Part shown: one piece after another, positions 1 through 64,000 of the stretch
How positions within the stretch are numbered: position 1 is the first letter of the stretch
Layout of the letters: each line of letters opens with the position of its first letter
Source: Dechloromonas agitata is5
Lineage (GTDB): Bacteria > Pseudomonadota > Gammaproteobacteria > Burkholderiales > Rhodocyclaceae
Length of the DNA: 64,000 nucleotides
Assembly (NCBI RefSeq): GCF_000519045.1
Contig: NZ_KI912532.1
Location: 1,550,001-1,614,000 of the forward strand
Direction of reading: 5' to 3'
Position numbers and translations under genes: made by a program
The notes under the pieces: model-generated
The model's input: the letters and a program-made list of their open reading frames with translations, nothing else
Told to the model about the DNA's origin: nothing
The model's database searches: none

Positions 1-1113
1 GCTGTCCTGTGCGCTATCGCGCCCGGCAATCACGATGCGGTTGCCGTTCTGCCGGTTCTCCGGCGCGACCAGCTCGGCGCCCACGCCCAGCAACGTGGTC
101 AGCGCCGCACCGGCAAAAGCGCGATCCCAGTGCCAATCGACGCCATCCTCCAGCCCGGCATAGCCAGCCGGATCGGTGCCCGCGAGGTTGTCGAGTTTCA
201 GCGAGGACGTGTCCGGCAGGATGATCCGATTCCACACCACCTGCACGCGGCTCTGCCCATAGCTCACCTGGCTGTTGTATTTGCCCAGAATGCGCGAGCC
301 CTGTGGGATCAGCAGGAACTTGCCGGTGGCTGTGTCGTACACCGGCTCCGTCACAGTGCCGATCACGTCCCCCGGCAAATCCGACTTGATGCCTGTCACC
401 AGCGCGCCGGCGATCACCGTTCCGGCCATGACTTGGTACGGCGAGGATGGCATTTGCAGATTGCCGGAATTGCGGGTTTCTGTAGAGCCGCCTTTCAGGA
501 ACGCCTCTTTCTGGTCTTGCCGGTTCTGCACGGCGGTCGGGTCGGCGGGCTGAGCCGCCGTCGAGGCAGGCCCGGCAGCGAGCGGGTCGAAGGCCGCGAG
601 CGCACTTGCACCACCAGGCGCACCCGGCGCCGCCTGCGCCACCGTTGCGGCCTTGCCCTGAGCGCCCGAGCGGAAGAACACCGACGAAGTCGCCGCCGCA
701 TCAGCCTCCTTGCGCCGTGCATCCTCTGGATCATGCCCCGGCGGTGCGTAAGCTGGCGTCACCGGCTGCTGCGACTTCACGATGGCCGGGCCGAGATCGC
801 CCGGCAGCGGCGGCCCCAACTCGGGCACCTTCGGCGGCAGCTTCGAGTAGTCGCTCGGCAGGCCATCCAGCCCTTCGGACTTCGAGACGCGATCGACGTT
901 GTAAAGCTCGGTCTGCTCGCCCGCGCCACGCTGATGCGGTTGCAGCGACCAGATTGTGGCTCCGAGCACGGCGACCGACAAGCCGCCGACGAGGATGGCC
1001 AGCGTGCGCCGGTTCAGTCGTGTGACCGGGCGCGGCTGGGCGCGCAGCGCCACCGCCTCGGGTGCGACCTTGCCCGCCTGCGATGCAAGATCAGGGGAAT
1101 CGTCCTGGCTCAT
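1..1113 (-). CDS. trbI: TrbI, VirB10-like conjugation channel protein (3' end cut by window)
   Basis: TrbI is the VirB10-type scaffold that spans the periplasm and links the inner-membrane ATPases of the type IV secretion channel to its outer-membrane core. The N-terminus (MSQDDSPDLA...) is cytoplasmic. One membrane segment follows at about residues 36-54, then a proline-rich linker, then the beta-barrel TrbI/VirB10 domain (for example VMAGTVIAGALVTGIKSD). The frame is open to base 1 after 371 codons, so the last few dozen residues are missing. The start lies two bases downstream of the trbG stop codon, as expected for the last gene of the trb operon. Confidence 0.95.
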   Translation of the reverse strand, partial: MSQDDSPDLASQAGKVAPEAVALRAQPRPVTRLNRRTLAILVGGLSVAVLGATIWSLQPHQRGAGEQTELYNVDRVSKSEGLDGLPSDYSKLPPKVPELGPPLPGDLGPAIVKSQQPVTPAYAPPGHDPEDARRKEADAAATSSVFFRSGAQGKAATVAQAAPGAPGGASALAAFDPLAAGPASTAAQPADPTAVQNRQDQKEAFLKGGSTETRNSGNLQMPSSPYQVMAGTVIAGALVTGIKSDLPGDVIGTVTEPVYDTATGKFLLIPQGSRILGKYNSQVSYGQSRVQVVWNRIILPDTSSLKLDNLAGTDPAGYAGLEDGVDWHWDRAFAGAALTTLLGVGAELVAPENRQNGNRIVIAGRDSAQDS

Positions 1114-1115
1114 GG

Positions 1116-2132
1116 TCAGTTCCTCCGCGTGCCACCGAAAACGCCATCTGTGCGCTCAATCCGCACCACGTCGCCCTTGTCGCCGCCCAAGCGCAGCTCG
1201 GCTGCACCGAACAGGCGATCCACGATGTAGTACGGCGAGCGGAAGCGGTAGTTCACCAGTTGCCCGTCGCCCCGCGCGCCGATCACGAACAGCGGGGGCA
1301 GCTCGCCCTGGGCGATGCCCGGCGGGAACTGGATGTAGACCTTCTCACCGTCATCGAAGGCACGCAGCGGCTTCCACGGCGGATTACTGCCGCTGACCGC
1401 GTAGCGGAAACGGATCTTTTCCAGCGACAAGCCCGCATCGACCGGCGCGGCGGCGCTGGCCGCCTGCGCCTGGCGCTGCAAGGCCAACATCTTGTCCTTG
1501 GGATATTCCCAAGACACCGACGCCATCCACGTCTTCTCGGTCGAGGTCAGTTCCAGCAGGTAGGTGCGCCTGCTGGTGGTGACGACCAGATTGGTTTTCA
1601 GGCCCGAGCGGATCGGCTTGACCATCACGTTCACGCGCAGCCCACCATCGTTGCTATTGCCGCTGCCGCTCGATGTGTCCCCAACGATCCAGCGCACCGT
1701 GTCGCCAGCGGCCACCGTCACCAGTTCCTCGCCCGGCTGGAGCGCGATCACGGTCACGCGGCCCACGGCCGCATAGACCTGATACAGCGCGCCATCGGTG
1801 AAGGGCCACACCTGAATTGCGTTGACATAGCCTTCGCGCGTGGGTGCGATGCGCGCTTCGGCATTGGCGCGGGACACGCGCACGGTTTCATCGACGGGTT
1901 CCGGCGTGGGCTTGACATCCGGCACAGGCTTCATCTGCGCCGGCATCGGCAGCACCTGCGGCACGGCCACCACTTCCACAGGCGCAGGCGGCTCCGGCAG
2001 CGGCTGGGCCTGTACCGGCTCATCGAGCGAGATCACCGGCGGCGGCTTACCCTGCGTGGCGCAGCCCGTGAACAGAACAGTCGATGCAAGCAGGATCACC
2101 GGCAAGGCGGATTTACGGAAAAGATCATTCAT
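1116..2132 (-). CDS. trbG: TrbG, VirB9-like outer-membrane-complex protein
   Basis: TrbG is the VirB9-type protein of the type IV secretion core complex at the outer membrane. The chosen start (MNDLFRKSALP) gives 338 residues with a lipoprotein signal ending in the lipobox LFTGC, so it is probably lipid-anchored. Longer starts would bury the signal. A proline-rich stretch at about 40-75 precedes the conserved CagX/VirB9 domain (residues such as YVNAIQVWPFTDGALYQVYA). The start overlaps the 3' end of trbF by four bases, which suggests translational coupling. Confidence 0.95.
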   Translation of the reverse strand: MNDLFRKSALPVILLASTVLFTGCATQGKPPPVISLDEPVQAQPLPEPPAPVEVVAVPQVLPMPAQMKPVPDVKPTPEPVDETVRVSRANAEARIAPTREGYVNAIQVWPFTDGALYQVYAAVGRVTVIALQPGEELVTVAAGDTVRWIVGDTSSGSGNSNDGGLRVNVMVKPIRSGLKTNLVVTTSRRTYLLELTSTEKTWMASVSWEYPKDKMLALQRQAQAASAAAPVDAGLSLEKIRFRYAVSGSNPPWKPLRAFDDGEKVYIQFPPGIAQGELPPLFVIGARGDGQLVNYRFRSPYYIVDRLFGAAELRLGGDKGDVVRIERTDGVFGGTRRN

Positions 2133-2833
2133 GGCTTGGCTCCTTCGTTTCCTTCCAGTTCGCGGCTCCACGACAGGCCGTTGACGTAGATGCCCAGAGG
2201 GTTCTTGCGCAGACGCTGCTCGGTGCGCGGGGCTTGCAGCACCGTGGAAATCACCGCGTTCCAGCGTTCGGTACGATCCAGCGCGCCGTTGACGAAGCGC
2301 GTCTCCGTCCAGCGCACGTTGAACGACGTGTCGCTGGCGCGGGTCACGCTGCTGATCTGCACCGTCACCGACTCCTTGCCGATGCGCGCAAACGGGTCAT
2401 TGGTGCGGGCGTATTCGTTGAGCACGGCCGCGCCCTTGTCCGTGGTGTAGTCGTAGGCGTCCAGCCAGTTCTGCCGCACCACGATGGGGTCGATGGACAG
2501 CGAGCGCACCAGGCCGACGAAGCGGCCCAGGTGATAGGCCACCTGGGCATCGCTGGGCCGGTATGGCGTGGCGGCCTCGCCGACAGCGCGCACCTGGCCC
2601 GCGTTGTCCACTTCAATGACGTAGGGCGTCACGATGGACTGCGCGGAGCGCCAAACCAGTCCACCCGCCATCAGCACCGCCAACGTGAGGCAGCCGAAGG
2701 CCATGAAACGCCAGTTCTTCGCCTGCACGCGGGCCGAGCCGATGCGCTCGTCCCAAACCTGGGCGGCGGATTGGTACGGAGTGGCAGGCTGCGGCGTGTC
2801 GGCGTAGCGCACCTGCGGTCTTTTGAATCGCAT
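2129..2833 (-). CDS. trbF: TrbF, VirB8-like inner-membrane conjugation protein
   Basis: This 234-residue protein has the VirB8/TrbF layout: a short cytoplasmic N-terminus with charged residues (MRFKRPQVRYADTPQ), one membrane segment at about 42-62 and a periplasmic NTF2-like domain (VRSLSIDPIVVRQNWLDAY...). VirB8 proteins nucleate assembly of the secretion channel. It lies between trbL and trbG and overlaps trbG by four bases. Length and position agree with other Tn4371-type elements. Confidence 0.95.
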   Translation of the reverse strand: MRFKRPQVRYADTPQPATPYQSAAQVWDERIGSARVQAKNWRFMAFGCLTLAVLMAGGLVWRSAQSIVTPYVIEVDNAGQVRAVGEAATPYRPSDAQVAYHLGRFVGLVRSLSIDPIVVRQNWLDAYDYTTDKGAAVLNEYARTNDPFARIGKESVTVQISSVTRASDTSFNVRWTETRFVNGALDRTERWNAVISTVLQAPRTEQRLRKNPLGIYVNGLSWSRELEGNEGAKP

Positions 2834-2851
2834 GGATGTTCTCCTTGAGGA

Positions 2852-4204
2852 TCAGGAATCGGAATCACGAAGACTTGGTCCCTGGCTGGAGCTGCCGCCG
2901 TCGCCGCCGCGCAGCGTGTGGGCGGCCGTGGTCGCGGCATGGGTGATCTGCTGCCTGCGATGCAGGCGCTTGGCCCAGGCGGGTTGCGCAGTGGATGGGG
3001 TTGGCTCGTTTGCCGCCTGCGCGGCACCGGCCCCCGAAGCCGATCCGGCGTCGTCGGGCCGGAAGGCAGCGGCGACACGCTCCTTCATCGAGCGTGCGCC
3101 CTCGGCCACCTTCTGCCCGGCCGCCTGTGCGCCGGTCTTGGCGACATTGCCCACGCCGACGGCAGTGCCCTTGAGGCCACCGCCTGCCGAAGCAGAACCG
3201 GCCTGGAACGCCGACCGGGCACTGCTGGCGACTCCGGTGGCGGCACGCGCTCCGCTGCCCGCCAGCTTGGCGGCTGCGGGCGCCATGCGCGCCCCGGCGG
3301 CGACCGCGCCGCCGACGCCCGTGGCCGCAGCGCCCACGGCAACAGCAGCGCCGGCCGCGCCCAGCGCGGCACCGGCCATTGCACCTGCGCCGAGCTGCGG
3401 GCCGCCGGACACCAGCCCGGTCGCAATGCCCGGCCCGAAGATGCCCAAGGCCAGCAGCGTCAGCGAGGCCAGCATCACGACCACGGAGTGGTCGATGGAT
3501 GGCTCGGCTGGCTGCACTTGAAACTCGGCAAACAACCCCGAGCCGATGCCGATGATCACCGCCAGCACCAGCACCTTGATGCCCGACGACACCACGTTGC
3601 CCAGCACCTTCTCGGCGAGGAATGCGGTCTTGTTCCAGAGTGCGAACGGCACGAGCACGAAGCCCGCGAGCGTGGTCAGCTTGAACTCGATCAGCGTGAT
3701 GAAAAGCTGGATCGCCAGCACGAAGAAGCACAGCAGGACGATCAGCCACGCGAGGAACATCACGACGATGGGCGTGATGTTCACGAACACTTCGGGAAAG
3801 CCCGCCATGTCGCCGATCTGCTTGAGGATCGGCGCCCCGGCGTCGATGCCGACCTTCGCCAGCCGGCCCGGTTGCAGGAAGTTTTCCATGCTCAGGGCCG
3901 AGCCGCTGGCCGTCAGGCCCAGCCCGGCGAAGGAGCGGAACACGATGCCGGCCAACCAGTTGAAGTTGCCGATGATGTAGGCGAAGGCGCCGACGTACAG
4001 CACCTTGCGGATCAGCTTGGCGATCACGTCCTCGCCCTGGCCGGTGGCATGGCTCATCGCCCAGAACAGCCCGGCGAGCGTTATGTCGATGACGATCAGC
4101 GTGGCGGTCAGAAACGCCACTTCGCCGTGCAACAGGCCAAAGCCCGAGTCGATGTAGCGCGAGAAGGTGTCGAGGAAGCGGTCGATGACCGTCACGTCGT
4201 TCAT
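2852..4204 (-). CDS. trbL: TrbL, VirB6-like polytopic membrane protein
   Basis: TrbL is the VirB6-type polytopic inner-membrane component of the mating channel. The 450-residue protein (start MNDVTVIDRFLDTF) has several hydrophobic segments in its first 270 residues. A low-complexity Ala/Gly-rich region follows at about 275-400, then a basic, Ser/Gly-rich tail. The ATG overlaps the stop codon of the upstream trbK gene as ATGA, and this fixes the start. The alanine-rich tail is usual for the family. Confidence 0.94.
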   Translation of the reverse strand: MNDVTVIDRFLDTFSRYIDSGFGLLHGEVAFLTATLIVIDITLAGLFWAMSHATGQGEDVIAKLIRKVLYVGAFAYIIGNFNWLAGIVFRSFAGLGLTASGSALSMENFLQPGRLAKVGIDAGAPILKQIGDMAGFPEVFVNITPIVVMFLAWLIVLLCFFVLAIQLFITLIEFKLTTLAGFVLVPFALWNKTAFLAEKVLGNVVSSGIKVLVLAVIIGIGSGLFAEFQVQPAEPSIDHSVVVMLASLTLLALGIFGPGIATGLVSGGPQLGAGAMAGAALGAAGAAVAVGAAATGVGGAVAAGARMAPAAAKLAGSGARAATGVASSARSAFQAGSASAGGGLKGTAVGVGNVAKTGAQAAGQKVAEGARSMKERVAAAFRPDDAGSASGAGAAQAANEPTPSTAQPAWAKRLHRRQQITHAATTAAHTLRGGDGGSSSQGPSLRDSDS

Positions 4205-4500
4205 GGCGAGTCCTCCTGCCCAGGCAGAGCGATTGCCGCACTGCAATCGGCGGGTTCATCGAAGCCGGGCGGAATCGGCGGCAGGTCGGCCAGCGTCTGG
4301 TACTCGCCCGGCCCAGCCTGGCCGGAGAGAAAGCGCCCCAGGTCGGCCTGGGCCACCTGCGCGCAAAACGTGCCGCCCTGCGCGCGCAGCCGGGCCGGAT
4401 CGGCGGCAAGTGCATTCACCGGCAACTGCTGCGGCCAGCCACAGCCGGCCAGCACAAGCGCATGAACGGCGAAGGCGAACACGACGGGCGTGTGTTGCAT
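4201..4500 (-). CDS. trbK: TrbK-like small lipoprotein (entry exclusion)
   Basis: This 99-residue protein has a hydrophobic signal with a lipobox (VLAGC at about 16-20) followed by a short polar domain with two further cysteines (TFCAQ and ADCSA). By position between trbJ and trbL it corresponds to TrbK. In IncP plasmids TrbK is the inner-membrane lipoprotein that blocks entry of a second copy. The sequence itself shows only a small lipoprotein; the exclusion role is inferred from its place in the operon. Confidence 0.8.
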   Translation of the reverse strand: MQHTPVVFAFAVHALVLAGCGWPQQLPVNALAADPARLRAQGGTFCAQVAQADLGRFLSGQAGPGEYQTLADLPPIPPGFDEPADCSAAIALPGQEDSP

Positions 4501-4511
4501 GGCAGCCTCCG

Positions 4512-5267
4512 TCAGCGGTTGTAGAAATTGACGGGCTGCGGCGTGTACGGCGTGCCTTCGCCCAGGAAACGGCGCGTCACCTCGCGCCCGCGCTCCGTGG
4601 CCGCCGCCTGCCGCGCCAGTTCCAGCGCGGCCGCGCGGTCTTGCGTGATCTGGAGCCGCTGCGTCTGGATCGACTGCTTGGCCTGCAAGGCCAGCAACTG
4701 GTTCATGGCCTGCATTGCTTGCAGCGCACCCTCGGCCGACTGGCTCTTGCCCACGAGGTCGGCCAGCACGCTTTCGTCGTCGCTCAGGTTCTGCGATGCC
4801 TGGGCCTGCATCTGCATGGTGGTTTGCAGGCCGTTGAGCGTGTTCTTCCAACGCTCCTGCGCATCGAGGTACATCTGATTGCCGCTCACCGTGGCGGCGT
4901 ACTTCTCGGGATACAGGCGCGCGAACTCGCGGTCGATGCTCGTCACGTCGTAGGCCAAGCCCTTGGCCTGCGCGATCAACCGCTGGGTGGTCGCCAGGTT
5001 CGCGCGCAACTGGCCGACCACGCTGGACGGCAGGCTGGCCAGGTTGCGTGCCTGGTTGATGAGCATCTGCGCTTCGTTCTGGAGCTGGCGGATCTGGTTG
5101 TTGATCTGCTCCAGCGTGCGCGCAGCCGTCATCGTGTTCTGAATCAGATTGGTCGGGTCGAGCACGATGTCGCCGACGCCGAACAAGGCATGCGCGGGCT
5201 GCGCGATGCCGAAGGCGAGCACGCAGACAGCGGTCAGCGCGGCGAGTTTGGGGGTATGCAATTTCAT
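4512..5267 (-). CDS. trbJ: TrbJ, VirB5-like periplasmic conjugation protein
   Basis: TrbJ is the VirB5-type minor pilus or tip protein. The 251-residue product begins with a clean signal peptide (cleavage after QPAHA at about residue 27). The mature part is strongly helical and coiled-coil-like (ARTLEQINNQIRQLQNEA). The gene overlaps the trbE stop codon by four bases and lies 11 bases before trbK, so it is part of the continuous trb operon. Confidence 0.94.
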   Translation of the reverse strand: MKLHTPKLAALTAVCVLAFGIAQPAHALFGVGDIVLDPTNLIQNTMTAARTLEQINNQIRQLQNEAQMLINQARNLASLPSSVVGQLRANLATTQRLIAQAKGLAYDVTSIDREFARLYPEKYAATVSGNQMYLDAQERWKNTLNGLQTTMQMQAQASQNLSDDESVLADLVGKSQSAEGALQAMQAMNQLLALQAKQSIQTQRLQITQDRAAALELARQAAATERGREVTRRFLGEGTPYTPQPVNFYNR

Positions 5268-7723
5268 GGCTGGTTCTCCTGGGGGTGGTCAGCGGTACGG
5301 AGGGAACCCGGCGCGAGGCCGGGGAACGAGGGCAGCAGGTCAGCCGCCCAATCGAGGCCGCGATGGCGCAGCCAGGCGCCCGCGAAGCCGGGCACGCCGG
5401 CGTCGGCCAGCACGCGGTCTATGTCTCGCTGGTCTTGCGGCGTGGAAGCGCCCGCGAAGGCCAGCGTCGCCGGCCCCAGGTCGAGGTCGAACACGCGGTT
5501 GCCGAGGCGGGATTGGTAGTAGTGGTCGCGCTTGGGCTGCGCGGTGGCTACGATCTCGATCTGCCGGCTGTTGAGGCCGAAGCCCTCGTAGATCGTGCGA
5601 ATCTGCGGTTCGGTCGCTTGCGGGTTCGGCAAGAAAATCCGACTCGCGCAGCTTTCGATGATGGCCGGCGCGATGGCCGAGTCCTTCACGTCCGCGAGCG
5701 ACTGCGTTGCGAAGATCACGCTGACGTTCTTCTTGCGCAGCGTCTTGAGCCACTGGCGGATGCGCGCCGCAAACACCGGGTCGTCGAGGAACAGCCACGC
5801 TTCATCAAGGATCAGCAGCGTGGGCGCACCATCCAGCCGCTCCTCGAAGCGCGCGAACAGGTAGCGCAGCACCGCGAGCACAGCGGCCTTGCTGTGCATC
5901 AGCTCCTCCATCTCGAACGCCTGCACATCGGCCGTGCCGAGGCGGTCATGGTCGGCATCCAGCAGCCTGCCGTGCGCGCCGCCCAGGACGTAGGGCGCGA
6001 GTGCCTGGCGCAACGTGTTCGATTGCAGCAACGCCGTCAGGCCCGTGAGCGTGCGCTGCTCCACCGGCGCGCTGGCCAGGCTCCCCAGCGCAGACCAGAT
6101 GGCCGCCTTCTCGTCCGGGCCGACGGCCGCGCCTTCGTGCAGCAGGCGGCCTTCCACCCATTCGCTGGCCCAGGTGCGGTAGCTCTCGCGGTCGATGCGT
6201 GCGAGCGGCTGGAAGGCGATCTCGTCATCCGCGCCCAGGTCGTAGTGCTCGCCGCCCATGCCCAGGATGGCCGCACGGATCGAACGCCCCATGTCGAAGG
6301 CGAAGATGCGCGAGCCGCGATAGCGGCGGAACTGAATCGCCATCGTCGCCAGCAACACCGACTTGCCCATGCCGATGGGGCCAACCACCAGCGTGTTGCC
6401 CACGTCGCCGATGTGCGTCACCAGCCGGAACGGCGTGGCACCGTCTGTGCGCGTGACGATCAGCGGCGGGCCATCGAGGTGCGCATTGCGCTCCTGGCCG
6501 GCCCACACCGCCGACACCGGCATCATGTGCGCCAGGTTCAGCGTCGAGACGATGGGCTGGCGCACATTCGCATAGGCATTGCCGGGGATCGAGGACAGCC
6601 ACGCATCCACGGCGTTGAGCGTTTCGGGGATGGTGACGAAGCCGCGCCCCTGAATGACGCGCTCCACCATGCGCAGCTTCTCGTCGGCCACAGTAGCGTC
6701 TGCATCCATGACAGTGACGGTCGCCGTCAGGTAGCCGAAGGCGACTTGATCGCTGCCCAGCTCCTGCAACGCAGCATCCGCATCGGCGGCCTTGTTGTTG
6801 GCGTCGGTATCGACCAGCGGGCTTTCCTGCTGGAAAATCGTTTCGCGCAGCAGCGCGATGATGTTCTTGCGCTTGGCGAACCACTGGCGGCGCAGGCGCC
6901 CCAACTCCCGTTCCGCCTCAGCTTTGTCCAGGCAGAGAAAGCGCGTACTCCAGCGATACGCAAAGCCCAGGCGGTTGAGGTCGTCCAGAATCCCCGGCCA
7001 GGTCGAAGTCGGAAAGCCTCGCACCGACACCACGCGCAGGTGCTGGTCGCCCAGCATCGGCGCCAGGCCGCCGACCAGCGCGGAATCGGTCAGCAGCGCG
7101 TCGATATGGAAAGGCACTTCGGGCACACCGACGCGGTAGCGTCGCGTCGAGACGGTCGCGTGCAGGTAGGTCAGCGTCTGGCTGTCATCGAGCCATGCGA
7201 TTTCCGGCATGACGCCATCGAGCAGGTCGAAGATGCGATCCGTTTCAGCGACGAAGGCGTGCAGCCGTTCGCGCCAATCCACGCCTTCGGTCGGCCGGTT
7301 TTCGTACAGCAGGCCCGCAGCGCGGGCACGGGATTCCTCGGACGGCAGGTACACCAGCGTCAGGTGATAGCCACTCTCGAAGTGGTTGCCCGAATCCTCG
7401 AAAGCGGCGCGGCGTTCTTCATCGACCAGCCAGGACAGCGGTTCGGGGAAATCGGAGTGCGGGTAGTCGGCGGCGGCGCGGCGTTCGGCTTCGATGAACA
7501 GCGCCCAGCCCGAACCCAGCCTGCGCAGCGCGTTGTTCAGGCGCGCGGACGTGGAGATCAGCTCGCCCTGTGTCGCGCTGTCGAGGTCGGGCCCACGAAA
7601 GCACGCCGTGCGCTGGAAACTGCCGTCCTTGTTCAAGACGACGCCCGGTGCCACCAGTCCGGCCCAGGGCAGCCAGTCGGCGAGCAGCGCAGGACGCTGG
7701 CGGTATTCGGCGAGGTTCAGCAT
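5264..7723 (-). CDS. trbE: TrbE, VirB4-family conjugation ATPase
   Basis: TrbE is the large cytoplasmic VirB4 ATPase that powers channel assembly and pilus biogenesis. From the start MLNLAEYRQRPALL the protein is 819 residues, the usual size. A CagE/TrbE N-terminal domain is followed by a P-loop GPIGMGKSVL at about 447 and a Walker B LLILDEAW at about 635. The frame is open further upstream, but that stretch overlaps trbD and lacks family similarity, so the internal ATG with an upstream GAGG is preferred. Confidence 0.96.
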   Translation of the reverse strand: MLNLAEYRQRPALLADWLPWAGLVAPGVVLNKDGSFQRTACFRGPDLDSATQGELISTSARLNNALRRLGSGWALFIEAERRAAADYPHSDFPEPLSWLVDEERRAAFEDSGNHFESGYHLTLVYLPSEESRARAAGLLYENRPTEGVDWRERLHAFVAETDRIFDLLDGVMPEIAWLDDSQTLTYLHATVSTRRYRVGVPEVPFHIDALLTDSALVGGLAPMLGDQHLRVVSVRGFPTSTWPGILDDLNRLGFAYRWSTRFLCLDKAEAERELGRLRRQWFAKRKNIIALLRETIFQQESPLVDTDANNKAADADAALQELGSDQVAFGYLTATVTVMDADATVADEKLRMVERVIQGRGFVTIPETLNAVDAWLSSIPGNAYANVRQPIVSTLNLAHMMPVSAVWAGQERNAHLDGPPLIVTRTDGATPFRLVTHIGDVGNTLVVGPIGMGKSVLLATMAIQFRRYRGSRIFAFDMGRSIRAAILGMGGEHYDLGADDEIAFQPLARIDRESYRTWASEWVEGRLLHEGAAVGPDEKAAIWSALGSLASAPVEQRTLTGLTALLQSNTLRQALAPYVLGGAHGRLLDADHDRLGTADVQAFEMEELMHSKAAVLAVLRYLFARFEERLDGAPTLLILDEAWLFLDDPVFAARIRQWLKTLRKKNVSVIFATQSLADVKDSAIAPAIIESCASRIFLPNPQATEPQIRTIYEGFGLNSRQIEIVATAQPKRDHYYQSRLGNRVFDLDLGPATLAFAGASTPQDQRDIDRVLADAGVPGFAGAWLRHRGLDWAADLLPSFPGLAPGSLRTADHPQENQP

Positions 7724-7737
7724 CGCGGCGTCCTCCC

Positions 7738-8010
7738 TTACACGTCCAGCAGTGGGCGGTGCTTGATGTGCCGCGCGAACACGGCCATGAACTGCGGATC
7801 GACGGGCGCCCCCCACATCGCCAGCGAATGGCCGACGATCCAGAGCACGACACCGGGAATCCACAGTTGCAGGCCCAGGCCGACAGCGGCGGCCAGCGTG
7901 CCGTTGGCGATCGCCACGGTGCGCGGCGCACCGCCCAGCAGGATCGGCTCGGTCAGCGAGCGATGCAGCGGCACCTCGAACCCGGCCGCGAAGGTGTCGG
8001 CGCCGCTCAT
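7738..8010 (-). CDS. trbD: TrbD, VirB3-like inner-membrane protein
   Basis: This 90-residue protein has two adjacent hydrophobic segments (about 29-65) and the conserved start FEVPLHRSLTEPILLGGAPR typical of TrbD/VirB3. It lies between trbC (ATGA overlap at its start) and trbE (14-base gap). VirB3 proteins work with VirB4 in pilus assembly and are fused to it in some systems. Confidence 0.95.
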   Translation of the reverse strand: MSGADTFAAGFEVPLHRSLTEPILLGGAPRTVAIANGTLAAAVGLGLQLWIPGVVLWIVGHSLAMWGAPVDPQFMAVFARHIKHRPLLDV

Positions 8011-8396
8011 ACGACGGCCCCGCCGGAGAAGCTGAAGAACGACAGGAAGAACGACGACGCGGCGAAGGCAATGCTCAAGCCGAACACGATCTGGATCAGC
8101 TTGCGAAAGCCGCCCGACGTGTCACCGAACGCGAGCGCGAGGCCCGTGGCGATGATGATGATGACCGCGACGATGCGCGCCACCGGCCCCTGGATGGATT
8201 CGAGGATGGATTGCAGCGGGCCTTCCCAAGGCATTGAGGAACCAGCGGCCTGCGCGGTGCCGGCCAGGAACAGCATCAGCGCGGCCAGCAGCAGCCCTTG
8301 CCCCGCCGGGCGGGCGAGGCTGCGCAGCCGTGCGAGGCCCGACAGGTGGAAAAGCGGATTTACGGAAACACGGAAAGCATGGGCGTGCATCGTCAT
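8007..8396 (-). CDS. trbC: TrbC, VirB2-like conjugative pilin
   Basis: This is the pilin precursor, 129 residues. A long leader ends near GTAQAAGS at about residue 50. Two hydrophobic helices follow (IVAVIIIIATGLALAF and IVFGLSIAFAASSFF) joined by the short polar loop characteristic of VirB2/TrbC pilins. The start at 8396 has a strong GGAGGAC six bases upstream. RP4 TrbC is cyclised by the TraF protease, and a TraF homologue is encoded at 40117-40680. Confidence 0.95.
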   Translation of the reverse strand: MTMHAHAFRVSVNPLFHLSGLARLRSLARPAGQGLLLAALMLFLAGTAQAAGSSMPWEGPLQSILESIQGPVARIVAVIIIIATGLALAFGDTSGGFRKLIQIVFGLSIAFAASSFFLSFFSFSGGAVV

Positions 8397-9442
8397 GGAA
8401 GTCCTCCAGAAAGGTCGAGAAATGGGGAAGTCGCCGCAGCGGGTGCGGCATCGGGAAGTGGCGGCAGCTCGGGAAACGGCGTTTCCAGCGCATTCGCCAG
8501 TTGGTAGCCAACGCCGTCAAAGCCGACGACGCGGGCAATGCTCTCGATGCGGCGCTTGCGCCCGCGCCCGGCGATGTGGATCACCACGTTGACCGCCTCG
8601 GCGATCAACGCACGGGGCGGGTTCACCGCCACTTCGAGGATCAGTTGCTCCAGGCGCAGCAGTGCCCCGAACGCGGAACCCGCGTGGATCGTGGCGATGC
8701 CGCCGGGGTGGCCCGTGCCCCACACCTTGATGAGATCCAGTGCCTCGGGGCCGCGCGCCTCGCCGACGACGACACGATCCGGGCGCAGGCGCATGGACGA
8801 GCGCACCAGCTCGGTCATGGACACCGCGCCTGCGCGGGTGCGCAGCGGAACGTGGTCGCGGGCCGCGCATTGCAGCTCCACCGTGTCTTCGAGCACCAGC
8901 ACGCGGTCGCCCGTGGCGGCAATCTCGGCCAGCAGCGCATTGGCGAGCGTGGTCTTGCCGCTACTGGTGGCGCCCGCGATCAGGATGTTCTGGCGCTCGC
9001 GCACGGCGCGAACGAGAAAGCCCGCGTGGGCGCTGGTCATCATTCCGTCGATGACGTACCGCTCCAGCGGGATCACGCCGATGGCGCGCTTGCGCAGCGC
9101 GAAGGCCGGCCCCGGCGCTGCCGGTGGCAAGATGCCCTCAAAGCGTTCGCCGGTTTCGGGCAGCTCGGCGGACAGCAGCGGCTGGCCGCGATGCACTTCC
9201 GCGCCGACGTGGGCGGCGACCAGCCGGATGATCCGCTCGCCATCTGCCTCGGGCAGTTCCACGCCCATAGGTGCGCGCCCGCTGGAAAGCCGATCCACCC
9301 AAAGGGTGCGATCAGGATTTAGCATCACTTCCACCACGTCCGGATCTTCGAGCGCGGCAGCGATCAGCGGCCCCATCGCCGTGCGGAGCATCTGGATGCG
9401 GCGGTCGAGCGAGGTGGCGAAGGACGAGGGAACGGCACTCAT
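8393..9442 (-). CDS. trbB: TrbB, VirB11-family secretion ATPase
   Basis: TrbB is the hexameric traffic ATPase at the base of the mating channel. The 349-residue protein has an N-terminal domain (about 1-130) and a RecA-like domain with P-loop GATSSGKTT at 157-165. The family's Asp box (LEDTVEL), Walker B (VVVGEARGPEALD) and His box (GHPGGIATIHAGS) follow. Its ATG overlaps the stop codon of the CopG-like gene and its own stop overlaps the trbC start, so translation is probably coupled along the operon. Confidence 0.96.
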   Translation of the reverse strand: MSAVPSSFATSLDRRIQMLRTAMGPLIAAALEDPDVVEVMLNPDRTLWVDRLSSGRAPMGVELPEADGERIIRLVAAHVGAEVHRGQPLLSAELPETGERFEGILPPAAPGPAFALRKRAIGVIPLERYVIDGMMTSAHAGFLVRAVRERQNILIAGATSSGKTTLANALLAEIAATGDRVLVLEDTVELQCAARDHVPLRTRAGAVSMTELVRSSMRLRPDRVVVGEARGPEALDLIKVWGTGHPGGIATIHAGSAFGALLRLEQLILEVAVNPPRALIAEAVNVVIHIAGRGRKRRIESIARVVGFDGVGYQLANALETPFPELPPLPDAAPAAATSPFLDLSGGLP

Positions 9443-9903
9443 GAGGCACGCTCCTGCGCGTCGGCAACTGCCGCCGCGTCATCCATCCGCATCGGGTCGG
9501 GGTGCAGTTCCTCCACCACATCGCGCACCAGGCTGCGCCCGCGCAGCAGGTGGCGGCCCAACTGCTCTATGAACTGCTCGAAGCGCGCTCTGCCCTGGGC
9601 GCGCGCCGCTTCTTGATGAGCCTCGGGAACTGGCGTGCTGACCGTGAGGAAGTAGCGGATGAACAGCGCCAGCGTCTCGATATGGATGTTCTGATCGCGC
9701 TCCATGCGCTCGGCCTGGCGCGACAGGCGATCCAGCCGTTTGGCGATGGCTGCTTCGCGCTGGTCGGCGGCATCGGGCGACAGCCACGATGCAAGCGCCG
9801 CCGCGACGATGGACGATTTGGACACGCCTTTCTTGGCGGCCAGCTCATCGAGGCGCCTGGCGTGCTCGGGCTGGATAAAGAGGTTCAGGCGGTAGTGGCT
9901 CAT
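9439..9903 (-). CDS. CopG/ribbon-helix-helix family protein of the trb operon
   Basis: The first 45 residues (YRLNLFIQPEHARRLDELA..KGVSKSSIVAAAL) have a ribbon-helix-helix fold signature: a basic strand followed by two helices. About 100 residues of helical C-terminal domain follow. This small DNA-binding protein lies between traG and trbB in Tn4371-type elements and overlaps both neighbours as ATGA. A role in autoregulating the trb operon, like TrbA in IncP plasmids, is inferred from position; it is not a TrbA homologue by sequence. Confidence 0.88.
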   Translation of the reverse strand: MSHYRLNLFIQPEHARRLDELAAKKGVSKSSIVAAALASWLSPDAADQREAAIAKRLDRLSRQAERMERDQNIHIETLALFIRYFLTVSTPVPEAHQEAARAQGRARFEQFIEQLGRHLLRGRSLVRDVVEELHPDPMRMDDAAAVADAQERAS

Positions 9904-11906
9904 AGCTCGATTCCGTCGTTGGGGTTCAGCGATGCCAGCCGGGCCGTGCGCTGCATGGCCGGATCGAGCTGGCGCGGAAGGGGAAGCGGTAGGTCGTCGT
10001 CGTCATCGAGCAGCCCAAGGTCGGCTGCGGACGCGGCCAGCTCGGGGTCGTAGGCGACGGTCTCGGAGAGTTCGGGCTGGCGGCGCGGGCCGCCGCCGTC
10101 GGCACTGCCCAGCTCATCAGTGGGAACGGGAGCGGGAGCCGGTGTGGCGGGCACGGCGGGAATCGCCAGCCCGCTCCAGTCGTCGGCCCGCGATGGCGGC
10201 ACGTCGGCATAGCGCCCGGCCGCAAGCACGGGCGGCGGCAGCACGCGGCGTTTGAAATTGGCGTCCGCGTAGTAGCGCAGCTTCTTGGCCTTGATCGGCG
10301 CCACGCTGGACACCATCACCACGGCTTCATCGGGCGGTAGCTGCATCACTTCGCCCGGCGTCAGCAGTGGGCGCGCGGTCTCCTGGCGCGACACCATCAG
10401 GTGGCCCAGCCACGGCGCGAGCCGGTGGCCGGCGTAATTGCGCTGCGCGCGCAGCTCAGTGGCCGTGCCCAGCGTTTCGGAAATGCGCTTGGCCGTGCGT
10501 TCGTCGTTGGTGGCGAACGTCACGCGCACATGGCAGTTGTCGAGGATGGAATGGTTCTGGCCGTAGGCTTTGTCGATCTGGTTCAGGCTTTGGGCTATGA
10601 GGAAGCTGCGGATGCCATAGCCCGCCATGAAAGCCAGCGCCGTCTCGAAGAAGTCCAGGCGCCCGAGCGCCGGGAACTCGTCGAGCATCAGCAGCAGCTT
10701 GTGGCGGCGCTCGATGCCGTCGGAGCCGTCGAGCGATTCAGTGAGGCGCCGGCCGATCTGGTTGAGGATCAAGCGGATCAGCGGTTTTGTCCGCGAAATG
10801 TCCGAAGGCGGCACCACCAGATACAGCGACACCGGATGCTCGGCCGCGATCAGGTCGGCGATGCGCCAGTCGCAGCGCGACGTGACTTCGGCCACCGTGG
10901 GGTCACGGTACAGGCCGAGGAACGACATGGCGGTGCTCAACACGCCGGAGCGTTCGTTGTCCGACTTGTTGAGCACTTCGCGCGCGGCGGATGCGACAAC
11001 GGGGTGCGGTGCATCGCCAAGATGCCGCGTGGTCATCATCCGGTGCAGCGTCAGCTCGAACGGGCACGCCGGATCGCTGAGGAAGTTGGCAACTCCGCGC
11101 AGCGTCTTGTCCTCGCCCGCATAGAGCACATGCAGGATGGCGCCGACCAGCAGCGCATGGCTGGTTTTCTCCCAATGGTTGCGCTTCTCCAGCGCGCCTT
11201 CGGGATCGACCAGAATGTCCGCGATGTTCTGAACGTCACGCACTTCATGTGCGCCGCGCCGGACTTCCAGCAGTGGGTTGTAGGCCGCCGACTTCGCATC
11301 GGTCGGGTTGAACAGCAGGCAGTGTGAGAAGCGCGAGCGCCAACCTGCGGTGATCTTCCAGTTCTCGCCCTTGATGTCGTGGATGACGGCGGATGCAGGC
11401 CAGGAAAGCAGTGTCGGCACCACCAGGCCCACGCCCTTGCCCGAGCGCGTGGGCGCGAAGGTCAGGACGTGTTCCGGGCCTTCATGGCGCAGGTACTGGC
11501 GATCGTGCTGGCCGAGAAACACGCCGGCCGGCTGTGTGAGGTCGGCCTTGCGAATGTCCTGCGCGTTCGCCCAGCGTGCCGAGCCGTAGGTCGTGACCAG
11601 GCGCGATTGCCGCGAGCGCCAGACCGACATGCCAATGGCAACCAGCACGGCGACGAGCCCGCTGCCGCCCGCCATCATGCCGCCAGTGTTGAAGACTTCC
11701 GGCGCGTAGGCATCGAAGACGAACCACCACTCAAACAGCTTCCACGGGTGGTAGACCGGCGTGCCAAAAAAATCGAACCAGGGCGAGCCCAAGCGTAGCT
11801 GGTAGCCCAGGGCGGCGGCTGTCCATTGTGTGGCGCTCCACACTCCGGCGATCACGATGCCGAATACCACGGCGATCTGACCGAACAGCACGTTCGTCCC
11901 TTGCAT
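9900..11906 (-). CDS. traG: TraG, VirD4-type coupling protein
   Basis: TraG is the coupling ATPase that brings the relaxase-DNA complex to the mating channel. The 668-residue protein has N-terminal membrane segments (about 10-30 and 75-105). The P-loop (FAPTRSGKGVGLVVP) is at about 147-160 and the Walker B region (LLLMLDEFPALG) at about 400. The C-terminal tail is acidic. It is the first gene of the trb block. A hairpin with a short T run lies 40 bases upstream (11947-11970). Confidence 0.96.
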   Translation of the reverse strand: MQGTNVLFGQIAVVFGIVIAGVWSATQWTAAALGYQLRLGSPWFDFFGTPVYHPWKLFEWWFVFDAYAPEVFNTGGMMAGGSGLVAVLVAIGMSVWRSRQSRLVTTYGSARWANAQDIRKADLTQPAGVFLGQHDRQYLRHEGPEHVLTFAPTRSGKGVGLVVPTLLSWPASAVIHDIKGENWKITAGWRSRFSHCLLFNPTDAKSAAYNPLLEVRRGAHEVRDVQNIADILVDPEGALEKRNHWEKTSHALLVGAILHVLYAGEDKTLRGVANFLSDPACPFELTLHRMMTTRHLGDAPHPVVASAAREVLNKSDNERSGVLSTAMSFLGLYRDPTVAEVTSRCDWRIADLIAAEHPVSLYLVVPPSDISRTKPLIRLILNQIGRRLTESLDGSDGIERRHKLLLMLDEFPALGRLDFFETALAFMAGYGIRSFLIAQSLNQIDKAYGQNHSILDNCHVRVTFATNDERTAKRISETLGTATELRAQRNYAGHRLAPWLGHLMVSRQETARPLLTPGEVMQLPPDEAVVMVSSVAPIKAKKLRYYADANFKRRVLPPPVLAAGRYADVPPSRADDWSGLAIPAVPATPAPAPVPTDELGSADGGGPRRQPELSETVAYDPELAASAADLGLLDDDDDLPLPLPRQLDPAMQRTARLASLNPNDGIEL

Positions 11907-11946
11907 GACCTGGCCTCCGATTTCTCCTGCGCTGGTTCCTCATGGG

Positions 11947-11970
11947 AAAAGCGGCACAAGGGTGTGCCGC
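11947..11970 (-). terminator. Intrinsic terminator or attenuator between eexN and traG
   Basis: On the minus strand an 8-bp perfect stem (GCGGCACA / TGTGCCGC, loop of four) at 11951-11970 is followed directly by TTTT. It lies downstream of eexN and about 40 bases before the traG start. It would therefore end transcripts from the lysR-eexN unit, or attenuate entry into traG-trb. The T run is short, so termination may be partial. Confidence 0.55.
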
Positions 11971-12148
11971 AGGCGTCAGGATCGGTGCCGGGTCAGTGCC
12001 GGTCAAAGGCCGTTATGGCGGGGATTGAGGCTGAAAGAGCCAGATTTCGCGCGGAAGCGAAAGCTATAGAAACACCACAGACGCGAGCGCATTGCGGCGT
12101 GGTGAGGTATCAGCGAGAACTTCGTGCTGTAAAACGGCGACAAGGCAG

Positions 12149-12376
12149 TTACTTGGATTTTTGCTCAGGCCGATCACCGAAGAAGCGCTGGTTGGCGGCT
12201 TCTGCCGCACGCAAGCAGAGTTCGTCGCCGACCTTCGATCGATCTTCCTTGCATTGGCGCTGGATCTCCTTGATGCGGTCGGGATTGGCGGCGAGCGCAT
12301 CCACGGTTTCCGAAGGTTGGGAGGGGCCGCATGCGGTCAGCGCAGCAACCACCATCAGCAGCATCACTTTGTTCAT
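12149..12376 (-). CDS. EexN-family entry-exclusion lipoprotein
   Basis: This 75-residue protein has a signal sequence with lipobox (MVVAALTAC, cysteine at about residue 16). A short charged domain with two cysteines follows (KEIQRQCKEDRSKVGDELC). This matches the EexN family of small lipoproteins found next to conjugation genes and thought to reduce redundant transfer between donors. It lies 14 bases after lysR and 242 bases before traG. The intervening bases hold the terminator-like hairpin at 11947-11970 and no other gene. Confidence 0.8.
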   Translation of the reverse strand: MNKVMLLMVVAALTACGPSQPSETVDALAANPDRIKEIQRQCKEDRSKVGDELCLRAAEAANQRFFGDRPEQKSK

Positions 12377-12389
12377 GGGATCAATCCTT

Positions 12390-13316
12390 TCATCGGGTGG
12401 ATCGTGGATTCCCGATGCTGCTCAGAGATTCTGCTGAATCAATGGAGGCCACCCGGTCGATGAATCGGGCCAACATCTCTGGAGCCTCTGTATCGCGACA
12501 CAGTAGATAGGTCGTCAGCATGGGCGGTTTACCCGCCAACGGCCGAGCCACTACACCAAGCTCACGGCTGGACGCAACGTGTGCTGCTCCGGCCAAGCCC
12601 AAGGCCAGCCCGGCGGAAACCAAGGTCATCATGAGGTCAAAAGAGGCAACGTGCTGAACTATGAGCGGCTCCCGTTCGTACTTGCGCAAGATTCGATCGA
12701 CCTGACGCGCATGCCCTTCGCAAATCAACGGGTCGCCCAGCACCAGCGGGTAGTGCAGAACCTCCTCCAGCGGAATCTGCTTGAAGGCCAGAACGGGATG
12801 GCGAGCGGGCACCGCCACCATCAACTCATCCTCCCAGGCAGGCGTGACCACGATGCCATCACCTACGTCTTCGGCCATCGAAAATCCTGCGTCGTATAGC
12901 TCATCTTGCAGACCCTTGATTTGCTGGGCCATCGAAACTTCGAACAACCGAACCTCGACCTCGGGGTCTTCTTCGCGGCACTGCGCAAGTAGCGCCGGCA
13001 AGCGTGATGGCGTGATGCCATCGGACAAGGCAATGCGCAATTGCCCGTGATAACCATTGGAGGCAGACCTGACGCTATCGCGTGCTTGCTCCAGCGCAGC
13101 GAAGATGCGCGGTACGTGCTCCAACAGCAATCGACCCGCACGGGTCAATTGCGTGCTGCGGGTAGTGCGAACAAACAGGCGCGCACCAAGGTCTTCCTCC
13201 AGTTCCTTGATGGTGCGAGACAGCGGCGATTGGTCGATGTGTAACCGTTCAGCGGCCCGAGCAAAATGAAGCTCTTCCGCGACTGCGGTAAAACATCGAA
13301 GGTGGCGTAGCTCCAC
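12390..13316 (-). CDS. LysR-type transcriptional regulator
   Basis: Starting at GTG 13316 (nine bases after GGAAGG) the protein is 308 residues, the normal LysR length. The N-terminal winged helix (LRHLRCFTAVAEELHFARAA with the recognition region QSPLSRTIKELE) is followed by a periplasmic-binding-protein-like effector domain. Earlier in-frame codons would add a non-conserved tail. LysR genes at this position next to traG are usual in Tn4371-type elements. Its ligand is unknown. A promoter with an operator shared with the cargo genes lies upstream at 13464-13498. Confidence 0.88.
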   Translation of the reverse strand: MELRHLRCFTAVAEELHFARAAERLHIDQSPLSRTIKELEEDLGARLFVRTTRSTQLTRAGRLLLEHVPRIFAALEQARDSVRSASNGYHGQLRIALSDGITPSRLPALLAQCREEDPEVEVRLFEVSMAQQIKGLQDELYDAGFSMAEDVGDGIVVTPAWEDELMVAVPARHPVLAFKQIPLEEVLHYPLVLGDPLICEGHARQVDRILRKYEREPLIVQHVASFDLMMTLVSAGLALGLAGAAHVASSRELGVVARPLAGKPPMLTTYLLCRDTEAPEMLARFIDRVASIDSAESLSSIGNPRSTR

Positions 13317-13463
13317 TTCTGCCCTTCCTAGCGTGTCAGATCGTCCACGTTCCGTGGGATGCAGCCGGATGCTCCACTCATGTGAGAACACCAAGGACGC
13401 TGTCCTTCCAAACCGAAAATGTCCAAGGTGCGATGCAAGCGATCCAGTCAAGACTGAGTAGTA

Positions 13464-13498
13464 AGTGATATGTTACTTACTATTCTTCGAAAAATCAA
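13464..13498 (-). promoter_or_regulatory. Putative lysR promoter with operator copy S1 of the cargo TetR family
   Basis: On the minus strand TTGATT (13493-13498), a 17-base spacer and TAACAT (13470-13475) form a plausible sigma-70 promoter about 150 bases before lysR. The 14-mer AGTGATATGTTACT (13464-13477) overlaps the -10. It lies inside a larger dyad with 7-bp arms AGTAAGT / ACTTACT (13460-13481). The 14-mer matches the operators at phaC and tetR (consensus AGTRATMTRTTACT). A LysR autoregulatory site is the alternative reading. Confidence 0.5.
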
Positions 13499-13507
13499 TG
13501 ACTGAAC

Positions 13508-15523
13508 TCATCGTTGCGCTGGGCAGCTCCCTCTCCGGACGGAAGACGAATCAGCGGCTGTCAACCGATGCTTGGAAATATCCTCGCGCAGGATTCGCCG
13601 GATTTCGACGATGGATGCGGCGGTCTCCTGCACGCTGTGTCCGGACACGATGATTTTTTCTGACTTGGCGCCATCCAGATGCGCGCTTCGATAGGGAACC
13701 AAACCATCGTCCGATTCAGCGAGAGGACCGTTAGCCTGCCGCCTGGCAATGATCGAGTGATAGGACACCTGATCCGAAATCGGAAGCTCGCTCGTAGCTT
13801 TGACGAAGGGATCGTTTTCGTCGAGTTGGTCAATGCTGTTGGGGATGTTCTTCAAGATCGTGGCCTGTGCCGTGGCAGCGGTGTCGGCGCGAGCCGGGAA
13901 GGCGTCGCCGAGGGTTGACAGCAGCGTCAATGGCAAGCGGATCAATCCGGCAACCCAACGCCCAAGTCCCTGGCCGGCAACCGCCGTACCACGATGCGGA
14001 GTGGCAATGAATACCACACGCTCAACACCTGAAAATGGCTGAAAGCGCAAAAGAGGGTCAAGTTGGGAGCGGATGCTCCCAAGGCGATCCAGATCGATCC
14101 TGGCGTCCGATGCGGCCCACTTCCACAGTTGCTGGTCTGCCGTGGAGACCATCAGCCGCGCCAGCAGTCCTCCCATGCTGTGTCCAATCAACACCAGCCC
14201 GTGGGAAGCCAAGGTTTCCTCATCAGGGTCGAAGTGATGCAAAGCTGCCGCCAGAACTTGGCGGATTGCTGCATGACTGGCTGGTACAGGCATATTCGTG
14301 GGGTAATAAATCTCCCACACTTGGAATTCGCATCGCAGCTCCTCATCGGCCAGAAGCTCATTGGCAACGTTGACCCATGCTTCGGGGCTGCTCGCCAGTC
14401 CATGCACCATCACGATGATGCGCCGCCGCGGGTCGAACGGCTGCATCAGATACAGATGCGGCTGATCGATGCCACGCTCACGCCCAAACAGCCCTCGCAA
14501 AGATTGCTGGTTGAATCCCGAACGCGCCAACCATAAGCCGTAGCCAGCCGTGAAGTTACCAGCCAGTGGAACGCGTTGGCCGTGGAGTTGCAGATAGTCC
14601 TGTACCAAGGGGTCATACACACCGACGATGAGTTCATGCGAGGCAAGCAGCTCATCGACGGTGAGTGCATCAAAACGAAGCACTGCTGTCACGTTGGGCG
14701 TTGGCATTTCGCTCCAGGCGGGAAATACCCTCGGACGTCCGTTACCGGCGGAAGATTCGCCTGATTCGTCCAGTGACCTCGGTTCTGCATCCGTTACGGC
14801 CACCAATTCGGCACCCAAGCCGTCCCTGCGATAGATGCCGCGCAGGCCTTGGAATGCCAGAGCGTTCGCAGGCAGCAACTCGCGTGGCGTGGTCGCATCG
14901 TTGGGCAGCCGGGCGTTCAAGTCGACTCGCAAAGCCCAGTCACCCAAGCGCAATGTCGCTTCGGCTTCGCCAGCATGTGCACGAAGTGCTTGGTGCTGTA
15001 GGCCAAACAATTGCGTGACCGTTTTTTGCACCGCATAGTTGTACCAATCGCGCACCTGCGTCTGCCGCTCCTCAAACGCGCGCTCGCCGGGCGAGCGCCT
15101 GGTGAAAAAGAGATACGCGTAAGCGTGCCGAGCCGTCTCGATCCAGGCGGAAGTAGAAACGATGCGACTATTTGGGACTGCCGTCGAGATCGACATGGCA
15201 TGCTGCAACCAGAGTTCAGCCAGTGCCGACAGCCTCGTTTCGCCGTCCAAGTCCTTCATCATGGTCAACGCCTCGATGCAAGTGAGCGAGGTGTTCGTTG
15301 CGCAAACTCGCTCATCGAGCCCGGTAACGCGGATCGTCTGCAAGGTCGGTGCGCTGAGTTTGCCTCTGCCGAGGAGATCGCCGCGTCGTAGAGCAACGTA
15401 TTCATCCGGCGTCATCGCGCGTACAGCGACAGAAGGTTTGAACTCACTGACGACCGCGCAACCACCAAGTGCAAACGCGGCGGTGATCACGATCAACCAA
15501 CGCCAGAGAGATGCAAGGAGCAT
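13508..15523 (-). CDS. Alpha/beta-hydrolase (lipase/esterase-like) lipoprotein
   Basis: The 671-residue protein starts with a lipoprotein signal (lipobox ALGGC at about residue 20). A helical N-terminal region of about 340 residues precedes the alpha/beta-hydrolase domain. The latter has an oxyanion-type VHGLASSPEAW (about 373) and the nucleophile elbow GHSMGG (about 446), and a C-terminal GHSVQET that may supply the histidine. It is the last gene of the phaC operon. The substrate is unknown. A role in polymer or lipid turnover would be a guess from context. The start at 15523 is preferred to the in-frame GTG at 15532 because GTGAGG precedes it. Confidence 0.75.
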   Translation of the reverse strand: MLLASLWRWLIVITAAFALGGCAVVSEFKPSVAVRAMTPDEYVALRRGDLLGRGKLSAPTLQTIRVTGLDERVCATNTSLTCIEALTMMKDLDGETRLSALAELWLQHAMSISTAVPNSRIVSTSAWIETARHAYAYLFFTRRSPGERAFEERQTQVRDWYNYAVQKTVTQLFGLQHQALRAHAGEAEATLRLGDWALRVDLNARLPNDATTPRELLPANALAFQGLRGIYRRDGLGAELVAVTDAEPRSLDESGESSAGNGRPRVFPAWSEMPTPNVTAVLRFDALTVDELLASHELIVGVYDPLVQDYLQLHGQRVPLAGNFTAGYGLWLARSGFNQQSLRGLFGRERGIDQPHLYLMQPFDPRRRIIVMVHGLASSPEAWVNVANELLADEELRCEFQVWEIYYPTNMPVPASHAAIRQVLAAALHHFDPDEETLASHGLVLIGHSMGGLLARLMVSTADQQLWKWAASDARIDLDRLGSIRSQLDPLLRFQPFSGVERVVFIATPHRGTAVAGQGLGRWVAGLIRLPLTLLSTLGDAFPARADTAATAQATILKNIPNSIDQLDENDPFVKATSELPISDQVSYHSIIARRQANGPLAESDDGLVPYRSAHLDGAKSEKIIVSGHSVQETAASIVEIRRILREDISKHRLTAADSSSVRRGSCPAQR

Positions 15524-15605
15524 ATGCCTCACGATCGAGAGCTGCGTACCGGCACTGCAGAATCATTACCTAAAACGAACGGAACATTGTCCGTGAAATT
15601 GCATT

Positions 15606-16580
15606 TCATACGCGGCTCCCTTCGCACTGAACAAAAGCACGCTGGCGATGCGCCAAGATCAGCGCAATGGCGCATGAAGCTATTCGCGTGCGGCGGGAGT
15701 CCGAGCGACTGGTGAGCACAATCGGCACGCGCGCGCCCATCACGATCCCCGCGCTATCGGCTTGGCCCATGTATTCCAGTTGCTTGGCCAGCATGTTGCC
15801 GCTTTCCAGGTCGGGAACGACCAGGATGTCGGCTTGCCCGGCCACGGCGGACTTGATGCCCTTGACGCGCGCGGCATCGGGAGAGACGGCGTTATCAAAG
15901 GCCAGTGGCCCGTCGAGCACACCTCCGGTGATCTGGCCACGATCGGCCATCTTGCACAGTGCCGCAGCATCCAGGGTCGAAAGCATGCGCGGGTTGACGG
16001 TCTCGACCGCCGCGAGGATCGCCACCTTGGGCTCGGCAATGCCGATGGAGTGCGCCAAGTCGATGGCGTTGCGCACGATGTCGGCCTTGATTTCGAGCGT
16101 CGGAGCGATATTGATGGCGGCGTCGGTGATGATGAAGGGCCGAGGGTAGCTGGCCGTCTGCATGATGTAACAGTGCGTCAATCGACGCTCGGTGCGCAGG
16201 CAGGCTTCGGGCGCCAGGATGGCACCCAGGTACTCATCGCTGTGCAAGCTGCCTTTCATCAGCGCCTGCACCTCGCCCTTGCCAGCCAGCCGGGCGGCGG
16301 TGGCCGCTGCGGCGTGGCTGTGCGGCACATCGACGACCTCGCTGTCTCCCAGTTCCAACCCCGTGTCGGCTGCAACGGCACGCAACTTGGCGAGCGGTGC
16401 CACCAATACTGGTGTGATGACGCCGGCATCGCGCGCGTCCAAGGCACCGCCCAGGCTGAGCGCGTCACAAGGGTGCACCACCGCGGTGCGAACCGGGGCC
16501 ATGGTTTTGACATGGGCGATAAGACGCTCGACACCGCTTTGAGGGTCGGCGCGAGCACCCTCAGGGGCTTGTTCATGCAT
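15606..16580 (-). CDS. Phosphate acetyl/butyryltransferase
   Basis: The 324-residue protein is a single PTA_PTB domain, which interconverts acyl-CoA and acyl-phosphate. Family motifs include MKGSLHSDEYLGAIL, the run DAAINIAPTLEIKADIVRNA, and a C-terminal SRSDSRRTRIASCAIA. It lacks the long N-terminal DRTGG domains of E. coli Pta. With acetate kinase (33933-35141) and phosphoketolase (35225-37597) on the same cargo, it would link acetyl-phosphate to acetyl-CoA. The alternative is a phosphate butyryltransferase. It overlaps the usp stop by eight bases. Confidence 0.85.
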   Translation of the reverse strand: MHEQAPEGARADPQSGVERLIAHVKTMAPVRTAVVHPCDALSLGGALDARDAGVITPVLVAPLAKLRAVAADTGLELGDSEVVDVPHSHAAAATAARLAGKGEVQALMKGSLHSDEYLGAILAPEACLRTERRLTHCYIMQTASYPRPFIITDAAINIAPTLEIKADIVRNAIDLAHSIGIAEPKVAILAAVETVNPRMLSTLDAAALCKMADRGQITGGVLDGPLAFDNAVSPDAARVKGIKSAVAGQADILVVPDLESGNMLAKQLEYMGQADSAGIVMGARVPIVLTSRSDSRRTRIASCAIALILAHRQRAFVQCEGSRV

Positions 16581-17136
16581 GTGATTTCTTTGCCTTGTTT
16601 GCGCCAGTTGGACGCCGGCGTGACGTACTGGTGTTGTTGCTGGCCTTGACTGGCGCCCGTGCGGCTGAAGATGGCTGGCCACCATCTCGGCTCGACTGGC
16701 GCACCAGCATTACCGGAACTGGCGCAATGCGCGCTACTTGCTCCGCATCGCTGCCCAGCAGCAGCCGGTTCACGCCGCGACGCCCGTGAGTGCCCAGGAT
16801 GATCAAGTCGCAATCGCTCACCTCGGCCTGCTGCGCGATCTGTTCCGACACGCGTTCGGTGCCGCTTTCAAGCAGCACCGTCTCTGTGGCAATTCCTTCC
16901 CGACGGAGCCGACTCGCAGCCTCATCCAGCAACGCCTGGCCGGCTTTGAGGAAGCGTGGGCGGACATCCTTGATGTAGACCTCGGGGCGCTCGAAACCCG
17001 TGCTGTGGCGCGTTGGTTCGACGATATGCAGCAAGATCACGGTGGCGCCGCTCAGGCGTGCCAGTTCTGCCGCATGATCGAGCGCCAGGAAGGATGTGGG
17101 ACTGCCGTCCAGCGGCACCAAAAATCGGGAATACAT
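16573..17136 (-). CDS. Universal stress protein (UspA family)
   Basis: The 187-residue protein has a full Usp fold. It opens with MYSRFLVPLDGSPTSFLALD and carries the ATP-binding signature GTHGRRGVNRLLLGSDAEQV at about 128-147. Usp proteins of this type bind ATP and accumulate under growth arrest or low oxygen. The tail after about 157 is basic and low-complexity and is not part of the domain. The start is set by an excellent GGAGGAG seven bases upstream. It lies between phaB and the phosphotransacetylase gene. Confidence 0.88.
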   Translation of the reverse strand: MYSRFLVPLDGSPTSFLALDHAAELARLSGATVILLHIVEPTRHSTGFERPEVYIKDVRPRFLKAGQALLDEAASRLRREGIATETVLLESGTERVSEQIAQQAEVSDCDLIILGTHGRRGVNRLLLGSDAEQVARIAPVPVMLVRQSSRDGGQPSSAARAPVKASNNTSTSRRRPTGANKAKKSHA

Positions 17137-17204
17137 GGAACTCCTCCGGGAGGCGCTGACTGCCGCGTGGGAAACCGCCCGCAAGGGCTGCGGGCTCTCC
17201 CGAC

Positions 17205-17951
17205 TCATGACATGTGCTGGCCACCGTTCATCGCCACGTTGCTGCCCGTCATGAAAGCAGCAGCCTCACTGGCGATAAAGGCCACCAGCGCCGCGATCTC
17301 ATCCGGCTGGCCGAGGCGACCCACCGGAATCGCTTCGATGACCTTCTGGCGCACGTCCTCGCGCACCGCCATCACCATTTCGGTGGCCAGATAGCCCGGC
17401 GAGACGGTGTTGACCGTCACGCCCTTGCGTGCCACCTCCTGCGCCAGCGCCTTGGTGAAGCCATGCACGCCAGCCTTGGCCGCCGAGTAATTGGTCTGGC
17501 CGAACTGACCCTTGCTGCCGTTGATGGACGAGACGTTGACGATGCGCCCCCAGCCACGCTCCACCATCGGATCGATGAATGGCTTGGTGACATTGAACAT
17601 GGAGTCTAGGTTGGTGCGCAGCACGGCGTCCCAGCCGGATTTGTCCATCTTGCGCAAGGTCGCGTCGCGGGTGATGCCGGCGTTGTTCACCAAGATGTCA
17701 ACGTGGTGGCCGTCCGCCTGAATCTGACGCGCCAAAGCCTGGGTCGATTCCCAGTCGCCGACATCGACGCCGTAGGCCGTGAACCGGTAGCCTTTGGTGT
17801 CCTGCGCGTCGAGCCAGGCGGCAACCTTGTCGTTGCCGGGCGTGTGCGTGATGATGACGCGGTGGCCCGCGTCGTCCAGCGCGCGGGCAATGGCTGCGCC
17901 AAGACCGCGATTGCCGCCGGTGACCAGGGCGGTTCGTCCGGAACTGCTCAT
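17205..17951 (-). CDS. phaB: Acetoacetyl-CoA reductase PhaB
   Basis: This is a 248-residue short-chain dehydrogenase. The Rossmann motif is TGGNRGLGAAIA (about 10-21), the NNAG motif is VNNAGITRDATLRKMD, and the catalytic residues are a Ser in VSSINGSKGQFGQ and YSAAK. The phrase GQFGQTNYSAAKAG and the GG-rich C-terminus are typical of PhaB. PhaB reduces acetoacetyl-CoA to (R)-3-hydroxybutyryl-CoA with NADPH for PHB synthesis. It is preceded by GAGGAGG. A FabG-type ketoreductase is the alternative, but the phaC-phasin neighbourhood favours PhaB. Confidence 0.9.
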   Translation of the reverse strand: MSSSGRTALVTGGNRGLGAAIARALDDAGHRVIITHTPGNDKVAAWLDAQDTKGYRFTAYGVDVGDWESTQALARQIQADGHHVDILVNNAGITRDATLRKMDKSGWDAVLRTNLDSMFNVTKPFIDPMVERGWGRIVNVSSINGSKGQFGQTNYSAAKAGVHGFTKALAQEVARKGVTVNTVSPGYLATEMVMAVREDVRQKVIEAIPVGRLGQPDEIAALVAFIASEAAAFMTGSNVAMNGGQHMS

Positions 17952-17961
17952 ATGCGCCTCC

Positions 17962-18405
17962 TCATTTTTTGGTCTTGCCCTGAGGCGCGGCGTCTGGCGC
18001 ACTCCAGGGCTGCGTCCATTGCTGACAAAACTGCGCGAAAGAGGCTGTGCCACCGCTGGCGCCGAATACCTCGGAGACGGATGCCTTCCAGGTCGTCAGC
18101 GCTTCGCGCAGGCCATCGGCGAATGCCGCCTGGCTCTTGGCAGCAGCCTGGCCGACCGCCTGGGTATCGCCCATACGGCCCTGGCACAGGCGCCAGAACA
18201 CCTCGGATGGCAAGGTGGCAAGCGCCTGCCAGTCCGCCGCCTGTTGGAGGTTCTGGATGCGCGAGGTGGTCTCCAGCACGCCACCGGCACTGAGCTGTTG
18301 CATGGCTTCGAGCCAGTGGTGGCCGCTTTCTTGCAGCAAGCGGGTGATCTGAAGCTGCAACTCGGCATTGGCCTTGTAGAGTTGGATGGGCAGTTCGCTG
18401 TTCAT
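17962..18405 (-). CDS. Phasin (PHB granule surface protein)
   Basis: The 147-residue, largely helical protein has the phasin pattern: amphipathic segments with Gln/Ala/Leu (LYKANAELQLQITRLLQESG) and a C-terminal lysine cluster. Phasins coat polyhydroxyalkanoate granules and control their size. The gene is between phaC (108-base gap) and phaB (10 bases), with GGAGC six bases before the ATG. Exact phasin subfamily is not determined. Confidence 0.8.
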   Translation of the reverse strand: MNSELPIQLYKANAELQLQITRLLQESGHHWLEAMQQLSAGGVLETTSRIQNLQQAADWQALATLPSEVFWRLCQGRMGDTQAVGQAAAKSQAAFADGLREALTTWKASVSEVFGASGGTASFAQFCQQWTQPWSAPDAAPQGKTKK

Positions 18406-18513
18406 GTCAATGCTCCACGGTCATGATGTGCCCCTCCGGGGCGGGTGTAGGCCGTGCCTGCGCAACGGCCCGATGAAAGTTGAGTGGTGTATTCGTGGCG
18501 GCGTTTTGTCCTG

Positions 18514-20271
18514 TCATCGCATGGCCACGTAGGTTCCCGGCGCATCGCCAAGCGGTGCTTGCGTCCCGCCCATGGCAGGCGGCGCGACGCGCCCGGCCGA
18601 GCGCTGCGCCAGCCACTGCTGCCAGGCTGGCCACCAGGAGCCCTCCTTTAGCGGCGTCGTGGCGCGCCACTGCTGCGGATCGACATAGCGATCGCCAGGG
18701 GCGCGGGTGGCGATCTGGAAGCTGCGCCGGGGGTGTCCCGGCTCGCTGACGACACCGGCGTTGTGCCCGCCGCTGGTGAGCACGAAGGTCAGTTCCGCAT
18801 CGCTGAGCAGGTGCATCTTGTACACGGACGGCCAGGGGGCGACGTGATCGCGCACTGTGCCGACGATGAACATGGGCACCTCGATGTCGGCCAGCGCCAC
18901 GGGTCTCCCACCAACGCGGTAGCGCCCCTCGGCCAGGTCGTTGTCCAGATACAGGCGCCGCAGGTACTCGCTGTGCATGCGGTACGGCATGCGGGTCACG
19001 TCGGCATTCCAGGCCATCAGGTCATTGAAGGTCTGGCGCTCGCCCAACAGGTATTCGCGCACCCGTCGTGACCAGATCAGGTCGCGCGAGTTGAGCATCT
19101 GGAACGCGCCAGCCATCTGCTTGCCGTCGAGATAGCCCTTGTCCCACATGCCGGCTTCCAGCCATGCCAATTGACTGTCGTCGATGAAAAGCGCGATCTC
19201 GCCCGACTCGCGGAAGTCGGTCTCCGATGCCAGCAGCGTCAGGCTTTGCAGACGCTCGTCGCCATCGCGCGCCATCGCGGCGGCGGCGATCGCGAGCAAG
19301 GTGCCGCCCAGGCAATAGCCGACCGCCTGCACCTTGCGTTCGGGCACGATGGCCGTGACCGCATCCAATGCGTCCATGACCCCCAGCCAGCGGTAATCCT
19401 CCAGGCCGAGGTCACGATCGGCCGCCGTCGGGTTCTTCCATGAAAGGATGAACACCGTGTGCCCCTGATCGACCAGGTACTTCACCATCGAGTTGTGCGG
19501 CGACAGGTCGAGGATGTAGTACTTCATGATCCAGGACGGCACGATCAGTACCGGCTCCGCATGCACATCCGGCGTCGTGGGTGAGTACTGGATCAACTCG
19601 ATCAGGTGGTTTCGAAACACCACCTTGCCTGGGGTGACCGCCACGTCCTTGCCGACCTCGAACCCTTCGACCCCTGCGGGCGCATCGTCGAGCGCGAGGC
19701 GCCTTGCATCTTCCAGAAAGTTCATGGCGCCGCGCCACAGGTTGGCACCGCCGCTGGCCCGGATCGCATCCAGCACCTCGGGGTTGGTCCAGATGAAATT
19801 CGAAGGCGACCACATGTCCAGCCACTGCCGCCCGGCGAAAGTGACCATGTTCTCGTGATGGCGCGACACGCCACGCACGCCTGTGGTGGCGTTGTGCCAC
19901 CACTGCTGCTGCAGCAAAAAGCCCTGGTGAATCACGTTGAAGGGCCACTGCTGCCAAGCCGGGGCGGCAAAGCGCCGATCCTGCTCCAGCGGTTCGATGC
20001 AGGTCGGGCAGTCGTGCGCACTGGCAACGCGCAAGGCATAGCGTGCAAGGCGCTGCTGCTTGTGCAAACCCTTTTCGATCAAGCTGCGTTGCTTGCCTGG
20101 GGAAAGGCTCAGGTGCAGCGCCCAGTCGTACCAGGCCAGCAGGCCGGCCGCCGGTGACAGCCCACCCGTGCTGCGCGCCCGCCAGGCGTTCGCGAGCGTA
20201 TCCAGGGTGTCAGGGCGACAGGCTTCGGGCTGCGCCAGATCGGCCTTGCCGTGTGTTGCGACGTTGCTCAT
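18514..20271 (-). CDS. phaC: Class I poly(3-hydroxyalkanoate) synthase PhaC
   Basis: PhaC polymerises (R)-3-hydroxyacyl-CoA into PHB at the granule surface. The 585-residue protein has the N-terminal PhaC domain and the lipase-like box GYCLGG with the catalytic cysteine at about 317. The catalytic Asp is in VRDHVAPW (about 473) and the His in SGGHNAGVVSEPGHPRR (about 499). The ATG at 20271 has GAAGGG six bases upstream; an in-frame TTG six bases earlier is less likely. It is the first gene of the minus-strand cargo operon. No beta-ketothiolase (phaA) is encoded nearby, so acetoacetyl-CoA must come from the host. Confidence 0.95.
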   Translation of the reverse strand: MSNVATHGKADLAQPEACRPDTLDTLANAWRARSTGGLSPAAGLLAWYDWALHLSLSPGKQRSLIEKGLHKQQRLARYALRVASAHDCPTCIEPLEQDRRFAAPAWQQWPFNVIHQGFLLQQQWWHNATTGVRGVSRHHENMVTFAGRQWLDMWSPSNFIWTNPEVLDAIRASGGANLWRGAMNFLEDARRLALDDAPAGVEGFEVGKDVAVTPGKVVFRNHLIELIQYSPTTPDVHAEPVLIVPSWIMKYYILDLSPHNSMVKYLVDQGHTVFILSWKNPTAADRDLGLEDYRWLGVMDALDAVTAIVPERKVQAVGYCLGGTLLAIAAAAMARDGDERLQSLTLLASETDFRESGEIALFIDDSQLAWLEAGMWDKGYLDGKQMAGAFQMLNSRDLIWSRRVREYLLGERQTFNDLMAWNADVTRMPYRMHSEYLRRLYLDNDLAEGRYRVGGRPVALADIEVPMFIVGTVRDHVAPWPSVYKMHLLSDAELTFVLTSGGHNAGVVSEPGHPRRSFQIATRAPGDRYVDPQQWRATTPLKEGSWWPAWQQWLAQRSAGRVAPPAMGGTQAPLGDAPGTYVAMR

Positions 20272-20291
20272 CTCCAACCCTTCATTTAGCG

Positions 20292-20333
20292 AGTAACATA
20301 TTACTATCTTATCGCTTACAGGAAAAGTTGCAA
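20292..20333 (-). promoter_or_regulatory. phaC promoter with operator S2
   Basis: On the minus strand TTGCAA (20328-20333), a 16-base spacer and TAAGAT (20306-20311) form a sigma-70 promoter. The palindrome AGTAATATGTTACT (20292-20305) abuts the -10 and covers the transcription start. The same arrangement, with the hexamer directly followed by this palindrome, is found at the divergent tetR promoter (20529-20572). Repression of phaC by the neighbouring TetR protein is the simplest reading. Confidence 0.65.
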
Positions 20334-20449
20334 GCCTTCCGCAGGGGCACCAAATTTTTCAGCCGCCCAAAGCGCAATCACTACCGCCGCTGATGCTGCA
20401 GTCTGACGATCAAGCACCTTTGGATCTGCCTGGAAGGCGATCCAGCTTC

Positions 20450-20463
20450 ATGAGTTGCATCAA
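20450..20463. promoter_or_regulatory. Possible FNR/ANR-like site
   Basis: ATGAGTTGCATCAA matches the anaerobic regulator consensus TTGAT-N4-ATCAA at eight of ten defined positions. It lies in the divergent phaC/tetR control region, about 120 bases upstream of each promoter's -35 to -10 area. The cargo's fermentation, PHB and Usp genes would fit low-oxygen control. One 8/10 match is weak evidence. Confidence 0.25.
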
Positions 20464-20528
20464 GTTGACCGATCCGTTCTCCCTATGAAAGGGCCCGCAG
20501 TCCTGCCTCACCCGGCAAGTTTCCGATC

Positions 20529-20572
20529 TTGCGTCATGGTCATTTTGCGTGTTACGATAGTAATAGATCACT
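20529..20572 (+). promoter_or_regulatory. tetR-efflux-metabolism promoter with operator S3
   Basis: TTGCGT (20529-20534), an 18-base spacer and TACGAT (20553-20558) form a plausible promoter. The operator AGTAATAGATCACT (20559-20572) follows the -10 directly, as at phaC. The flank GATAGTAATA is identical to that of the phaC operator read in the direction of phaC. This would give TetR autorepression and control of the long plus-strand operon. The rest of 20334-20528 contains no gene. Confidence 0.6.
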
Positions 20573-20592
20573 AACTACATGGAGTCCAAATC

Positions 20593-21201
20593 GTGAGTCA
20601 ACGCCCCCAATATCTGTCCGCCGAAGATCGGCGTGCGGCCACAGTGCAAGCCGTGGTTGATCTGGCAGCCGAGCAGAACCCGGCCGAGATCACGACCACG
20701 GCGATTGCCGACCGAATGGGCCTGACACAGGGCGCGCTGTTTCGCCACTTCCCCACCAAGGAAGCCATCGTGGAAGCCACGATGTCGTGGGTCGGCGAAC
20801 GCCTTCTGGTCAGCGTGGACAAGGCGGCCGAGGGCGCCGCATCTCCCGCCGCCGCGCTCGAAGCGATGTTCATGACGCACATCGACTTCGTGTCCAAGCA
20901 CCCGGGCGTGCCACGCATGTTGTTCGGAGAGTTGCAGCGCTCTGGCGAAACGCTCGCCAAGCGCATGGTGCAAACCCTGATCCGCCAGTACGAGCAGCGC
21001 CTGCGCCGCCTGATGGAAGCGGGCAAGGCACAGGGCGAGCTGAGCGCGGAGCTGGACGTGGACGCCGCCGCCGTGCTGTTCATCGGCACGATCCAGGGAC
21101 TGGTCATGCAGTCGCTGCTGGCCGGCAAGGTCAGCCGGATTCGTCGTGACGCGCCCGCCGTGTTCGCCATCTATCGCCGTGGCATCGAAAGCGGCACATG
21201 A
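20593..21201 (+). CDS. TetR-family transcriptional repressor of the cargo
   Basis: The 202-residue protein has an N-terminal TetR helix-turn-helix (AEITTTAIADRMGLTQGALFRHFPTKEAI, about 31-60) and a helical ligand-binding domain. It starts at GTG with GGAG eight bases before. It is the first gene of the plus-strand operon and lies beside two copies of a palindromic operator (20292-20305, 20559-20572). A third copy lies before lysR (13464-13477). The ligand is unknown. A link to the export system encoded just downstream is likely. Confidence 0.9.
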   Translation: MSQRPQYLSAEDRRAATVQAVVDLAAEQNPAEITTTAIADRMGLTQGALFRHFPTKEAIVEATMSWVGERLLVSVDKAAEGAASPAAALEAMFMTHIDFVSKHPGVPRMLFGELQRSGETLAKRMVQTLIRQYEQRLRRLMEAGKAQGELSAELDVDAAAVLFIGTIQGLVMQSLLAGKVSRIRRDAPAVFAIYRRGIESGT

Positions 21202-21263
21202 AGCACCCGTCCAGTCCACAAGCGGCACGACGATCCAGCAAACCCTCCAAAGAACCGGGAGCC

Positions 21264-21689
21264 ATGAACATGACTGCACACAGCGGGCGCGGAATCTGGA
21301 TGCGTGTGATCGCCCTGATTGCCATCGCATTTGGTCTGCTGACCATCAGGGAAGGCGGTGCCGTTCTGTTTTTTGACGGCGCGGCGCGTGCCGCAGCCGG
21401 AAGCTACGTGCCGTTCGTGCTCTGGTTCAACTTCCTGGCCGGGTTTGCCTACGTCATCGCTGGCGCCGGGTTGTGGATGCGCCGGCGCTGGGCCGCATGG
21501 ATGGCGATGGCCATCGCGGTGGCGACGGCGCTCGTATTCCTGGCCTTCGGGGTGCATGTGGCGCTGGACGGCGCTTGGGAGCGGCGCACGCTCATTGCCA
21601 TGACGCTGCGCACGTTGGTGTGGGTTGGCATCGCGGCCATGGCTTGGCGTCGATCAACAGCGCATGCACTGGCCACGCGCGAGCACTGA
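21264..21689 (+). CDS. Small four-helix integral membrane protein
   Basis: The 141-residue product has four hydrophobic segments (about 12-30, 48-68, 72-95 and 108-128) with short loops. No catalytic motif is visible. The ATG at 21264 or 21270 follows GGGAG. An in-frame ATG at 21198 overlapping the tetR stop would add 22 polar residues and is possible. It lies between tetR and the HlyD-family gene, so an accessory role in the export system is an inference from position. Confidence 0.6.
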   Translation: MNMTAHSGRGIWMRVIALIAIAFGLLTIREGGAVLFFDGAARAAAGSYVPFVLWFNFLAGFAYVIAGAGLWMRRRWAAWMAMAIAVATALVFLAFGVHVALDGAWERRTLIAMTLRTLVWVGIAAMAWRRSTAHALATREH

Positions 21690-21716
21690 GCATCTCTTTC
21701 CAGCGGAAACCCATCA

Positions 21717-22757
21717 ATGACAACTCCAAACCTCCCTACAAGAAAAGCCCGTTGGGCCGTGATCATTGTTGCCCTGCTCGCCCTTGGCGGTGCACTGGCG
21801 TTCTGGTTCACGCGCGGCCATGACAACCAGGATGCATTGCGCCTCTACGGCAACGTCGACATCCGCGAGGTTCAACTGGCTTTCCGCCAGCCGGGGCGCA
21901 TCACGCAAATGGCTTTCGATGAGGGTGATGCCGTCACCGCCGGCGCGCGCCTGGCCACGCTCGATGCGCAGCCGTATCGGGACGCCCTGGCAGCCGCACA
22001 AGCCCAGGTACAGGTGGCCCAGGCGGAGCTGGGCAAGCTGCGCCGCGGCCTGCGGCCACAGGAAATCATCCAGGCACGCGAGGCGCTCAGACAAGCGCAG
22101 GCGCAGGCGCTTGACGCCGAGCGCAACTTTCAGCGCCAGAGCAGCCTGCTGGCGTCGGGTGCCAGCAGCCAGCGCACGGTCGATGCCGCGCGCACCGCCA
22201 GGGATCAGGCGGCCGCGGGTGTCGAATCCGCCAAGGCCGCCCTGTCGCAGGCATCCGAAGGCTTTCGCAAGGAAGACATTGCCGCAGCAGAGGCTCGCTT
22301 TGCAGCCGCGCAGGCAGCCGCAGCGCAAGCGGCCACGGCCCTGGCGGACACAGAACTGACGGTACCCAGCAACGGCACCATCATCGCGCGGGTGCGTGAG
22401 CCCGGCAGCATGGTGGCCAGCCAGAGCACGGTCTACAGCCTGAGCTTGGACAAGCCCGTGTACGTGCGCGCCTACGTGGGTGAGCGGGATCTGGGGCGCA
22501 TCGCACCGGGCACCGCGGTGCACGTCAAGAGCGATTCCGGGGAAAAGGTCTATCGCGGCCAGATCGGTTTCATCTCGCCGCGCGCCGAATTCACGCCCAA
22601 GACGGTGGAGACAACAGACTTGCGCACGGATCTGGTGTATCGCCTGCGCATCGTCATTGACGAGGCCGACAGCGACGCCGCCTTGCGTCAGGGCATGCCG
22701 GTGACGATCGCGGTCGATGCCAAGCCGGCCTCCAGCACGCGCGTGGGGGAGCGTTGA
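21717..22757 (+). CDS. HlyD/membrane-fusion protein of an ABC exporter (YbhG-like)
   Basis: The 346-residue protein has an N-terminal membrane anchor (about 12-32) and a lipoyl half-motif (NVDIREVQLAFRQPGRI). A long alpha-helical hairpin rich in Ala/Gln/Arg spans about 90-200, and the second half is a beta-barrel (LYGNVD ... DLGRIAPGTAVHVKSDSG). This is the periplasmic adaptor of tripartite exporters. It is followed at once by a fused ABC ATPase, two ABC-2 permeases and an outer-membrane factor, the same set as the E. coli ybhGFSR system plus an outer-membrane channel. Confidence 0.9.
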   Translation: MTTPNLPTRKARWAVIIVALLALGGALAFWFTRGHDNQDALRLYGNVDIREVQLAFRQPGRITQMAFDEGDAVTAGARLATLDAQPYRDALAAAQAQVQVAQAELGKLRRGLRPQEIIQAREALRQAQAQALDAERNFQRQSSLLASGASSQRTVDAARTARDQAAAGVESAKAALSQASEGFRKEDIAAAEARFAAAQAAAAQAATALADTELTVPSNGTIIARVREPGSMVASQSTVYSLSLDKPVYVRAYVGERDLGRIAPGTAVHVKSDSGEKVYRGQIGFISPRAEFTPKTVETTDLRTDLVYRLRIVIDEADSDAALRQGMPVTIAVDAKPASSTRVGER

Positions 22758-22758
22758 G

Positions 22759-24531
22759 ATGCAGGCCAACGCCGCCATGGCCGCCACGCCGACAAGCGCT
22801 GTCGCCGCTGCCGCCGTCGTCATCGAAGGTGTGGACAAGCATTTCGGCAAGGTGCAGGCCCTGCGCAGCTTGAGCGCGCACATCCACTACGGACGGTTGA
22901 CCGGTCTGGTCGGCCCGGACGGCGCCGGCAAGACGACGCTGATGCGCATCCTGACCGGCCTGCTGGTGCCCAATGCCGGCCGCGTCACCCTGGCCGGTTA
23001 TGACGTGGTCCGGGACAACGACGCCATCCACGTTGCCAGCGGCTACATGCCGCAGCGCTTTGGCCTGTACGAAGACCTGTCGGTGATGGAGAACATGCGC
23101 CTGTATGCGCGGTTGCGCGGCATGGACGCGGATCGCAATGCCGATTTGTTTGCCGAGTTACTCGATTTCACGCGGCTGGGGCCTTTTACGAAGCGCTTAG
23201 CCGGCAAGCTCTCCGGTGGCATGAAGCAAAAGTTGGGGCTGGCCTGTGCGCTGATGGCGCGGCCCAAGGTGCTGCTGCTGGACGAGCCCGGCGTCGGCGT
23301 CGATCCGGTCAGCCGCCAGGATTTGTGGCGCATGGTGCAGGCGCTGACCGATGAGGGCATGGCCGTGGTCTGGTCCACCGCCTACCTCGACGAGGCCGAG
23401 CGCTGCGAGAGCGTGTTGCTGCTGAACCAAGGGCAACTCTTGTTCGATGGCCCGCCGCAGCAACTCACCGCACAGCTCGAAGGCCGCAGCTTTCGCCTGG
23501 AAAACGTCGGCGCCGAGCGCCGGGCAGTTCTGACCGAGGCACTCGATCTGGAGAGCGTGAGCGATGGCGTAATCCAGGGCGCCGGGGTGCGCGTGGTACT
23601 GCGGGGCGGTGCGCAGGCCAGCCAAATCCAGGCGCTGGCTGATCGGGCGCAAGTCGCGCTGGCCCCGGTGCCCGCGCGCTTCGAAGACGCCTTCATCGAT
23701 CTGCTCGGCGGCGGCCCCGGCGGTACGTCGCAGCTTGCCGAGCGCCTGTCACCGGTCGAACTGGGCTCTCAGATCGCCGTCTCCTGCCGCAACCTCACCA
23801 AGCGCTTCGGCGAATTCACCGCCACCGACCAGGTCAGCTTCGAGGTGCGCAAAGGCGAAATCTTCGGTCTGCTTGGCCCCAATGGCGCCGGCAAGTCCAC
23901 CACCTTCAAGATGCTGTGCGGCCTGCTCAAACCCACCGCGGGCGAGGCGCACGTGGTGGGGCATGACCTGCGCCGCGCCACCGGCGCGGCCAAGAGCCGG
24001 CTGGGCTACATGGCGCAGAAGTTCTCGCTCTACGGCCTGCTGTCGGTGCAGCAGAACCTGGAATTTTCGGCCGGCGTCTACGGGCTGGAAGGCAACACCC
24101 GGCGCGAACGCATTGCCGAGATGATCGAGACCTTCGATCTGGGGGAGTGGCTGTCCGCCACGCCCGATTCCCTGCCGCTGGGCCACAAGCAACGCCTGGC
24201 CCTGGCCTGCTCGCTCATGCATCGGCCACCCGTGTTGTTCCTCGATGAGCCTACTTCGGGCGTGGACCCGATCACTCGGCGCGAGTTCTGGACCCACATC
24301 AACGGCCTGGCGCGCAAGGGCGTGACCATCATGGTCACCACCCACTTCATGGACGAGGCCGAATACTGCGATCGCGTCGCCATGCTCTCGCGCGCACGCC
24401 TGATCGCGCTGGACACGCCCGATGCGCTCAAGCGCGCCGCAGCCAATGTCGAACACCCCGACCCGACCATGGAGGACGCCTTCATTCACCTGGTGGAATC
24501 TGCCGACCGCGAGATGGAGGCCGCCGCATGA
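22759..24531 (+). CDS. Duplicated ABC transporter ATP-binding protein (YbhF-like)
   Basis: The 590-residue protein contains two ATPase domains. The first has P-loop GPDGAGKTT at about 53-61 and signature LSGGMKQKLG. The second has P-loop GPNGAGKST at about 373-381 and Walker B VLFLDEPTSGVDP. The signature of the second domain is degenerate (LPLGHKQRLA instead of LSGG), as in other YbhF-type fused subunits. It energises the ABC-2 permeases encoded next and overlaps the first of them by four bases. Confidence 0.92.
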   Translation: MQANAAMAATPTSAVAAAAVVIEGVDKHFGKVQALRSLSAHIHYGRLTGLVGPDGAGKTTLMRILTGLLVPNAGRVTLAGYDVVRDNDAIHVASGYMPQRFGLYEDLSVMENMRLYARLRGMDADRNADLFAELLDFTRLGPFTKRLAGKLSGGMKQKLGLACALMARPKVLLLDEPGVGVDPVSRQDLWRMVQALTDEGMAVVWSTAYLDEAERCESVLLLNQGQLLFDGPPQQLTAQLEGRSFRLENVGAERRAVLTEALDLESVSDGVIQGAGVRVVLRGGAQASQIQALADRAQVALAPVPARFEDAFIDLLGGGPGGTSQLAERLSPVELGSQIAVSCRNLTKRFGEFTATDQVSFEVRKGEIFGLLGPNGAGKSTTFKMLCGLLKPTAGEAHVVGHDLRRATGAAKSRLGYMAQKFSLYGLLSVQQNLEFSAGVYGLEGNTRRERIAEMIETFDLGEWLSATPDSLPLGHKQRLALACSLMHRPPVLFLDEPTSGVDPITRREFWTHINGLARKGVTIMVTTHFMDEAEYCDRVAMLSRARLIALDTPDALKRAAANVEHPDPTMEDAFIHLVESADREMEAAA

Positions 24532-25697
24532 ACGCTGTAGCACAACGCAAGGAAGGGGCTGCTTTGGAGCCGGGCGATTTGCGCCGGTTTGACCTGCGGC
24601 GACTGATGGCCCTGGTGACCAAGGAAAGCTATCAGGCGCTGCGCGACCCCTCGACGCTCTTGATCGCCTTCGTGCTGCCGGTGGTGTTGCTGCTGCTGTT
24701 CGCCTATGCGGTGTCGCTGGATGCCAAGGAGGTTCGTGTCGGTGTGGTGCTGGAGTCGCCCGGTGCATCGGCGCAGTCGCTGGCCGCCGCCTTCTCGGGC
24801 ACCCGATTCCTGAAGACGCAATTCGCCCACGACCGGCGCGAGGTGGCCGACCAGCTCGTCTCCGGTGCGCTGCGCGGCTACGTCGTCATTCCGCAGGATT
24901 TCGAGCAGCGCCTGGCCCAACGCGGAGCAGAGCCACTGGTGCAGATCGTCACCGATGGCTCCTACCCCAACACCGCCAACTACGTTGAGAACTACGCCCG
25001 CGGCGTGGTGCAGACCTGGCGCGCCGGGCTCGATGTCGCGGCGCCAGCGCAGTCCGTCGTGCTGGAGCCGCGCTACTGGTTCAACCCCGAGCTGGAAAGC
25101 CGGCGGGCCCTGATTCCGGGGGCGATTGCCATCGTCATGACCATCATCGGCACCATGCTCACGGCCCTGGTGGTGGCGCGCGAATGGGAGCGCGGCACCA
25201 TGGAGGCGGTGCTGTCCACGCCGGCCTCGGTGGCGGAAATCCTGATCGGCAAGCTGTTGCCGTACTTCGTGCTGGGCATGCTGTCCACACTGGGCGCGGC
25301 GGCGCTGGCGGTGTTTGTCTTTGGCGTGCCGATGCGCGGTTCGCTGGCGGCACTGCTGCTCTTGTCAGCGGTGTTCATGGTGCCGGCGCTGGGCCAGGGC
25401 CTGCTGATCTCGTCGCTGGCGCGCAACCAGTTCCTGGCGGCACAGATCGCGCTGTTCACGGGCTTTCTGCCGGCCTTCATGCTCTCCGGTTTTCTGTACG
25501 AAATCGACGCGATGCCAGCGCCGATCCGCGCCATCACCCGGGCGGTTCCGGCGCGCTACTTCGTCGATTCGCTCAAGACCGTATTTCTCGCCGGCGACAT
25601 CTGGGCCGTGTTCCTGCCCAACCTGGCGGCCATGGCGGCGATCGGGGCGTTGTTCTTCGCCATCGCCAAGCGCGCCACGCGCAAGAACCTGGAGTGA
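24528..25697 (+). CDS. ABC-2 type permease (YbhS-like)
   Basis: The 389-residue membrane protein has the ABC-2 layout: one N-terminal helix (about 45-65), a large extracytoplasmic domain and about five C-terminal helices (from about 200). The run ALVVAREWERGTMEAVLSTP is the conserved permease loop. It forms one half of the exporter pore with the next gene. Start and stop codons of the ATPase and this gene overlap as ATGA. Confidence 0.9.
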   Translation: MNAVAQRKEGAALEPGDLRRFDLRRLMALVTKESYQALRDPSTLLIAFVLPVVLLLLFAYAVSLDAKEVRVGVVLESPGASAQSLAAAFSGTRFLKTQFAHDRREVADQLVSGALRGYVVIPQDFEQRLAQRGAEPLVQIVTDGSYPNTANYVENYARGVVQTWRAGLDVAAPAQSVVLEPRYWFNPELESRRALIPGAIAIVMTIIGTMLTALVVAREWERGTMEAVLSTPASVAEILIGKLLPYFVLGMLSTLGAAALAVFVFGVPMRGSLAALLLLSAVFMVPALGQGLLISSLARNQFLAAQIALFTGFLPAFMLSGFLYEIDAMPAPIRAITRAVPARYFVDSLKTVFLAGDIWAVFLPNLAAMAAIGALFFAIAKRATRKNLE

Positions 25698-25701
25698 CGC
25701 G

Positions 25702-26820
25702 ATGTTGACCTCCGCCTTCTCGTTCACCCGCCTGCGCGCCCAGTTCATCAAGGAAGTGCTCAGCGTGCTGCGCGACCCGCGCAGCCGCATGGTGGTGTTC
25801 GTGCCGCCCATCCTGCAACTGCTGGTATTCGCCTTTGCCGCCACGCTTGAGGTGCGCAACGTCGACATCGCCGTCTACAACCAGGACGCCGGACGTTGGT
25901 CGCACGAACTGGTGCAGCGCCTGGACAGCGCCCGGTTCATCACCCACGTCCGGCATGTGGACAGCCAGTGGCAGTTGCACGAGATGATTGACCGCGGCGA
26001 GGTGATCGCCGCGCTCGCCATTCCCGTGGACTTCTCGCGCACCATCGCCGCCGGCGACAGCGGCCGCGCCCAGGTTCTCGTCGATGGTCGGCGCAGCAAC
26101 TCGGGCCAGATCACCGTCGCCTACCTGTCCACCATCGCCGCCGACGTTGGCGCCGAGGTCGTGCCCGACGCGCAGGCACCGACGCCCGTGGTCGTGCGCC
26201 ACTGGTTCAACCCGAACCTGGTCTACCGCTGGTTCATCGTGCCCGGCTTGACCGGCATCCTGGCCCTGTTCAGCGCGCTGCTTATCACCTCGCTGTCGAT
26301 CGCGCGCGAACGCGAACTGGGCACCTTCGACCAGTTGCTGGTATCGCCCACCTCGACGCCGGAGATCATCATTTCCAAGTCGCTGCCGGCGCTGGCGATC
26401 GGCACGCTGCTGGGCCTGTTCATGATCAGCGCCGGCGTGTTCCTGTTCGGCATCCCGTTCACCGGCTCGTTCGTGCTGCTGCTCGCCAGCCTGGTGCTGT
26501 TCATCCTGTCGGTGGTCGGCATCGGCCTGATGATTTCCGCGGTCAGCATGACCCAGCAGCAGGCCATCCTGGGGGCGTTCGCCATTGGCGTGCCGGCGGT
26601 GCTGATGTCGGGCTTTGCGACGCCGGTGGAAAACATGCCCATCGTCCTGCAATGGATGGCCCAGGCCATTCCGCTGACCCACTTCCTCATCATCGTCGAA
26701 GGCAGCTTCCTCAAGGCCATGCCGCCCGGCGACGTTCTCGCCAGCCTCTGGCCGCTGGCGGTCATCGCCCTCGCCACGCTGACGATGGCCACCGTATTCG
26801 TCCGAGGACGCCTGCAATGA
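25702..26820 (+). CDS. ABC-2 type permease (YbhR-like)
   Basis: The 372-residue protein is a paralogue of the preceding permease, with the same topology and the conserved loop SIARERELGTFDQLLVSP. It starts four bases after the previous stop. Together with the HlyD-family adaptor, the duplicated ATPase and the outer-membrane factor it completes a drug- or metabolite-type exporter. The substrate cannot be read from sequence. Confidence 0.9.
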   Translation: MLTSAFSFTRLRAQFIKEVLSVLRDPRSRMVVFVPPILQLLVFAFAATLEVRNVDIAVYNQDAGRWSHELVQRLDSARFITHVRHVDSQWQLHEMIDRGEVIAALAIPVDFSRTIAAGDSGRAQVLVDGRRSNSGQITVAYLSTIAADVGAEVVPDAQAPTPVVVRHWFNPNLVYRWFIVPGLTGILALFSALLITSLSIARERELGTFDQLLVSPTSTPEIIISKSLPALAIGTLLGLFMISAGVFLFGIPFTGSFVLLLASLVLFILSVVGIGLMISAVSMTQQQAILGAFAIGVPAVLMSGFATPVENMPIVLQWMAQAIPLTHFLIIVEGSFLKAMPPGDVLASLWPLAVIALATLTMATVFVRGRLQ

Positions 26821-28466
26821 AAACCAAAGTCCGTAACCTTTCCTCGCGCATGCCCACTGCGGAGCCAACGTCCAGGCGCTTGCGCCCGCTCACGCTGGCC
26901 CTGTCCTGCGTGCTGCTGACCGCCTGTGCGGCCGTGGGCCCCGACTACCGCGAGCCGCCTCCGGTGGACATCGGCAACGGCTGGACCTTGCCTCTGGCGA
27001 GCGAATCGCAGTCCGCGGACCTGGCCCGCTGGTGGTCCGCGTTGGACGACCCCATCCTTGACCGCCTGATGGGCACGGCGCTGGCACAGAACCTGGATCT
27101 GCGCCAAGCCGCGGCACGCATCGACGAGGCGCGCGCCCTGCGCGACCGCGTGGCTGGCGACCAGATGCCCACCGTGAGTGCGGGCACTAGCGTGAACCGG
27201 CGCGGGCAAAGCAAGAACGGCCCCTTGCCCGTGGGCTCGATTCCCGGCCTTGACGCCACCCAGACCATTTACGACGCGGGCTTCGATGCGGCCTGGGAGG
27301 CCGATCTGTTCGGCGCCAAGCGCCGTGCGCTGGAAGGCGCCAGCGCCCGCCTGCAAGCCACCGAGGTCGAAGCACAGGGTGTGCGCATGCGTATCGTGGC
27401 CGAGGTCGCGCGCACCTGGTTCACCGCCGCTGGTGCTAGGTACGAACTGCATGCACAACAAGCCACGCTGGATACGCTGCAGCAGACCTTGGAGCTGGTG
27501 CGCCTGCGGCATGCATTGGGAGACGCATCCGCCGCCGATGTAGAGGCGGCATACGCCCAGTGGACAGCAGTCAATGCGCTGCTGCCGGATATCCAGGCAC
27601 GCCAGCGCGCCGCAGTGCTTGGCCTGGGCGTGCTCTTGGGCGCTCCACCGGAGCGTGAACTGGCCTTGCTCGACGGCCCCTTGGCACCGTGCACACTGCG
27701 GGCCCTGCCGGTGGGCGAGCGTGCCGACCTGCTGCGCCGCCGCCCCGACGTGCTGGCAGCGGAACGGCGCCTGGCAGCGAGTTCCGCCGATATCGGCGTG
27801 GCCACGGCCGAGCTGTTCCCCAAGCTCTCCATCGGTGTCGGCGGCGGGTTTCAGGCGCTCAGCACGGGCAACTGGTTCGATGCATCCAGTTCACGTTTTT
27901 CCATCCTGCCGCTGATTTCCTGGCGTCTGTTCGATGGTGGCCGCGTGCGTGCCGAGATTCGGGCACGCGAGGCCGCCGAGCAGCAGGCGGCGCTGGCCTA
28001 TGAGCAGGCGGTGCTTGCGGCGTTGGGCGACGCCGAGCGTGCGCTGGGCGACTACCACGGCGGGCTGGACACGTTGGAGCGCCGTGCCATGGCCCTGGAT
28101 GCGGCACGAACCAGCTACGGCTACGCCAAGGCTCGCTACGCCGCGGGCGATGTTGCACTGGTGGAGCTGCTGGCCGCCCAGCGCAGCCTGCACGAAGCCG
28201 AGACTGCGGCCGCACGTGCGCATACCAGCGCCGCCGTGCAACTGGTGGCGCTGTACAAGGCGCTCGGGGGGGGCTGGGAGGTATCCAGCACGATGCCAAG
28301 CGCCGCCCATTCGCCTACAGGCGCCGCCGCACCCACGCCTCGTGCAAGTCGCTCCGGCATGCCTGCAAGCGCCGCCGCGATGGAACACCTCACAAGCCAA
28401 AGCGCGGAACGTGAAACCCTTACTCACTTGATCATCAACAGGCCAACCGAAGGAGCCAAGCCATGA
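26817..28466 (+). CDS. NodT-family outer-membrane efflux lipoprotein
   Basis: The protein is a TolC-like outer-membrane factor with a lipobox ([17 protein letters not shown]). Two repeats of the OEP domain follow, with the helical motif [19 protein letters not shown] in the first and [17 protein letters not shown] in the second. It is 549 residues; the last 60 or so (after KALGGGWEV) form a Pro/Ala/Ser-rich tail that is longer than usual for the family. The start overlaps the permease stop as ATGA, and the stop overlaps the adh start. Confidence 0.9.
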
Positions 28467-29614
28467 CCACCACCGCCTTTTTCATTCCGCCCGTGAACCT
28501 GATGGGCGCGGGCTGTCTTCGTGATGCAGCCAAGGCCATCCAGTCCTATGGCTTCAGGAAAGCGCTGATCGTGACCGACCTTCCCTTGTTTCGTCTCGGA
28601 CTGGTCGGCAAGGTGCGCGACCTTCTTGCCAGCCACGGCGTGGATACCCTGGTTTTTCATGGAGTGCAGCCCAACCCGACGACCAAGAACGTGGCCGATG
28701 GGCTGAAGCAACTGCGCGACAACGATTGTGATTTCGTCATCTCGCTCGGCGGCGGTTCGCCGCACGACTGCGCCAAGGGAATCGCACTGGTCGCTGCCAA
28801 TGGCGGAACGATCAAGGACTACGAGGGACTTGACCAGTCGGCCAAGCCGCAGCTGCCCTTGGTGGCAATCAACACCACGGCCGGCACGGCCAGTGAAATG
28901 ACCCGTTTTTGCATCATCACCGACGAGGCGCGCCACGTGAAGATGGCGATCGTCGACAAGCACACGACGCCCATTCTCTCGGTCAACGATTCCGAGCTGA
29001 TGCTGCTCAAACCCGCCAGCCTGACTGCGGCCACCGGCATGGATGCCCTTACGCATGCGGTGGAGGCCTATGTCTCGACGATCGCTACGCCGATCACCGA
29101 TGCCTGCGCACTCAAGGCCGTGGCATTGATAAGCCAATGGCTGCGCAAGGCGGTGGCTGACGGGCGAAACGTCGAAGCGCGCGAGCAAATGGCCTATGCG
29201 CAGTTCCTCGCCGGCATGGCCTTCAACAATGCCTCGCTCGGCTACGTGCACGCCATGGCCCATCAACTGGGCGGCTTCTACGACCTGCCGCACGGTGTGT
29301 GCAACGCCGTCCTGCTGCCCCACGTGCAGGCCTACAACAAGCAGGTCGCTGCGAGGCGCCTCGCCGACATCGCCCGCGCGATGGGGGAAAAGACCGATGG
29401 CCTGGGCGACGAGGCCGCCGCGGACCTGTGTCTATTGGCGATTCGCCAATTGTCCGCCGACATCGGCATTCCCCACGGGCTGTCACAGCTTGGCGTCCAG
29501 GCCAAGGACTTTCCCACCCTGGCCACCAATGCGCTCAAGGACGCGTGCGGACTGACCAATCCCATACAGGCGTCGCACGAGGAAATCAGTGCCATTTTCG
29601 CGGCGGCCATGTAG
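28463..29614 (+). CDS. Iron-containing alcohol dehydrogenase
   Basis: The 383-residue group III alcohol dehydrogenase has the NAD-binding motif [15 protein letters not shown] (about 97-111). The metal-ligand motifs are [12 protein letters not shown] (about 192) and [16 protein letters not shown] (about 263-278). Members oxidise primary alcohols or reduce aldehydes with NAD(H), often in fermentation. On this cargo it could dispose of reducing equivalents from acetaldehyde, but the substrate is not set by sequence. It overlaps the end of the outer-membrane-factor gene by four bases. Confidence 0.92.
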
Positions 29615-29667
29615 CCGTCGGCGTGATTTCCCGAACCCGTTCTATCCCACCATCAAGGAGTGCCTCC

Positions 29668-29877
29668 ATGCAAACGAACGTAGGAAACCTCGATCGCATC
29701 GCGCGCGTCGTCATCGGCCTGATCCTGCTCAGCTTGCCGTTGTGGCTGGATTCGCCGTGGCGGTGGCTGGGGCTCATTGGAATCATGCCGCTCGCCACCG
29801 GCCTGGCGGGTCGCTGTCCGGGCTATCGCCTGCTCGGCGTGAACACCTGTCCAATGCAAAAGAAGAAACCCGAGTGA
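29668..29877 (+). CDS. Small DUF2892 (YgaP-type transmembrane) protein
   Basis: The 69-residue protein begins MQTNVGNLDRIARVVIGLIL and has two membrane helices separated by a short loop, with cysteines in GRCPGYRLLGVNTC. This is the DUF2892/YgaP transmembrane domain without an attached rhodanese. The ATG follows AAGGAG at eight bases. The function of stand-alone versions is unknown. Confidence 0.8.
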   Translation: MQTNVGNLDRIARVVIGLILLSLPLWLDSPWRWLGLIGIMPLATGLAGRCPGYRLLGVNTCPMQKKKPE

Positions 29878-29884
29878 GCATCCC

Positions 29885-31297
29885 ATGAAACTGAAATTTC
29901 TGGGCGCTGCGCGCGAAGTCACCGGATCGTGCTTTCTGGTGGAGGCGCTCAACCTGCGCTTCCTGGTGGATTGCGGCATGGTTCAAGGGGGATCTGCGGC
30001 GGCGGCGCGCAACCGCGAGCCATTTCCGTTCGACCCGGCAGCTATCGATTTCGTGCTCCTGACCCATGCCCACATCGACCACAGCGGGCTATTGCCCAAA
30101 CTCACCCGCGCCGGGTTCAAAGGGGCCATCTACGCCACTCCCGCCACAGTTGATCTGCTGGGCGTGATGCTGCCCGACAGTGCACACATCCAGGAGAGCG
30201 ATGCAAAACGCAGTGCCAAGCGGTTCCGCGGAAAGGATCCGCTGCCGCCGCTGTACACGCTGCAGGATGCGCGCGAATGCCTGCAGCAGGTACGAGGCAT
30301 CGAATACGACCGGGAGTTCGCGCCCCGGGTCGGGGTGCGCGCGCGCTTTCGCGATGCCGGGCACATCCTCGGGTCGGCCATCATCGAAGTCTGGGTCACC
30401 GAGTACGGCTACCCGACAAAACTGGTATTCAGCGGCGACCTTGGCCAGCCGGGACGCCCGATATTGCGCGACCCGACACCCATCGAGGACGCCGACATCC
30501 TCGTCATCGAGTCCACCTATGGCAACCGCCAGCACAAGGACTTTTCGGCAACCGAAGAGGAGATGATCGGCATCGTCGAGAAAACCCTGTTCGAACGCGG
30601 TGGCAACGTCATCGTGCCGGCCTTCGCGGTCGGTCGAACCCAGGAAGTCCTGTACCACCTGCACCGTCTCACCAGCGAGGGGCGGCTGCGGCAACCGAGA
30701 GTATTCGTTGATTCGCCGATGGCCACGGAAGCCACGCGCATCACGCGCGAACACCTTGAGCTGTTCGACGAACAGGCGAAGCGCCTGGCAGGATGGCACG
30801 CGCGCGGCGAAAACCTGCCGTATCTGCATTTCACGGAAAGCGCCGAGGAATCCATGGCGCTGAACCAGATTCGTTCGGGCGCGATCATCATTTCCGCCAG
30901 CGGCATGTGCGACGCGGGACGCATCCGGCACCACCTGCGCCACAATTTGCCGCGCAAGGAATGCAGCGTCCTGTTCTCCGGCTTTCAGGCGCAGGGAACA
31001 CTGGGCCGCCAACTGGTCGATGGCGCGGCGCGCGTGCGCATCTTCGGCGACGACATTCCGGTGCGCGCGGCGATTCACAGTGTCGATGGGCTCTCGGCGC
31101 ACGCCGACCAAACAGCCCTGATGGCCTGGGCCCGAGGCTTCAAGCAAGCCCCTGAGCAAACGTTCGTGGTGCATGGGGAGTCGTCCGCCGCGCAGGCTTT
31201 GGCTGAACTCCTGCAACAGCAGCTTGGCTGGCAGGTCTCGGTGCCCGAGCACGGTCGGGTCGTTCCGTGGCCGGATTTTCTGGTGGTCGAGCGATGA
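29885..31297 (+). CDS. Metallo-beta-lactamase fold, beta-CASP RNase-like protein
   Basis: The 470-residue protein has the metal site HAHIDHSG (about 60), GHILGS and GDLGQPGRP. The beta-CASP motifs are VPAFAVGRTQEVLYHL and ISASGMCDAGRI, and the C-terminal His is in HSVDGLSAHADQ. This is the Ysh1/CPSF-like family of zinc-dependent RNA processing nucleases. Such genes are common in PHB/fermentation cargo clusters, but the RNA target is unknown. It overlaps the next gene as ATGA. Confidence 0.88.
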   Translation: MKLKFLGAAREVTGSCFLVEALNLRFLVDCGMVQGGSAAAARNREPFPFDPAAIDFVLLTHAHIDHSGLLPKLTRAGFKGAIYATPATVDLLGVMLPDSAHIQESDAKRSAKRFRGKDPLPPLYTLQDARECLQQVRGIEYDREFAPRVGVRARFRDAGHILGSAIIEVWVTEYGYPTKLVFSGDLGQPGRPILRDPTPIEDADILVIESTYGNRQHKDFSATEEEMIGIVEKTLFERGGNVIVPAFAVGRTQEVLYHLHRLTSEGRLRQPRVFVDSPMATEATRITREHLELFDEQAKRLAGWHARGENLPYLHFTESAEESMALNQIRSGAIIISASGMCDAGRIRHHLRHNLPRKECSVLFSGFQAQGTLGRQLVDGAARVRIFGDDIPVRAAIHSVDGLSAHADQTALMAWARGFKQAPEQTFVVHGESSAAQALAELLQQQLGWQVSVPEHGRVVPWPDFLVVER

Positions 31298-32160
31298 CAC
31301 CGCCCGCTGCTCCTGACGAGCGCCTGCGCGCCATCCTCGATTCACCGACGTACCGCCTTGCGTACGAGGACATAGATTTGCTTGGCCAGGACGATCTGCG
31401 TCCGTTGCGTCTCCAACTCGAACTGCTCAAGCCCGAACGCATCTTGCGTGAGCAAGGCGTGCATTCGACCGTGGTGGTGTTTGGCAGTGCGCGCGTAAGC
31501 GACGCTGTCACCGCACGCGACCGGCTCGCCGTGCTGGAGCAGCGAGCGGGCGCCATGCCAAGGAATCCGACGCTTGGGCGGGAACTGGCCTTGGCCCGTC
31601 GCCGCGTGGAACAGGCGCGCCATTACGAAGAGGCACAGCGCTTCGCCCAACGGATCTCTGCTCGTTTCCAGCAGGAGGGGCGGTGCGACTTCGTCGTCAT
31701 CACTGGTGGCGGCCCCGGCATCATGGAAGCCGCCAATCGCGGTGCTTTCGATGCAGGGGCTCGCTCGATCGGCCTCAACATCACGTTGCCCCACGAACAA
31801 GCGCCGAACCCCTACATGTGTCCGGAGCTGGCGTTCCGGTTCCACTATTTCGCGCTACGCAAGATGCATTTCTTGCTGCATGCGAAAGGTTTGGTGGCCT
31901 TCCCCGGTGGTTATGGAACGCTCGACGAACTGTTCGAGGTACTGACCCTGATCCAGACCGGGAAGATGCAACGGATTCCGGTGGTTCTGGTCGGTCGCGA
32001 CTTCTGGAGCCGAGCCGTTGATTTCGATCTTCTGCTCGACGAAGGCTACGTATCGCCGTCCGATCTCGACTTGTTTACCTGCGTCGACAAAGCCGAGGAA
32101 ATCATGGGTGCCTTGGAACGCTTTTACGTCGATAGGGCAACAGATGGCGCGCCATCATGA
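31294..32160 (+). CDS. LOG-family protein (nucleotide 5'-monophosphate phosphoribohydrolase-like)
   Basis: The 288-residue protein has the family motifs GGGPGIMEAANRGAF (about 137) and PGGYGTLDELFE (about 203), which in LOG enzymes bind and hydrolyse nucleoside monophosphates. An N-terminal extension of about 60 residues precedes the Rossmann domain, which starts at VVVFGSARV. Start and stop codons overlap those of both neighbours, indicating tight coupling in the operon. Actual substrate is unknown. Confidence 0.85.
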   Translation: MTPPAAPDERLRAILDSPTYRLAYEDIDLLGQDDLRPLRLQLELLKPERILREQGVHSTVVVFGSARVSDAVTARDRLAVLEQRAGAMPRNPTLGRELALARRRVEQARHYEEAQRFAQRISARFQQEGRCDFVVITGGGPGIMEAANRGAFDAGARSIGLNITLPHEQAPNPYMCPELAFRFHYFALRKMHFLLHAKGLVAFPGGYGTLDELFEVLTLIQTGKMQRIPVVLVGRDFWSRAVDFDLLLDEGYVSPSDLDLFTCVDKAEEIMGALERFYVDRATDGAPS

Positions 32161-33356
32161 TGCGCATCGGCAGCCTTCACGCGCGGCTGTCCAATGCCAA
32201 TGTGCAATGGTCGATGCGCAGTATCACGCCGCTGATTGCGTGCGCGGTACTCGGCTCGACTGCCGCCCGTGGCGCAGAACCCGCATCCTCGGATGGTATT
32301 TCCCGCTGCCTGCCAGAGCACGCCTTGCACTGGAGAGGTGGAACCCTGCGCCTGGAGAACGATTTGTTCACGGGCACCGACCGCAACTACACCAACGGTG
32401 TGGCGTTGAGCGTGGTTTCGCGCGATCTGCAAGGCACGCTCCGCCCGGAGTGTCTACCCCAACCGATTGCCTGGTACACCCGCTTCATCGGCTGGGCTGA
32501 TCCCGAGTTCTGGCGCGACTCCGGCGCCCAGTCGGCATCGCAAAACATCGTCGTGCGCTTCGGTCAGTCCATGTACACGCCCGAGGACAAGACACGCACC
32601 GATCTGATTTCCGACGATCGCCCATACGCCGGCCTGCTGTACCTGGGCTTGGCATGGAATCGCCGCGTCCACCCACAGGCCGCCAGCTATGAAATGCTTG
32701 ACGTGCGCGAACTGACCCTGGGCGTGATTGGCCCCTGGTCGTTGGCGGAGCAATCACAGGGTCTGGTGCATCGGGTGCGGGGCATCGATCGTTTTCGCGG
32801 CTGGGACAACCAGTTGCGCAACGAACCCGCGTTCCAGATGGCGATGGAGCGCAAGTTCAAGTCGTACACAGAGGGTGCCGTCCGGCCGGGGTGGAGCGGC
32901 GACGTGATCGGCAGCTATGCCCTGCGGATCGGAAACATCGAAACCGCAGCCAGCACCGGCATGGAATTGCGTGCGGGCTGGAATATTCCGAACGACTTCG
33001 GCAGCTATCCGATTCGACCCGGCGCGGAGAACCGCCCGCCCTCGGGCGTTTCCGACCTGCGCAGAACAGAGCCTCAATCAGCGCGCGCGCCCAAACCCGG
33101 AGCGCATGCATTCCTGAATCTGGAGGCCAAAGCCGTTGCCTGGGATTTCTCGCTCGACGGGAATCTGTTTCGGCACAGCCATCACGTCAGTCGACGGCCC
33201 TGGGTCGCTCAGGCAGCCATTGGCATCAGCAGCCAATGGATTGTTGCCGGGCATGGCGTGCGGCTTGCCGTGATGCGCGTCTGGAGAACCCGCGAGTTCG
33301 ACCAGCAGATCGGCCATCACGCCTTCGGATCGATTGCGCTGAGCATGGAATTTTGA
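32157..33356 (+). CDS. LpxR-like outer-membrane lipid A deacylase family protein
   Basis: The protein has an N-terminal hydrophobic signal followed by the DUF2219/LpxR barrel signature: LRLENDLFTGTDRNYTNGV near the mature N-terminus and DRPYAGLLYLGL in the middle. LpxR removes the 3'-acyloxyacyl chain of lipid A, and the N/D-rich first motif carries the calcium and active-site residues. At 399 residues it is longer than Salmonella LpxR, with an insert near 280-310. The role within a metabolic cargo is unclear. Confidence 0.82.
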   Translation: MMRIGSLHARLSNANVQWSMRSITPLIACAVLGSTAARGAEPASSDGISRCLPEHALHWRGGTLRLENDLFTGTDRNYTNGVALSVVSRDLQGTLRPECLPQPIAWYTRFIGWADPEFWRDSGAQSASQNIVVRFGQSMYTPEDKTRTDLISDDRPYAGLLYLGLAWNRRVHPQAASYEMLDVRELTLGVIGPWSLAEQSQGLVHRVRGIDRFRGWDNQLRNEPAFQMAMERKFKSYTEGAVRPGWSGDVIGSYALRIGNIETAASTGMELRAGWNIPNDFGSYPIRPGAENRPPSGVSDLRRTEPQSARAPKPGAHAFLNLEAKAVAWDFSLDGNLFRHSHHVSRRPWVAQAAIGISSQWIVAGHGVRLAVMRVWRTREFDQQIGHHAFGSIALSMEF

Positions 33357-33416
33357 AAGCCCGAAGCCACGCGCCCGCCTGCGAAGTATTCATCAACAAC
33401 CTCCATGGAGAATCCC

Positions 33417-33878
33417 GTGAGTCACCTCTTGAACCATCGACAGCTTTTGACGATCGCCTTGTCCGTAGCCTTGGCTACCGCCGCCACGGGACTGGGCGCG
33501 CAGTCCGCCGAGGCTGCAAAGCCGATGGCGCTTCGCAGCGTCATGGAGCGACTTGGCCGTGACATGCAAGCCGTCACCGGTGCGATTTCCAAGGAGGAAT
33601 GGACGCTGGTCGCCGAGCTGGCGCCCAAAATCGCCAAGCATGCCGAGCCACCCCTGGGCGAAAAGATGCGCATTCTTGGCTGGCTTGGCACGGATGCCGG
33701 AAAGTTTCGGAGTTTCGACGGGCAGGTTCAGGACGCTGCGAGCGCCATGGGGGATGCCGCCAAGCGCGGCGACGGCCAGGCCGTGATCGCCGCATTCTCC
33801 AAGACGCAGCAAAGCTGCCTCGCTTGCCACCAAAGCTTCCGGCAATCGTTCGTAGAGCAGTTTTATGGGAGCCGCTGA
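33417..33878 (+). CDS. Cytochrome c' family protein
   Basis: The product has a cleavable signal peptide (ending about GAQSAEA), a four-helix-bundle-like mature part and one haem-binding CLACH motif near the C-terminus (about 134-138), the arrangement of periplasmic cytochromes c'. Such proteins bind NO or O2 or act in electron transfer. The GTG at 33417 follows GGAGA. An in-frame ATG at 33405 would add four residues and lacks a ribosome binding site. Confidence 0.85.
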   Translation: MSHLLNHRQLLTIALSVALATAATGLGAQSAEAAKPMALRSVMERLGRDMQAVTGAISKEEWTLVAELAPKIAKHAEPPLGEKMRILGWLGTDAGKFRSFDGQVQDAASAMGDAAKRGDGQAVIAAFSKTQQSCLACHQSFRQSFVEQFYGSR

Positions 33879-33932
33879 CACGCACTTGTCCCAGATCGGT
33901 TTGCATGGAACATCACGATTGGGAGCGTCACG

Positions 33933-35141
33933 ATGAGCAACTCACAACCGAGCCTCATCCTGGTGCTCAATTGCGGTTCCTCAAGCATCAAGTTCGCCTT
34001 GTTCGATGCACAGGCGTGCCCGTTGCCGCGCAAGCCGCTGTGGCACGGCAAGGTGCAAGGGATTGCTGGGCCTGCGCCTGAATACAGCGACAGTGGCACT
34101 GCGCAGCAGCGCATCCATCTGGATCACGTACACCCTCACACCGCCGCTCTGGCGTTGATTCAAGCGCGCATCGTGGCCCGACTCGATGGCCGCCGCATCG
34201 TGGCCATCGCGCATCGTGTCGTCCATGGCGGCAACAGGTACTTCGAGCCAACCGTGGTGACCGCTGGCACCATCGCGGAGCTGCGGGCCTTGATTCCTTT
34301 GGCGCCGTTGCATCAACCCTTTCCCCTGAAGGCCATGAGTTTGCTGTTCGAGCAGTGGCCCGGAATTGTTCAGGTAGCGTGCTTCGATACAGCCTTTCAC
34401 CGCACGATGCCCAAAGTGGAGCAGATCCTGCCGCTGCCGTACTCGGCCTGGGAACGCGGTCTGCGCCGCTACGGCTTTCACGGCCTTTCATACGACTACA
34501 TGAGCCACGTCCTGCCCGAGCGCCACGGTGATCTGGCACGCGGCCGCACCATCGTTGCACACCTCGGCAGCGGGGCCAGCCTGTGCGCGATGCAGAACCT
34601 GCAGAGCATCGCCACCACGATGGGCTTTTCCGCACTCGACGGCCTGATGATGGGTACCCGCACAGGTTCGCTCGATCCGGGCGCCTTGCTCTACCTGATG
34701 GAGATCGAAAAGCTCTCGCTGGAAGAAGTGGGCCGCACGCTTTACAACCAGTCCGGCCTGCTCGGTGTTTCCGGGATTTCGGCCGAACCGCGCGTGGTGG
34801 TGAAGCACGAGAGCGATTCCGGCGAAGTCGGCGAACGCGCCCGCATCGCGTTGGCGCTCTACGTGCGCCGTATCGTGCGGGAGATTGGCGCACTGACCGC
34901 AGTCCTTGGCGGCCTGGATCTGCTCGTGTTCACTGCCGGTGTCGGTGAGCACAACGCCTTCGTGCGCGAGCGCGTCTGCCGCGACCTGGCCTTTGCCGGC
35001 ATCAAGCTGGATGCCAATGCCAACGCCATTGATGCCCCGGTCATCTCCACCACCGACAGTCGCGTGCTGGTCGCGGTGGAGCCTACCAACGAGGAATGGA
35101 TCACCGCGCGCTATACGCAGGAATTGATGGGCGCCGCGTGA
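33933..35141 (+). CDS. ackA: Acetate kinase
   Basis: The 402-residue enzyme has the N-terminal phosphate-binding motif LVLNCGSSSIKFALFD (about 9-24) and the acetate kinase signatures RRYGFHGLSYDYM and HLGSGASLCA. The C-terminal FTAGVGEHNAFVRERV is also present. It makes ATP and acetate from acetyl-phosphate. It is 83 bases before the phosphoketolase gene, and GGAGCG precedes the ATG. With phosphoketolase it forms an ATP-yielding acetate shunt. Confidence 0.95.
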   Translation: MSNSQPSLILVLNCGSSSIKFALFDAQACPLPRKPLWHGKVQGIAGPAPEYSDSGTAQQRIHLDHVHPHTAALALIQARIVARLDGRRIVAIAHRVVHGGNRYFEPTVVTAGTIAELRALIPLAPLHQPFPLKAMSLLFEQWPGIVQVACFDTAFHRTMPKVEQILPLPYSAWERGLRRYGFHGLSYDYMSHVLPERHGDLARGRTIVAHLGSGASLCAMQNLQSIATTMGFSALDGLMMGTRTGSLDPGALLYLMEIEKLSLEEVGRTLYNQSGLLGVSGISAEPRVVVKHESDSGEVGERARIALALYVRRIVREIGALTAVLGGLDLLVFTAGVGEHNAFVRERVCRDLAFAGIKLDANANAIDAPVISTTDSRVLVAVEPTNEEWITARYTQELMGAA

Positions 35142-35224
35142 TGTCCCAGCCAGGCCGAACGCGCTCAGCTCAACTGACTCTGTAGCCACGCAGAGATTCA
35201 TCGACATAAAAGAGGGGAAATCGC

Positions 35225-37597
35225 ATGACCACCGCTTCCACCATCCGCCAGCGCTGGCTTGCCGGCCACGGCCCCATCGTCCATGGCGACGAGACCGTCG
35301 AACGCATGGAAATACTGCTGACCCGTTTGATCGCTGAAGGCCGTGTTGCTGACGAGACGACGGCCTACACCCTGCTTGCCGCCGCTGACCGCCTGAGCTG
35401 CGTGGCCATGAACGTGGTTGCGCACATGACCTATGCGCGCCGCATCGATCTTTCCGGCGCAGCGCTGTCAGCCGAAGACTTCAAGCCCACGCCCGAAGGC
35501 CACACCGGCGGCTCGCTGAACATGGTGCAGGCCTTCGTCGGCTACCTGCTGGCCAATGCGCTCACCGGCAGCACGCGCGGCTGGATCATGGGCCAGGGCC
35601 ATTGCGTCGCTGCCATCGAAGCCGTCAATGCGCTGACCGGCGATGTCTCGCCCGCGCAGCGGGGCCGCTACGACCGCAGCGAGGAAGGCCTGTCGCGCCT
35701 GTGTGCCGATTTCTATTCCTATGCCATCGATGCGCAAGGCCGCCCGGCCGTTCCGCTGGGCAGCCATGCTGGCCCCAATACCGCCGGCGCTGTGTCTGAA
35801 GGCGGCTACCTCGGCTTTGCCGAACTGCAGTACATCCACATGCCGCTGCCTGGTGAATCGCTGGTCGCCTTCCTCAGCGACGGCGCCTTCGAGGAGCAGC
35901 GCGGCCCGGACTGGGCGCCGCGCTGGTGGCGCGCGCAAGACAGCGGCTTCGCTGTGCCGGTGATGATCCTCAATGGCCGCCGCATCGAGCAACGTACCCA
36001 GATCATGCAGGAAGGGGGTGCGCAATGGCTGGCCGAAGACGTGCGCCACAACGGCTTCGACCCGGTGATCGTCGATGGCCGCGACCCGGCCGCAATCGCT
36101 TGGGCGATTGTCGAATCCGAGGGCGCGCTGCGGGCGTTTGCCGCCAGCCCGGATCGTCGGTATCCGGCGCCTCTGCCCTACGTGATCGCCGAGACCGAGA
36201 AGGGCTTCGGCTTTCCCGGTGCTGGCAGCAACGCCGCGCACAACCTGCCGCTGGGCGGCAACCCCCACACGGATGCCGCCATGCGTGGGCGCTTCAACGA
36301 AAGCGCGGTCGCACTGTTCGTTGCGCCAGCTGAACTCGACGCCGCGCTCGCCGCCTTCGCGACCCACGCCGCCCAGCGGCGCCCGCTGGAAAGCGCGCAT
36401 CCGATGGCGCACCGCCACCCCGCTGCGCCCAGGCTTCCCGAACCGCGCTGGGAAATATCAGGCAGCGAAGGCAGTGCGATGACGGCGCTGGATCAGTGGT
36501 TCGTTGAATTCGCCAAAGCCAATCCCGAGCTGCGCATGCGCATCGGCAACCCTGACGAATTGGCCAGCAACAAGATGGGCGGCACGCTGGCGCTGCTCAA
36601 GCACCGCGTCAACGAGCCCGAACCCGGCGTGCCCGAGGATTTGCACGGCGCCGTCATCACCGCGCTCAACGAAGAGGCCGTGGCCGCCGCCGCACTCGGC
36701 AACAAGGGTGGATTGAACCTGATCGTCAGCTACGAGGCCTTCGCCGTAAAAATGCTCGGCCTGATGCGGCAGGAAATCATTTTCGCCCGTCACCAGCGTC
36801 AGGCCGGCCAGCCCGCCGGCTGGCTGTCGGTGCCACTCATCGTCACCTCGCACACCTGGGAGAACGCCAAGAATGAACAGTTGCACCAAGATCCGACGAT
36901 CGGCGAGGCCCTGCTGGGCGAAATGTCGGACACCTCGCGCGTGTTGTTCCCGGTGGATGGAAACACGGCCGTCGCCGCGCTGCGCGACGTCTATGCCGGA
37001 CGCGGGCAACTGGCCTGCCTGATCGTTTCCAAGCGCGACGTGGAGAACCGCTTTGATGCCGAATCGGCGCAACGCCTGGTCCGTGACGGCGCAGCCCATC
37101 TGATCGGTGACCCCGCCGAGGCCGAAGTGCAGCTCATCGCGCTGGGCGCCTACCAACTCGACGAAGCGGTCAAGGCGCAGCAGCACCTCGCCAAGATGGG
37201 CAAGCGCGCCTGCGTCACCGTCATCCTGGAACCTGGCCGCCTGCGCATCCCGCGCGACGCCATGGAAGCGGAATTCGTCGATGACGACGCCACCGTCAGC
37301 ACGCTGTTCCCGCAAGGCCTGCCGCGTGTGATCCTCACCCACACGCGCCCCGAGCCCATGCTCGGCATCCTGCGCCGCATCGACAACGGCCCGGCCAAGA
37401 CGCATGCCCTCGGCTACATCGGCCGCGGCGGCACCTTCGATGTCCCCGGCATGCTGTTCGCCAACCGCTGCACCTGGGCGCATACGGTGGATGCCGCAGC
37501 GACCGTGGCCGGCTGGAATCGCGAAGCGCTGCTCGACCATGCACAGCGCGCGGCTCTTGATGGCACCGGTGATCCCAATGATTTATTGAGCCCGTGA
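35225..37597 (+). CDS. xfp: Xylulose-5-phosphate/fructose-6-phosphate phosphoketolase
   Basis: The 790-residue thiamine-diphosphate enzyme cleaves xylulose 5-phosphate or fructose 6-phosphate with phosphate to give acetyl-phosphate. Family features are GHTGGSLNMVQAFVGY, the TPP/Mg motif SDGAFEEQRGPDW (about 218), the phosphoketolase run GYIGRGGTFDVPGMLFANRC near the C-terminus, and TSHTWENAKNEQLHQDPT. Length matches the family. AGAGGGG precedes the ATG. It is the last gene of the plus-strand cargo operon, and 100 gene-free bases separate it from the convergent relaxase gene. Confidence 0.96.
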   Translation: MTTASTIRQRWLAGHGPIVHGDETVERMEILLTRLIAEGRVADETTAYTLLAAADRLSCVAMNVVAHMTYARRIDLSGAALSAEDFKPTPEGHTGGSLNMVQAFVGYLLANALTGSTRGWIMGQGHCVAAIEAVNALTGDVSPAQRGRYDRSEEGLSRLCADFYSYAIDAQGRPAVPLGSHAGPNTAGAVSEGGYLGFAELQYIHMPLPGESLVAFLSDGAFEEQRGPDWAPRWWRAQDSGFAVPVMILNGRRIEQRTQIMQEGGAQWLAEDVRHNGFDPVIVDGRDPAAIAWAIVESEGALRAFAASPDRRYPAPLPYVIAETEKGFGFPGAGSNAAHNLPLGGNPHTDAAMRGRFNESAVALFVAPAELDAALAAFATHAAQRRPLESAHPMAHRHPAAPRLPEPRWEISGSEGSAMTALDQWFVEFAKANPELRMRIGNPDELASNKMGGTLALLKHRVNEPEPGVPEDLHGAVITALNEEAVAAAALGNKGGLNLIVSYEAFAVKMLGLMRQEIIFARHQRQAGQPAGWLSVPLIVTSHTWENAKNEQLHQDPTIGEALLGEMSDTSRVLFPVDGNTAVAALRDVYAGRGQLACLIVSKRDVENRFDAESAQRLVRDGAAHLIGDPAEAEVQLIALGAYQLDEAVKAQQHLAKMGKRACVTVILEPGRLRIPRDAMEAEFVDDDATVSTLFPQGLPRVILTHTRPEPMLGILRRIDNGPAKTHALGYIGRGGTFDVPGMLFANRCTWAHTVDAAATVAGWNREALLDHAQRAALDGTGDPNDLLSP

Positions 37598-37697
37598 GTC
37601 AGGTACGCGAATCCTGTGCCGGATATGAAGTGCGCCGACAGCACTGCCCGGTGATATACCACAGAGGCGTCACGATGATCTTTGTCTTGGGGTAGTT

Positions 37698-39668
37698 TCA
37701 GCTGATCGACATCCCACGCCCCCGCCCCATATCCCACGACGCAACGCCGCCGCGCATAGTCGCCGCAATCTGCTGCCCCAGCCGCTGCTCGATCACCGGC
37801 TTCCACGGCACTAGGCTGAACCCCATGCCGTCATCGAGCATGGCGTAGCGCCCGCTGGCGAGCATGACACTGCGCCGGTAGATGCCAGCCACGCGCTGGC
37901 CGTCGGCAACCGGGCGATGCTCCAAGCCAGTTTCGGCGGCAATGTCCTTGGCGGCCTGTGCCAGTTCCCGGTTGCGCAGCGTGCCCAGCAGGTTGCGCGC
38001 CAGGATCACGCGCTGCCCACGCCGCTCGGCCAGTCCCTGTTCGGCTAGGAAGTCGGCGCGCTGCTGCATCGCCTGCTTGGCCTCGCCGCCAAAGCCCAGG
38101 TCGCCTAAGCCCGAGCCGCCGCCGATCAGTTGTTGGTCGAGCCAGGTAGCGCCGATGACTCGGGCCTGCCGCTCGATGGGCAGATGCGATTTCAGTTCCA
38201 CGGCCACGCCGCCCAGGCGCTGCGCGTCGTACTTACGGCCACGCTCGGGCAGATCGTCCGGCACCTTCCATAGACCTTCGGCCACGCGCTCCACGATGCC
38301 TGCCCGGCGCAAGGCTTCCAGCCGGCGGACGTGAGTTGCCACAACCTCTTGCGGATCGCGGCCGGGCACGGCCTGGCCCTGGGCGATGGCAAGGTGATGG
38401 TCAGTGCGGTACAAGCCACCGCTCGCCAGCGCGGCGATGTTCTTGTCGGCTGCGCGCACGTCGACCGATCCTTTCACCTCCACCACGGCGCCGCTCGGGT
38501 AGTTCGCCAGCTCGTCGCGAGCATTGAGCGCGACGTAGTGGGCTTTGCCGTCCACGCCGTCGATGACCAGATAGCCCCGGTCGTGCAGTTCGTCGGCCAG
38601 CCCCTTGGCGGCCACGCGGCCGAGGATGGTTCGGCCGTCGTCGCCTGGCTCGAACATCGCCAGTTCGCGCGGTTCGCCGCGCATGGCCCGCTGCATGGTG
38701 CGGATGATGTCGCCGCGTTCGCCCAGGGAACGCAGCGTCTTCTCGGCATCGGTATGGACGGCCCAGGTGCCGGACTGCACCTCGTCGGCCAGGCCCAGGC
38801 GCTGCAAGAGTTGCAGGCGGCCGATCAGCAGCAGGCGCTGGCGTTGCAGCCGCGGTTCGTTGAAGCGTTCGATCTGCACTCGGCCGTTGTCGCCAGCCTC
38901 ACGCTTCAAGGTGCGATCCAGGCTCGTCCACCGCTCCTGCCCCACCTCGCGCTGCAAGGTCTGCTGGATCTCCAGCTCAGTGCGCGGCCCCAGCCATTCG
39001 GTCGCCAGCTCGGACGCGCGATGCCGGAAGCCATTGGCGATGTAGTCGCCCGCGATGATGAGGTCTTTGCCCGTGTCGTCGCGCCCACGCACGATCAGGT
39101 GGGTATGCGGGTTGTCGGTGTTCCAGTGATCCACCGCCACCCATTCCAACCGCGTGCCCAGGTCGGCCTCCATGCGCCCCATCAAGTGCCGCGTGTAGGT
39201 GCGCAGGTCTTCCAGCTCCGCGCCATCCTCCGGCGAGAGGATGAAGCGGAAGTGATGCCGGTCATCGGCGCAGCATTCCTTGAAAGCGTCGAGGTCGGCG
39301 GCATCGGTCTGCGGCCCGTAGGCTTGGCCCGGCTCGCCATCGCGGCCCACGCCATCGCGCTCGATGTAGCGCAGGTGCTTGGCGAGCGATTGCGGGCTGG
39401 CCCGCTGCTGGTTGAGCAGCAGCGTCTTGATGGTCACGCGCCGCGACATGGGTGTCAGCTTCGCCCCGGCGAAGCGTGCCGCTGTGTGGCCGCGTCCCAG
39501 GCGCGAGCCGGGCCGCTGGCCTGTACCCCTCCCGCCAGGACGACGCACCGACGACTTGCCGCTGCTGGCCTTGCGTGCCTGCTTGAGCACCTTGGAGACG
39601 AAGCCCTGGTCGCGGTTCTTCGGAGCGCTGGGGCGGATGCGGAAATCATCGTCGCGGCGGTTGGTCAT
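37698..39668 (-). CDS. MOBP-type relaxase (DUF3363/VirD2-like)
   Basis: The relaxase nicks the transfer origin and leads DNA into the recipient. From the start MTNRRDDDFRIRPSAP the protein is 656 residues. A basic N-terminal arm is followed by the relaxase domain with the metal-binding histidines in WNTDNPHTHLIVRG (about 183-196). The large C-terminal DUF3363 region follows. A longer open frame reaches 40055 but has a low-complexity shadow composition. In Tn4371 elements this gene is usually annotated rlxS or traI. Confidence 0.9.
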   Translation of the reverse strand: MTNRRDDDFRIRPSAPKNRDQGFVSKVLKQARKASSGKSSVRRPGGRGTGQRPGSRLGRGHTAARFAGAKLTPMSRRVTIKTLLLNQQRASPQSLAKHLRYIERDGVGRDGEPGQAYGPQTDAADLDAFKECCADDRHHFRFILSPEDGAELEDLRTYTRHLMGRMEADLGTRLEWVAVDHWNTDNPHTHLIVRGRDDTGKDLIIAGDYIANGFRHRASELATEWLGPRTELEIQQTLQREVGQERWTSLDRTLKREAGDNGRVQIERFNEPRLQRQRLLLIGRLQLLQRLGLADEVQSGTWAVHTDAEKTLRSLGERGDIIRTMQRAMRGEPRELAMFEPGDDGRTILGRVAAKGLADELHDRGYLVIDGVDGKAHYVALNARDELANYPSGAVVEVKGSVDVRAADKNIAALASGGLYRTDHHLAIAQGQAVPGRDPQEVVATHVRRLEALRRAGIVERVAEGLWKVPDDLPERGRKYDAQRLGGVAVELKSHLPIERQARVIGATWLDQQLIGGGSGLGDLGFGGEAKQAMQQRADFLAEQGLAERRGQRVILARNLLGTLRNRELAQAAKDIAAETGLEHRPVADGQRVAGIYRRSVMLASGRYAMLDDGMGFSLVPWKPVIEQRLGQQIAATMRGGVASWDMGRGRGMSIS

Positions 39669-40116
39669 GGCTGCGCTCTCCGAAAGCTGCGGCGTGTCCG
39701 GTCGTGCGAAGCACGCGGACATGCCCGCATCGGCGCGGGCCACGCGCCACAAGCAGCACGGCGGCGAAGCCGCGTCGTGCCGCGCCACCCCCACGTGCAG
39801 ACTGGCTTTGCGGGCCGACAGGTGCCGCACCCTTTTGTCTTGCCTTCCGCCTTTGCCCCTCGCTGGCGCTCCGGGCAGCGGCGGCCCGGTGGCGCTGCTG
39901 CGCGAGCAGCCAGCGCGCCGGCGAACGCGGACACGGCCACAGGCCGGGCGCGTTCGAGGCAAGACGCCTGCACGTTGGACGGCTGCGCCGGAGGCAGCGC
40001 GAAGTGCGGTGCCCAATGCGAAGTATTGGCACCCGCACTGCACGCGCGACGACACGGCGACGGCCAGCAGAACGACACGCCCGATAGCACGATGATGCGC
40101 AGCGAATCAGCGGCGA
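39669..40116. other. Gene-free region upstream of relaxase; candidate oriT
   Basis: These 448 bases lie between traF and the relaxase gene and hold no convincing gene, although several frames stay open because of GC content. The position, directly upstream of the relaxase start, is a common place for a transfer origin. No nick-site consensus that I know (for example the IncP core) is visible. The one recognisable element is a stray 15-bp iteron-like copy at 40080-40094. Confidence 0.35.
40080..40094 (+). repeat. Isolated copy of the replication iteron core
   Basis: CCCGATAGCACGATG is identical over 15 bases to the middle iteron of the origin-like region (42319-42333). It lies about 2.2 kb away, just after the traF stop codon and upstream of the relaxase. 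Confidence 0.6.
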
Positions 40117-40680
40117 TCATGGGCGTGACTCCAGCCAGACCGGACGTGCAACGCCGATCACGGCGGCTGCGCTGACCGGCCCGAAATACCGGCTGTCGAA
40201 CGAAGCCGGATTGGTCACACTTAGCAGGAACAGTTCGTCGGGTTCGAGGCGCTGGCACTGCTGCCAGGACGGCAACGGTCGGCCCCAGCGGTCGGCGGGC
40301 AGCACGGTGGCCGAAAGCACGCCGTCGATGCGGACGACGCGACCAGCGATGCACACCTCCTGCGGTGCGACGGCACCCACGCGCTTGAGCAGCGGCACGC
40401 GCGCCGGCAGGTAGCCGCGCTGCGCAGCGAGCGCGGCAGCCTCTGCGGGCAGCGACACCAGCACGATGCTGTCCACGGACAATGGGCGTGGCGGCGAGCT
40501 GGTGCCGCGACCCAACGGATCGACGCGATACCAGCCCACGGGAACGCTGTCGGACGGGTTGTAGATCAGACGTGGCATTGGATGCACGAAGGACGCCCAG
40601 GCCAGCGCAGCGAGGCCGCAGGCGGACAGGCCCGCCAGTACGAGGCGAGCGCGCACGCGGGAGCGAGGATGGGCCGTCAT
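40117..40680 (-). CDS. traF: TraF, S26-family conjugative peptidase
   Basis: The 187-residue protein has a membrane anchor (about 12-32) and the S26 signal-peptidase-like sequence YNPSDSVPVGWYRVDP, whose Ser is the nucleophile. The Lys-containing segment LLKRVGAVAPQEVC and the C-terminal LFLLSVTNPASFDSRYFGPV complete the family pattern. In RP4, TraF matures and cyclises the TrbC pilin. It overlaps the DUF2840 gene by four bases at its start. Confidence 0.92.
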   Translation of the reverse strand: MTAHPRSRVRARLVLAGLSACGLAALAWASFVHPMPRLIYNPSDSVPVGWYRVDPLGRGTSSPPRPLSVDSIVLVSLPAEAAALAAQRGYLPARVPLLKRVGAVAPQEVCIAGRVVRIDGVLSATVLPADRWGRPLPSWQQCQRLEPDELFLLSVTNPASFDSRYFGPVSAAAVIGVARPVWLESRP

Positions 40681-41222
40681 GGCAGCGCCCTCCCAGCCAG
40701 CCAGGCGGCGTGCCGCTCGGCGCTGTATTCGGGCAACGCCAAGTGCGCCGCAAGCCGGTTGGCGAGCGTGCGCCAGTACGCAGGCGAAGCGGCGGACGGC
40801 GCGATACTCAGCGCCTCGATGGTGTCGATGCGCTCCAGCACGGCGCGCACCTGGTTCTCCCCTTCGGCGTGGAGTAGCAGGCGCGCGCCCGGCTGCACGC
40901 CGGGGATACGCTGCGCCGCATCGAGCGGCGTGCAAGCCTGCATCACCATGAGCTGCCAGCGCACGGTGCCGTAGTCGTTGGCCTGCCAGCGGATGCGGCA
41001 GAACACGGCGTTCGGCATGAACACGGCGAGACTGCGCCAGCGGTCAAGCCGCTGCGTGCGCGCCGGTTCGCCAAAGCGCAGATAGAGCTTGAAACGGTGC
41101 TCCAGGAAGGCCAGCGAAACGCGCGTCAGCGGCGTTGAGGTAGGCCGTGCCGCGTGTGCTGGGAATGGCGGCGACGGTGCAGCCGTGGCCGCGTCAGCGG
41201 CAGGCAAAGCGGATGCAGTCAT
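40677..41222 (-). CDS. DUF2840 domain protein
   Basis: The 181-residue protein opens with an Ala/Pro-rich segment. The DUF2840 core follows (LTRVSLAFLEHRFKLYLRFGEP ... FCRIRWQANDYGTVRWQLMVMQ). It is conserved between parA and traF in Tn4371-type elements, with four-base overlaps to both neighbours. Its function is unknown. An auxiliary role in transfer initiation is only an inference from position. Confidence 0.8.
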   Translation of the reverse strand: MTASALPAADAATAAPSPPFPAHAARPTSTPLTRVSLAFLEHRFKLYLRFGEPARTQRLDRWRSLAVFMPNAVFCRIRWQANDYGTVRWQLMVMQACTPLDAAQRIPGVQPGARLLLHAEGENQVRAVLERIDTIEALSIAPSAASPAYWRTLANRLAAHLALPEYSAERHAAWLAGRALP

Positions 41223-41500
41223 GGTGTGTTCTCCCTGCGGTGTTCTGGAAACTCCCGCTCCAGCAGGCCGCGCAGCAGCTCGGCCACCGTCACGCCTTGC
41301 GTGAAGGCCGACACCTTGATGCGCGCCCGCATCGCGGGCGTGATGTCGAGCGTCAGGCGGGCGGTGTAGAGGTCGCCCTTGCCAAGTGCATCGGCGTCGC
41401 CCTGGCGAATCCACGCCTCGGCGTGCGGATTCGCCGGTGGACGCGCACCGATGCCGACGCGCTTTGCGCGAGGTGGCGGCTTCGCTGTCATGTCGGCCAT
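41219..41500 (-). CDS. Ribbon-helix-helix partition accessory protein
   Basis: The 93-residue protein has a basic N-terminal arm (AKPPPRAKRVGIGARPP). A compact C-terminal ribbon-helix-helix-like core follows (ARLTLDITPAMRARIKVSAFTQGVTVAELLR). It directly follows parA, with overlapping start and stop codons, as small DNA-binding partner proteins such as ParG or Omega do. A second ATG at 41491 is also possible. Centromere binding is inferred. Confidence 0.72.
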   Translation of the reverse strand: MADMTAKPPPRAKRVGIGARPPANPHAEAWIRQGDADALGKGDLYTARLTLDITPAMRARIKVSAFTQGVTVAELLRGLLEREFPEHRRENTP

Positions 41501-42126
41501 CGCAGCAGTTCGTCCACCAGTGCGGTGATTTCGCGGGCGGCGGCGCTGTCCGGCGCCGTCTCGCGTGCCAGCCGGCCAGCAGCCACGCTGTCGGCGAACA
41601 CGATGCGCTGATGCACTTCCGCGCGCAGCGCAGGAAGCGGCTGGTCGGCCAGCGCGCCGCGTGCCTCGCGCCCGATCACGGTGGTGCTGACGCGCCGATT
41701 GATGACGAAGGCTGCGGCGAGTTGCGGCCGAAACACCTGCGCCTCGCGGATCAGCGCCACCATCTCGGCGCTGGCCCACAGGTCGTAGGGGCTGGGCTGC
41801 ACCGGGATCAGCACGCGATCGGCCGCCAGCAGCGCGGAGCGCGCCAGCGCCGCGATGCGCGGCGGGCCGTCGATGACGACGTGATCGGCCCGCCTGGCGA
41901 GTTCTGGTGCCTCTTGGTGCAGCGTTTCGCGTGCAAGGCCCACGGCGCTGAACAGCCGTGGCAAGCCTTGTTGGCTTCTGCGCTGTGTCCAGTCCAGCGA
42001 TGAACCCTGCGGGTCGGCGTCCAGCAGAACGACGTGCTGGCCGCGCATCGCCAGTTCGCCGGCGATGTGGGTGGCGAGCGTGGTCTTGCCCACGCCGCCT
42101 TTCTGGTTGAGCAGCGCGACGATCAT
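41488..42126 (-). CDS. parA: ParA-family partition ATPase
   Basis: The 212-residue Walker-type ATPase has the deviant P-loop QKGGVGKTT (about 8-16), the A' motif VVLLDADPQGSSLDW and a switch region VVIDGPPR. It lacks an N-terminal helix-turn-helix, so it is a small type Ib ParA. It starts next to the iteron region and is followed by the ribbon-helix-helix gene. It probably helps keep the excised circular form of the element. Confidence 0.93.
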   Translation of the reverse strand: MIVALLNQKGGVGKTTLATHIAGELAMRGQHVVLLDADPQGSSLDWTQRRSQQGLPRLFSAVGLARETLHQEAPELARRADHVVIDGPPRIAALARSALLAADRVLIPVQPSPYDLWASAEMVALIREAQVFRPQLAAAFVINRRVSTTVIGREARGALADQPLPALRAEVHQRIVFADSVAAGRLARETAPDSAAAREITALVDELLRWPT

Positions 42127-42186
42127 GGCCTGGCCCTCCATGCTGGAAAGCCCGGCTGTTGCTGCTGCGCGTTGTGCCGCGTGGTG

Positions 42187-42385
42187 GTTATCCACCGTGG
42201 CACGGCGCTTCTACTACCAGTTAGAGATTTGAAGTTAGGGAAGTTAGAGAGAGCGCAAACTCGCGCCGTTATTGGCTTTGCGGGCGATCCGTACTCCTGA
42301 TAGCACGAGGGTCGTACTCCCGATAGCACGATGCCCCGTACTCCTGATAGCACGAGCCCGTCCACAACTTGCGCAGCAGTTATCC
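42187..42385. other. Origin-like region: three iterons, direct AGTTAG repeats and DnaA-box-like sites
   Basis: Between parA and repA lie three 19-bp direct repeats GTACTCC(T/C)GATAGCACGA(G/T) at 42291-42309, 42314-42332 and 42338-42356. They are spaced 23-24 bases, about two helical turns. Three copies of AGTTAG(A/G)G lie at 42219-42226, 42233-42240 and 42242-42249. DnaA-box-like TTATCCACC (42188-42196) and TTATCCCC (42379-42386) flank the set. This is the layout of an iteron-controlled replication origin bound by the adjacent RepA, and repeats nearest parA may serve partition. No replication data are available from the sequence. Confidence 0.7.
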
Positions 42386-43249
42386 CCGTGCCGCGAACGG
42401 CACGGGCCGAAAGGTCAGCAGCTCGGCACCGTCGTCCGGCATCCGCTCGATGCCCAGGACGTAGCCGGGCATCGACTGCCGCGCGACCAGCGCGCGCAGG
42501 TCGTAGGCGAAGTCCGAGAAGCGCGTGGCACTGCCCGATTTCCGATACAGATGCCGGAAATCGAATTGCCAGCCGCCCGGCTGCCGCCCGCCGTGCTTGC
42601 GCACCAGGCGGTACAGCCATCGCTCGATGCCGCCCGTGAGCCGGAAATACGCCGGGTCGATAGTCAGCACCAAAGCGGCATCGAGCACGCCCGCATAGAA
42701 CCAGTCCGGCAGGATCAGCTCGATGCCCAAGGGCGTGCCCTTGGCATCGGCCAGCTCCTTCCATTCGTTGATCCACGAGAAGCGGTGCAGGCGCCGCCCA
42801 GTTGTCTCGCGGATGGACGTGGCCACCGTGGTCGATTGCAGGCGATCCAGCGCGGCTTTGAGGCGCTGATAGTCGCGCAGCGATGTACCGCGCCCGATGA
42901 AGCGCAGGATCTCGTAGGGCGTGGCTTGCATCAGCCGCGACGGACGCAAGCCCGCGTCGCGTGCTTCCACGATCTGGCTGGCCGCCCAAATGAGCAGGTC
43001 GGCGTCCCAGATGGTGGCGATGCCATGCTCCTGCGTACCCTCCACGCGGATCGTGACGTTCCCGGCACGGAAGTTGATCGGAGCCGTGCGCCGTGACTTC
43101 GCCAGCGAGAAAAACGGAAAGGCCATCAAGTCCTGGCTGTCGCGCGGCGCCATGTCGCCCGGCAAGGCGCGGAACAGGTCGAGCTGTTCGCGCTCTGGCA
43201 CGGGCCGCTGCCGGGACGGCAGCGCAGGGCTGGACATGGCGAAGGCCAC
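42380..43249 (-). CDS. repA: RepA, plasmid-type replication initiator
   Basis: The 289-residue protein matches the RPA/RepA initiator family found in Tn4371-like elements (QDLMAFPFFSLAKSRRTAPINF; WDADLLIWAASQI; TPYEILRFIGRGTSLRDYQRLKAAL). Initiators of this kind bind iterons through winged-helix domains. Three iterons lie directly downstream at 42291-42356. The likely role is autonomous replication of the excised element. Confidence 0.85.
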   Translation of the reverse strand: MAFAMSSPALPSRQRPVPEREQLDLFRALPGDMAPRDSQDLMAFPFFSLAKSRRTAPINFRAGNVTIRVEGTQEHGIATIWDADLLIWAASQIVEARDAGLRPSRLMQATPYEILRFIGRGTSLRDYQRLKAALDRLQSTTVATSIRETTGRRLHRFSWINEWKELADAKGTPLGIELILPDWFYAGVLDAALVLTIDPAYFRLTGGIERWLYRLVRKHGGRQPGGWQFDFRHLYRKSGSATRFSDFAYDLRALVARQSMPGYVLGIERMPDDGAELLTFRPVPFAARG

Positions 43250-43263
43250 CCGCGCGCCAGCGA

Positions 43264-43545
43264 TCAGCGCGCACGGCTGTCCGCCGCGTGGTGCTCGGCG
43301 TATTCGGGGTCGGAAGTCGTCTCGAAGCTGCGGTCGGCGGCCCAGGCATCGAGGTCGGCCACGGCGTACATGACGCGCCGGCCGAACTTGCGAAAACGCG
43401 GGCCGCCGCCGATCACGCGCTGCTTTTCCAGCGTGCGCGGCGACAGCCGCAGGTACTCGGCGGCTTCGTCGTTGGTGAGATAGCGTTGGGGTTGCGCGGC
43501 AGTGGTCGAGACAGCGGCGGCAGGCCGCAAGGGAGCGGGACGCAT
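43264..43545 (-). CDS. AlpA/MerR-like helix-turn-helix protein
   Basis: The 93-residue protein has an excisionase-type winged helix (YLTNDEAAEYLRLSPRTLEKQRVIGGGPRFRKFGRRV, about 22-58) followed by YAVADLDAWAADRSF, the DNA-binding module of AlpA-like regulators. The start follows GGAGGT. It lies 14 bases before repA, so control of repA, or action in excision, are both possible. Confidence 0.82.
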   Translation of the reverse strand: MRPAPLRPAAAVSTTAAQPQRYLTNDEAAEYLRLSPRTLEKQRVIGGGPRFRKFGRRVMYAVADLDAWAADRSFETTSDPEYAEHHAADSRAR

Positions 43546-43628
43546 GGTGTGAACCTCCATCGGTTGAAAGCGCCCGGCCACACAGCGCGACCGGATGGAG
43601 GCAGTCTCAGAAAACCAAGCTGTCCTGC

Positions 43629-44390
43629 TCAGGGCCGTTTTGCATCGTCCTCAAAACGACCCTTCTCAGGCGGCGGAAGTTGTGCTAGTCGGCGATAGCC
43701 GCCGCGCATCAATTCATCGCCACGCCTTACCAGGCGGCGCACCTTCGAGCGCAGCCCGCCGTCGCTGTACCAATCGGCCACGGCGTCCACGCCGAACAAG
43801 CCTTCGCCGACCTCGCGCAAGGACGCGTCTGCCAAGGTCGCGTCGAGCGCCTGCAGGGTATGCAGTTCCAGCAGCGCGGAAGATGTTGGCCTGGGCTTGG
43901 CATCGACCAGGGCCGCACCGGGTGCTTGGCTGCGCGCAGGCGCTGCAGCACCGCTGCGGTGGGCATAGGCGACAGCCATGCCGTCTTCCAGCCCAGGCGC
44001 GAGCGCGTAGCGCAGGCAATGGCCTGGGCTGCGCGCGATCAACGCCAGCCCTTTGCCGTCGTGGAGCAACTGCTTGTGGCCGGGGATGCGCCAGAACGCG
44101 AAAGCGGCGGCATCCTGCGGCGGATCAGCGTCGGGGTAGAGCTGCACCACGGCAGCATGACCAGGCAGCCAAGCTGGATGCGCGTCACGCGCATCCAGTG
44201 CCGGGTCTTCCAGCAGGCGCAAACCCCAGCGATGCGCCGCATCAGGCCGGCGATGACGGCGCAGCCAGTCGCGCCGGTAGTCGGGATGCCTGCGCAGGTA
44301 CTCCCAAGCGAGCGCGAGCGCATCCAGCCAAAAAACATACAGGTATGCGGCAGTGGGATACCAATGCGCGACGTGATGAGGATCGACCAT
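43629..44390 (-). CDS. DUF2285 domain regulator-like protein
   Basis: The 253-residue protein has an N-terminal module found in many ICE regulators (HWYPTAAYLYVFWLDALALAWEYLRRHPDYRRDW). A central segment with a GHxxxV core is followed by a C-terminal DUF2285 region (VGEGLFGVDAVADWYSDGGLRSKVRRLVRRG) that looks like a helix-turn-helix. It is conserved beside repA in this element family. DNA binding is likely but its targets are unknown. Confidence 0.78.
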   Translation of the reverse strand: MVDPHHVAHWYPTAAYLYVFWLDALALAWEYLRRHPDYRRDWLRRHRRPDAAHRWGLRLLEDPALDARDAHPAWLPGHAAVVQLYPDADPPQDAAAFAFWRIPGHKQLLHDGKGLALIARSPGHCLRYALAPGLEDGMAVAYAHRSGAAAPARSQAPGAALVDAKPRPTSSALLELHTLQALDATLADASLREVGEGLFGVDAVADWYSDGGLRSKVRRLVRRGDELMRGGYRRLAQLPPPEKGRFEDDAKRP

Positions 44391-44727
44391 GACGCTGGCT
44401 CCTGTCGAAGATCAGGAACGTCGCCACGGGCGTTCAACACGGGGCTATCGCAAGCGGTCAGTTGCCATCAGAATCAAGGCGAGCTGTAACATTGGGTGTC
44501 AAGACCGATAGGCTCTGGTGCATTGCGAAATCCGTTCGGATGCGACGGCCACGCAAGCCCAAAACGCCACGCGGCAGAAACCACCGTGCCGCATGCCGCA
44601 GGAAAGATCGTGACTGTTTCAGTCACGAATATGCAGGCTGGATGCAGAGTGCGGATTCAGACCGGACAGGTCTGGAGCAAGACCGAAATAGTCTCAATGC
44701 GCCCGGCTTGGCCGTGGCGCGAACGGT
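44391..44727. promoter_or_regulatory. Gene-free regulatory stretch with two perfect palindromes
   Basis: No convincing gene is seen between the DUF2285 and DUF2958 genes. Two clean inverted repeats are present: GTGACTG-TTT-CAGTCAC (44610-44626) and CAGACC-GGACA-GGTCTG (44658-44674). GACCGATAGGCTC and GACCGAAATAGTCTC lie nearby. They look like binding sites for dimeric regulators upstream of the DUF2285-repA direction, possibly for DUF2285 or AlpA-like proteins. Confidence 0.45.
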
Positions 44728-45078
44728 TCAATCGACAATGGAACCGTTCTCCTGCGCCAGCCGCTGGTATTCCGACAGCGGGCGCACCGCCTGGAAATAC
44801 AGATCCCGCATCACAGGCTGTTTATTCGGCCCGACGATGGACGCGAGGTCAGAGAGTTTCACCGTCCCCAGCTCGGGCATGCTGATTCCCAGGTCGATCA
44901 GGCCATAGGTCGTATCGCCGTCGGCGGGATCGAGCGAGGTCAGCAGCCAGGTGGCGTGTGCGTCGGGAGTGAACAGCCGCACGACCGGTAACGGGTCGTG
45001 CGCTTCGCCGGCGGCGGCTCGCCGTCCGTTCTCCAGCAGCGCGGCGCGTTGCGCATCGGTGACGAGGGGAGCGTTCAT
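44728..45078 (-). CDS. DUF2958 protein, copy 1
   Basis: The 116-residue protein (MNAPLVTDAQRAALLENGRR ... VVRLFTPDAHATWLLTSLDP) is a complete DUF2958 member. A paralogue of exactly the same length is encoded at 57708-58058. GGAGC precedes the ATG at seven bases. The family is widespread on plasmids and ICEs near anti-restriction genes; its activity is unknown. Confidence 0.88.
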   Translation of the reverse strand: MNAPLVTDAQRAALLENGRRAAAGEAHDPLPVVRLFTPDAHATWLLTSLDPADGDTTYGLIDLGISMPELGTVKLSDLASIVGPNKQPVMRDLYFQAVRPLSEYQRLAQENGSIVD

Positions 45079-45231
45079 CGCGATGCTCCTGTTCCAACAT
45101 GGCATGTCGGTTTTGCGTTTTCCCACCGAAGCGCGGATGCGTATTTCATCCAAACCGTGGAAGCACGAAAGCGCAAAAGCGGCATTGTAGAAATCTGCAA
45201 AGACACGGTGGCGGTTTTCCGGTTCCGGCGG

Positions 45232-45257
45232 AATCCGCAGAAGCGGATTTCCGTAAA
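45232..45257. promoter_or_regulatory. Inverted repeat in the divergent DUF2958/XRE promoter region
   Basis: AATCCGC-AGAA-GCGGATT (45232-45249) is a perfect 7-bp dyad, continued by TTTCCGTAAA (45248-45257). It lies between the DUF2958 gene (minus) and the XRE regulator (plus), in a locally AT-richer stretch. The 10-mer TTTCCGTAAA recurs in the starts of trbG and trbC on the minus strand. It is a good candidate operator for the adjacent XRE protein. Confidence 0.45.
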
Positions 45258-45332
45258 AGCACGAATCCAAGCCAGCGGCATGAGTTAAAGATAACGTGGT
45301 TTTAATTGTGCTGCGACTTGACGCTTCTGTCC

Positions 45333-45623
45333 ATGCAGAAGCGATCCATCCAGCGCGGCCGACCGACGGGCGCCACCACGTTCGACGCCGAGTTGGCGCA
45401 AGCCTTCGGCGCGGCGGTGCGTGCGCTGCGGACGGAGCGCGGGATCGCGCAGGAATCGCTCGCGCACCTGGCCGGCATCGAGCGTTCGCACATGGGCAAG
45501 GTCGAGCGTGGCGAGCACATGCCCACGCTGGCGATCATCTTCAAGATCGCCAGTGCGCTCGAATGCAGTACGGCGGTGCTGATGAGTGCGACGGAAGGCC
45601 AGCTCGCGGCGATCGGGTCGTAG
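45333..45623 (+). CDS. XRE-family transcriptional regulator
   Basis: The 96-residue protein is essentially one Cro/CI helix-turn-helix: FGAAVRALRTERGIAQESLAHLAGIERSHMGKVERGEHMPTL at about 21-62. It is divergent from the DUF2958 gene, and the shared upstream region contains a dyad at 45232-45249. The ATG at 45333 gives the conventional length; an in-frame codon at 45306 would add nine residues. It is followed by a GC-rich hairpin at 45636-45661. Confidence 0.85.
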   Translation: MQKRSIQRGRPTGATTFDAELAQAFGAAVRALRTERGIAQESLAHLAGIERSHMGKVERGEHMPTLAIIFKIASALECSTAVLMSATEGQLAAIGS

Positions 45624-45635
45624 AACCGCGAGGGG

Positions 45636-45661
45636 GCGCCCCGCCGCGACGGACGGGGCGC
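45636..45661. terminator. GC-rich convergent hairpin after the XRE gene
   Basis: GCGCCCCG / CGGGGCGC form an 8-bp perfect stem with a 10-base loop between the convergent XRE and DUF736 genes. No T run follows on either strand. It could end both transcripts or protect 3' ends. The CGCCCCG stem recurs in hairpins at 46531-46564 and 53481-53508. Confidence 0.4.
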
Positions 45662-45669
45662 TGCGGCGG

Positions 45670-45984
45670 TCACGCCGCCTGGGGCTTGCTGCGCGACCAG
45701 ATCAGGTCGTGCGTGCCGTTCTCGCCTTCGATCAGGCGGGCATAGACCGGGGCCGGGAACGAAGGATCGTCGAGGGTCACGGACTTGTATTCCCGCCCGG
45801 CCTCGCTGGTCTTGTTCCATGCCGCGCCGATGTCGTGGCTGGCGGCCTGGAGGCGGAAGTCCGGGGCATTCTCGCTGCTGCCCTTGTCGTTGGGAACCAG
45901 CTTGACCTTGACGTTGAGCGTCAGAGTGCGAAGCGTGCCGGTGAAGCCGTCTTTCTCTGCGGTGAAGGTGCCGATGTTGGCCAT
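45670..45984 (-). CDS. DUF736 family protein
   Basis: The 104-residue protein begins [20 protein letters not shown] and has the beta-rich DUF736 pattern ([17 protein letters not shown]). The family is common on conjugative elements of alpha- and betaproteobacteria and has no assigned role. GGAGAAAAC before the ATG sets the start. It converges on the XRE gene. Confidence 0.88.
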
Positions 45985-46742
45985 GATGTTTTCTCCGTTC
46001 GGTTGAACAAGGTTCGCGCCCATCGCGTCCTTGTTGTGATCTGGTCGGCGGTGGACGGGCGGGCTGCACCGCTTGCGGTCGAAACGCAGTGGAGAACCGG
46101 AAGGCGAAAAGAATTTGGCCCGCGAGGAATGCGCCGAACGCAGTGACAAAGCAGGGGAAATTGTTTTCGTCGGACGGTTGCAGCCATGAAGCCCGAGGCG
46201 CAGCCGCGCCCCTGCCAGGATTCACAACAACACAAGGACGCCTTGGGCCGAACCACCCCCATCCAAAAGGAGACAGGGCCGGCTCGGCATCCCCGCCCGA
46301 AGGCTGCACCGGCTCGTCCCCTGACGCGGGCCAGGTCAATCCCCCGACGATAGGCGAGAACGCCCCCGCCGCACCTTGCGGCGCCGGTCTTGAGGCGTGG
46401 CGTGGAAGCTCCATAGCGATGCCGGGCGGGATGTCCGTGAACCGTCCTTCGTGACGTGATGGGTGAGAACCGCCAGCGTTGAGGACGGCACGCACCTGCA
46501 CAACCTGCCGCAGCGAGCGCCAGCGTGTTCGCCAGCGCCCCGCCCATCGCAGCGGGGCGCTGGCCGGGCCGATCCAGCGCAGCCGGTTCGGCCGCATCGA
46601 GGGGTGCCAAGCCGTGCGCGGCGGGGATAGCCCGCAGGGCTTTCCCCTGGAAGCAAACGCAGTGCGCAGCGCCGCAGGCGCGAAGGCGTGAGCAACTGTC
46701 TTGAAAGTCAAGCCACGCAGGCTTGATCCAGCATAAGCGGCA
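45985..46742. other. Long gene-free region with a strong hairpin
   Basis: About 760 bases between DUF736 and the arsenic operon hold no convincing gene; open frames here look like GC shadows. The clearest structure is a 12-bp perfect stem at 46531-46564 (GCCAGCGCCCCG / CGGGGCGCTGGC, 10-base loop). The stretch may be the junction where the metal-resistance insert entered the backbone. No insertion-sequence end is visible. Confidence 0.4.
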
Positions 46743-46776
46743 TTGCCATTGATTCAATAATTGATGTATTATTGAA
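46743..46776 (+). promoter_or_regulatory. ars promoter and ArsR operator
   Basis: TTGCCA (46743-46748), an 18-base spacer and TATTAT (46767-46772) form the promoter. The operator TTCAATAAT-TGATGT-ATTATTGAA (46753-46776), with 9-bp perfect arms, covers spacer and -10. It has the AT-rich ATTATTGAA type half-site seen at ArsR/SmtB operators. The predicted transcript start falls on the arsR ATG, leaving no room for a ribosome binding site. Confidence 0.75.
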
Positions 46777-46778
46777 TA

Positions 46779-47108
46779 ATGAATGAAGCCCAAGCCGTTT
46801 CCGCCCTCGGTGCCCTGGCCCATGCCCAGCGCCTGCGCGTGTTCCGATCCCTAGTCGTCGCCGGCCCCGAAGGGCTCACGCCCAGCGTTCTGGCCGATCA
46901 GCTCGACGTGGCCCGCAACGCGCTGTCCTTCCACCTGAAGGAACTGGCTCATGCTGGCCTCGTCACCATCGAACAGCAAGGCCGCAACCTGATCTACCGC
47001 GCCGACTTCAGCCAGATGAATGGGCTGCTCGGCTACCTGACCGAGCACTGCTGCCAAGGCAGCACGTGCGAGGTCAGTGATTCCTCCTCTGCCTGTACCT
47101 CCTGCTGA
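46779..47108 (+). CDS. arsR: ArsR-family arsenic-responsive repressor
   Basis: The 109-residue protein has a winged helix (LTPSVLADQLDVARNALSFHLKELAHAGLV). A Cys-rich C-terminus follows (EHCCQGSTCEVSD, then CTSC) rather than the ELCVCDL motif of E. coli ArsR. C-terminal cysteine sites are typical of the branch found beside arsI/acr3. Its start lies immediately after the operator, so the mRNA is probably leaderless. Confidence 0.92.
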   Translation: MNEAQAVSALGALAHAQRLRVFRSLVVAGPEGLTPSVLADQLDVARNALSFHLKELAHAGLVTIEQQGRNLIYRADFSQMNGLLGYLTEHCCQGSTCEVSDSSSACTSC

Positions 47109-47120
47109 AAGGATCTCCCC

Positions 47121-47591
47121 ATGAAGCGCTTCCACGTCCACCTGCACGTCGATGACCTGAACCGCAGCATCGGCTTCTATTCCCAACTGTTCGCCGCGCA
47201 GCCCGCGCGCGTCGAAAGCGACTACGCCAAATGGATGCTCGAAGACCCGCCGGTCAACTTCGCCATCTCCACACGTGGCAACAAGCCGGGCATTGACCAC
47301 CTGGGTATCCAGACCGACGATGCCGAGGAATTGGCGGTGCTGAAGGCCCGCGCCGAGGCGGCCGACATGACGCTGCTGGACGAGGGCACCACGACCTGCT
47401 GCTACGCGCGCAGCGAGAAGCACTGGATCACCGACCCGCAGGGCGTGGCCTGGGAGCACTTTCACACGCTGGGCAATATTCCGGTCTTTAACGAAGCGGC
47501 GCCTGCAGCGACTTCCGCCGCAGCGTGCTGTACCCCGGTGCGCGGCAAGCCGATGGGCGTTGCGGTGAAGCCGGCCTCCTCCTGCTGCTGA
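47121..47591 (+). CDS. arsI: ArsI/CadI-type glyoxalase-fold C-As lyase
   Basis: The 156-residue vicinal-oxygen-chelate protein has the N-terminal His in HVHLHVDDLNRSIGFYSQLF, the vicinal cysteines TTCCYA (about 93-97) and a DPQGVAWEHFHT metal motif. The tail carries two more Cys pairs (AACCTP and SSCC). ArsI cleaves methyl groups from trivalent organoarsenicals. The CC pair and the operon support ArsI over other glyoxalases. AAGGATC precedes the ATG. Confidence 0.85.
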   Translation: MKRFHVHLHVDDLNRSIGFYSQLFAAQPARVESDYAKWMLEDPPVNFAISTRGNKPGIDHLGIQTDDAEELAVLKARAEAADMTLLDEGTTTCCYARSEKHWITDPQGVAWEHFHTLGNIPVFNEAAPAATSAAACCTPVRGKPMGVAVKPASSCC

Positions 47592-47603
47592 TGTGAGATA
47601 CCC

Positions 47604-48101
47604 ATGACCACCGACAAGATCTACAGCGCCCTGTTCATCTGCACGGGTAACTCGGCTCGCTCCATCCTGGCCGAAGGCATCCTCAATGAATTGGGCCAGG
47701 GGCGCTTTCGCGCCTACTCGGCGGGCAGCCACCCCAAGGGCGAAGTCCACCCACTGGCGCTCGCCACGCTGGAGCGGCTGCACATGCCGACCGCTGGCTA
47801 CCGCAGCAAGAACTGGGATGAGTTCGCGGCGCCCGGTGCACCGGAGCTGGATTTCATATTCACGGTCTGCGACAACGCCGCCGGCGAGGTCTGCCCGGTG
47901 TGGCCGGGACGGCCAATGTCGGCGCATTGGGGCGTTCCTGACCCCGCAGCCGTCAAAGGCACCGATGAGCAGAAGCGCAAGGCATTCACGGATGCGGCGC
48001 TGACGCTGCGCCGACGCATCGAGCTGTTCCTGTCGCTGCCGCTGCAGCGGCTGGACGCCATGTCGTTGCAGCATGAGCTGCGCAATATCGGTACGAAGTG
48101 A
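47604..48101 (+). CDS. arsC: Arsenate reductase, low-molecular-weight phosphatase type
   Basis: The 165-residue enzyme has the P-loop CTGNSARS (about 13-20) and a further Cys pair region (FTVCDNAAGEVCPVWPG) for the disulfide relay of thioredoxin- or mycothiol-type ArsC. It reduces As(V) to As(III) for export by Acr3, encoded next. The stop is 11 bases before the acr3 start. Confidence 0.92.
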   Translation: MTTDKIYSALFICTGNSARSILAEGILNELGQGRFRAYSAGSHPKGEVHPLALATLERLHMPTAGYRSKNWDEFAAPGAPELDFIFTVCDNAAGEVCPVWPGRPMSAHWGVPDPAAVKGTDEQKRKAFTDAALTLRRRIELFLSLPLQRLDAMSLQHELRNIGTK

Positions 48102-48111
48102 GGCCGGGGCA

Positions 48112-49197
48112 ATGAATGCAATCCCTGAAGCGCTGCGGCCTGAACAAGCGCCGCAGCCCATGAGCCTCTTCGAGCGCTACCTGACGCTGTGGGTGTTCCT
48201 GTGCATCGTGCTGGGCGTGGCCCTGGGCCAGTTCGCACCCGGCGTGTTCCAGGCCATCGGCCGCCTCGAGGTCGCGCAGGTCAACCTGCCGGTGGGCCTG
48301 TTGATCTGGGTCATGGTCATTCCCATGCTGCTCAAGGTGGACTTCGGTGCGCTGGGCCAGGTCAGGCAGCATTGGCGCGGCATTGGCGTGACGCTGTTCA
48401 TCAACTGGGCCGTCAAGCCGTTTTCGATGGCGCTGCTGGCCTGGATCTTCGTGCGCCAGATCTTCGCCCAGTGGCTGCCGGCCGACCAGCTCGACAGCTA
48501 TGTTGCCGGCCTGATCCTGCTGGCCGCCGCGCCCTGCACGGCCATGGTCTTCGTCTGGAGCCGGCTGACCGGCGGCGACCCGGCGTTCACGCTGTCGCAG
48601 GTGGCGCTGAACGACACCATCATGGTCTTCGCCTTTGCGCCCATCGTCGGCCTGCTGCTGGGCCTGTCGTCCATCAGCGTGCCCTGGAGCACGCTGATGG
48701 TGTCGGTGCTGCTCTACATCGTGATCCCGGTCATCCTCGCGCAACTCTGGCGCCGCGCGCTGCTGCGCCAGGGCCAGGCCGCCTTCGATGCCGCGCTGGC
48801 CCGCATCGGCCCGCTGTCCATGGCCGCGCTGCTGCTCACGCTGGTGCTGCTGTTCGCCTTCCAGGGCGAGGCCATCCTGCGCCAACCGCTGGTGATCGCC
48901 ATGCTGGCCGTGCCCATCCTGATCCAGGTGCTGTTCAACTCGGGGCTGGCCTACTGGCTCAACCGCCAGGTGGGCGAGCAGCACCGCATCGCCTGCCCGT
49001 CGGCACTGATCGGCGCTTCCAATTTCTTCGAATTGGCGGTGGCCGCCGCCATCAGCCTGTTCGGCTTCCAGTCCGGCGCGGCGCTGGCCACCGTGGTCGG
49101 CGTGCTGATCGAGGTACCCGTGATGCTGCTGGTCGTGCGCGTGGTCAACCGCTCGCGCGGCTGGTACGAATGCGGCCCGAACCCTTCCTCCCGCTAA
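48112..49197 (+). CDS. acr3: Acr3-family arsenite efflux permease
   Basis: The 361-residue protein has ten hydrophobic segments and the Acr3 hallmark AAAPCTAMVFVWSRLTGGDP with the essential cysteine. The segment IGASNFFELAVAAAISLFG is also typical. It exports As(OH)3 from the cytoplasm. The ATG at 48112 gives the normal length; upstream codons lie inside arsC. It is the fourth gene of the arsR operon. Confidence 0.95.
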   Translation: MNAIPEALRPEQAPQPMSLFERYLTLWVFLCIVLGVALGQFAPGVFQAIGRLEVAQVNLPVGLLIWVMVIPMLLKVDFGALGQVRQHWRGIGVTLFINWAVKPFSMALLAWIFVRQIFAQWLPADQLDSYVAGLILLAAAPCTAMVFVWSRLTGGDPAFTLSQVALNDTIMVFAFAPIVGLLLGLSSISVPWSTLMVSVLLYIVIPVILAQLWRRALLRQGQAAFDAALARIGPLSMAALLLTLVLLFAFQGEAILRQPLVIAMLAVPILIQVLFNSGLAYWLNRQVGEQHRIACPSALIGASNFFELAVAAAISLFGFQSGAALATVVGVLIEVPVMLLVVRVVNRSRGWYECGPNPSSR

Positions 49198-49212
49198 CCC
49201 AGGCAAGCCACC

Positions 49213-49635
49213 ATGAGCAACATCACCATCTACCACAACCCCGCCTGCGGCACGTCGCGCAACGTGCTGGCCCTGATCCGCAACAGCGGCGAGGAGCCCA
49301 CGGTCATCGAGTACCTGAAGACGCCGCCCGACCGGGCGACGCTGACGGCACTGATCGCCGCGATGGGCGTATCGGCGCGCGCCGTGCTGCGCGAGAAAGG
49401 CACGCCCTATGCCGAGCTGGGCCTGGATGACCCGCAGTGGAGCGACGTGCAGTTGATCGACTTCATGCTCCAGCACCCCGTCCTCATCAACCGGCCCATC
49501 GTGGTCACGCCGCTGGGCACGCGCCTGTGCCGGCCATCGGAGGCCGTGCTGGACATCTTGCCGCAGCCGCAGCGCGGCGCGTTCAACAAAGAGGATGGTG
49601 AGGCCGTGGTGGATGCTGAGGGTCGCAAGGTCTAA
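49213..49635 (+). CDS. arsC: Arsenate reductase, glutaredoxin type
   Basis: The 140-residue protein is the R773-type ArsC: the active-site Cys is in YHNPACGTSRNVLA (about residue 12), with conserved arginines in RPIVVTPLGTRLCRPSE. It uses glutathione and glutaredoxin, unlike the phosphatase-type ArsC two genes upstream. Having both types in one operon gives two independent electron sources for arsenate reduction. Confidence 0.94.
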   Translation: MSNITIYHNPACGTSRNVLALIRNSGEEPTVIEYLKTPPDRATLTALIAAMGVSARAVLREKGTPYAELGLDDPQWSDVQLIDFMLQHPVLINRPIVVTPLGTRLCRPSEAVLDILPQPQRGAFNKEDGEAVVDAEGRKV

Positions 49636-49675
49636 ATACCTCTGCGTGCGCAGTCGGGTGATCTGAAGCTGATAT

Positions 49676-49703
49676 TATCGAATTTCGTTATCGATATTCG
49701 ATA
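49676..49703 (+). promoter_or_regulatory. Putative PadR operator
   Basis: TATCGAA and TTCGATA form 7-bp inverted arms around a 14-base AT-rich spacer with a central ATCGAT. The dyad ends on the padR ATG, so, as at arsR, the transcript may be leaderless. Autoregulation by PadR is the expected use. Confidence 0.5.
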
Positions 49704-50032
49704 TGAAAGAACAATCGACACCGCGCGCTATGGAGCACCACGACTTGCTGTCGGGACTGATCCGCCTGCATGTGCTGCACCACGCGGCCGAGCAGGAGAT
49801 CTACGGGCAATGGATGATCGACGAGCTGGCCCACCACGGCTACCGCCTCTCTCCCGGAACGCTGTACCCGATGTTGCACAAGATGGAGCGCGACGGCTAC
49901 CTCGTCTCCCGCCAGGAGCGTGAAGGGCGCACCGTGCGCAAGCTCTACACGATCACGCCCAAGGGCAAGGAAGGCTTGGCACTGGCCAAGGAACGCATCC
50001 GGGAGTTCACCGGGGAGGCGATGCACAAATGA
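49703..50032 (+). CDS. PadR-family transcriptional regulator
   Basis: The 109-residue protein is a PadR winged helix (EIYGQWMIDELAHHGYRLSPGTLYPMLHKMERDGYLV) with a short C-terminal dimerisation helix. Its stop overlaps the chrA start as ATGA, so it probably controls chrA. PadR proteins linked to chromate transporters are known from genome neighbourhoods. The inducer is not evident from sequence. Confidence 0.9.
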   Translation: MKEQSTPRAMEHHDLLSGLIRLHVLHHAAEQEIYGQWMIDELAHHGYRLSPGTLYPMLHKMERDGYLVSRQEREGRTVRKLYTITPKGKEGLALAKERIREFTGEAMHK

Positions 50033-51258
50033 CAGATTCAACCAACACCTTGCAGCATGAGTCCGCAGCCGCGCGCGGCTCACCCGTCGAAGTCTTCGGC
50101 GCCTTTCTCAAGCTGGGGCTGACCTCCTTCGGCGGGCCGATCGCGCACCTGGGCTATTTCCGCTCGGAGTTCGTCGAGCGTCGCCGCTGGCTGGATGACC
50201 GCAGCTACTCCGATCTGGTCGCCCTGTGCCAGTTCCTGCCGGGGCCGGCCAGCAGCCAGGTCGGTATGGCGCTGGGGTTGGGCCGCGCGGGCTGGCTGGG
50301 GCTGCTGGCGGCCTGGGCCGGATTCACCTTGCCATCGGCGATTGCGCTGATCCTGTTCGCCTTTGGCATCGCCGAGTACCAGGGGCTGGCCCAGTCCGGC
50401 TGGGTGCACGGGCTCAAGGTCGTCGCCGTGGCCATCGTGGCGCAAGCGGTCTGGGGGATGGCCAAGTCGTTGTGCCCGGACCGGCCGCGCGCCGCGCTGG
50501 CCATTCTGGCGGCGCTGCTGACCATGGTCCTGCCCTCGGCCGCGGGACAGCTTGCCGCCATCGCGGTGGCTGGGCTGCTGGGCTGGTGGACATTGAAGAT
50601 CGCGCAACCCGGCGGCGGCCACGCCCACAGCTACCCCGTCTCGCGCAAGCTGGGCATCGTGGCGCTGCTGCTGTTTGCCGCACCGCTCGTCGGGCTGCCC
50701 CTGTGGGCGGCAGCCACGGACTCGTCCACGATAGCCCTGCTGGAAGGGGTGTACCGCTCCGGTGCACTGGTCTTCGGCGGTGGACACGTTGTGCTGCCGC
50801 TGCTGCAGGCCTCGGTGGTGCCCAGCGGCGTCGTGAGCAATGCCGACTTCCTGGCCGGCTACGGTGCGGCGCAGGCCGTGCCGGGGCCGCTGTTCACTTT
50901 CTCGGCCTACCTCGGCGCGGTCGCCCACGGACCGCTGCATGGCTGGATCGGCGGGCTGGCACTCCTGGGCACGATCTTCCTCCCCGCTTTTTTCATGCTG
51001 GTCGGTGCACTGCCGTTCTGGGAAGTGCTGCGCCACCGCGCGGGCATCCAGACGGCCATGGCCGGCATCAACGCCGGCGTGGTCGGTATTCTGGTGTCCG
51101 CCCTCTATGACCCGGTATGGACGAGTGCCATCCACAGCAAGGCGGATTTTGGGCTGGCGCTGCTCTCGTTCGGGCTGCTGACGGTGGGACGCGTGCCGCC
51201 AGCGCTCGTGGTGCTGCTGGCCGGGCTGGCGGGCTGGGTCATGGCGATGGGTATCTGA
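50029..51258 (+). CDS. chrA: Chromate transporter ChrA
   Basis: The 409-residue protein is a full-length two-domain ChrA. Both halves carry the family motifs: FLKLGLTSFGGPIAHLGYF with LCQFLPGPASSQ in the first, and SGALVFGGGHVVLPLL with AVPGPLFTFSAYLG in the second. ChrA exports chromate, giving Cr(VI) resistance. It is translationally coupled to padR and ends 54 bases before an insertion-sequence transposase in the opposite orientation. Confidence 0.94.
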   Translation: MTDSTNTLQHESAAARGSPVEVFGAFLKLGLTSFGGPIAHLGYFRSEFVERRRWLDDRSYSDLVALCQFLPGPASSQVGMALGLGRAGWLGLLAAWAGFTLPSAIALILFAFGIAEYQGLAQSGWVHGLKVVAVAIVAQAVWGMAKSLCPDRPRAALAILAALLTMVLPSAAGQLAAIAVAGLLGWWTLKIAQPGGGHAHSYPVSRKLGIVALLLFAAPLVGLPLWAAATDSSTIALLEGVYRSGALVFGGGHVVLPLLQASVVPSGVVSNADFLAGYGAAQAVPGPLFTFSAYLGAVAHGPLHGWIGGLALLGTIFLPAFFMLVGALPFWEVLRHRAGIQTAMAGINAGVVGILVSALYDPVWTSAIHSKADFGLALLSFGLLTVGRVPPALVVLLAGLAGWVMAMGI

Positions 51259-51312
51259 AGCCCATTCGCCGGCGCAGCGGCCGGCCGGACATGGGGACAC
51301 TCTCCAGCAATT

Positions 51313-52447
<1,135 letters not shown>

Positions 52448-52598
52448 GCCGGACACGCACTTCAAAGATACAAGGGATTGAAGCCGAATGGCCGTGACAG
52501 CGAAGTCGGCACGGGGCGTAGCCCGAAAGCCCGGCGGAGCATCGCGCCGACACGCCCAGGCCGTTCTATATTTTCAGGAAGGAACCCAAGACAAGCCC

Positions 52599-53123
52599 AT
52601 GACTCTCCAGCTCCGACACGAAACCCCGGACGATATTTCCGCCATCGAGGCCATCACGGTCGCCGCCTTTGCCGATGCACCACACACCAGTCACACCGAG
52701 CAATTCATCGTGCGCGCACTGCGCGCTGCCAACGAACTGACGCTATCCATCGTGGCCGAAGAACACGGCCAGATCAGCGGCCATGTAGCCCTGTCACCCG
52801 TGACCATCACCGACGGCCACGGCCACGGCCGCAAGGCTAAGGACTGGTACGGCTTGGGGCCGATCTCCGTCCTGCCGCAAAGGCAAGGGCACGGCATCGG
52901 CTCGCGCCTGATGGAACAGGCGCTGTCTGAACTGCGTGACATGCAGGCCGCGGGCTGCGTGCTGCTGGGCGACCCCGCGTATTACGCGCGTTTTGGTTTT
53001 CAGGCCCGTGCGGGCCTGCAACTGCAGGGCGTGCCGCCCGGCTACTTCATGGCACTGGCCTTCGATGGGCCGGTGCCCGAAGGCATCGCGCACTACAGCG
53101 ATGCTTTCAACGCCGCCGCCTGA
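52599..53123 (+). CDS. GNAT-family N-acetyltransferase
   Basis: The 174-residue protein is a YhbS-like GNAT: N-terminal LRHETPDDISAIEAITVAAF and the acetyl-CoA-binding motif VLPQRQGHGIGSRLMEQAL at about 88-106. The segment CVLLGDPAYYARFGFQA follows. The acceptor is unknown. It follows the IS110 element and belongs to the metal-resistance insert or to the backbone beyond it. The ATG at 52599 has a purine-rich tract rather far upstream. Confidence 0.85.
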   Translation: MTLQLRHETPDDISAIEAITVAAFADAPHTSHTEQFIVRALRAANELTLSIVAEEHGQISGHVALSPVTITDGHGHGRKAKDWYGLGPISVLPQRQGHGIGSRLMEQALSELRDMQAAGCVLLGDPAYYARFGFQARAGLQLQGVPPGYFMALAFDGPVPEGIAHYSDAFNAAA

Positions 53124-53207
53124 GCCAGCGCGAAGGCGGCGGCGTTCTGAATCGGCTGCTGGCCTTGAACACCGCGCGCGGCCACTACCGCGACCGGATT
53201 TGCATTT

Positions 53208-53242
53208 CACCGCGCCCAGGACGGAACGGCCTGGGCGCGGTG
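53208..53242 (-). terminator. Strong hairpin after the small post-parB gene
   Basis: CACCGCGCCCAGG / CCTGGGCGCGGTG form a 13-bp perfect stem with a 9-base loop, 11 bases after the stop of the minus-strand frame that ends at 53253. No T run follows. It probably ends the parB transcript and may also shield the GNAT transcript coming from the left. Confidence 0.5.
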
Positions 53243-53252
53243 CTGATCGCGG

Positions 53253-53460
53253 TTATTCCTTCGTCTCGATGAGCCACCACAAGACGCGCGGCAAGGCGCG
53301 GCCCGTGATGGGATGAATGTCGGTGAGGTCGGCGCGGGCTGACCAGCCCGAGGGCGGGCGATAGCCGCTACGTCGCCTGCGCCGTGCCAGCGGCGGGCGC
53401 GTACTGTGCCGGGGGCGTAGATCGCCGCCATGCGCGGGCGGCTGGTGGCGGTGTGGATCA
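53253..53460 (-). CDS. Possible small protein downstream of parB
   Basis: Between parB and the GNAT gene the minus strand has a frame ending LTDIHPITGRALPRVLWWL-IETKE at 53253, whose composition looks like real protein. The best ribosome binding site (GGAGAAGCTCC) and ATG at 53462 lead into another frame, whose product is Arg/Ala/Pro-rich. Either the true start is a non-ATG codon or the gene has a frameshift. Hairpins flank it on both sides. Confidence 0.35.
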
Positions 53461-53480
53461 TGGAGCTTCTCCTTCCAGCG

Positions 53481-53508
53481 AAGCGCCCCGGTCGAGGCCG
53501 GGGCGCTT
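53481..53508 (-). terminator. GC-rich hairpin immediately after parB
   Basis: AAGCGCCCCGG / CCGGGGCGCTT form an 11-bp perfect stem with a six-base loop, 15 bases downstream of the parB stop. It lacks a T run. It shares the CGCCCCG core with the hairpins at 45636-45661 and 46531-46564. Confidence 0.45.
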
Positions 53509-53522
53509 GCCTTCGGCGCGGG

Positions 53523-55580
53523 TCAAGCGGCCAGCGCCTCGGCGGGTTCATCCGCCATTGCTTCGGCATCCTCCGGGGCGTCCTGCTCCGGGCTTTCCTC
53601 CTGCGCGGCATCCTGCGGGTCTGCGGCCTTGAAGATGGCGGGCATCCAGCCCGTGCCATCGGCCAGCCGCTCGGCTTCGCTGGCAATGTCGGCCTTCTTG
53701 AGCTTCGCCAGCCGGTTGATTTGCTCGGGCGCGTACTCGCCCACGGCATCCAGAATCACGGCCTTGGAAACGTGCTTGAAGTAGCCTTCTGCGGTCGGCT
53801 TCCACCATGCGGCCATGTCGAGGCCCACGGCCTGCGCCAGTTCTTCGCCGCGATGGTGCGTCGTGGCGCGGGGCGTCACCACGTCCACCGTGGAAGCCAC
53901 GCACACGGCCAGCAGTCGCACCAGTTCGTCTTGCGGCTTCGCCAGCAGCGCGGCGAACAGTTCGGCGCTGTCCTCTGGCAAGGCTACACCGGCCACCTGT
54001 TGCAGTTCGCGCAGCGCCACGGCGGCGGGCGATTCCGGCCAGTCCGGTGCCATGCCTTCCAGCCGGTCTTGCGCCGTGAGGCGCACGCCGAGCGGCAGGC
54101 CATCGCCGTAGGCGTCGGGCTGCAAGACGGTCTGCACCATGCCATGCACCAGTGCGGCCAGCGCGACATGCGGATGCCGGGCGACTTCGATTTGCAGCGC
54201 CGCCGTGCGGTGGGCGCTCAACCGCTGCGCCAGCCGGTCGGACAGGCTCGCGGCCTTGGGTGCGTCGTCGGCGTCCTCGTGCTCGTCGTTGGCGACTTCG
54301 CCTTCGGTGTTGCCGAAACCGCGCCGCAGCTTTTCCAGCGTGCGCAGCGCCTTGGCCTCGGCTTCGCGCAGCAGGCCGCGATGAATGGCGGCTTCGCCGT
54401 TGCGGTCGATGGTGACGATGACACCGGCCACCTCGCGCACTTCGGGGGCATAGCCCTGTAAGGCGTCCTCCGCGTCTTGCAGTTCGCCGATCACCTGATC
54501 GCGCCGCCGTTCCAGCTTCTCGGCCTTGGCCTCGTCCTCGTCCTCGGCGTCGCAGGCTTCTTCCAGTTCGGCGTCGATCTTTTCGAGGCGGGTTTCCAGC
54601 GAGGCGATGCGGCGGGCCTCGCGGGTGGTCGGCTCGCGGCGATGGCGCGGGGCGTTCTGGAACGCCTGCCGTTCCTCGTAGGCCAGATGCGGCACGGCCT
54701 CCACCCACGCCCAGCCCTCGGCGCGCACGTCCTCGGCCAGCGTTGCCAGCTTGTCGCGCACCAGCGTTTCCAGCACTGCGGTATCGGTGAGGTAGGTTCC
54801 GGCATCGCCTTCTGCGAACAGGTCGCGGCGGATGCCGCCGCCTGCCTGCCGGTAGGTGTCCAGCCCGACGAAGCGCACCAGCGCGTGCGCGGCGTCGATT
54901 TCGCGCTCGGTCAGGCGCTCGCGCAGCTTGGACGGGCTGCGCTGCCATTCCGGCGCACCATAGAACGCGGCTTCCTGCGCGGCGTGGTCGTCGGTGATGG
55001 TCAAGGCCATCAACTGTTCCAGCGTGACGGTTCCAGCGCGGTAGTCGGTCATCAGGCGCGGCGAGACGTTCGCCAGCTTCAAGCGGCGCTGCACCACCAG
55101 CGGGGACACGCCGAAGTCGGCGGCAATGTCTTCGACGGGCCGGCCTTCCTTGACCAGCGCGGCGAAGGCCGCGAACTGGTCGGCGGGGTGCATGTTCTCG
55201 CGCTGCACGTTCTCCGCGAGGCTGACGGTACGGGCGGACGCATCGGCCACCAGCAGGCACGGCACTTCATAGTCGGCGGGGATGCGCTTCTTCTTCGCCA
55301 GCAGCTTCAAGGCGGTCAGGCGGCGATCACCGGCCACCACCTCGTAAGCCTCGCCGTCTGCGGAAAGGATGACGATCAGGTTTTGCAGCAGGCCGATGCG
55401 GGCAATGCTCGCGGCCAGTTCGGGGATGGACTGGCGCGGGGTCGTGCGGACGTTGCGCTTGGAGCGGCGCGGCAACAGTTGCGACAGCGGAACCAAGATC
55501 AGGTTCTTGGTCGGGTCTGCCGCTTCCAGCGGCGCGGCGGCTTCGATGGCGACGGTTTCGGTTTTGAGTACGGCGTTCAT
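53523..55580 (-). CDS. parB: ParB/RepB/Spo0J-family protein
   Basis: The 685-residue protein has the ParB N-terminal nuclease-like domain (IPELAASIARIGLLQNLIVI; GDRRLTALKLLAK; SLAENVQRENMHPADQFAAF) and a KorB-type helix-turn-helix (VEDIAADFGVSPLVVQRRLKLA). A long C-terminal region follows with a coiled coil (about 325-385) and acidic tails. It is much larger than chromosomal ParB, as is usual for Tn4371 elements. It is not paired with parA by position, so its role may be protective or regulatory in the leading region. Confidence 0.92.
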   Translation of the reverse strand: MNAVLKTETVAIEAAAPLEAADPTKNLILVPLSQLLPRRSKRNVRTTPRQSIPELAASIARIGLLQNLIVILSADGEAYEVVAGDRRLTALKLLAKKKRIPADYEVPCLLVADASARTVSLAENVQRENMHPADQFAAFAALVKEGRPVEDIAADFGVSPLVVQRRLKLANVSPRLMTDYRAGTVTLEQLMALTITDDHAAQEAAFYGAPEWQRSPSKLRERLTEREIDAAHALVRFVGLDTYRQAGGGIRRDLFAEGDAGTYLTDTAVLETLVRDKLATLAEDVRAEGWAWVEAVPHLAYEERQAFQNAPRHRREPTTREARRIASLETRLEKIDAELEEACDAEDEDEAKAEKLERRRDQVIGELQDAEDALQGYAPEVREVAGVIVTIDRNGEAAIHRGLLREAEAKALRTLEKLRRGFGNTEGEVANDEHEDADDAPKAASLSDRLAQRLSAHRTAALQIEVARHPHVALAALVHGMVQTVLQPDAYGDGLPLGVRLTAQDRLEGMAPDWPESPAAVALRELQQVAGVALPEDSAELFAALLAKPQDELVRLLAVCVASTVDVVTPRATTHHRGEELAQAVGLDMAAWWKPTAEGYFKHVSKAVILDAVGEYAPEQINRLAKLKKADIASEAERLADGTGWMPAIFKAADPQDAAQEESPEQDAPEDAEAMADEPAEALAA

Positions 55581-55659
55581 GGTGATAACTCCTTGCGGTT
55601 AGGGATGCAGCAGCGAGAGAAGCGGCAAGGGCTGCTGCCTGCCCCTGCCGCGTGGGGAT

Positions 55660-56484
55660 TCAGGCTTTCAACTGGCGCAAGCCATCGGCCAGCAGCCACA
55701 GGGAGCGGTTCAGGCGCACGTTTTGGTCAATGCCTTGAACGGGGCGGGTTTGCTGGCGGCGTCCGTTGGCGCTTCGCCCGGACAGTCCGCCCTTGGTCAA
55801 GTTCTCCTGCGTGCGGTTGAACACACTCCACAGGTCGCGGCGGTCGTCGTCATGGCGGCGCGGCATCAGGATTTGCGATTCCGTGATGGGCGCGGGCTTG
55901 TCCTCGTCGTACTTCAACGCCAGCGCAGCGCGGGCGAACACTTCCGATTCCCCTGCGTCCAGCGTGATAGCGCGCATGGCATCGCGGGATTCCTGCGCCC
56001 GGTCGAAGCCGTGCAGGACTTCGTATGCGCCTTCGATCACCTGTCCGGCCACGTCGCCCTTGTGAGGCACGCGCACGTCGGCCACGGTATCGCCGCAGAC
56101 AAGGCCATTGCTGCAAACGAAACGAAACATCCCGGCCAGCATCTGATAGCTGCTGGTGCCGTCATGGGAGTTCAGCAGGATGATTTCGTTGGCCTCGCGG
56201 CCGTTGATCTGGCTGGCGTGGCGCAGCCGGATCATGTGCTTGGTGTAGTCGCGGCGGTCGTCGTGGCGCACGCGGGTTTGCGTCACCATGAAAGGCTCGA
56301 AACCTTCCCCGCGCAGTTCTTGCAGCACGGTCGCGGTGGGGATGTAGCTGTACCGCTCGGAGCGGCTTTCGTGCGGGGCGTCCGCGAAGATGGACGGGGC
56401 CACGGCCCGGATTTGGTCGTCGGACAAGGGACGTTCCGAACGCAGCACCGGGGAACGGGAAGCGAAGCGGGATGCGAGTTGCAT
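55660..56484 (-). CDS. DUF932 (phage/plasmid-like) protein
   Basis: The 274-residue protein is a complete DUF932 member (SERYSYIPTATVLQELRGEGFEPFMVTQTRVR; MIRLRHASQI; MFRFVCSNGLVCGD; VIEGAYEVL). The family is widespread in conjugative elements and phages and is often encoded in the leading region. Its activity is unsettled. It lies 79 bases before parB, with which it probably shares a transcript. Confidence 0.9.
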   Translation of the reverse strand: MQLASRFASRSPVLRSERPLSDDQIRAVAPSIFADAPHESRSERYSYIPTATVLQELRGEGFEPFMVTQTRVRHDDRRDYTKHMIRLRHASQINGREANEIILLNSHDGTSSYQMLAGMFRFVCSNGLVCGDTVADVRVPHKGDVAGQVIEGAYEVLHGFDRAQESRDAMRAITLDAGESEVFARAALALKYDEDKPAPITESQILMPRRHDDDRRDLWSVFNRTQENLTKGGLSGRSANGRRQQTRPVQGIDQNVRLNRSLWLLADGLRQLKA

Positions 56485-57012
56485 GGCATTTCTCCTGACA
56501 AAGAAAAAAGGGTTTGCTGTTCACACCGCACACCGGATTCCTAGATTCGGAAGCCCAGCCTTTCGGCTGTTCGGTGCGGTCGGCACGAGGAACCCGGTTG
56601 GCCCTGTTGCCACCGTCTTTCCTGAGTTCATCGCCCGCGACGGTCAGGAGCGCGCGAACGGGTGCCGTCAAGGAGGCAAGCGCAGGGTTGGTGCGGCCCG
56701 CAGGCGCAGCCGAGGACACGGCCCTGCGCGCCTTGACGGCACACGGGCGCGGGCTACAGTCGCGGTGAAGGTGATGAAGTCAGGGGAGACGGCTGGACAT
56801 GGCAACGGCCCCTCAACACGCCGACCGCACGGCAAGCGAAGCGCGCAGGCCCGGATCTAGGAATCCGGGCCGGAGGCGTCAGCCGAGCGGAGCGAGGGAA
56901 CGATGGAAGCCCATCAGGGGCGAGACGCCGCAGGCGGCTCGATGCGAAGCACGACAGCGCGACCGGCCATGTCTGCTTGGCCGGGGACGCACGACCGTCC
57001 TACCATCCCTCT
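56485..57012. other. Structured leading-region intergenic module C
   Basis: These 528 gene-free bases separate the divergent DUF932 and DUF6988-like genes. A very large dyad (GTGCCGTCAAGG at 56662-56673 with its complement at 56731-56742, and inner arms GCGCAGGG / CCCTGCGC) surrounds TTGACG (56733-56738). TACAGT follows 16 bases later (56755-56760), a promoter-like pair on the plus strand. The right part (56832-56990) is a copy of the repeat described at 59048-59190. Confidence 0.55.
56832..56990 (+). repeat. Conserved two-hairpin element, copy 1
   Basis: This element is alignable over most of its length to 59048-59190. Stem I is GGCCCGGAT / ATCCGGGCC (56848-56856 with 56863-56871). Stem II is CCGGCCA / TGGCCGG (56963-56969 with 56978-56984). 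Long identical blocks such as GCGCGCAGGCCCGGATC and GATGGAAGCCC lie between and around the stems. It ends 23 bases before the start of the plus-strand gene at 57013. Confidence 0.65.
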
Positions 57013-57678
57013 ATGGAAGAAACCATCATCAACAACGACCCGTTGGAGCACATGCTTCACCGCTCCAATGCCTTGCACGAACGGCTGGATGAATTGCTGG
57101 GCAATGCCGAGTTCGATGGATCGCCCCGTGGCGAATCAGCCCTCGGCATGTGCTTGGTGGCTATGGAACATGCGGCGGCAATGCGAGCGTTGATGTCGCT
57201 GCGACTGCCCACGTCTGCCGTCGGCCTCATGCGCCTGCAGTTCGAGGCCCTGACACGGGCAATGTGGCTGCTCTACGCAGCTAGCGACGCAGCGATCGAC
57301 AAGTTGCTGGCGCCACTGACGCAGCAGAGCGAACAGGCAGCCAAGAACTTGCCTGGCGCCAGCGAAATGATTGAGCAGATCGGCAAGCGAGTCGGACAAG
57401 GCGCGCCGGCAGCCGCGCACCAGATGCTGTTGCACTTCAAGGATGTGACCTGGCACGGCATGAACTCATTCGTGCATGGCGGCATTCATCCGCTGCGGCG
57501 TAGTGCCGACGGCTTCCCGGTCGATCTTGCGCTGCAAGTGCTGCGCAGCTCGAACGGTCTGATGACCATGACCGGCATGACGATGGCAGTTCTCACCGGC
57601 GATGAAGCCGTGGCCAAGCCCGTGAGCAAGATCCAGCCGGCATTCGCCGACTGCCTGCCGGATCTGCTGAGACCTTGA
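57013..57678 (+). CDS. DUF6988-like hypothetical protein
   Basis: The 221-residue soluble helical protein (start MEETIINNDPLEHMLHRSNAL) has conserved-looking stretches SAVGLMRLQFEALTRAMWLLY and VTWHGMNSFVHGGIHPL. These resemble the DUF6988/DUF5677 group of plasmid-borne proteins of unknown activity. It is the only plus-strand gene of this block and converges on DUF2958 copy 2. The repeat element with two hairpins directly precedes it. Confidence 0.65.
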   Translation: MEETIINNDPLEHMLHRSNALHERLDELLGNAEFDGSPRGESALGMCLVAMEHAAAMRALMSLRLPTSAVGLMRLQFEALTRAMWLLYAASDAAIDKLLAPLTQQSEQAAKNLPGASEMIEQIGKRVGQGAPAAAHQMLLHFKDVTWHGMNSFVHGGIHPLRRSADGFPVDLALQVLRSSNGLMTMTGMTMAVLTGDEAVAKPVSKIQPAFADCLPDLLRP

Positions 57679-57707
57679 ACGGGGCTTCTTGCGACGCCCC
57701 GCGCAAA

Positions 57708-58058
57708 TCATTGGACGATTCGCCCGGCCAGCCGCGCATCGCGCGCATAGGCGCTCAACCGCTTTTCGGCCCGGAAAGACAGGTCTCGTTCGATTGGCAG
57801 GCCCAGCGCGCCGCTCACGGTTGCCAGTTCGCCCAGGCTGACCCAGCCGATTTCCGGCATCCCCAGGCCCAGGTCACAAAGACCAAAGGCGTGGTCGTGG
57901 TCATCGGGATCAATCTCGGTCAACAGCCAGGTCGCGCCGGCATCCGGCGTGAACAGCTTGACCACGGGTGCCGGATCGAAGTCCGGGTTCTGCAAGGATT
58001 CGCGGCCATTGGCCAGCAGCACGACGCGCTGCTCGTCGGTGATGAATGCGCAGTTCAT
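57708..58058 (-). CDS. DUF2958 protein, copy 2
   Basis: The 116-residue protein (MNCAFITDEQRVVLLANGRE ... VVKLFTPDAGATWLLTEIDP) is a paralogue of the product of 44728-45078, of equal length and clearly alignable along its whole length, with many substitutions. It has its own upstream repeat module (58074-58300), so it is probably transcribed alone. Its activity is unknown. Confidence 0.88.
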   Translation of the reverse strand: MNCAFITDEQRVVLLANGRESLQNPDFDPAPVVKLFTPDAGATWLLTEIDPDDHDHAFGLCDLGLGMPEIGWVSLGELATVSGALGLPIERDLSFRAEKRLSAYARDARLAGRIVQ

Positions 58059-58073
58059 GGTGAACTCCTGAAA

Positions 58074-58300
58074 GGTTGCCGGGCGGAATTGCCCGACCCT
58101 TCCGGGGCACGGCGCAGCGCAAGCAGTCAGGGGGCAACGACGGCCGCCAGGACGCCAGCGCCAGCGGCGCGCAGCCCTTGACGGCGAGAACGCCGTGGCA
58201 CGATGAAGGGAACAGCAAGACCGCCTCCCTCGTACGTCCACGCAACTCGGTTTTCGGCAAGTGCGCAGCACGCGCAGGCCCGCGAGGGCCGGAGTTGCGC
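58074..58300. repeat. Leading-region repeat module A (upstream of DUF2958 copy 2)
   Basis: The module shares long identical blocks with module B (58860-59190): a hairpin CGGGC-GGAATT-GCCCG, the block GGCGCAGCGCAAGCAGTCAG, and CCTTGACGGCG-AGAA-CGCCGT with a 6-bp stem and 4-base loop (58181-58196). A TGAAGGGAACAGCAAGACCG block follows. Its right end has a short version of the two-hairpin element. It fills the entire gap between the radC terminator and the DUF2958 start. Confidence 0.7.
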
Positions 58301-58313
58301 CGCCGGGCGCAGC

Positions 58314-58336
58314 AAAAAGGGGGCCGAAGCCCCCTT
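58314..58336 (-). terminator. Intrinsic terminator of radC
   Basis: Read on the minus strand, AAGGGGGC-TTCG-GCCCCCTT is an 8-bp stem with a stable TTCG loop. It is followed by a T run of five including the stem end, and starts two bases after the radC stop. This is the clearest intrinsic terminator in the window. It separates radC from the downstream DUF2958 gene. Confidence 0.85.
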
Positions 58337-58338
58337 GG

Positions 58339-58848
58339 TTAGATCAGGCCGCGCTCGGCGAAGGATGTGGTGCTGCTGCCCGCCACGATGATGTGATCCA
58401 GCGTGCGAACATCCACTAGTGCGAGTGCCTCCCTGAGCCGCTGCGTCAGCGCCCGATCAGCGGCGCTCGGCTCGGGATTGCCGCTCGGATGGTTGTGCGA
58501 AACGATGACCGCCGCCGCATTGAGCCGCAGCGCCTCCTTGACCAGCTCGCGCGGATACACCGATGCGCTGTCGATGGTGCCGCGGAACATCTCGGCATAC
58601 TCGATCAAACGATGCTGCGAATCGAGGAACAGCACCGAGAACACTTCGTGCTCGAAGCCAGCCAGCTTGGCGCGCAGGTACTCCTTGACCGCCGCCGGCG
58701 AACTGAACGATGCACCGCGCTGCATTTTGTGCTCGATGGCTTGGCGCGCGGCCTCCAGAATCTGGTCTGCCGTCGCCAGCAGGTAGCGGCCTTGTGCATC
58801 GCGCACCATCAGCGAGGCATCGAACGAGGAGAAGGACAGTTGCGACAT
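58339..58848 (-). CDS. radC: RadC-family (JAB/MPN) protein
   Basis: The 169-residue protein has the RadC JAB metalloprotease-like domain: FEHEVFSVLFLDSQHRLIEYA and the metal site SHNHPSGNPEPSAAD at about 115-129. It lacks the N-terminal helix-hairpin-helix of chromosomal RadC, as is common for mobile-element copies. The biological activity is uncertain despite the name. Its own module (B) lies upstream and a terminator follows. Confidence 0.92.
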   Translation of the reverse strand: MSQLSFSSFDASLMVRDAQGRYLLATADQILEAARQAIEHKMQRGASFSSPAAVKEYLRAKLAGFEHEVFSVLFLDSQHRLIEYAEMFRGTIDSASVYPRELVKEALRLNAAAVIVSHNHPSGNPEPSAADRALTQRLREALALVDVRTLDHIIVAGSSTTSFAERGLI

Positions 58849-59428
58849 GATCGTGCTCCGGTTGCTCGGGCGGAATTGCCCGGAACCGTGGCCAGCACGG
58901 CGCAGCGCAAGCAGTCAGGGGTCGCAGACGGCCGCCAGGACGCCAGCGCGCAAAAGCGCGCCGCCCTTGACGGCGAGAACGCCGTGATACGGTGAAGGGA
59001 ACAGCAAGACCGCCACACCCGCCCACTGCACACACTCGGATTTTTTGGCAAGCGGAGCGCGCAGGCCCGGATCAGTGAGCCGGGCAGGAGGCGTCAGTGA
59101 TGGAAGCCCGCATGGGACGAGACTCGCGCAGCGAGGCTCGATGCGCAGCACGAGAGCGCGGCCGACCGATTCATCGGTCGGAGACGTACCAACTCGCTCA
59201 CCGACTAAACCGCGGCCAAGAGAGGGGCGTCAGCATGTGAAGCCTTCACCAGCGAAGCCAGACGCTTCAGCTTGGTATCGCGTACTCAAGACTGGATATT
59301 TCGAGCGCAAGAAACAGAGAGCGCGAACGGAGGCGAATCACTACGCTTGATTCCAAGCGAGACATGGAACGTCTCACTGCCATGAGCCCGGCACGTCGCC
59401 GGCTTTGGCTTCACGCAAGGAGTCCGCC
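58849..59428. other. Gene-free region holding leading-region module B and two-hairpin element copy 2
   Basis: These 580 bases between divergent radC and the gene at 59429 contain no convincing gene. 58860-59013 is module B, the close copy of module A, with the stem ACGGCG-AGAA-CGCCGT at 58970-58985. A GCGCGC-TTTT-GCGCGC hairpin lies near 58946. 59048-59190 is the second copy of the two-hairpin element. From 59190 to 59428 I see only an AAGGAG ribosome binding site for the next gene. Confidence 0.6.
59048..59190 (+). repeat. Conserved two-hairpin element, copy 2
   Basis: This aligns to 56832-56990. Stem I is GCCCGG / CCGGGC (59065-59070 with 59080-59085). Stem II is CCGACCGA-TTCA-TCGGTCGG (59162-59181). 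Stem II differs in sequence from copy 1 but keeps perfect pairing in both copies, so the changes are compensatory. Confidence 0.65.
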
Positions 59429-59731
59429 ATGTTCATCCGATTGATCCAGCCAAGTACCTATGCAGACCTCGGCGACGTTTGGCTCCGCGACCAGCTTGCA
59501 CGTCTCACGCAGAAGCATGCGCAATTCGGAGGGCATTACCGAATCGAAGCTGATGCGGTACTGGCGCGGTTGGCATGCACTGCCAGATCGGCGAGAGAGG
59601 TGGCAGCCGCTGCCGCCGTGCAGGCTTCAACTGGCGACCACTTCCGGCGGGCAACGATCGAGGCCATCGAGTATTGCAATCGTCTGGAAAGTCGCGTCAC
59701 TCGTGCTGCCGCAGCCGTCATCGCGCACTGA
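59429..59731 (+). CDS. Hypothetical protein
   Basis: I do not recognise this 100-residue protein (MFIRLIQPSTYADLGDVWLRD...). It is Ala/Arg-rich and predicted helical, without membrane segments or known motifs. AAGGAG seven bases before the ATG supports translation. It begins a short plus-strand run of unrecognised genes that ends before the ABC-3C operon. Confidence 0.6.
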   Translation: MFIRLIQPSTYADLGDVWLRDQLARLTQKHAQFGGHYRIEADAVLARLACTARSAREVAAAAAVQASTGDHFRRATIEAIEYCNRLESRVTRAAAAVIAH

Positions 59732-59777
59732 TCGCTGCACGAGATCGCTGTTGTCCTCGAACCTGCACGATCTGACA

Positions 59778-60221
59778 ATGCTCGTCATTCCCAGCGAGTT
59801 CTTGCCGATTCATCGGCTCGGTACACCTCCGTATGACGAGTGGATGGCCGTGCTTCCCGACAACACTGAAGTCGTCGTTGCCGATGTGGCAGGCAAGCCC
59901 AGCTCCATCGGGATTGAGAAAGCCATCGCGATCGTGCAAAGCCGTGCCTATCTTGAGGCGCGGGCGCGCCAACTCCTCGTCCCGCTCGGTATGGAGGATG
60001 GCGAATGGCGACTGATTTCCATCGACTTTGGCAGCGAGGCGCAGCACCATGATTGCGAATTTTTGATGTGCTTCGCCTTCCAGGCGGCGATGACCGATCC
60101 TGCGGGCACGAGCCCATATGTCGAAGTCGGCTTTGCGTTGCCGGCGAGCTTGAGCGTCGGCCCGAGTTTCAGCCCGATGTTCGTTTTGATGATTCAAACG
60201 ACAGCGGGGCTCGATGGATGA
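59778..60221 (+). CDS. Hypothetical protein
   Basis: The 147-residue protein begins MLVIPSEFLPIHRLGTPPYDEW. It has a mixed alpha/beta composition with no motif I know. No good ribosome binding site precedes the ATG. The C-terminus may be altered, because a different frame downstream (to 60376) also looks protein-like from RFDDSNDSGARWMTWRELGG onward. It could be a functional small protein or a fragment. Confidence 0.5.
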   Translation: MLVIPSEFLPIHRLGTPPYDEWMAVLPDNTEVVVADVAGKPSSIGIEKAIAIVQSRAYLEARARQLLVPLGMEDGEWRLISIDFGSEAQHHDCEFLMCFAFQAAMTDPAGTSPYVEVGFALPASLSVGPSFSPMFVLMIQTTAGLDG

Positions 60222-60330
60222 CATGGCGAGAACTGGGTGGCTTTGCCGGGCATGTGGCGCAAGAAGTGGAGTCCACAAACGTGCTTGTCGCCAAGACCGA
60301 AGAACCTTATGTCGGATTTGGTGATGCAGG

Positions 60331-60690
60331 ATGCGTATCGAAAAACGCAAGGTCGGGAGCAAGCGAAATCTCGTGAGCAGCTTCATCACTGCCTTCGTGG
60401 GTTCCGGCTCCGTAGAAAGCGTCTGCATCAAGTTCGCCATGTTCGATGGCACCACACGGCTCTCGTACTGGGAGCCCAGGTGGTTTCAGGCCCTTCATCA
60501 GTGCATCGAGTATTACAGCGGCATGCACTACTACGGCTCCGACCTGCAACGCACCGCAGAGGAACCGGGCTTCTTCGCCAGCCTCCCCAAACGGCATGCG
60601 GTTCGGACTATGGAAGACGAGAAGCCCCATCTCACCGAAGAGGATATCAAACGGCGAAAGAGCGATTCCCTGTCGCGTCGCTGGCGGTGA
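60331..60690 (+). CDS. Hypothetical protein, probably frameshifted
   Basis: The 119-residue reading frame (MRIEKRKVGSKRNLVSSFIT ... CIEYYSGMHYYGSDLQRTAE) looks like real protein but stops shortly after EEDIKRRK. From about 60655 another frame continues to 60851 with protein-like sequence (ERFPVASLAVIDEGATCRIE ... SLKTSVDLSDLIAVEPG). Joining the frames by one base near 60660 gives a product of about 173 residues. Function is unknown. Confidence 0.45.
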   Translation: MRIEKRKVGSKRNLVSSFITAFVGSGSVESVCIKFAMFDGTTRLSYWEPRWFQALHQCIEYYSGMHYYGSDLQRTAEEPGFFASLPKRHAVRTMEDEKPHLTEEDIKRRKSDSLSRRWR

Positions 60691-60888
60691 TCGATGAAGG
60701 TGCGACTTGTCGCATTGAATGCACCTACCTCAACGGAGATCGCCGGCTCGAAGTGCTGCCCGCTTACATCGCAATGAACCTGTGCGCGTCATTGAAAACC
60801 AGTGTCGATCTGTCCGACCTGATCGCAGTCGAGCCTGGCGGGACCGGGTAGCTCCACGTCGCAGGGGTGTGCACCCAGCACTAAGACA

Positions 60889-62766
60889 TCATCCTCCTGA
60901 ATCAGCCACAAAAGGGAACAAGCCGTATCTGCCGTGATGTGGATTCTTACCAAACATCAGTGACTGCTCGCGCTTCATGATTGCATCAGGCGGATCAGTG
61001 TTTTCGACCACGATTACCTGTGTGTCGATGGGCAATGCTTCAAGGTAGGCATAGAACTGCTCCTGAAGATCAGTGCCGGTCAAATCATCTTCCGTCCCAT
61101 CAGGCTCCCGATACGCGAGCAAGGGAGAGTCAAGAACAACGAACCCAGTGTGCGGCGTTTGGCGCGCTCGACAGAACGCTAGCAGCCCGAGCGTGAAGGC
61201 CGCGTGCGTGATTGCGCGAAGGCCCTTACCAAAAGCACTGCGCGACTTGCCGGCGATGACAAGATCGCGAGTCTTGGAGTCGAAATACACATCCCCGGCT
61301 TCTGGAAAGTGCCAGCCCGTCAGAATGTTCTCAACAGTCTTGGCAAAGCTGTGAGTCACAGTGGTTGGGAGGTCTGTGTTAGCAAGCGCCCCAGCCTTCT
61401 CGCCCTCGGCGCCCTTCTCAAGATCGGCACGGCGGCGCTCCATGTCTTGTACGGTGGCGTAGAGTGCCAATGCCTCACGCACCTCGGCGCGTTTGTCGGC
61501 GAAATCAGAATAGGACTTGCGAAGGGTCGAAAGCCTAGGTGCGATCAGTTCTTCCACAGCGTCGGAAATTGATCCCAATTCCTGAACGACTGAAGGTAGC
61601 CTACGATCGAAGCTGACACTCTCACGCTCAAGATTGCGGACAGTGGCTGCAAGCTCTGCTCGCAGTACTTCGATCTTAGCGATCTCCATCCGGGCAGCCT
61701 GAACGACAGCATCGGTATCCCCGTTGCATTCGGCATCGGCGCGATGATGAGCGGGCGCTGCACCACAAAGGGGGCAGTGCCCACCACCTAGCACGTTAAA
61801 CAGTGTCCCTCCTTCTTCAATAGCACGCAGCCGTTCGATGTCGGATACGTAGTGCTTGTCTAGCAGGCTGAACCGCTCAAGCATCGCCCCGACCTCTGCT
61901 CGTCGCTCGCGGCTTTCCTCCAGTTTTTTTCGCAGTTCACGTCGCTTCCCCGCAGCTTCCTGGAATTCTGCTTCAGTGGTGTTCACTTGGCCCGCCTGCT
62001 GACGCAGCGAGGTGTCGATCTTCTCTAACTGCTCCTCTAACTCCTTCGGGCTTTTGGTCAGCTCCCTGAGCCGCTCGCGGTAGTCGTCAAGAAGCTGATC
62101 AAGAAGTTGTAGCTGTGCCTCACGCGACAGTTCTTCCGGTTCGCTCTTGTTGTTCGCGACCAGCGCCGAGTCGTCCGTGCCCGTCAGAAGTAGCTTGAAC
62201 GTTGCGAGGTTGGGCGTATTGGCGGTGGGATTGCCATCAAACAGAGGGGAGCTTTGTTGCGTGATCTCCGTCTCGTCGACGATCATCAGGCGCGCAATGT
62301 TGCGAAAGCTCAGGCTGTTGGTTTCGTTCCTGGAATTCTTGCGGACGCGCTTGCCGCGAAGACCGCACAGCTCCAGTAAGAAGGAGGAAAGGTTTGCGTC
62401 ATTCCTCTCACTATGTTTATCGTCAAGCTGCTTGTATGAAATGTCGGTCGCAGGTGGCGTCTGATGCAAACCGTCATAGAGCCGAAAACCGCCGCCGTCC
62501 ATACTGCGCCAGAGCGTGAAGGGCTTACCGTCAAGTGTCTCAAGTCCGAGAAGAATGAGGTCGTATCCGACACGCTCCGGAATGTCACGCAGGGGCGGCT
62601 TGCCACCGAGCATGAAATCGATAGCCTCAACGATAAAAGATTTCCCGGTGTTCGACGCGCCATAGATGACATTCAGGCCGGGACCGAAGGTGACACTTGA
62701 TGGCTGCTTCTGCGGCCCGTAGAAGCCGAGAAAACGCAGGCGGAAACCGGGAGTTGCTGCTGTCAT
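60889..62766 (-). CDS. ABC-three-component system ATPase (Rad50/SMC-like)
   Basis: The 625-residue protein has an N-terminal P-loop GASNTGKSF (36-44), a long coiled coil (about 205-305 and 360-455) and a zinc-hook-like centre HCPLCGAAPAHHRADAEC at about 331. The C-terminal Walker B region is FVVLDSPLLAYREPDG. This is the ATPase of ABC-3C systems, thought to act as the sensor or DNA-bound motor in anti-phage or anti-plasmid conflict. It overlaps the middle-component gene as ATGA. Base composition is lower in GC than the backbone. Confidence 0.85.
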   Translation of the reverse strand: MTAATPGFRLRFLGFYGPQKQPSSVTFGPGLNVIYGASNTGKSFIVEAIDFMLGGKPPLRDIPERVGYDLILLGLETLDGKPFTLWRSMDGGGFRLYDGLHQTPPATDISYKQLDDKHSERNDANLSSFLLELCGLRGKRVRKNSRNETNSLSFRNIARLMIVDETEITQQSSPLFDGNPTANTPNLATFKLLLTGTDDSALVANNKSEPEELSREAQLQLLDQLLDDYRERLRELTKSPKELEEQLEKIDTSLRQQAGQVNTTEAEFQEAAGKRRELRKKLEESRERRAEVGAMLERFSLLDKHYVSDIERLRAIEEGGTLFNVLGGGHCPLCGAAPAHHRADAECNGDTDAVVQAARMEIAKIEVLRAELAATVRNLERESVSFDRRLPSVVQELGSISDAVEELIAPRLSTLRKSYSDFADKRAEVREALALYATVQDMERRRADLEKGAEGEKAGALANTDLPTTVTHSFAKTVENILTGWHFPEAGDVYFDSKTRDLVIAGKSRSAFGKGLRAITHAAFTLGLLAFCRARQTPHTGFVVLDSPLLAYREPDGTEDDLTGTDLQEQFYAYLEALPIDTQVIVVENTDPPDAIMKREQSLMFGKNPHHGRYGLFPFVADSGG

Positions 62767-63257
62767 GCTTCTCCCCCCAGACTTTGCTCAACGTGGTGAA
62801 ATTCCTCGACCCATTTATCGAAAAATCGGCGCATCATGCTCTTAAATTGTTCGTCCGTGAGACCACCGATGGCTTCGACAAGCCAAGTGGCACGCTCCTT
62901 GAGGGCTACCAGGTAGTTGGAAGACACCGACGACAGAAACGTGGTGGCGTTCTCGCCCGCACCGTACTTGATGCCGTCGGCTGTAACCTCACGCGCCACC
63001 AGGTCACGGGTCATCATCAGAAGCAGCGACTGCTCGACCAGTTTGCGGCGCACGAGCATTTCAGCAGAGGGCGTCGGCGTCGGAGGATGCAAATTTTCCG
63101 GACCGTCGAGATCGCCTGTATGGACAAGTAGGTAGTCAAGCGCGACGAGCCGCTGGAGGTCATAGGTTTGCGGGTAGGCAGCGCCCAGAATCGAGACCGC
63201 GCGGATACCGGCCTCAAGCGGACCATTGAAGGTGATCGGCTTACGCTCCTGGTTCAT
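62763..63257 (-). CDS. ABC-3C middle component (MC2-like)
   Basis: The 164-residue protein (MNQERKPITFNGPLEAGIRA...) has the middle-component pattern: AYPQTYDLQRLVALDYLLVH, then HPPTPTPSAEMLVRRKLVEQ and a helical tail. This family connects the ATPase to the effector subunit. The ATG at 63257 overlaps the upstream stop codon as ATGA; an in-frame GTG at 63269 is the alternative. The subtype MC2 is my recognition of the sequence pattern, not a search result. Confidence 0.78.
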   Translation of the reverse strand: MNQERKPITFNGPLEAGIRAVSILGAAYPQTYDLQRLVALDYLLVHTGDLDGPENLHPPTPTPSAEMLVRRKLVEQSLLLMMTRDLVAREVTADGIKYGAGENATTFLSSVSSNYLVALKERATWLVEAIGGLTDEQFKSMMRRFFDKWVEEFHHVEQSLGGEA

Positions 63258-64000
63258 GATCGTGTCCACCGTAGGCGATCTTCATTCACGAGCTGATGGC
63301 AGATTCCATCCCGGTCTTTGGGGTTCGTGCAGGTGATGAGGGCATTCGCCGTGATTTGCATGTCGCGGGCCGCCTTGGTTACGGCGCAGACCTTTACGTA
63401 GCCATCGGCATGACTCGCGTCGTGTGTGTCGATAACGCCGTCGTGAATGTCGTCGAGCAAGGACTCAAAGGTGCCAGGCGGGACACCATCGCGGGCGAAG
63501 ACGCGCAGTGACTCTGCTTCGTAGAACGCTTCGCGCTGACGACGGAAGTGATCTTTGAGCTTCTGCACAGACAGCCCAGAGGGGTCGGTCACGACCGCCC
63601 CCGTGTGCTCACCGTATGCGCCGAGCAACTGCGTCACATAGCGACTTTCGGCGGAAGCGACCTCTTGAGGAGGCTTTTCCGAAGCAGGTCGCGGTCGCAG
63701 TCCGCCACCGAAGCGCGCGGCGTGAGCCGGCGTAGTGCGATGATCGTCAACGAGCTGCAGTGCGGTCTTGGCGTCGAAGATGGAGAGGTCGAAGGCGTCT
63801 ACGTAGGCGCGGAGCTTTGCGTCGAGTGGCACCGTTTGTGTGCTAGTGATCGCATCTTTTACGTTCTTATCCCAGTTTGCAATCAACTCCTCGCGCAGCT
63901 TCGTAGCATTCGAAAACAGACGGCTGAGTGATGTGCCGGCACCGTGCGGCGAAACAAAGAAGTAGCAGCGGGGAGCTGTGTATTCACCGGTGTATGAATA
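63254..64000 (-). CDS. ABC-3C effector/C-terminal-component protein (5' part outside window)
   Basis: The frame is open from base 64000 to the stop at 63254, 248 codons, so the N-terminus is missing. Internal sequence includes CYFFVSPHGAGTSLSRLF near the cut edge and a C-terminal module (FYEAESLRVFARDGVPPGTFE ... HQLVNEDRLRW) that looks like the ABC-3C C-terminal domain. In these systems the part upstream of this domain is usually the effector (for example a nuclease or protease), and that part lies beyond the window. It is the first gene of the operon. Confidence 0.72.
   Translation of the reverse strand, partial: YSYTGEYTAPRCYFFVSPHGAGTSLSRLFSNATKLREELIANWDKNVKDAITSTQTVPLDAKLRAYVDAFDLSIFDAKTALQLVDDHRTTPAHAARFGGGLRPRPASEKPPQEVASAESRYVTQLLGAYGEHTGAVVTDPSGLSVQKLKDHFRRQREAFYEAESLRVFARDGVPPGTFESLLDDIHDGVIDTHDASHADGYVKVCAVTKAARDMQITANALITCTNPKDRDGICHQLVNEDRLRWTRS

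Follow-up and report, generated by a model that had tools for sequence, protein, structure and literature searches.

Structured modules upstream of radC and DUF2958 genes as candidate single-strand promoters in the leading region of a Tn4371-family integrative and conjugative element

From the Dechloromonas agitata is5 DNA analysed here (a stretch of 64,000 nt, referred to as the window), a GC-rich module (GC content about 0.7) can be deduced upstream of both a radC and a DUF2958 gene, which probably represents a pair of single-strand promoters working like the Frpo/ssi elements of conjugative plasmids, albeit unrelated to these in sequence and built differently. A preliminary description of the same DNA had proposed near-identical structured modules at these two places, sharing blocks of up to about 20 identical bases. 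The duplication is real and longer than claimed: over 155 bp, the two copies of the module, termed M, share 86% identity, and their longest stretch without any difference measures 27 nt. Also as described, M precedes each of the two genes separately, lying directly 5' of radC and of DUF2958, each a minus-strand gene of its own (Table 1). Homology extends beyond the covariance-model matches, up to position 58225 in the DUF2958 copy and 59022 in the radC copy. When the window was searched with the covariance model, the third-best place scored 12.7 bits versus 168 and 130 bits for the pair, and among the 18 matches to M listed from the own genome at E ≤ 1 the best one after the pair has an E value of 0.043, all others being weak. 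For the terminator that radC was said to possess, a terminator-like hairpin is readable at about 58312–58338, but the pattern scan does not report it.

Table 1. Features of the window relevant to module M, the DUF932 leader and repeat U. Positions refer to the window.
Feature	Position	Strand	Evidence and remarks
Relaxase gene (RlxS/TraI type)	37698–40055	minus	NF041267 650 bits, under cut-off 850; PF11843 492 bits
traF	40117–40935		family oriT placed between traF and relaxase gene
ParB-like gene	53523–55580	minus	PF02195; 31% identical to F leading-region ParB-like protein
DUF932 gene	55660–56484	minus	PF06067, E 3.9e-56; 54% identical to F plasmid protein
Large dyad, DUF932 leader	56649–56755	plus	arms 56649–56688 and 56716–56755, 40 nt, 73% complementary
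Candidate -35 TTGACG, DUF932 leader	56733–56738	plus	pattern and anatomy scans
Candidate -10 TACAGT, DUF932 leader	56755–56760	plus	16-nt spacer; pattern and anatomy scans
Repeat U upstream of DUF932 leader	56814–57001	minus	116 bits, model of own alignment
DUF2958 gene	57708–58058	minus	PF11171, E 3.6e-42
Module M, DUF2958 copy	58056–58209	minus	covariance-model match, 130 bits, ends at start codon
Candidate -35 TTGACG, DUF2958 copy	58178–58183	plus	scan match
Candidate -10 CACGAT, DUF2958 copy	58199–58204	plus	15-nt spacer; scan match
radC gene	58339–58848	minus	PF04002, E 2.7e-46
Module M, radC copy	58846–58998	minus	covariance-model match, 153 nt, 168 bits, ends at start codon
Hairpin P4a, radC copy	58868–58881	minus	GGGCAATTCCGCCC; directly 5' of ribosome-binding site; predicted mRNA 5' end
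P1 3' arm (gene sense), radC copy	58896–58902	minus	CGCCGTG
P2 5' arm (gene sense), radC copy	58964–58971	minus	GTCAAGGG; pairs with 58914–58921
Candidate -35 TTGACG, radC copy	58967–58972	plus	near-invariant columns; scan match
P1 5' arm (gene sense), radC copy	58980–58986	minus	CACGGCG; pairs with 58896–58902; compensatory changes
Candidate -10 TACGGT, radC copy	58988–58993	plus	15-nt spacer; at P1 base
Repeat U upstream of radC module	59031–59196	minus	112 bits, model of own alignment

The fold of M was read from alignment A1 (MAFFT), for which 70 of 136 distinct copies were kept after leaving out six truncated or odd copies as well as near-duplicates (≥94% identity). It comprises a long stem of helices P1 (7 pairs, with arms about 80 nt apart) and P2, which encloses two hairpins, P3 and P3b, and is followed by hairpin P4 before the ribosome-binding site. 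Within A1, 62 two-sided cells are found versus 17.2 in shuffles (0/500), a count not independent of the structure, since the latter was drawn by hand from this alignment. For nine copies held out from A1, which were aligned to the model itself, 19 pairs show two-sided change versus 6.5 in shuffles (0/500); the arm variants include GCACGCGG/CCGCGTGC and, in one copy, a P1 of CCCCTCG/CGAGGGG. As the P1 5' arm CACGGCG is kept in 100 of 123 copies, the sequence freedom of P1 rests on 23 copies.

In contrast, the short hairpin CGGCG-AGAA-CGCCGT, previously put forward as the structure carrying the -35 box, is not the selected fold, showing no two-sided change and 23 of 420 broken cells in the 70 copies. 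At its variable position, 16 of the 70 copies do not have G, and of these the long stem pairs in nine and the short hairpin in none. Of the 6 pairs of the short hairpin, 3 to 6 are present in each of the nine held-out copies, L246 retaining both folds. Hence, stem conservation in homologous elements holds for the long stem and the inner helices, which covary, and not for the 22-nt hairpin, which lacks compensatory change. Folding of the plus strands alone with DNA parameters gives the reverse picture, as the short local hairpin forms, with the -10 outside it, but the long stem does not. When sense RNA is folded alone, the radC copy goes to P1 and the DUF2958 copy to the local hairpin; RNAalifold on the first 136-sequence alignment reached only -4.8. 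No known RNA was matched by an Rfam search of the window.

The reading as promoter builds on two sets of near-invariant columns, counted in 127 copies after leaving out four partial copies and gapped rows. Sense columns 27 to 32, corresponding to TTGACG on the plus strand, are identical in 122 to 127 of these, in line with the consensus -35 noticed before. Furthermore, sense columns 6 (A) and 10 (T), each conserved in 126 of 127 copies, are the most conserved among columns 1–12, with only 0.45 bit in column 7 and 1.0–1.4 bits in columns 8, 9, and 11. Read on the plus strand, both columns give [T/C]AnnnT with A(-11) and T(-7) at 15 nt from the -35, and just these two are the key bases of a -10 box. 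By a hand count made post hoc, 5 of 132 placements of two invariant columns among 12 would fall in -10 register with a spacer of 14–18 nt. In the fold of the plus strand, TTGACG is placed in P2 on the 3' arm of the stem, the spacer is partly paired and the -10 is unpaired at the stem base. The short hairpin had been described before as carrying the -35; the -10 lies outside it, at the base of the long stem. The spacer is short and an A+T-rich UP element was not seen.

A hairpin with TTGACG is present on the plus strand, but in duplex DNA this -35 is directed away from the genes. An intermediate reading, according to which TTGACG is merely on the wrong strand and M is a 5'-leader RNA, was given up, as the folded plus strand aims the promoter into the gene: the 3' arm being non-template and the 5' flank giving the gene in sense, the promoter would therefore serve radC and DUF2958. 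Overall, single-strand promoters of the Frpo/ssi type, as initially suggested, are the best explanation found for M with its near-invariant TTGACG, although hairpin, place of the -10 and isolated fold differ.

Criteria for a strict anatomy scan were drawn from the M copies, requiring a -35/-10 box pair, a spacer paired to the 5' arm and a paired -35. When applied to both strands of the window plus 60 kb of flanks (124 kb in total), 35 box pairs were obtained, three of them with arms, and no further site. All three are on the plus strand, at 56733 (DUF932), 58178 (DUF2958), and 58967 (radC). The DUF932 leader is an independent case for this anatomy, not being a copy of M; the sequence CCTTGACGGC at 56731, correctly noted before as related to the hairpin of M, sits in its large dyad. 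This leader is conserved in about 60 loci. It spans about 300 nt (56485–56800), is often 93–99% identical and contains a nearly unchanged block, GATGAACTCAGGAAAGACGGTGGCAAC. A plus-strand DUF6988 gene (56977–57678) is located as if inserted between the DUF932 leader with its upstream repeat U and DUF2958. In a one-by-one test of 22 gene starts, the anatomy was found at five, namely the DUF932, DUF2958, and radC leaders and radC of two MOBF plasmids, and was absent at the ParB start and at 16 other plasmid leading-region starts; likewise, none of 440 shuffled segments had it. Among distinct M copies, 93 of 131 pass the strict scan, 92 of them with a 15-nt spacer, and 38 fail. With F as positive control, the strict scan misses both Frpo copies and gives one other match, while a looser scan yields two matches in F and three in ColIb-P9 on the T-strand, and two in each on the coding strand, none of those in F within the two Frpo blocks.

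By BLAST, M was found in 257 of 72,556 plasmid records (E ≤ 1e-5) and in 2 of 5,426 E. coli genomes, and was absent from 50,697 phage records. At E ≤ 0.01, the covariance model R1 matched 11 of 398 Pseudomonadota genomes, in two cases weakly and partially, and at E ≤ 0.001 it matched 6 of 369 genomes of the same class. A 19-mer of M is present in at least 115 stretches of the species-genome collection, several of these being chance matches within genes. The weak R1 matches G284 and G217 look unrelated to M by eye, and in one distant genome a repeat with a GTCAAGG/CCTTGAC dyad occurs three times, at 25.5 bits (L237, L244, and L247). The 172 aligned copies with complete flanks, a set including the pair of the window three times, are found before RadC (91), a 130-aa protein without Pfam match named MNDKS here (37), and DUF2958 (33), with 11 unassigned. 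Without such repetition, the corresponding values for the 132 distinct copies are 73, 27, 21, and 11. Diverged copies precede a DUF932 gene (protein 40% identical) and a RadC-like gene on an IMG/VR contig. On a Variovorax plasmid, M is located before RadC (53% identity, 139 aa), MNDKS and DUF2958 (63%, 67 aa); in addition, an M remnant (L257:9736–9884), lacking P4 and an intact gene behind it, lies between two working-looking copies.

The host element is a Tn4371-family integrative and conjugative element (ICE), encoding TrbE, TraG, TraF, ParA, relaxase, integrase, and the DUF932/ParB block, according to the block list in PMC11448139. In the same paper, oriT of a relative is assigned to the traF-traI intergenic region, and oriT is accordingly expected near 39.6–40.1 kb here. 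The hairpin-bearing genes lie 16–19 kb to the right of this place and face it, in a minus-strand block at 53–59 kb, so that with entry of the right side ahead of the left the plus strand would serve as template for them. Because the tra genes are on the other side and because of the likeness to F, the plus strand is probably the transferred one, with the right side entering first. In the MOBF plasmids CP000540 and NZ_LR778302, radC with M is located a few kb past the relaxase and TraD genes, and DUF932, SSB, and methylase genes have the same orientation as radC. Other parts of the ICE are cargo genes for phosphate acetyltransferase, acetoacetyl-CoA reductase and polyhydroxyalkanoate synthase (15606–20277) and ABC-three-component (ABC-3C) defence-like genes (60889–63886) adjoining the leading block.

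From these findings, the following sequence of events may be proposed. The plus strand of the ICE would be transferred after a nick at oriT, around 40 kb, bringing the block at 53–59 kb into the recipient early. The strand may then fold, as the comparative data suggest, with P1 and P2 pairing and the 3' arm holding TTGACG in P2; the P1 duplex would provide much of the spacer, and [T/C]AnnnT would remain single-stranded at the base of the stem, resembling a -10 that is already melted. With the 5' arm followed by the 5' flank as template, RNA polymerase would leave the stem at its base into the gene, with a predicted start about 14 nt beyond the stem base, in case of radC near 58882 at P4a, so that the mRNA would begin near P4a at about 35 nt before the start codon. 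Conversion to duplex DNA would finally unfold the hairpin; the promoter that is left would have poor spacing and be directed away from the genes, which would be switched off.

Which strand carries the structure is left undecided by covariation, wobble pairs and fold energy. In 125 distinct copies, G-U versus A-C cells amount to 16:21 in P1 to P3b (one P2 column left out) and to 74:28 in P4, the latter largely from one clade, and fold z-scores are alike for both strands (35 of the 70 sequences). In the left-out P2 column 32, an invariant A is opposite C in 96 of 123 copies, a mismatch in sense and a G-T pair on the plus strand. M might alternatively be a structured 5'-leader RNA, comparable to the radC RNA of Rfam, whose P4 lets a ligand, protein or small RNA regulate translation. 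Conservation of all 153 nt as far as the start codon, at near-constant distance, would fit, as would the position of P4 beside the ribosome-binding site together with its G-U excess, and RF01754 is a precedent for a leader repeated before several genes in other elements. Nevertheless, we regard an RNA leader as rather unlikely, as P1 to P3b show no G-U preference, the invariant A of column 32 is mispaired in sense but forms G-T on the other strand, and neither the invariance of A6, T10, and TTGACG nor the link to Frpo of F would be explained; moreover, a pattern scan found no conserved sense-strand promoter upstream of M.

Quite improbable are duplex functions of M, either as operators for a repressor such as a ParB/KorB-like protein or as an outward antisense promoter. 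For the latter, the plus-strand site TTGACG-16-TACAGT at 56733 could be adduced, being one of two promoter-like sites in the region versus 0.4 expected, but the 15-nt spacer of M is poor for duplex DNA. Against operators, the arms 80 nt apart change together and the adjacent CGCCGTCAAGG is unchanged, as strand pairing would predict and two protein sites would not. Hardly tenable, finally, are single-strand initiation sites solely for second-strand priming (ssi without gene expression), since priming would not require a copy in front of each of several genes that reaches up to the start codon, even though Frpo transcripts also prime DNA synthesis according to PMC7736820.

Besides M, the window contains a second repeat. 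Repeat U, present upstream of both the radC module and the DUF932 leader, is located upstream of M or the DUF932 leader in 136 of the 150 places found in the examined loci. A truncated copy (52473–52564) is directly beside an IS110-family transposase gene (51313–52314). When searching a 20-kb stretch of F with an HMM of 118 U sequences, only 10088–10173 (E 2.8e-5) and 15477–15561 (E 4.6e-4) were matched, at low scores of 18.9 and 14.9 bits with a composition bias of 11–12 bits, while ColIb-P9 and two flanking stretches gave nothing at E ≤ 10. In a larger set, one ICE stretch (L249) scores between the two F matches. This weak match (L249:1871–1981, minus strand, E 5e-4) belongs to an ICE integrase block, where it precedes a gene whose product has an Mrr-like nuclease domain. 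In F, each match sits at the outer, gene-distal edge of a 548-nt block. The two blocks are 90.1% alike, one preceding ssb and the other a gene pair whose last member is DUF932. PMC9849209 places Frpo2 in front of ssbF and Frpo1 in front of ygeA-ygeB, describes them as 92% alike and reports that early expression in recipients requires them; the two blocks are taken to be Frpo2 and Frpo1.

Going further, and more tentatively, M and the DUF932 leader may belong to a family of fork-junction-like single-strand promoters, in which a covarying hairpin keeps the -35 duplex next to a pre-melted -10 and which are silent in duplex DNA, with a regulon of radC, DUF2958, DUF932, and the 130-aa protein in ICEs and plasmids. 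Together with U, this could constitute a composite establishment element shared with F, the hairpin having been swapped for an unrelated one. If true, gene expression from single strands would reach Tn4371 ICEs and several plasmid backbones, beyond F- and I-type plasmids, the fold of such a promoter would have covariation support, and model and signature would be at hand for finding others. In addition, RadC-like, DUF2958, and DUF932 proteins would act in the first minutes after entry, and the question why conjugative elements carry their own RadC would become testable.

Compared with known systems, M resembles the RF01754 radC RNA in being a leader repeated before several genes of conjugative elements. 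However, the downstream genes are others, the score of R1 does not exceed 12.5 bits on any of five RF01754 loci, these loci have neither a strict-scan match nor U, and the RF01754 covariance model has no match in the window at ≥40 bits. RF01754 itself exceeded the cut-off at 24 places, distributed over 5 of 200 genomes, with ten places in a single genome; in L258 and L259, which represent other elements, it is repeated in front of different genes. M is not described in the open-licence literature searched, which misses most subscription journals. In PMC11541004, Frpo-like sequences were sought by similarity and by consensus boxes, and M may overlap the candidates of that study.

Stem-loops with -35 and -10 on the single strand are described for Frpo/ssi in PMC9849209 and PMC11541004. 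Unlike these, M is a smaller and GC-rich hairpin with a 15-nt spacer, the -10 unpaired at its base and no UP element seen. In the F stretch, R1 matches nothing at E ≤ 1. In ColIb-P9, it scores 16.2 bits (E 0.013) and 9.4 bits, the first of these weak matches (L261:37980–38144) preceding a DUF4942 gene near relaxase genes. Of the features marking Frpo/ssi members, M has the position in the leading region and the shared outer-edge element, but not the similarity in hairpin sequence; with a hairpin unrelated to known Frpo, M is therefore filed as working alike and not as a member. F and the window are also alike in having the DUF932 (54%) and ParB-like (31%) genes nearby, and in F the copies are bordered by U on their outer side. 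Frpo1 and Frpo2 of F, ssi2 and ssi3 of ColIb-P9, and M have in common the location in a leading region, genes facing oriT and near-identical copies before separate genes.
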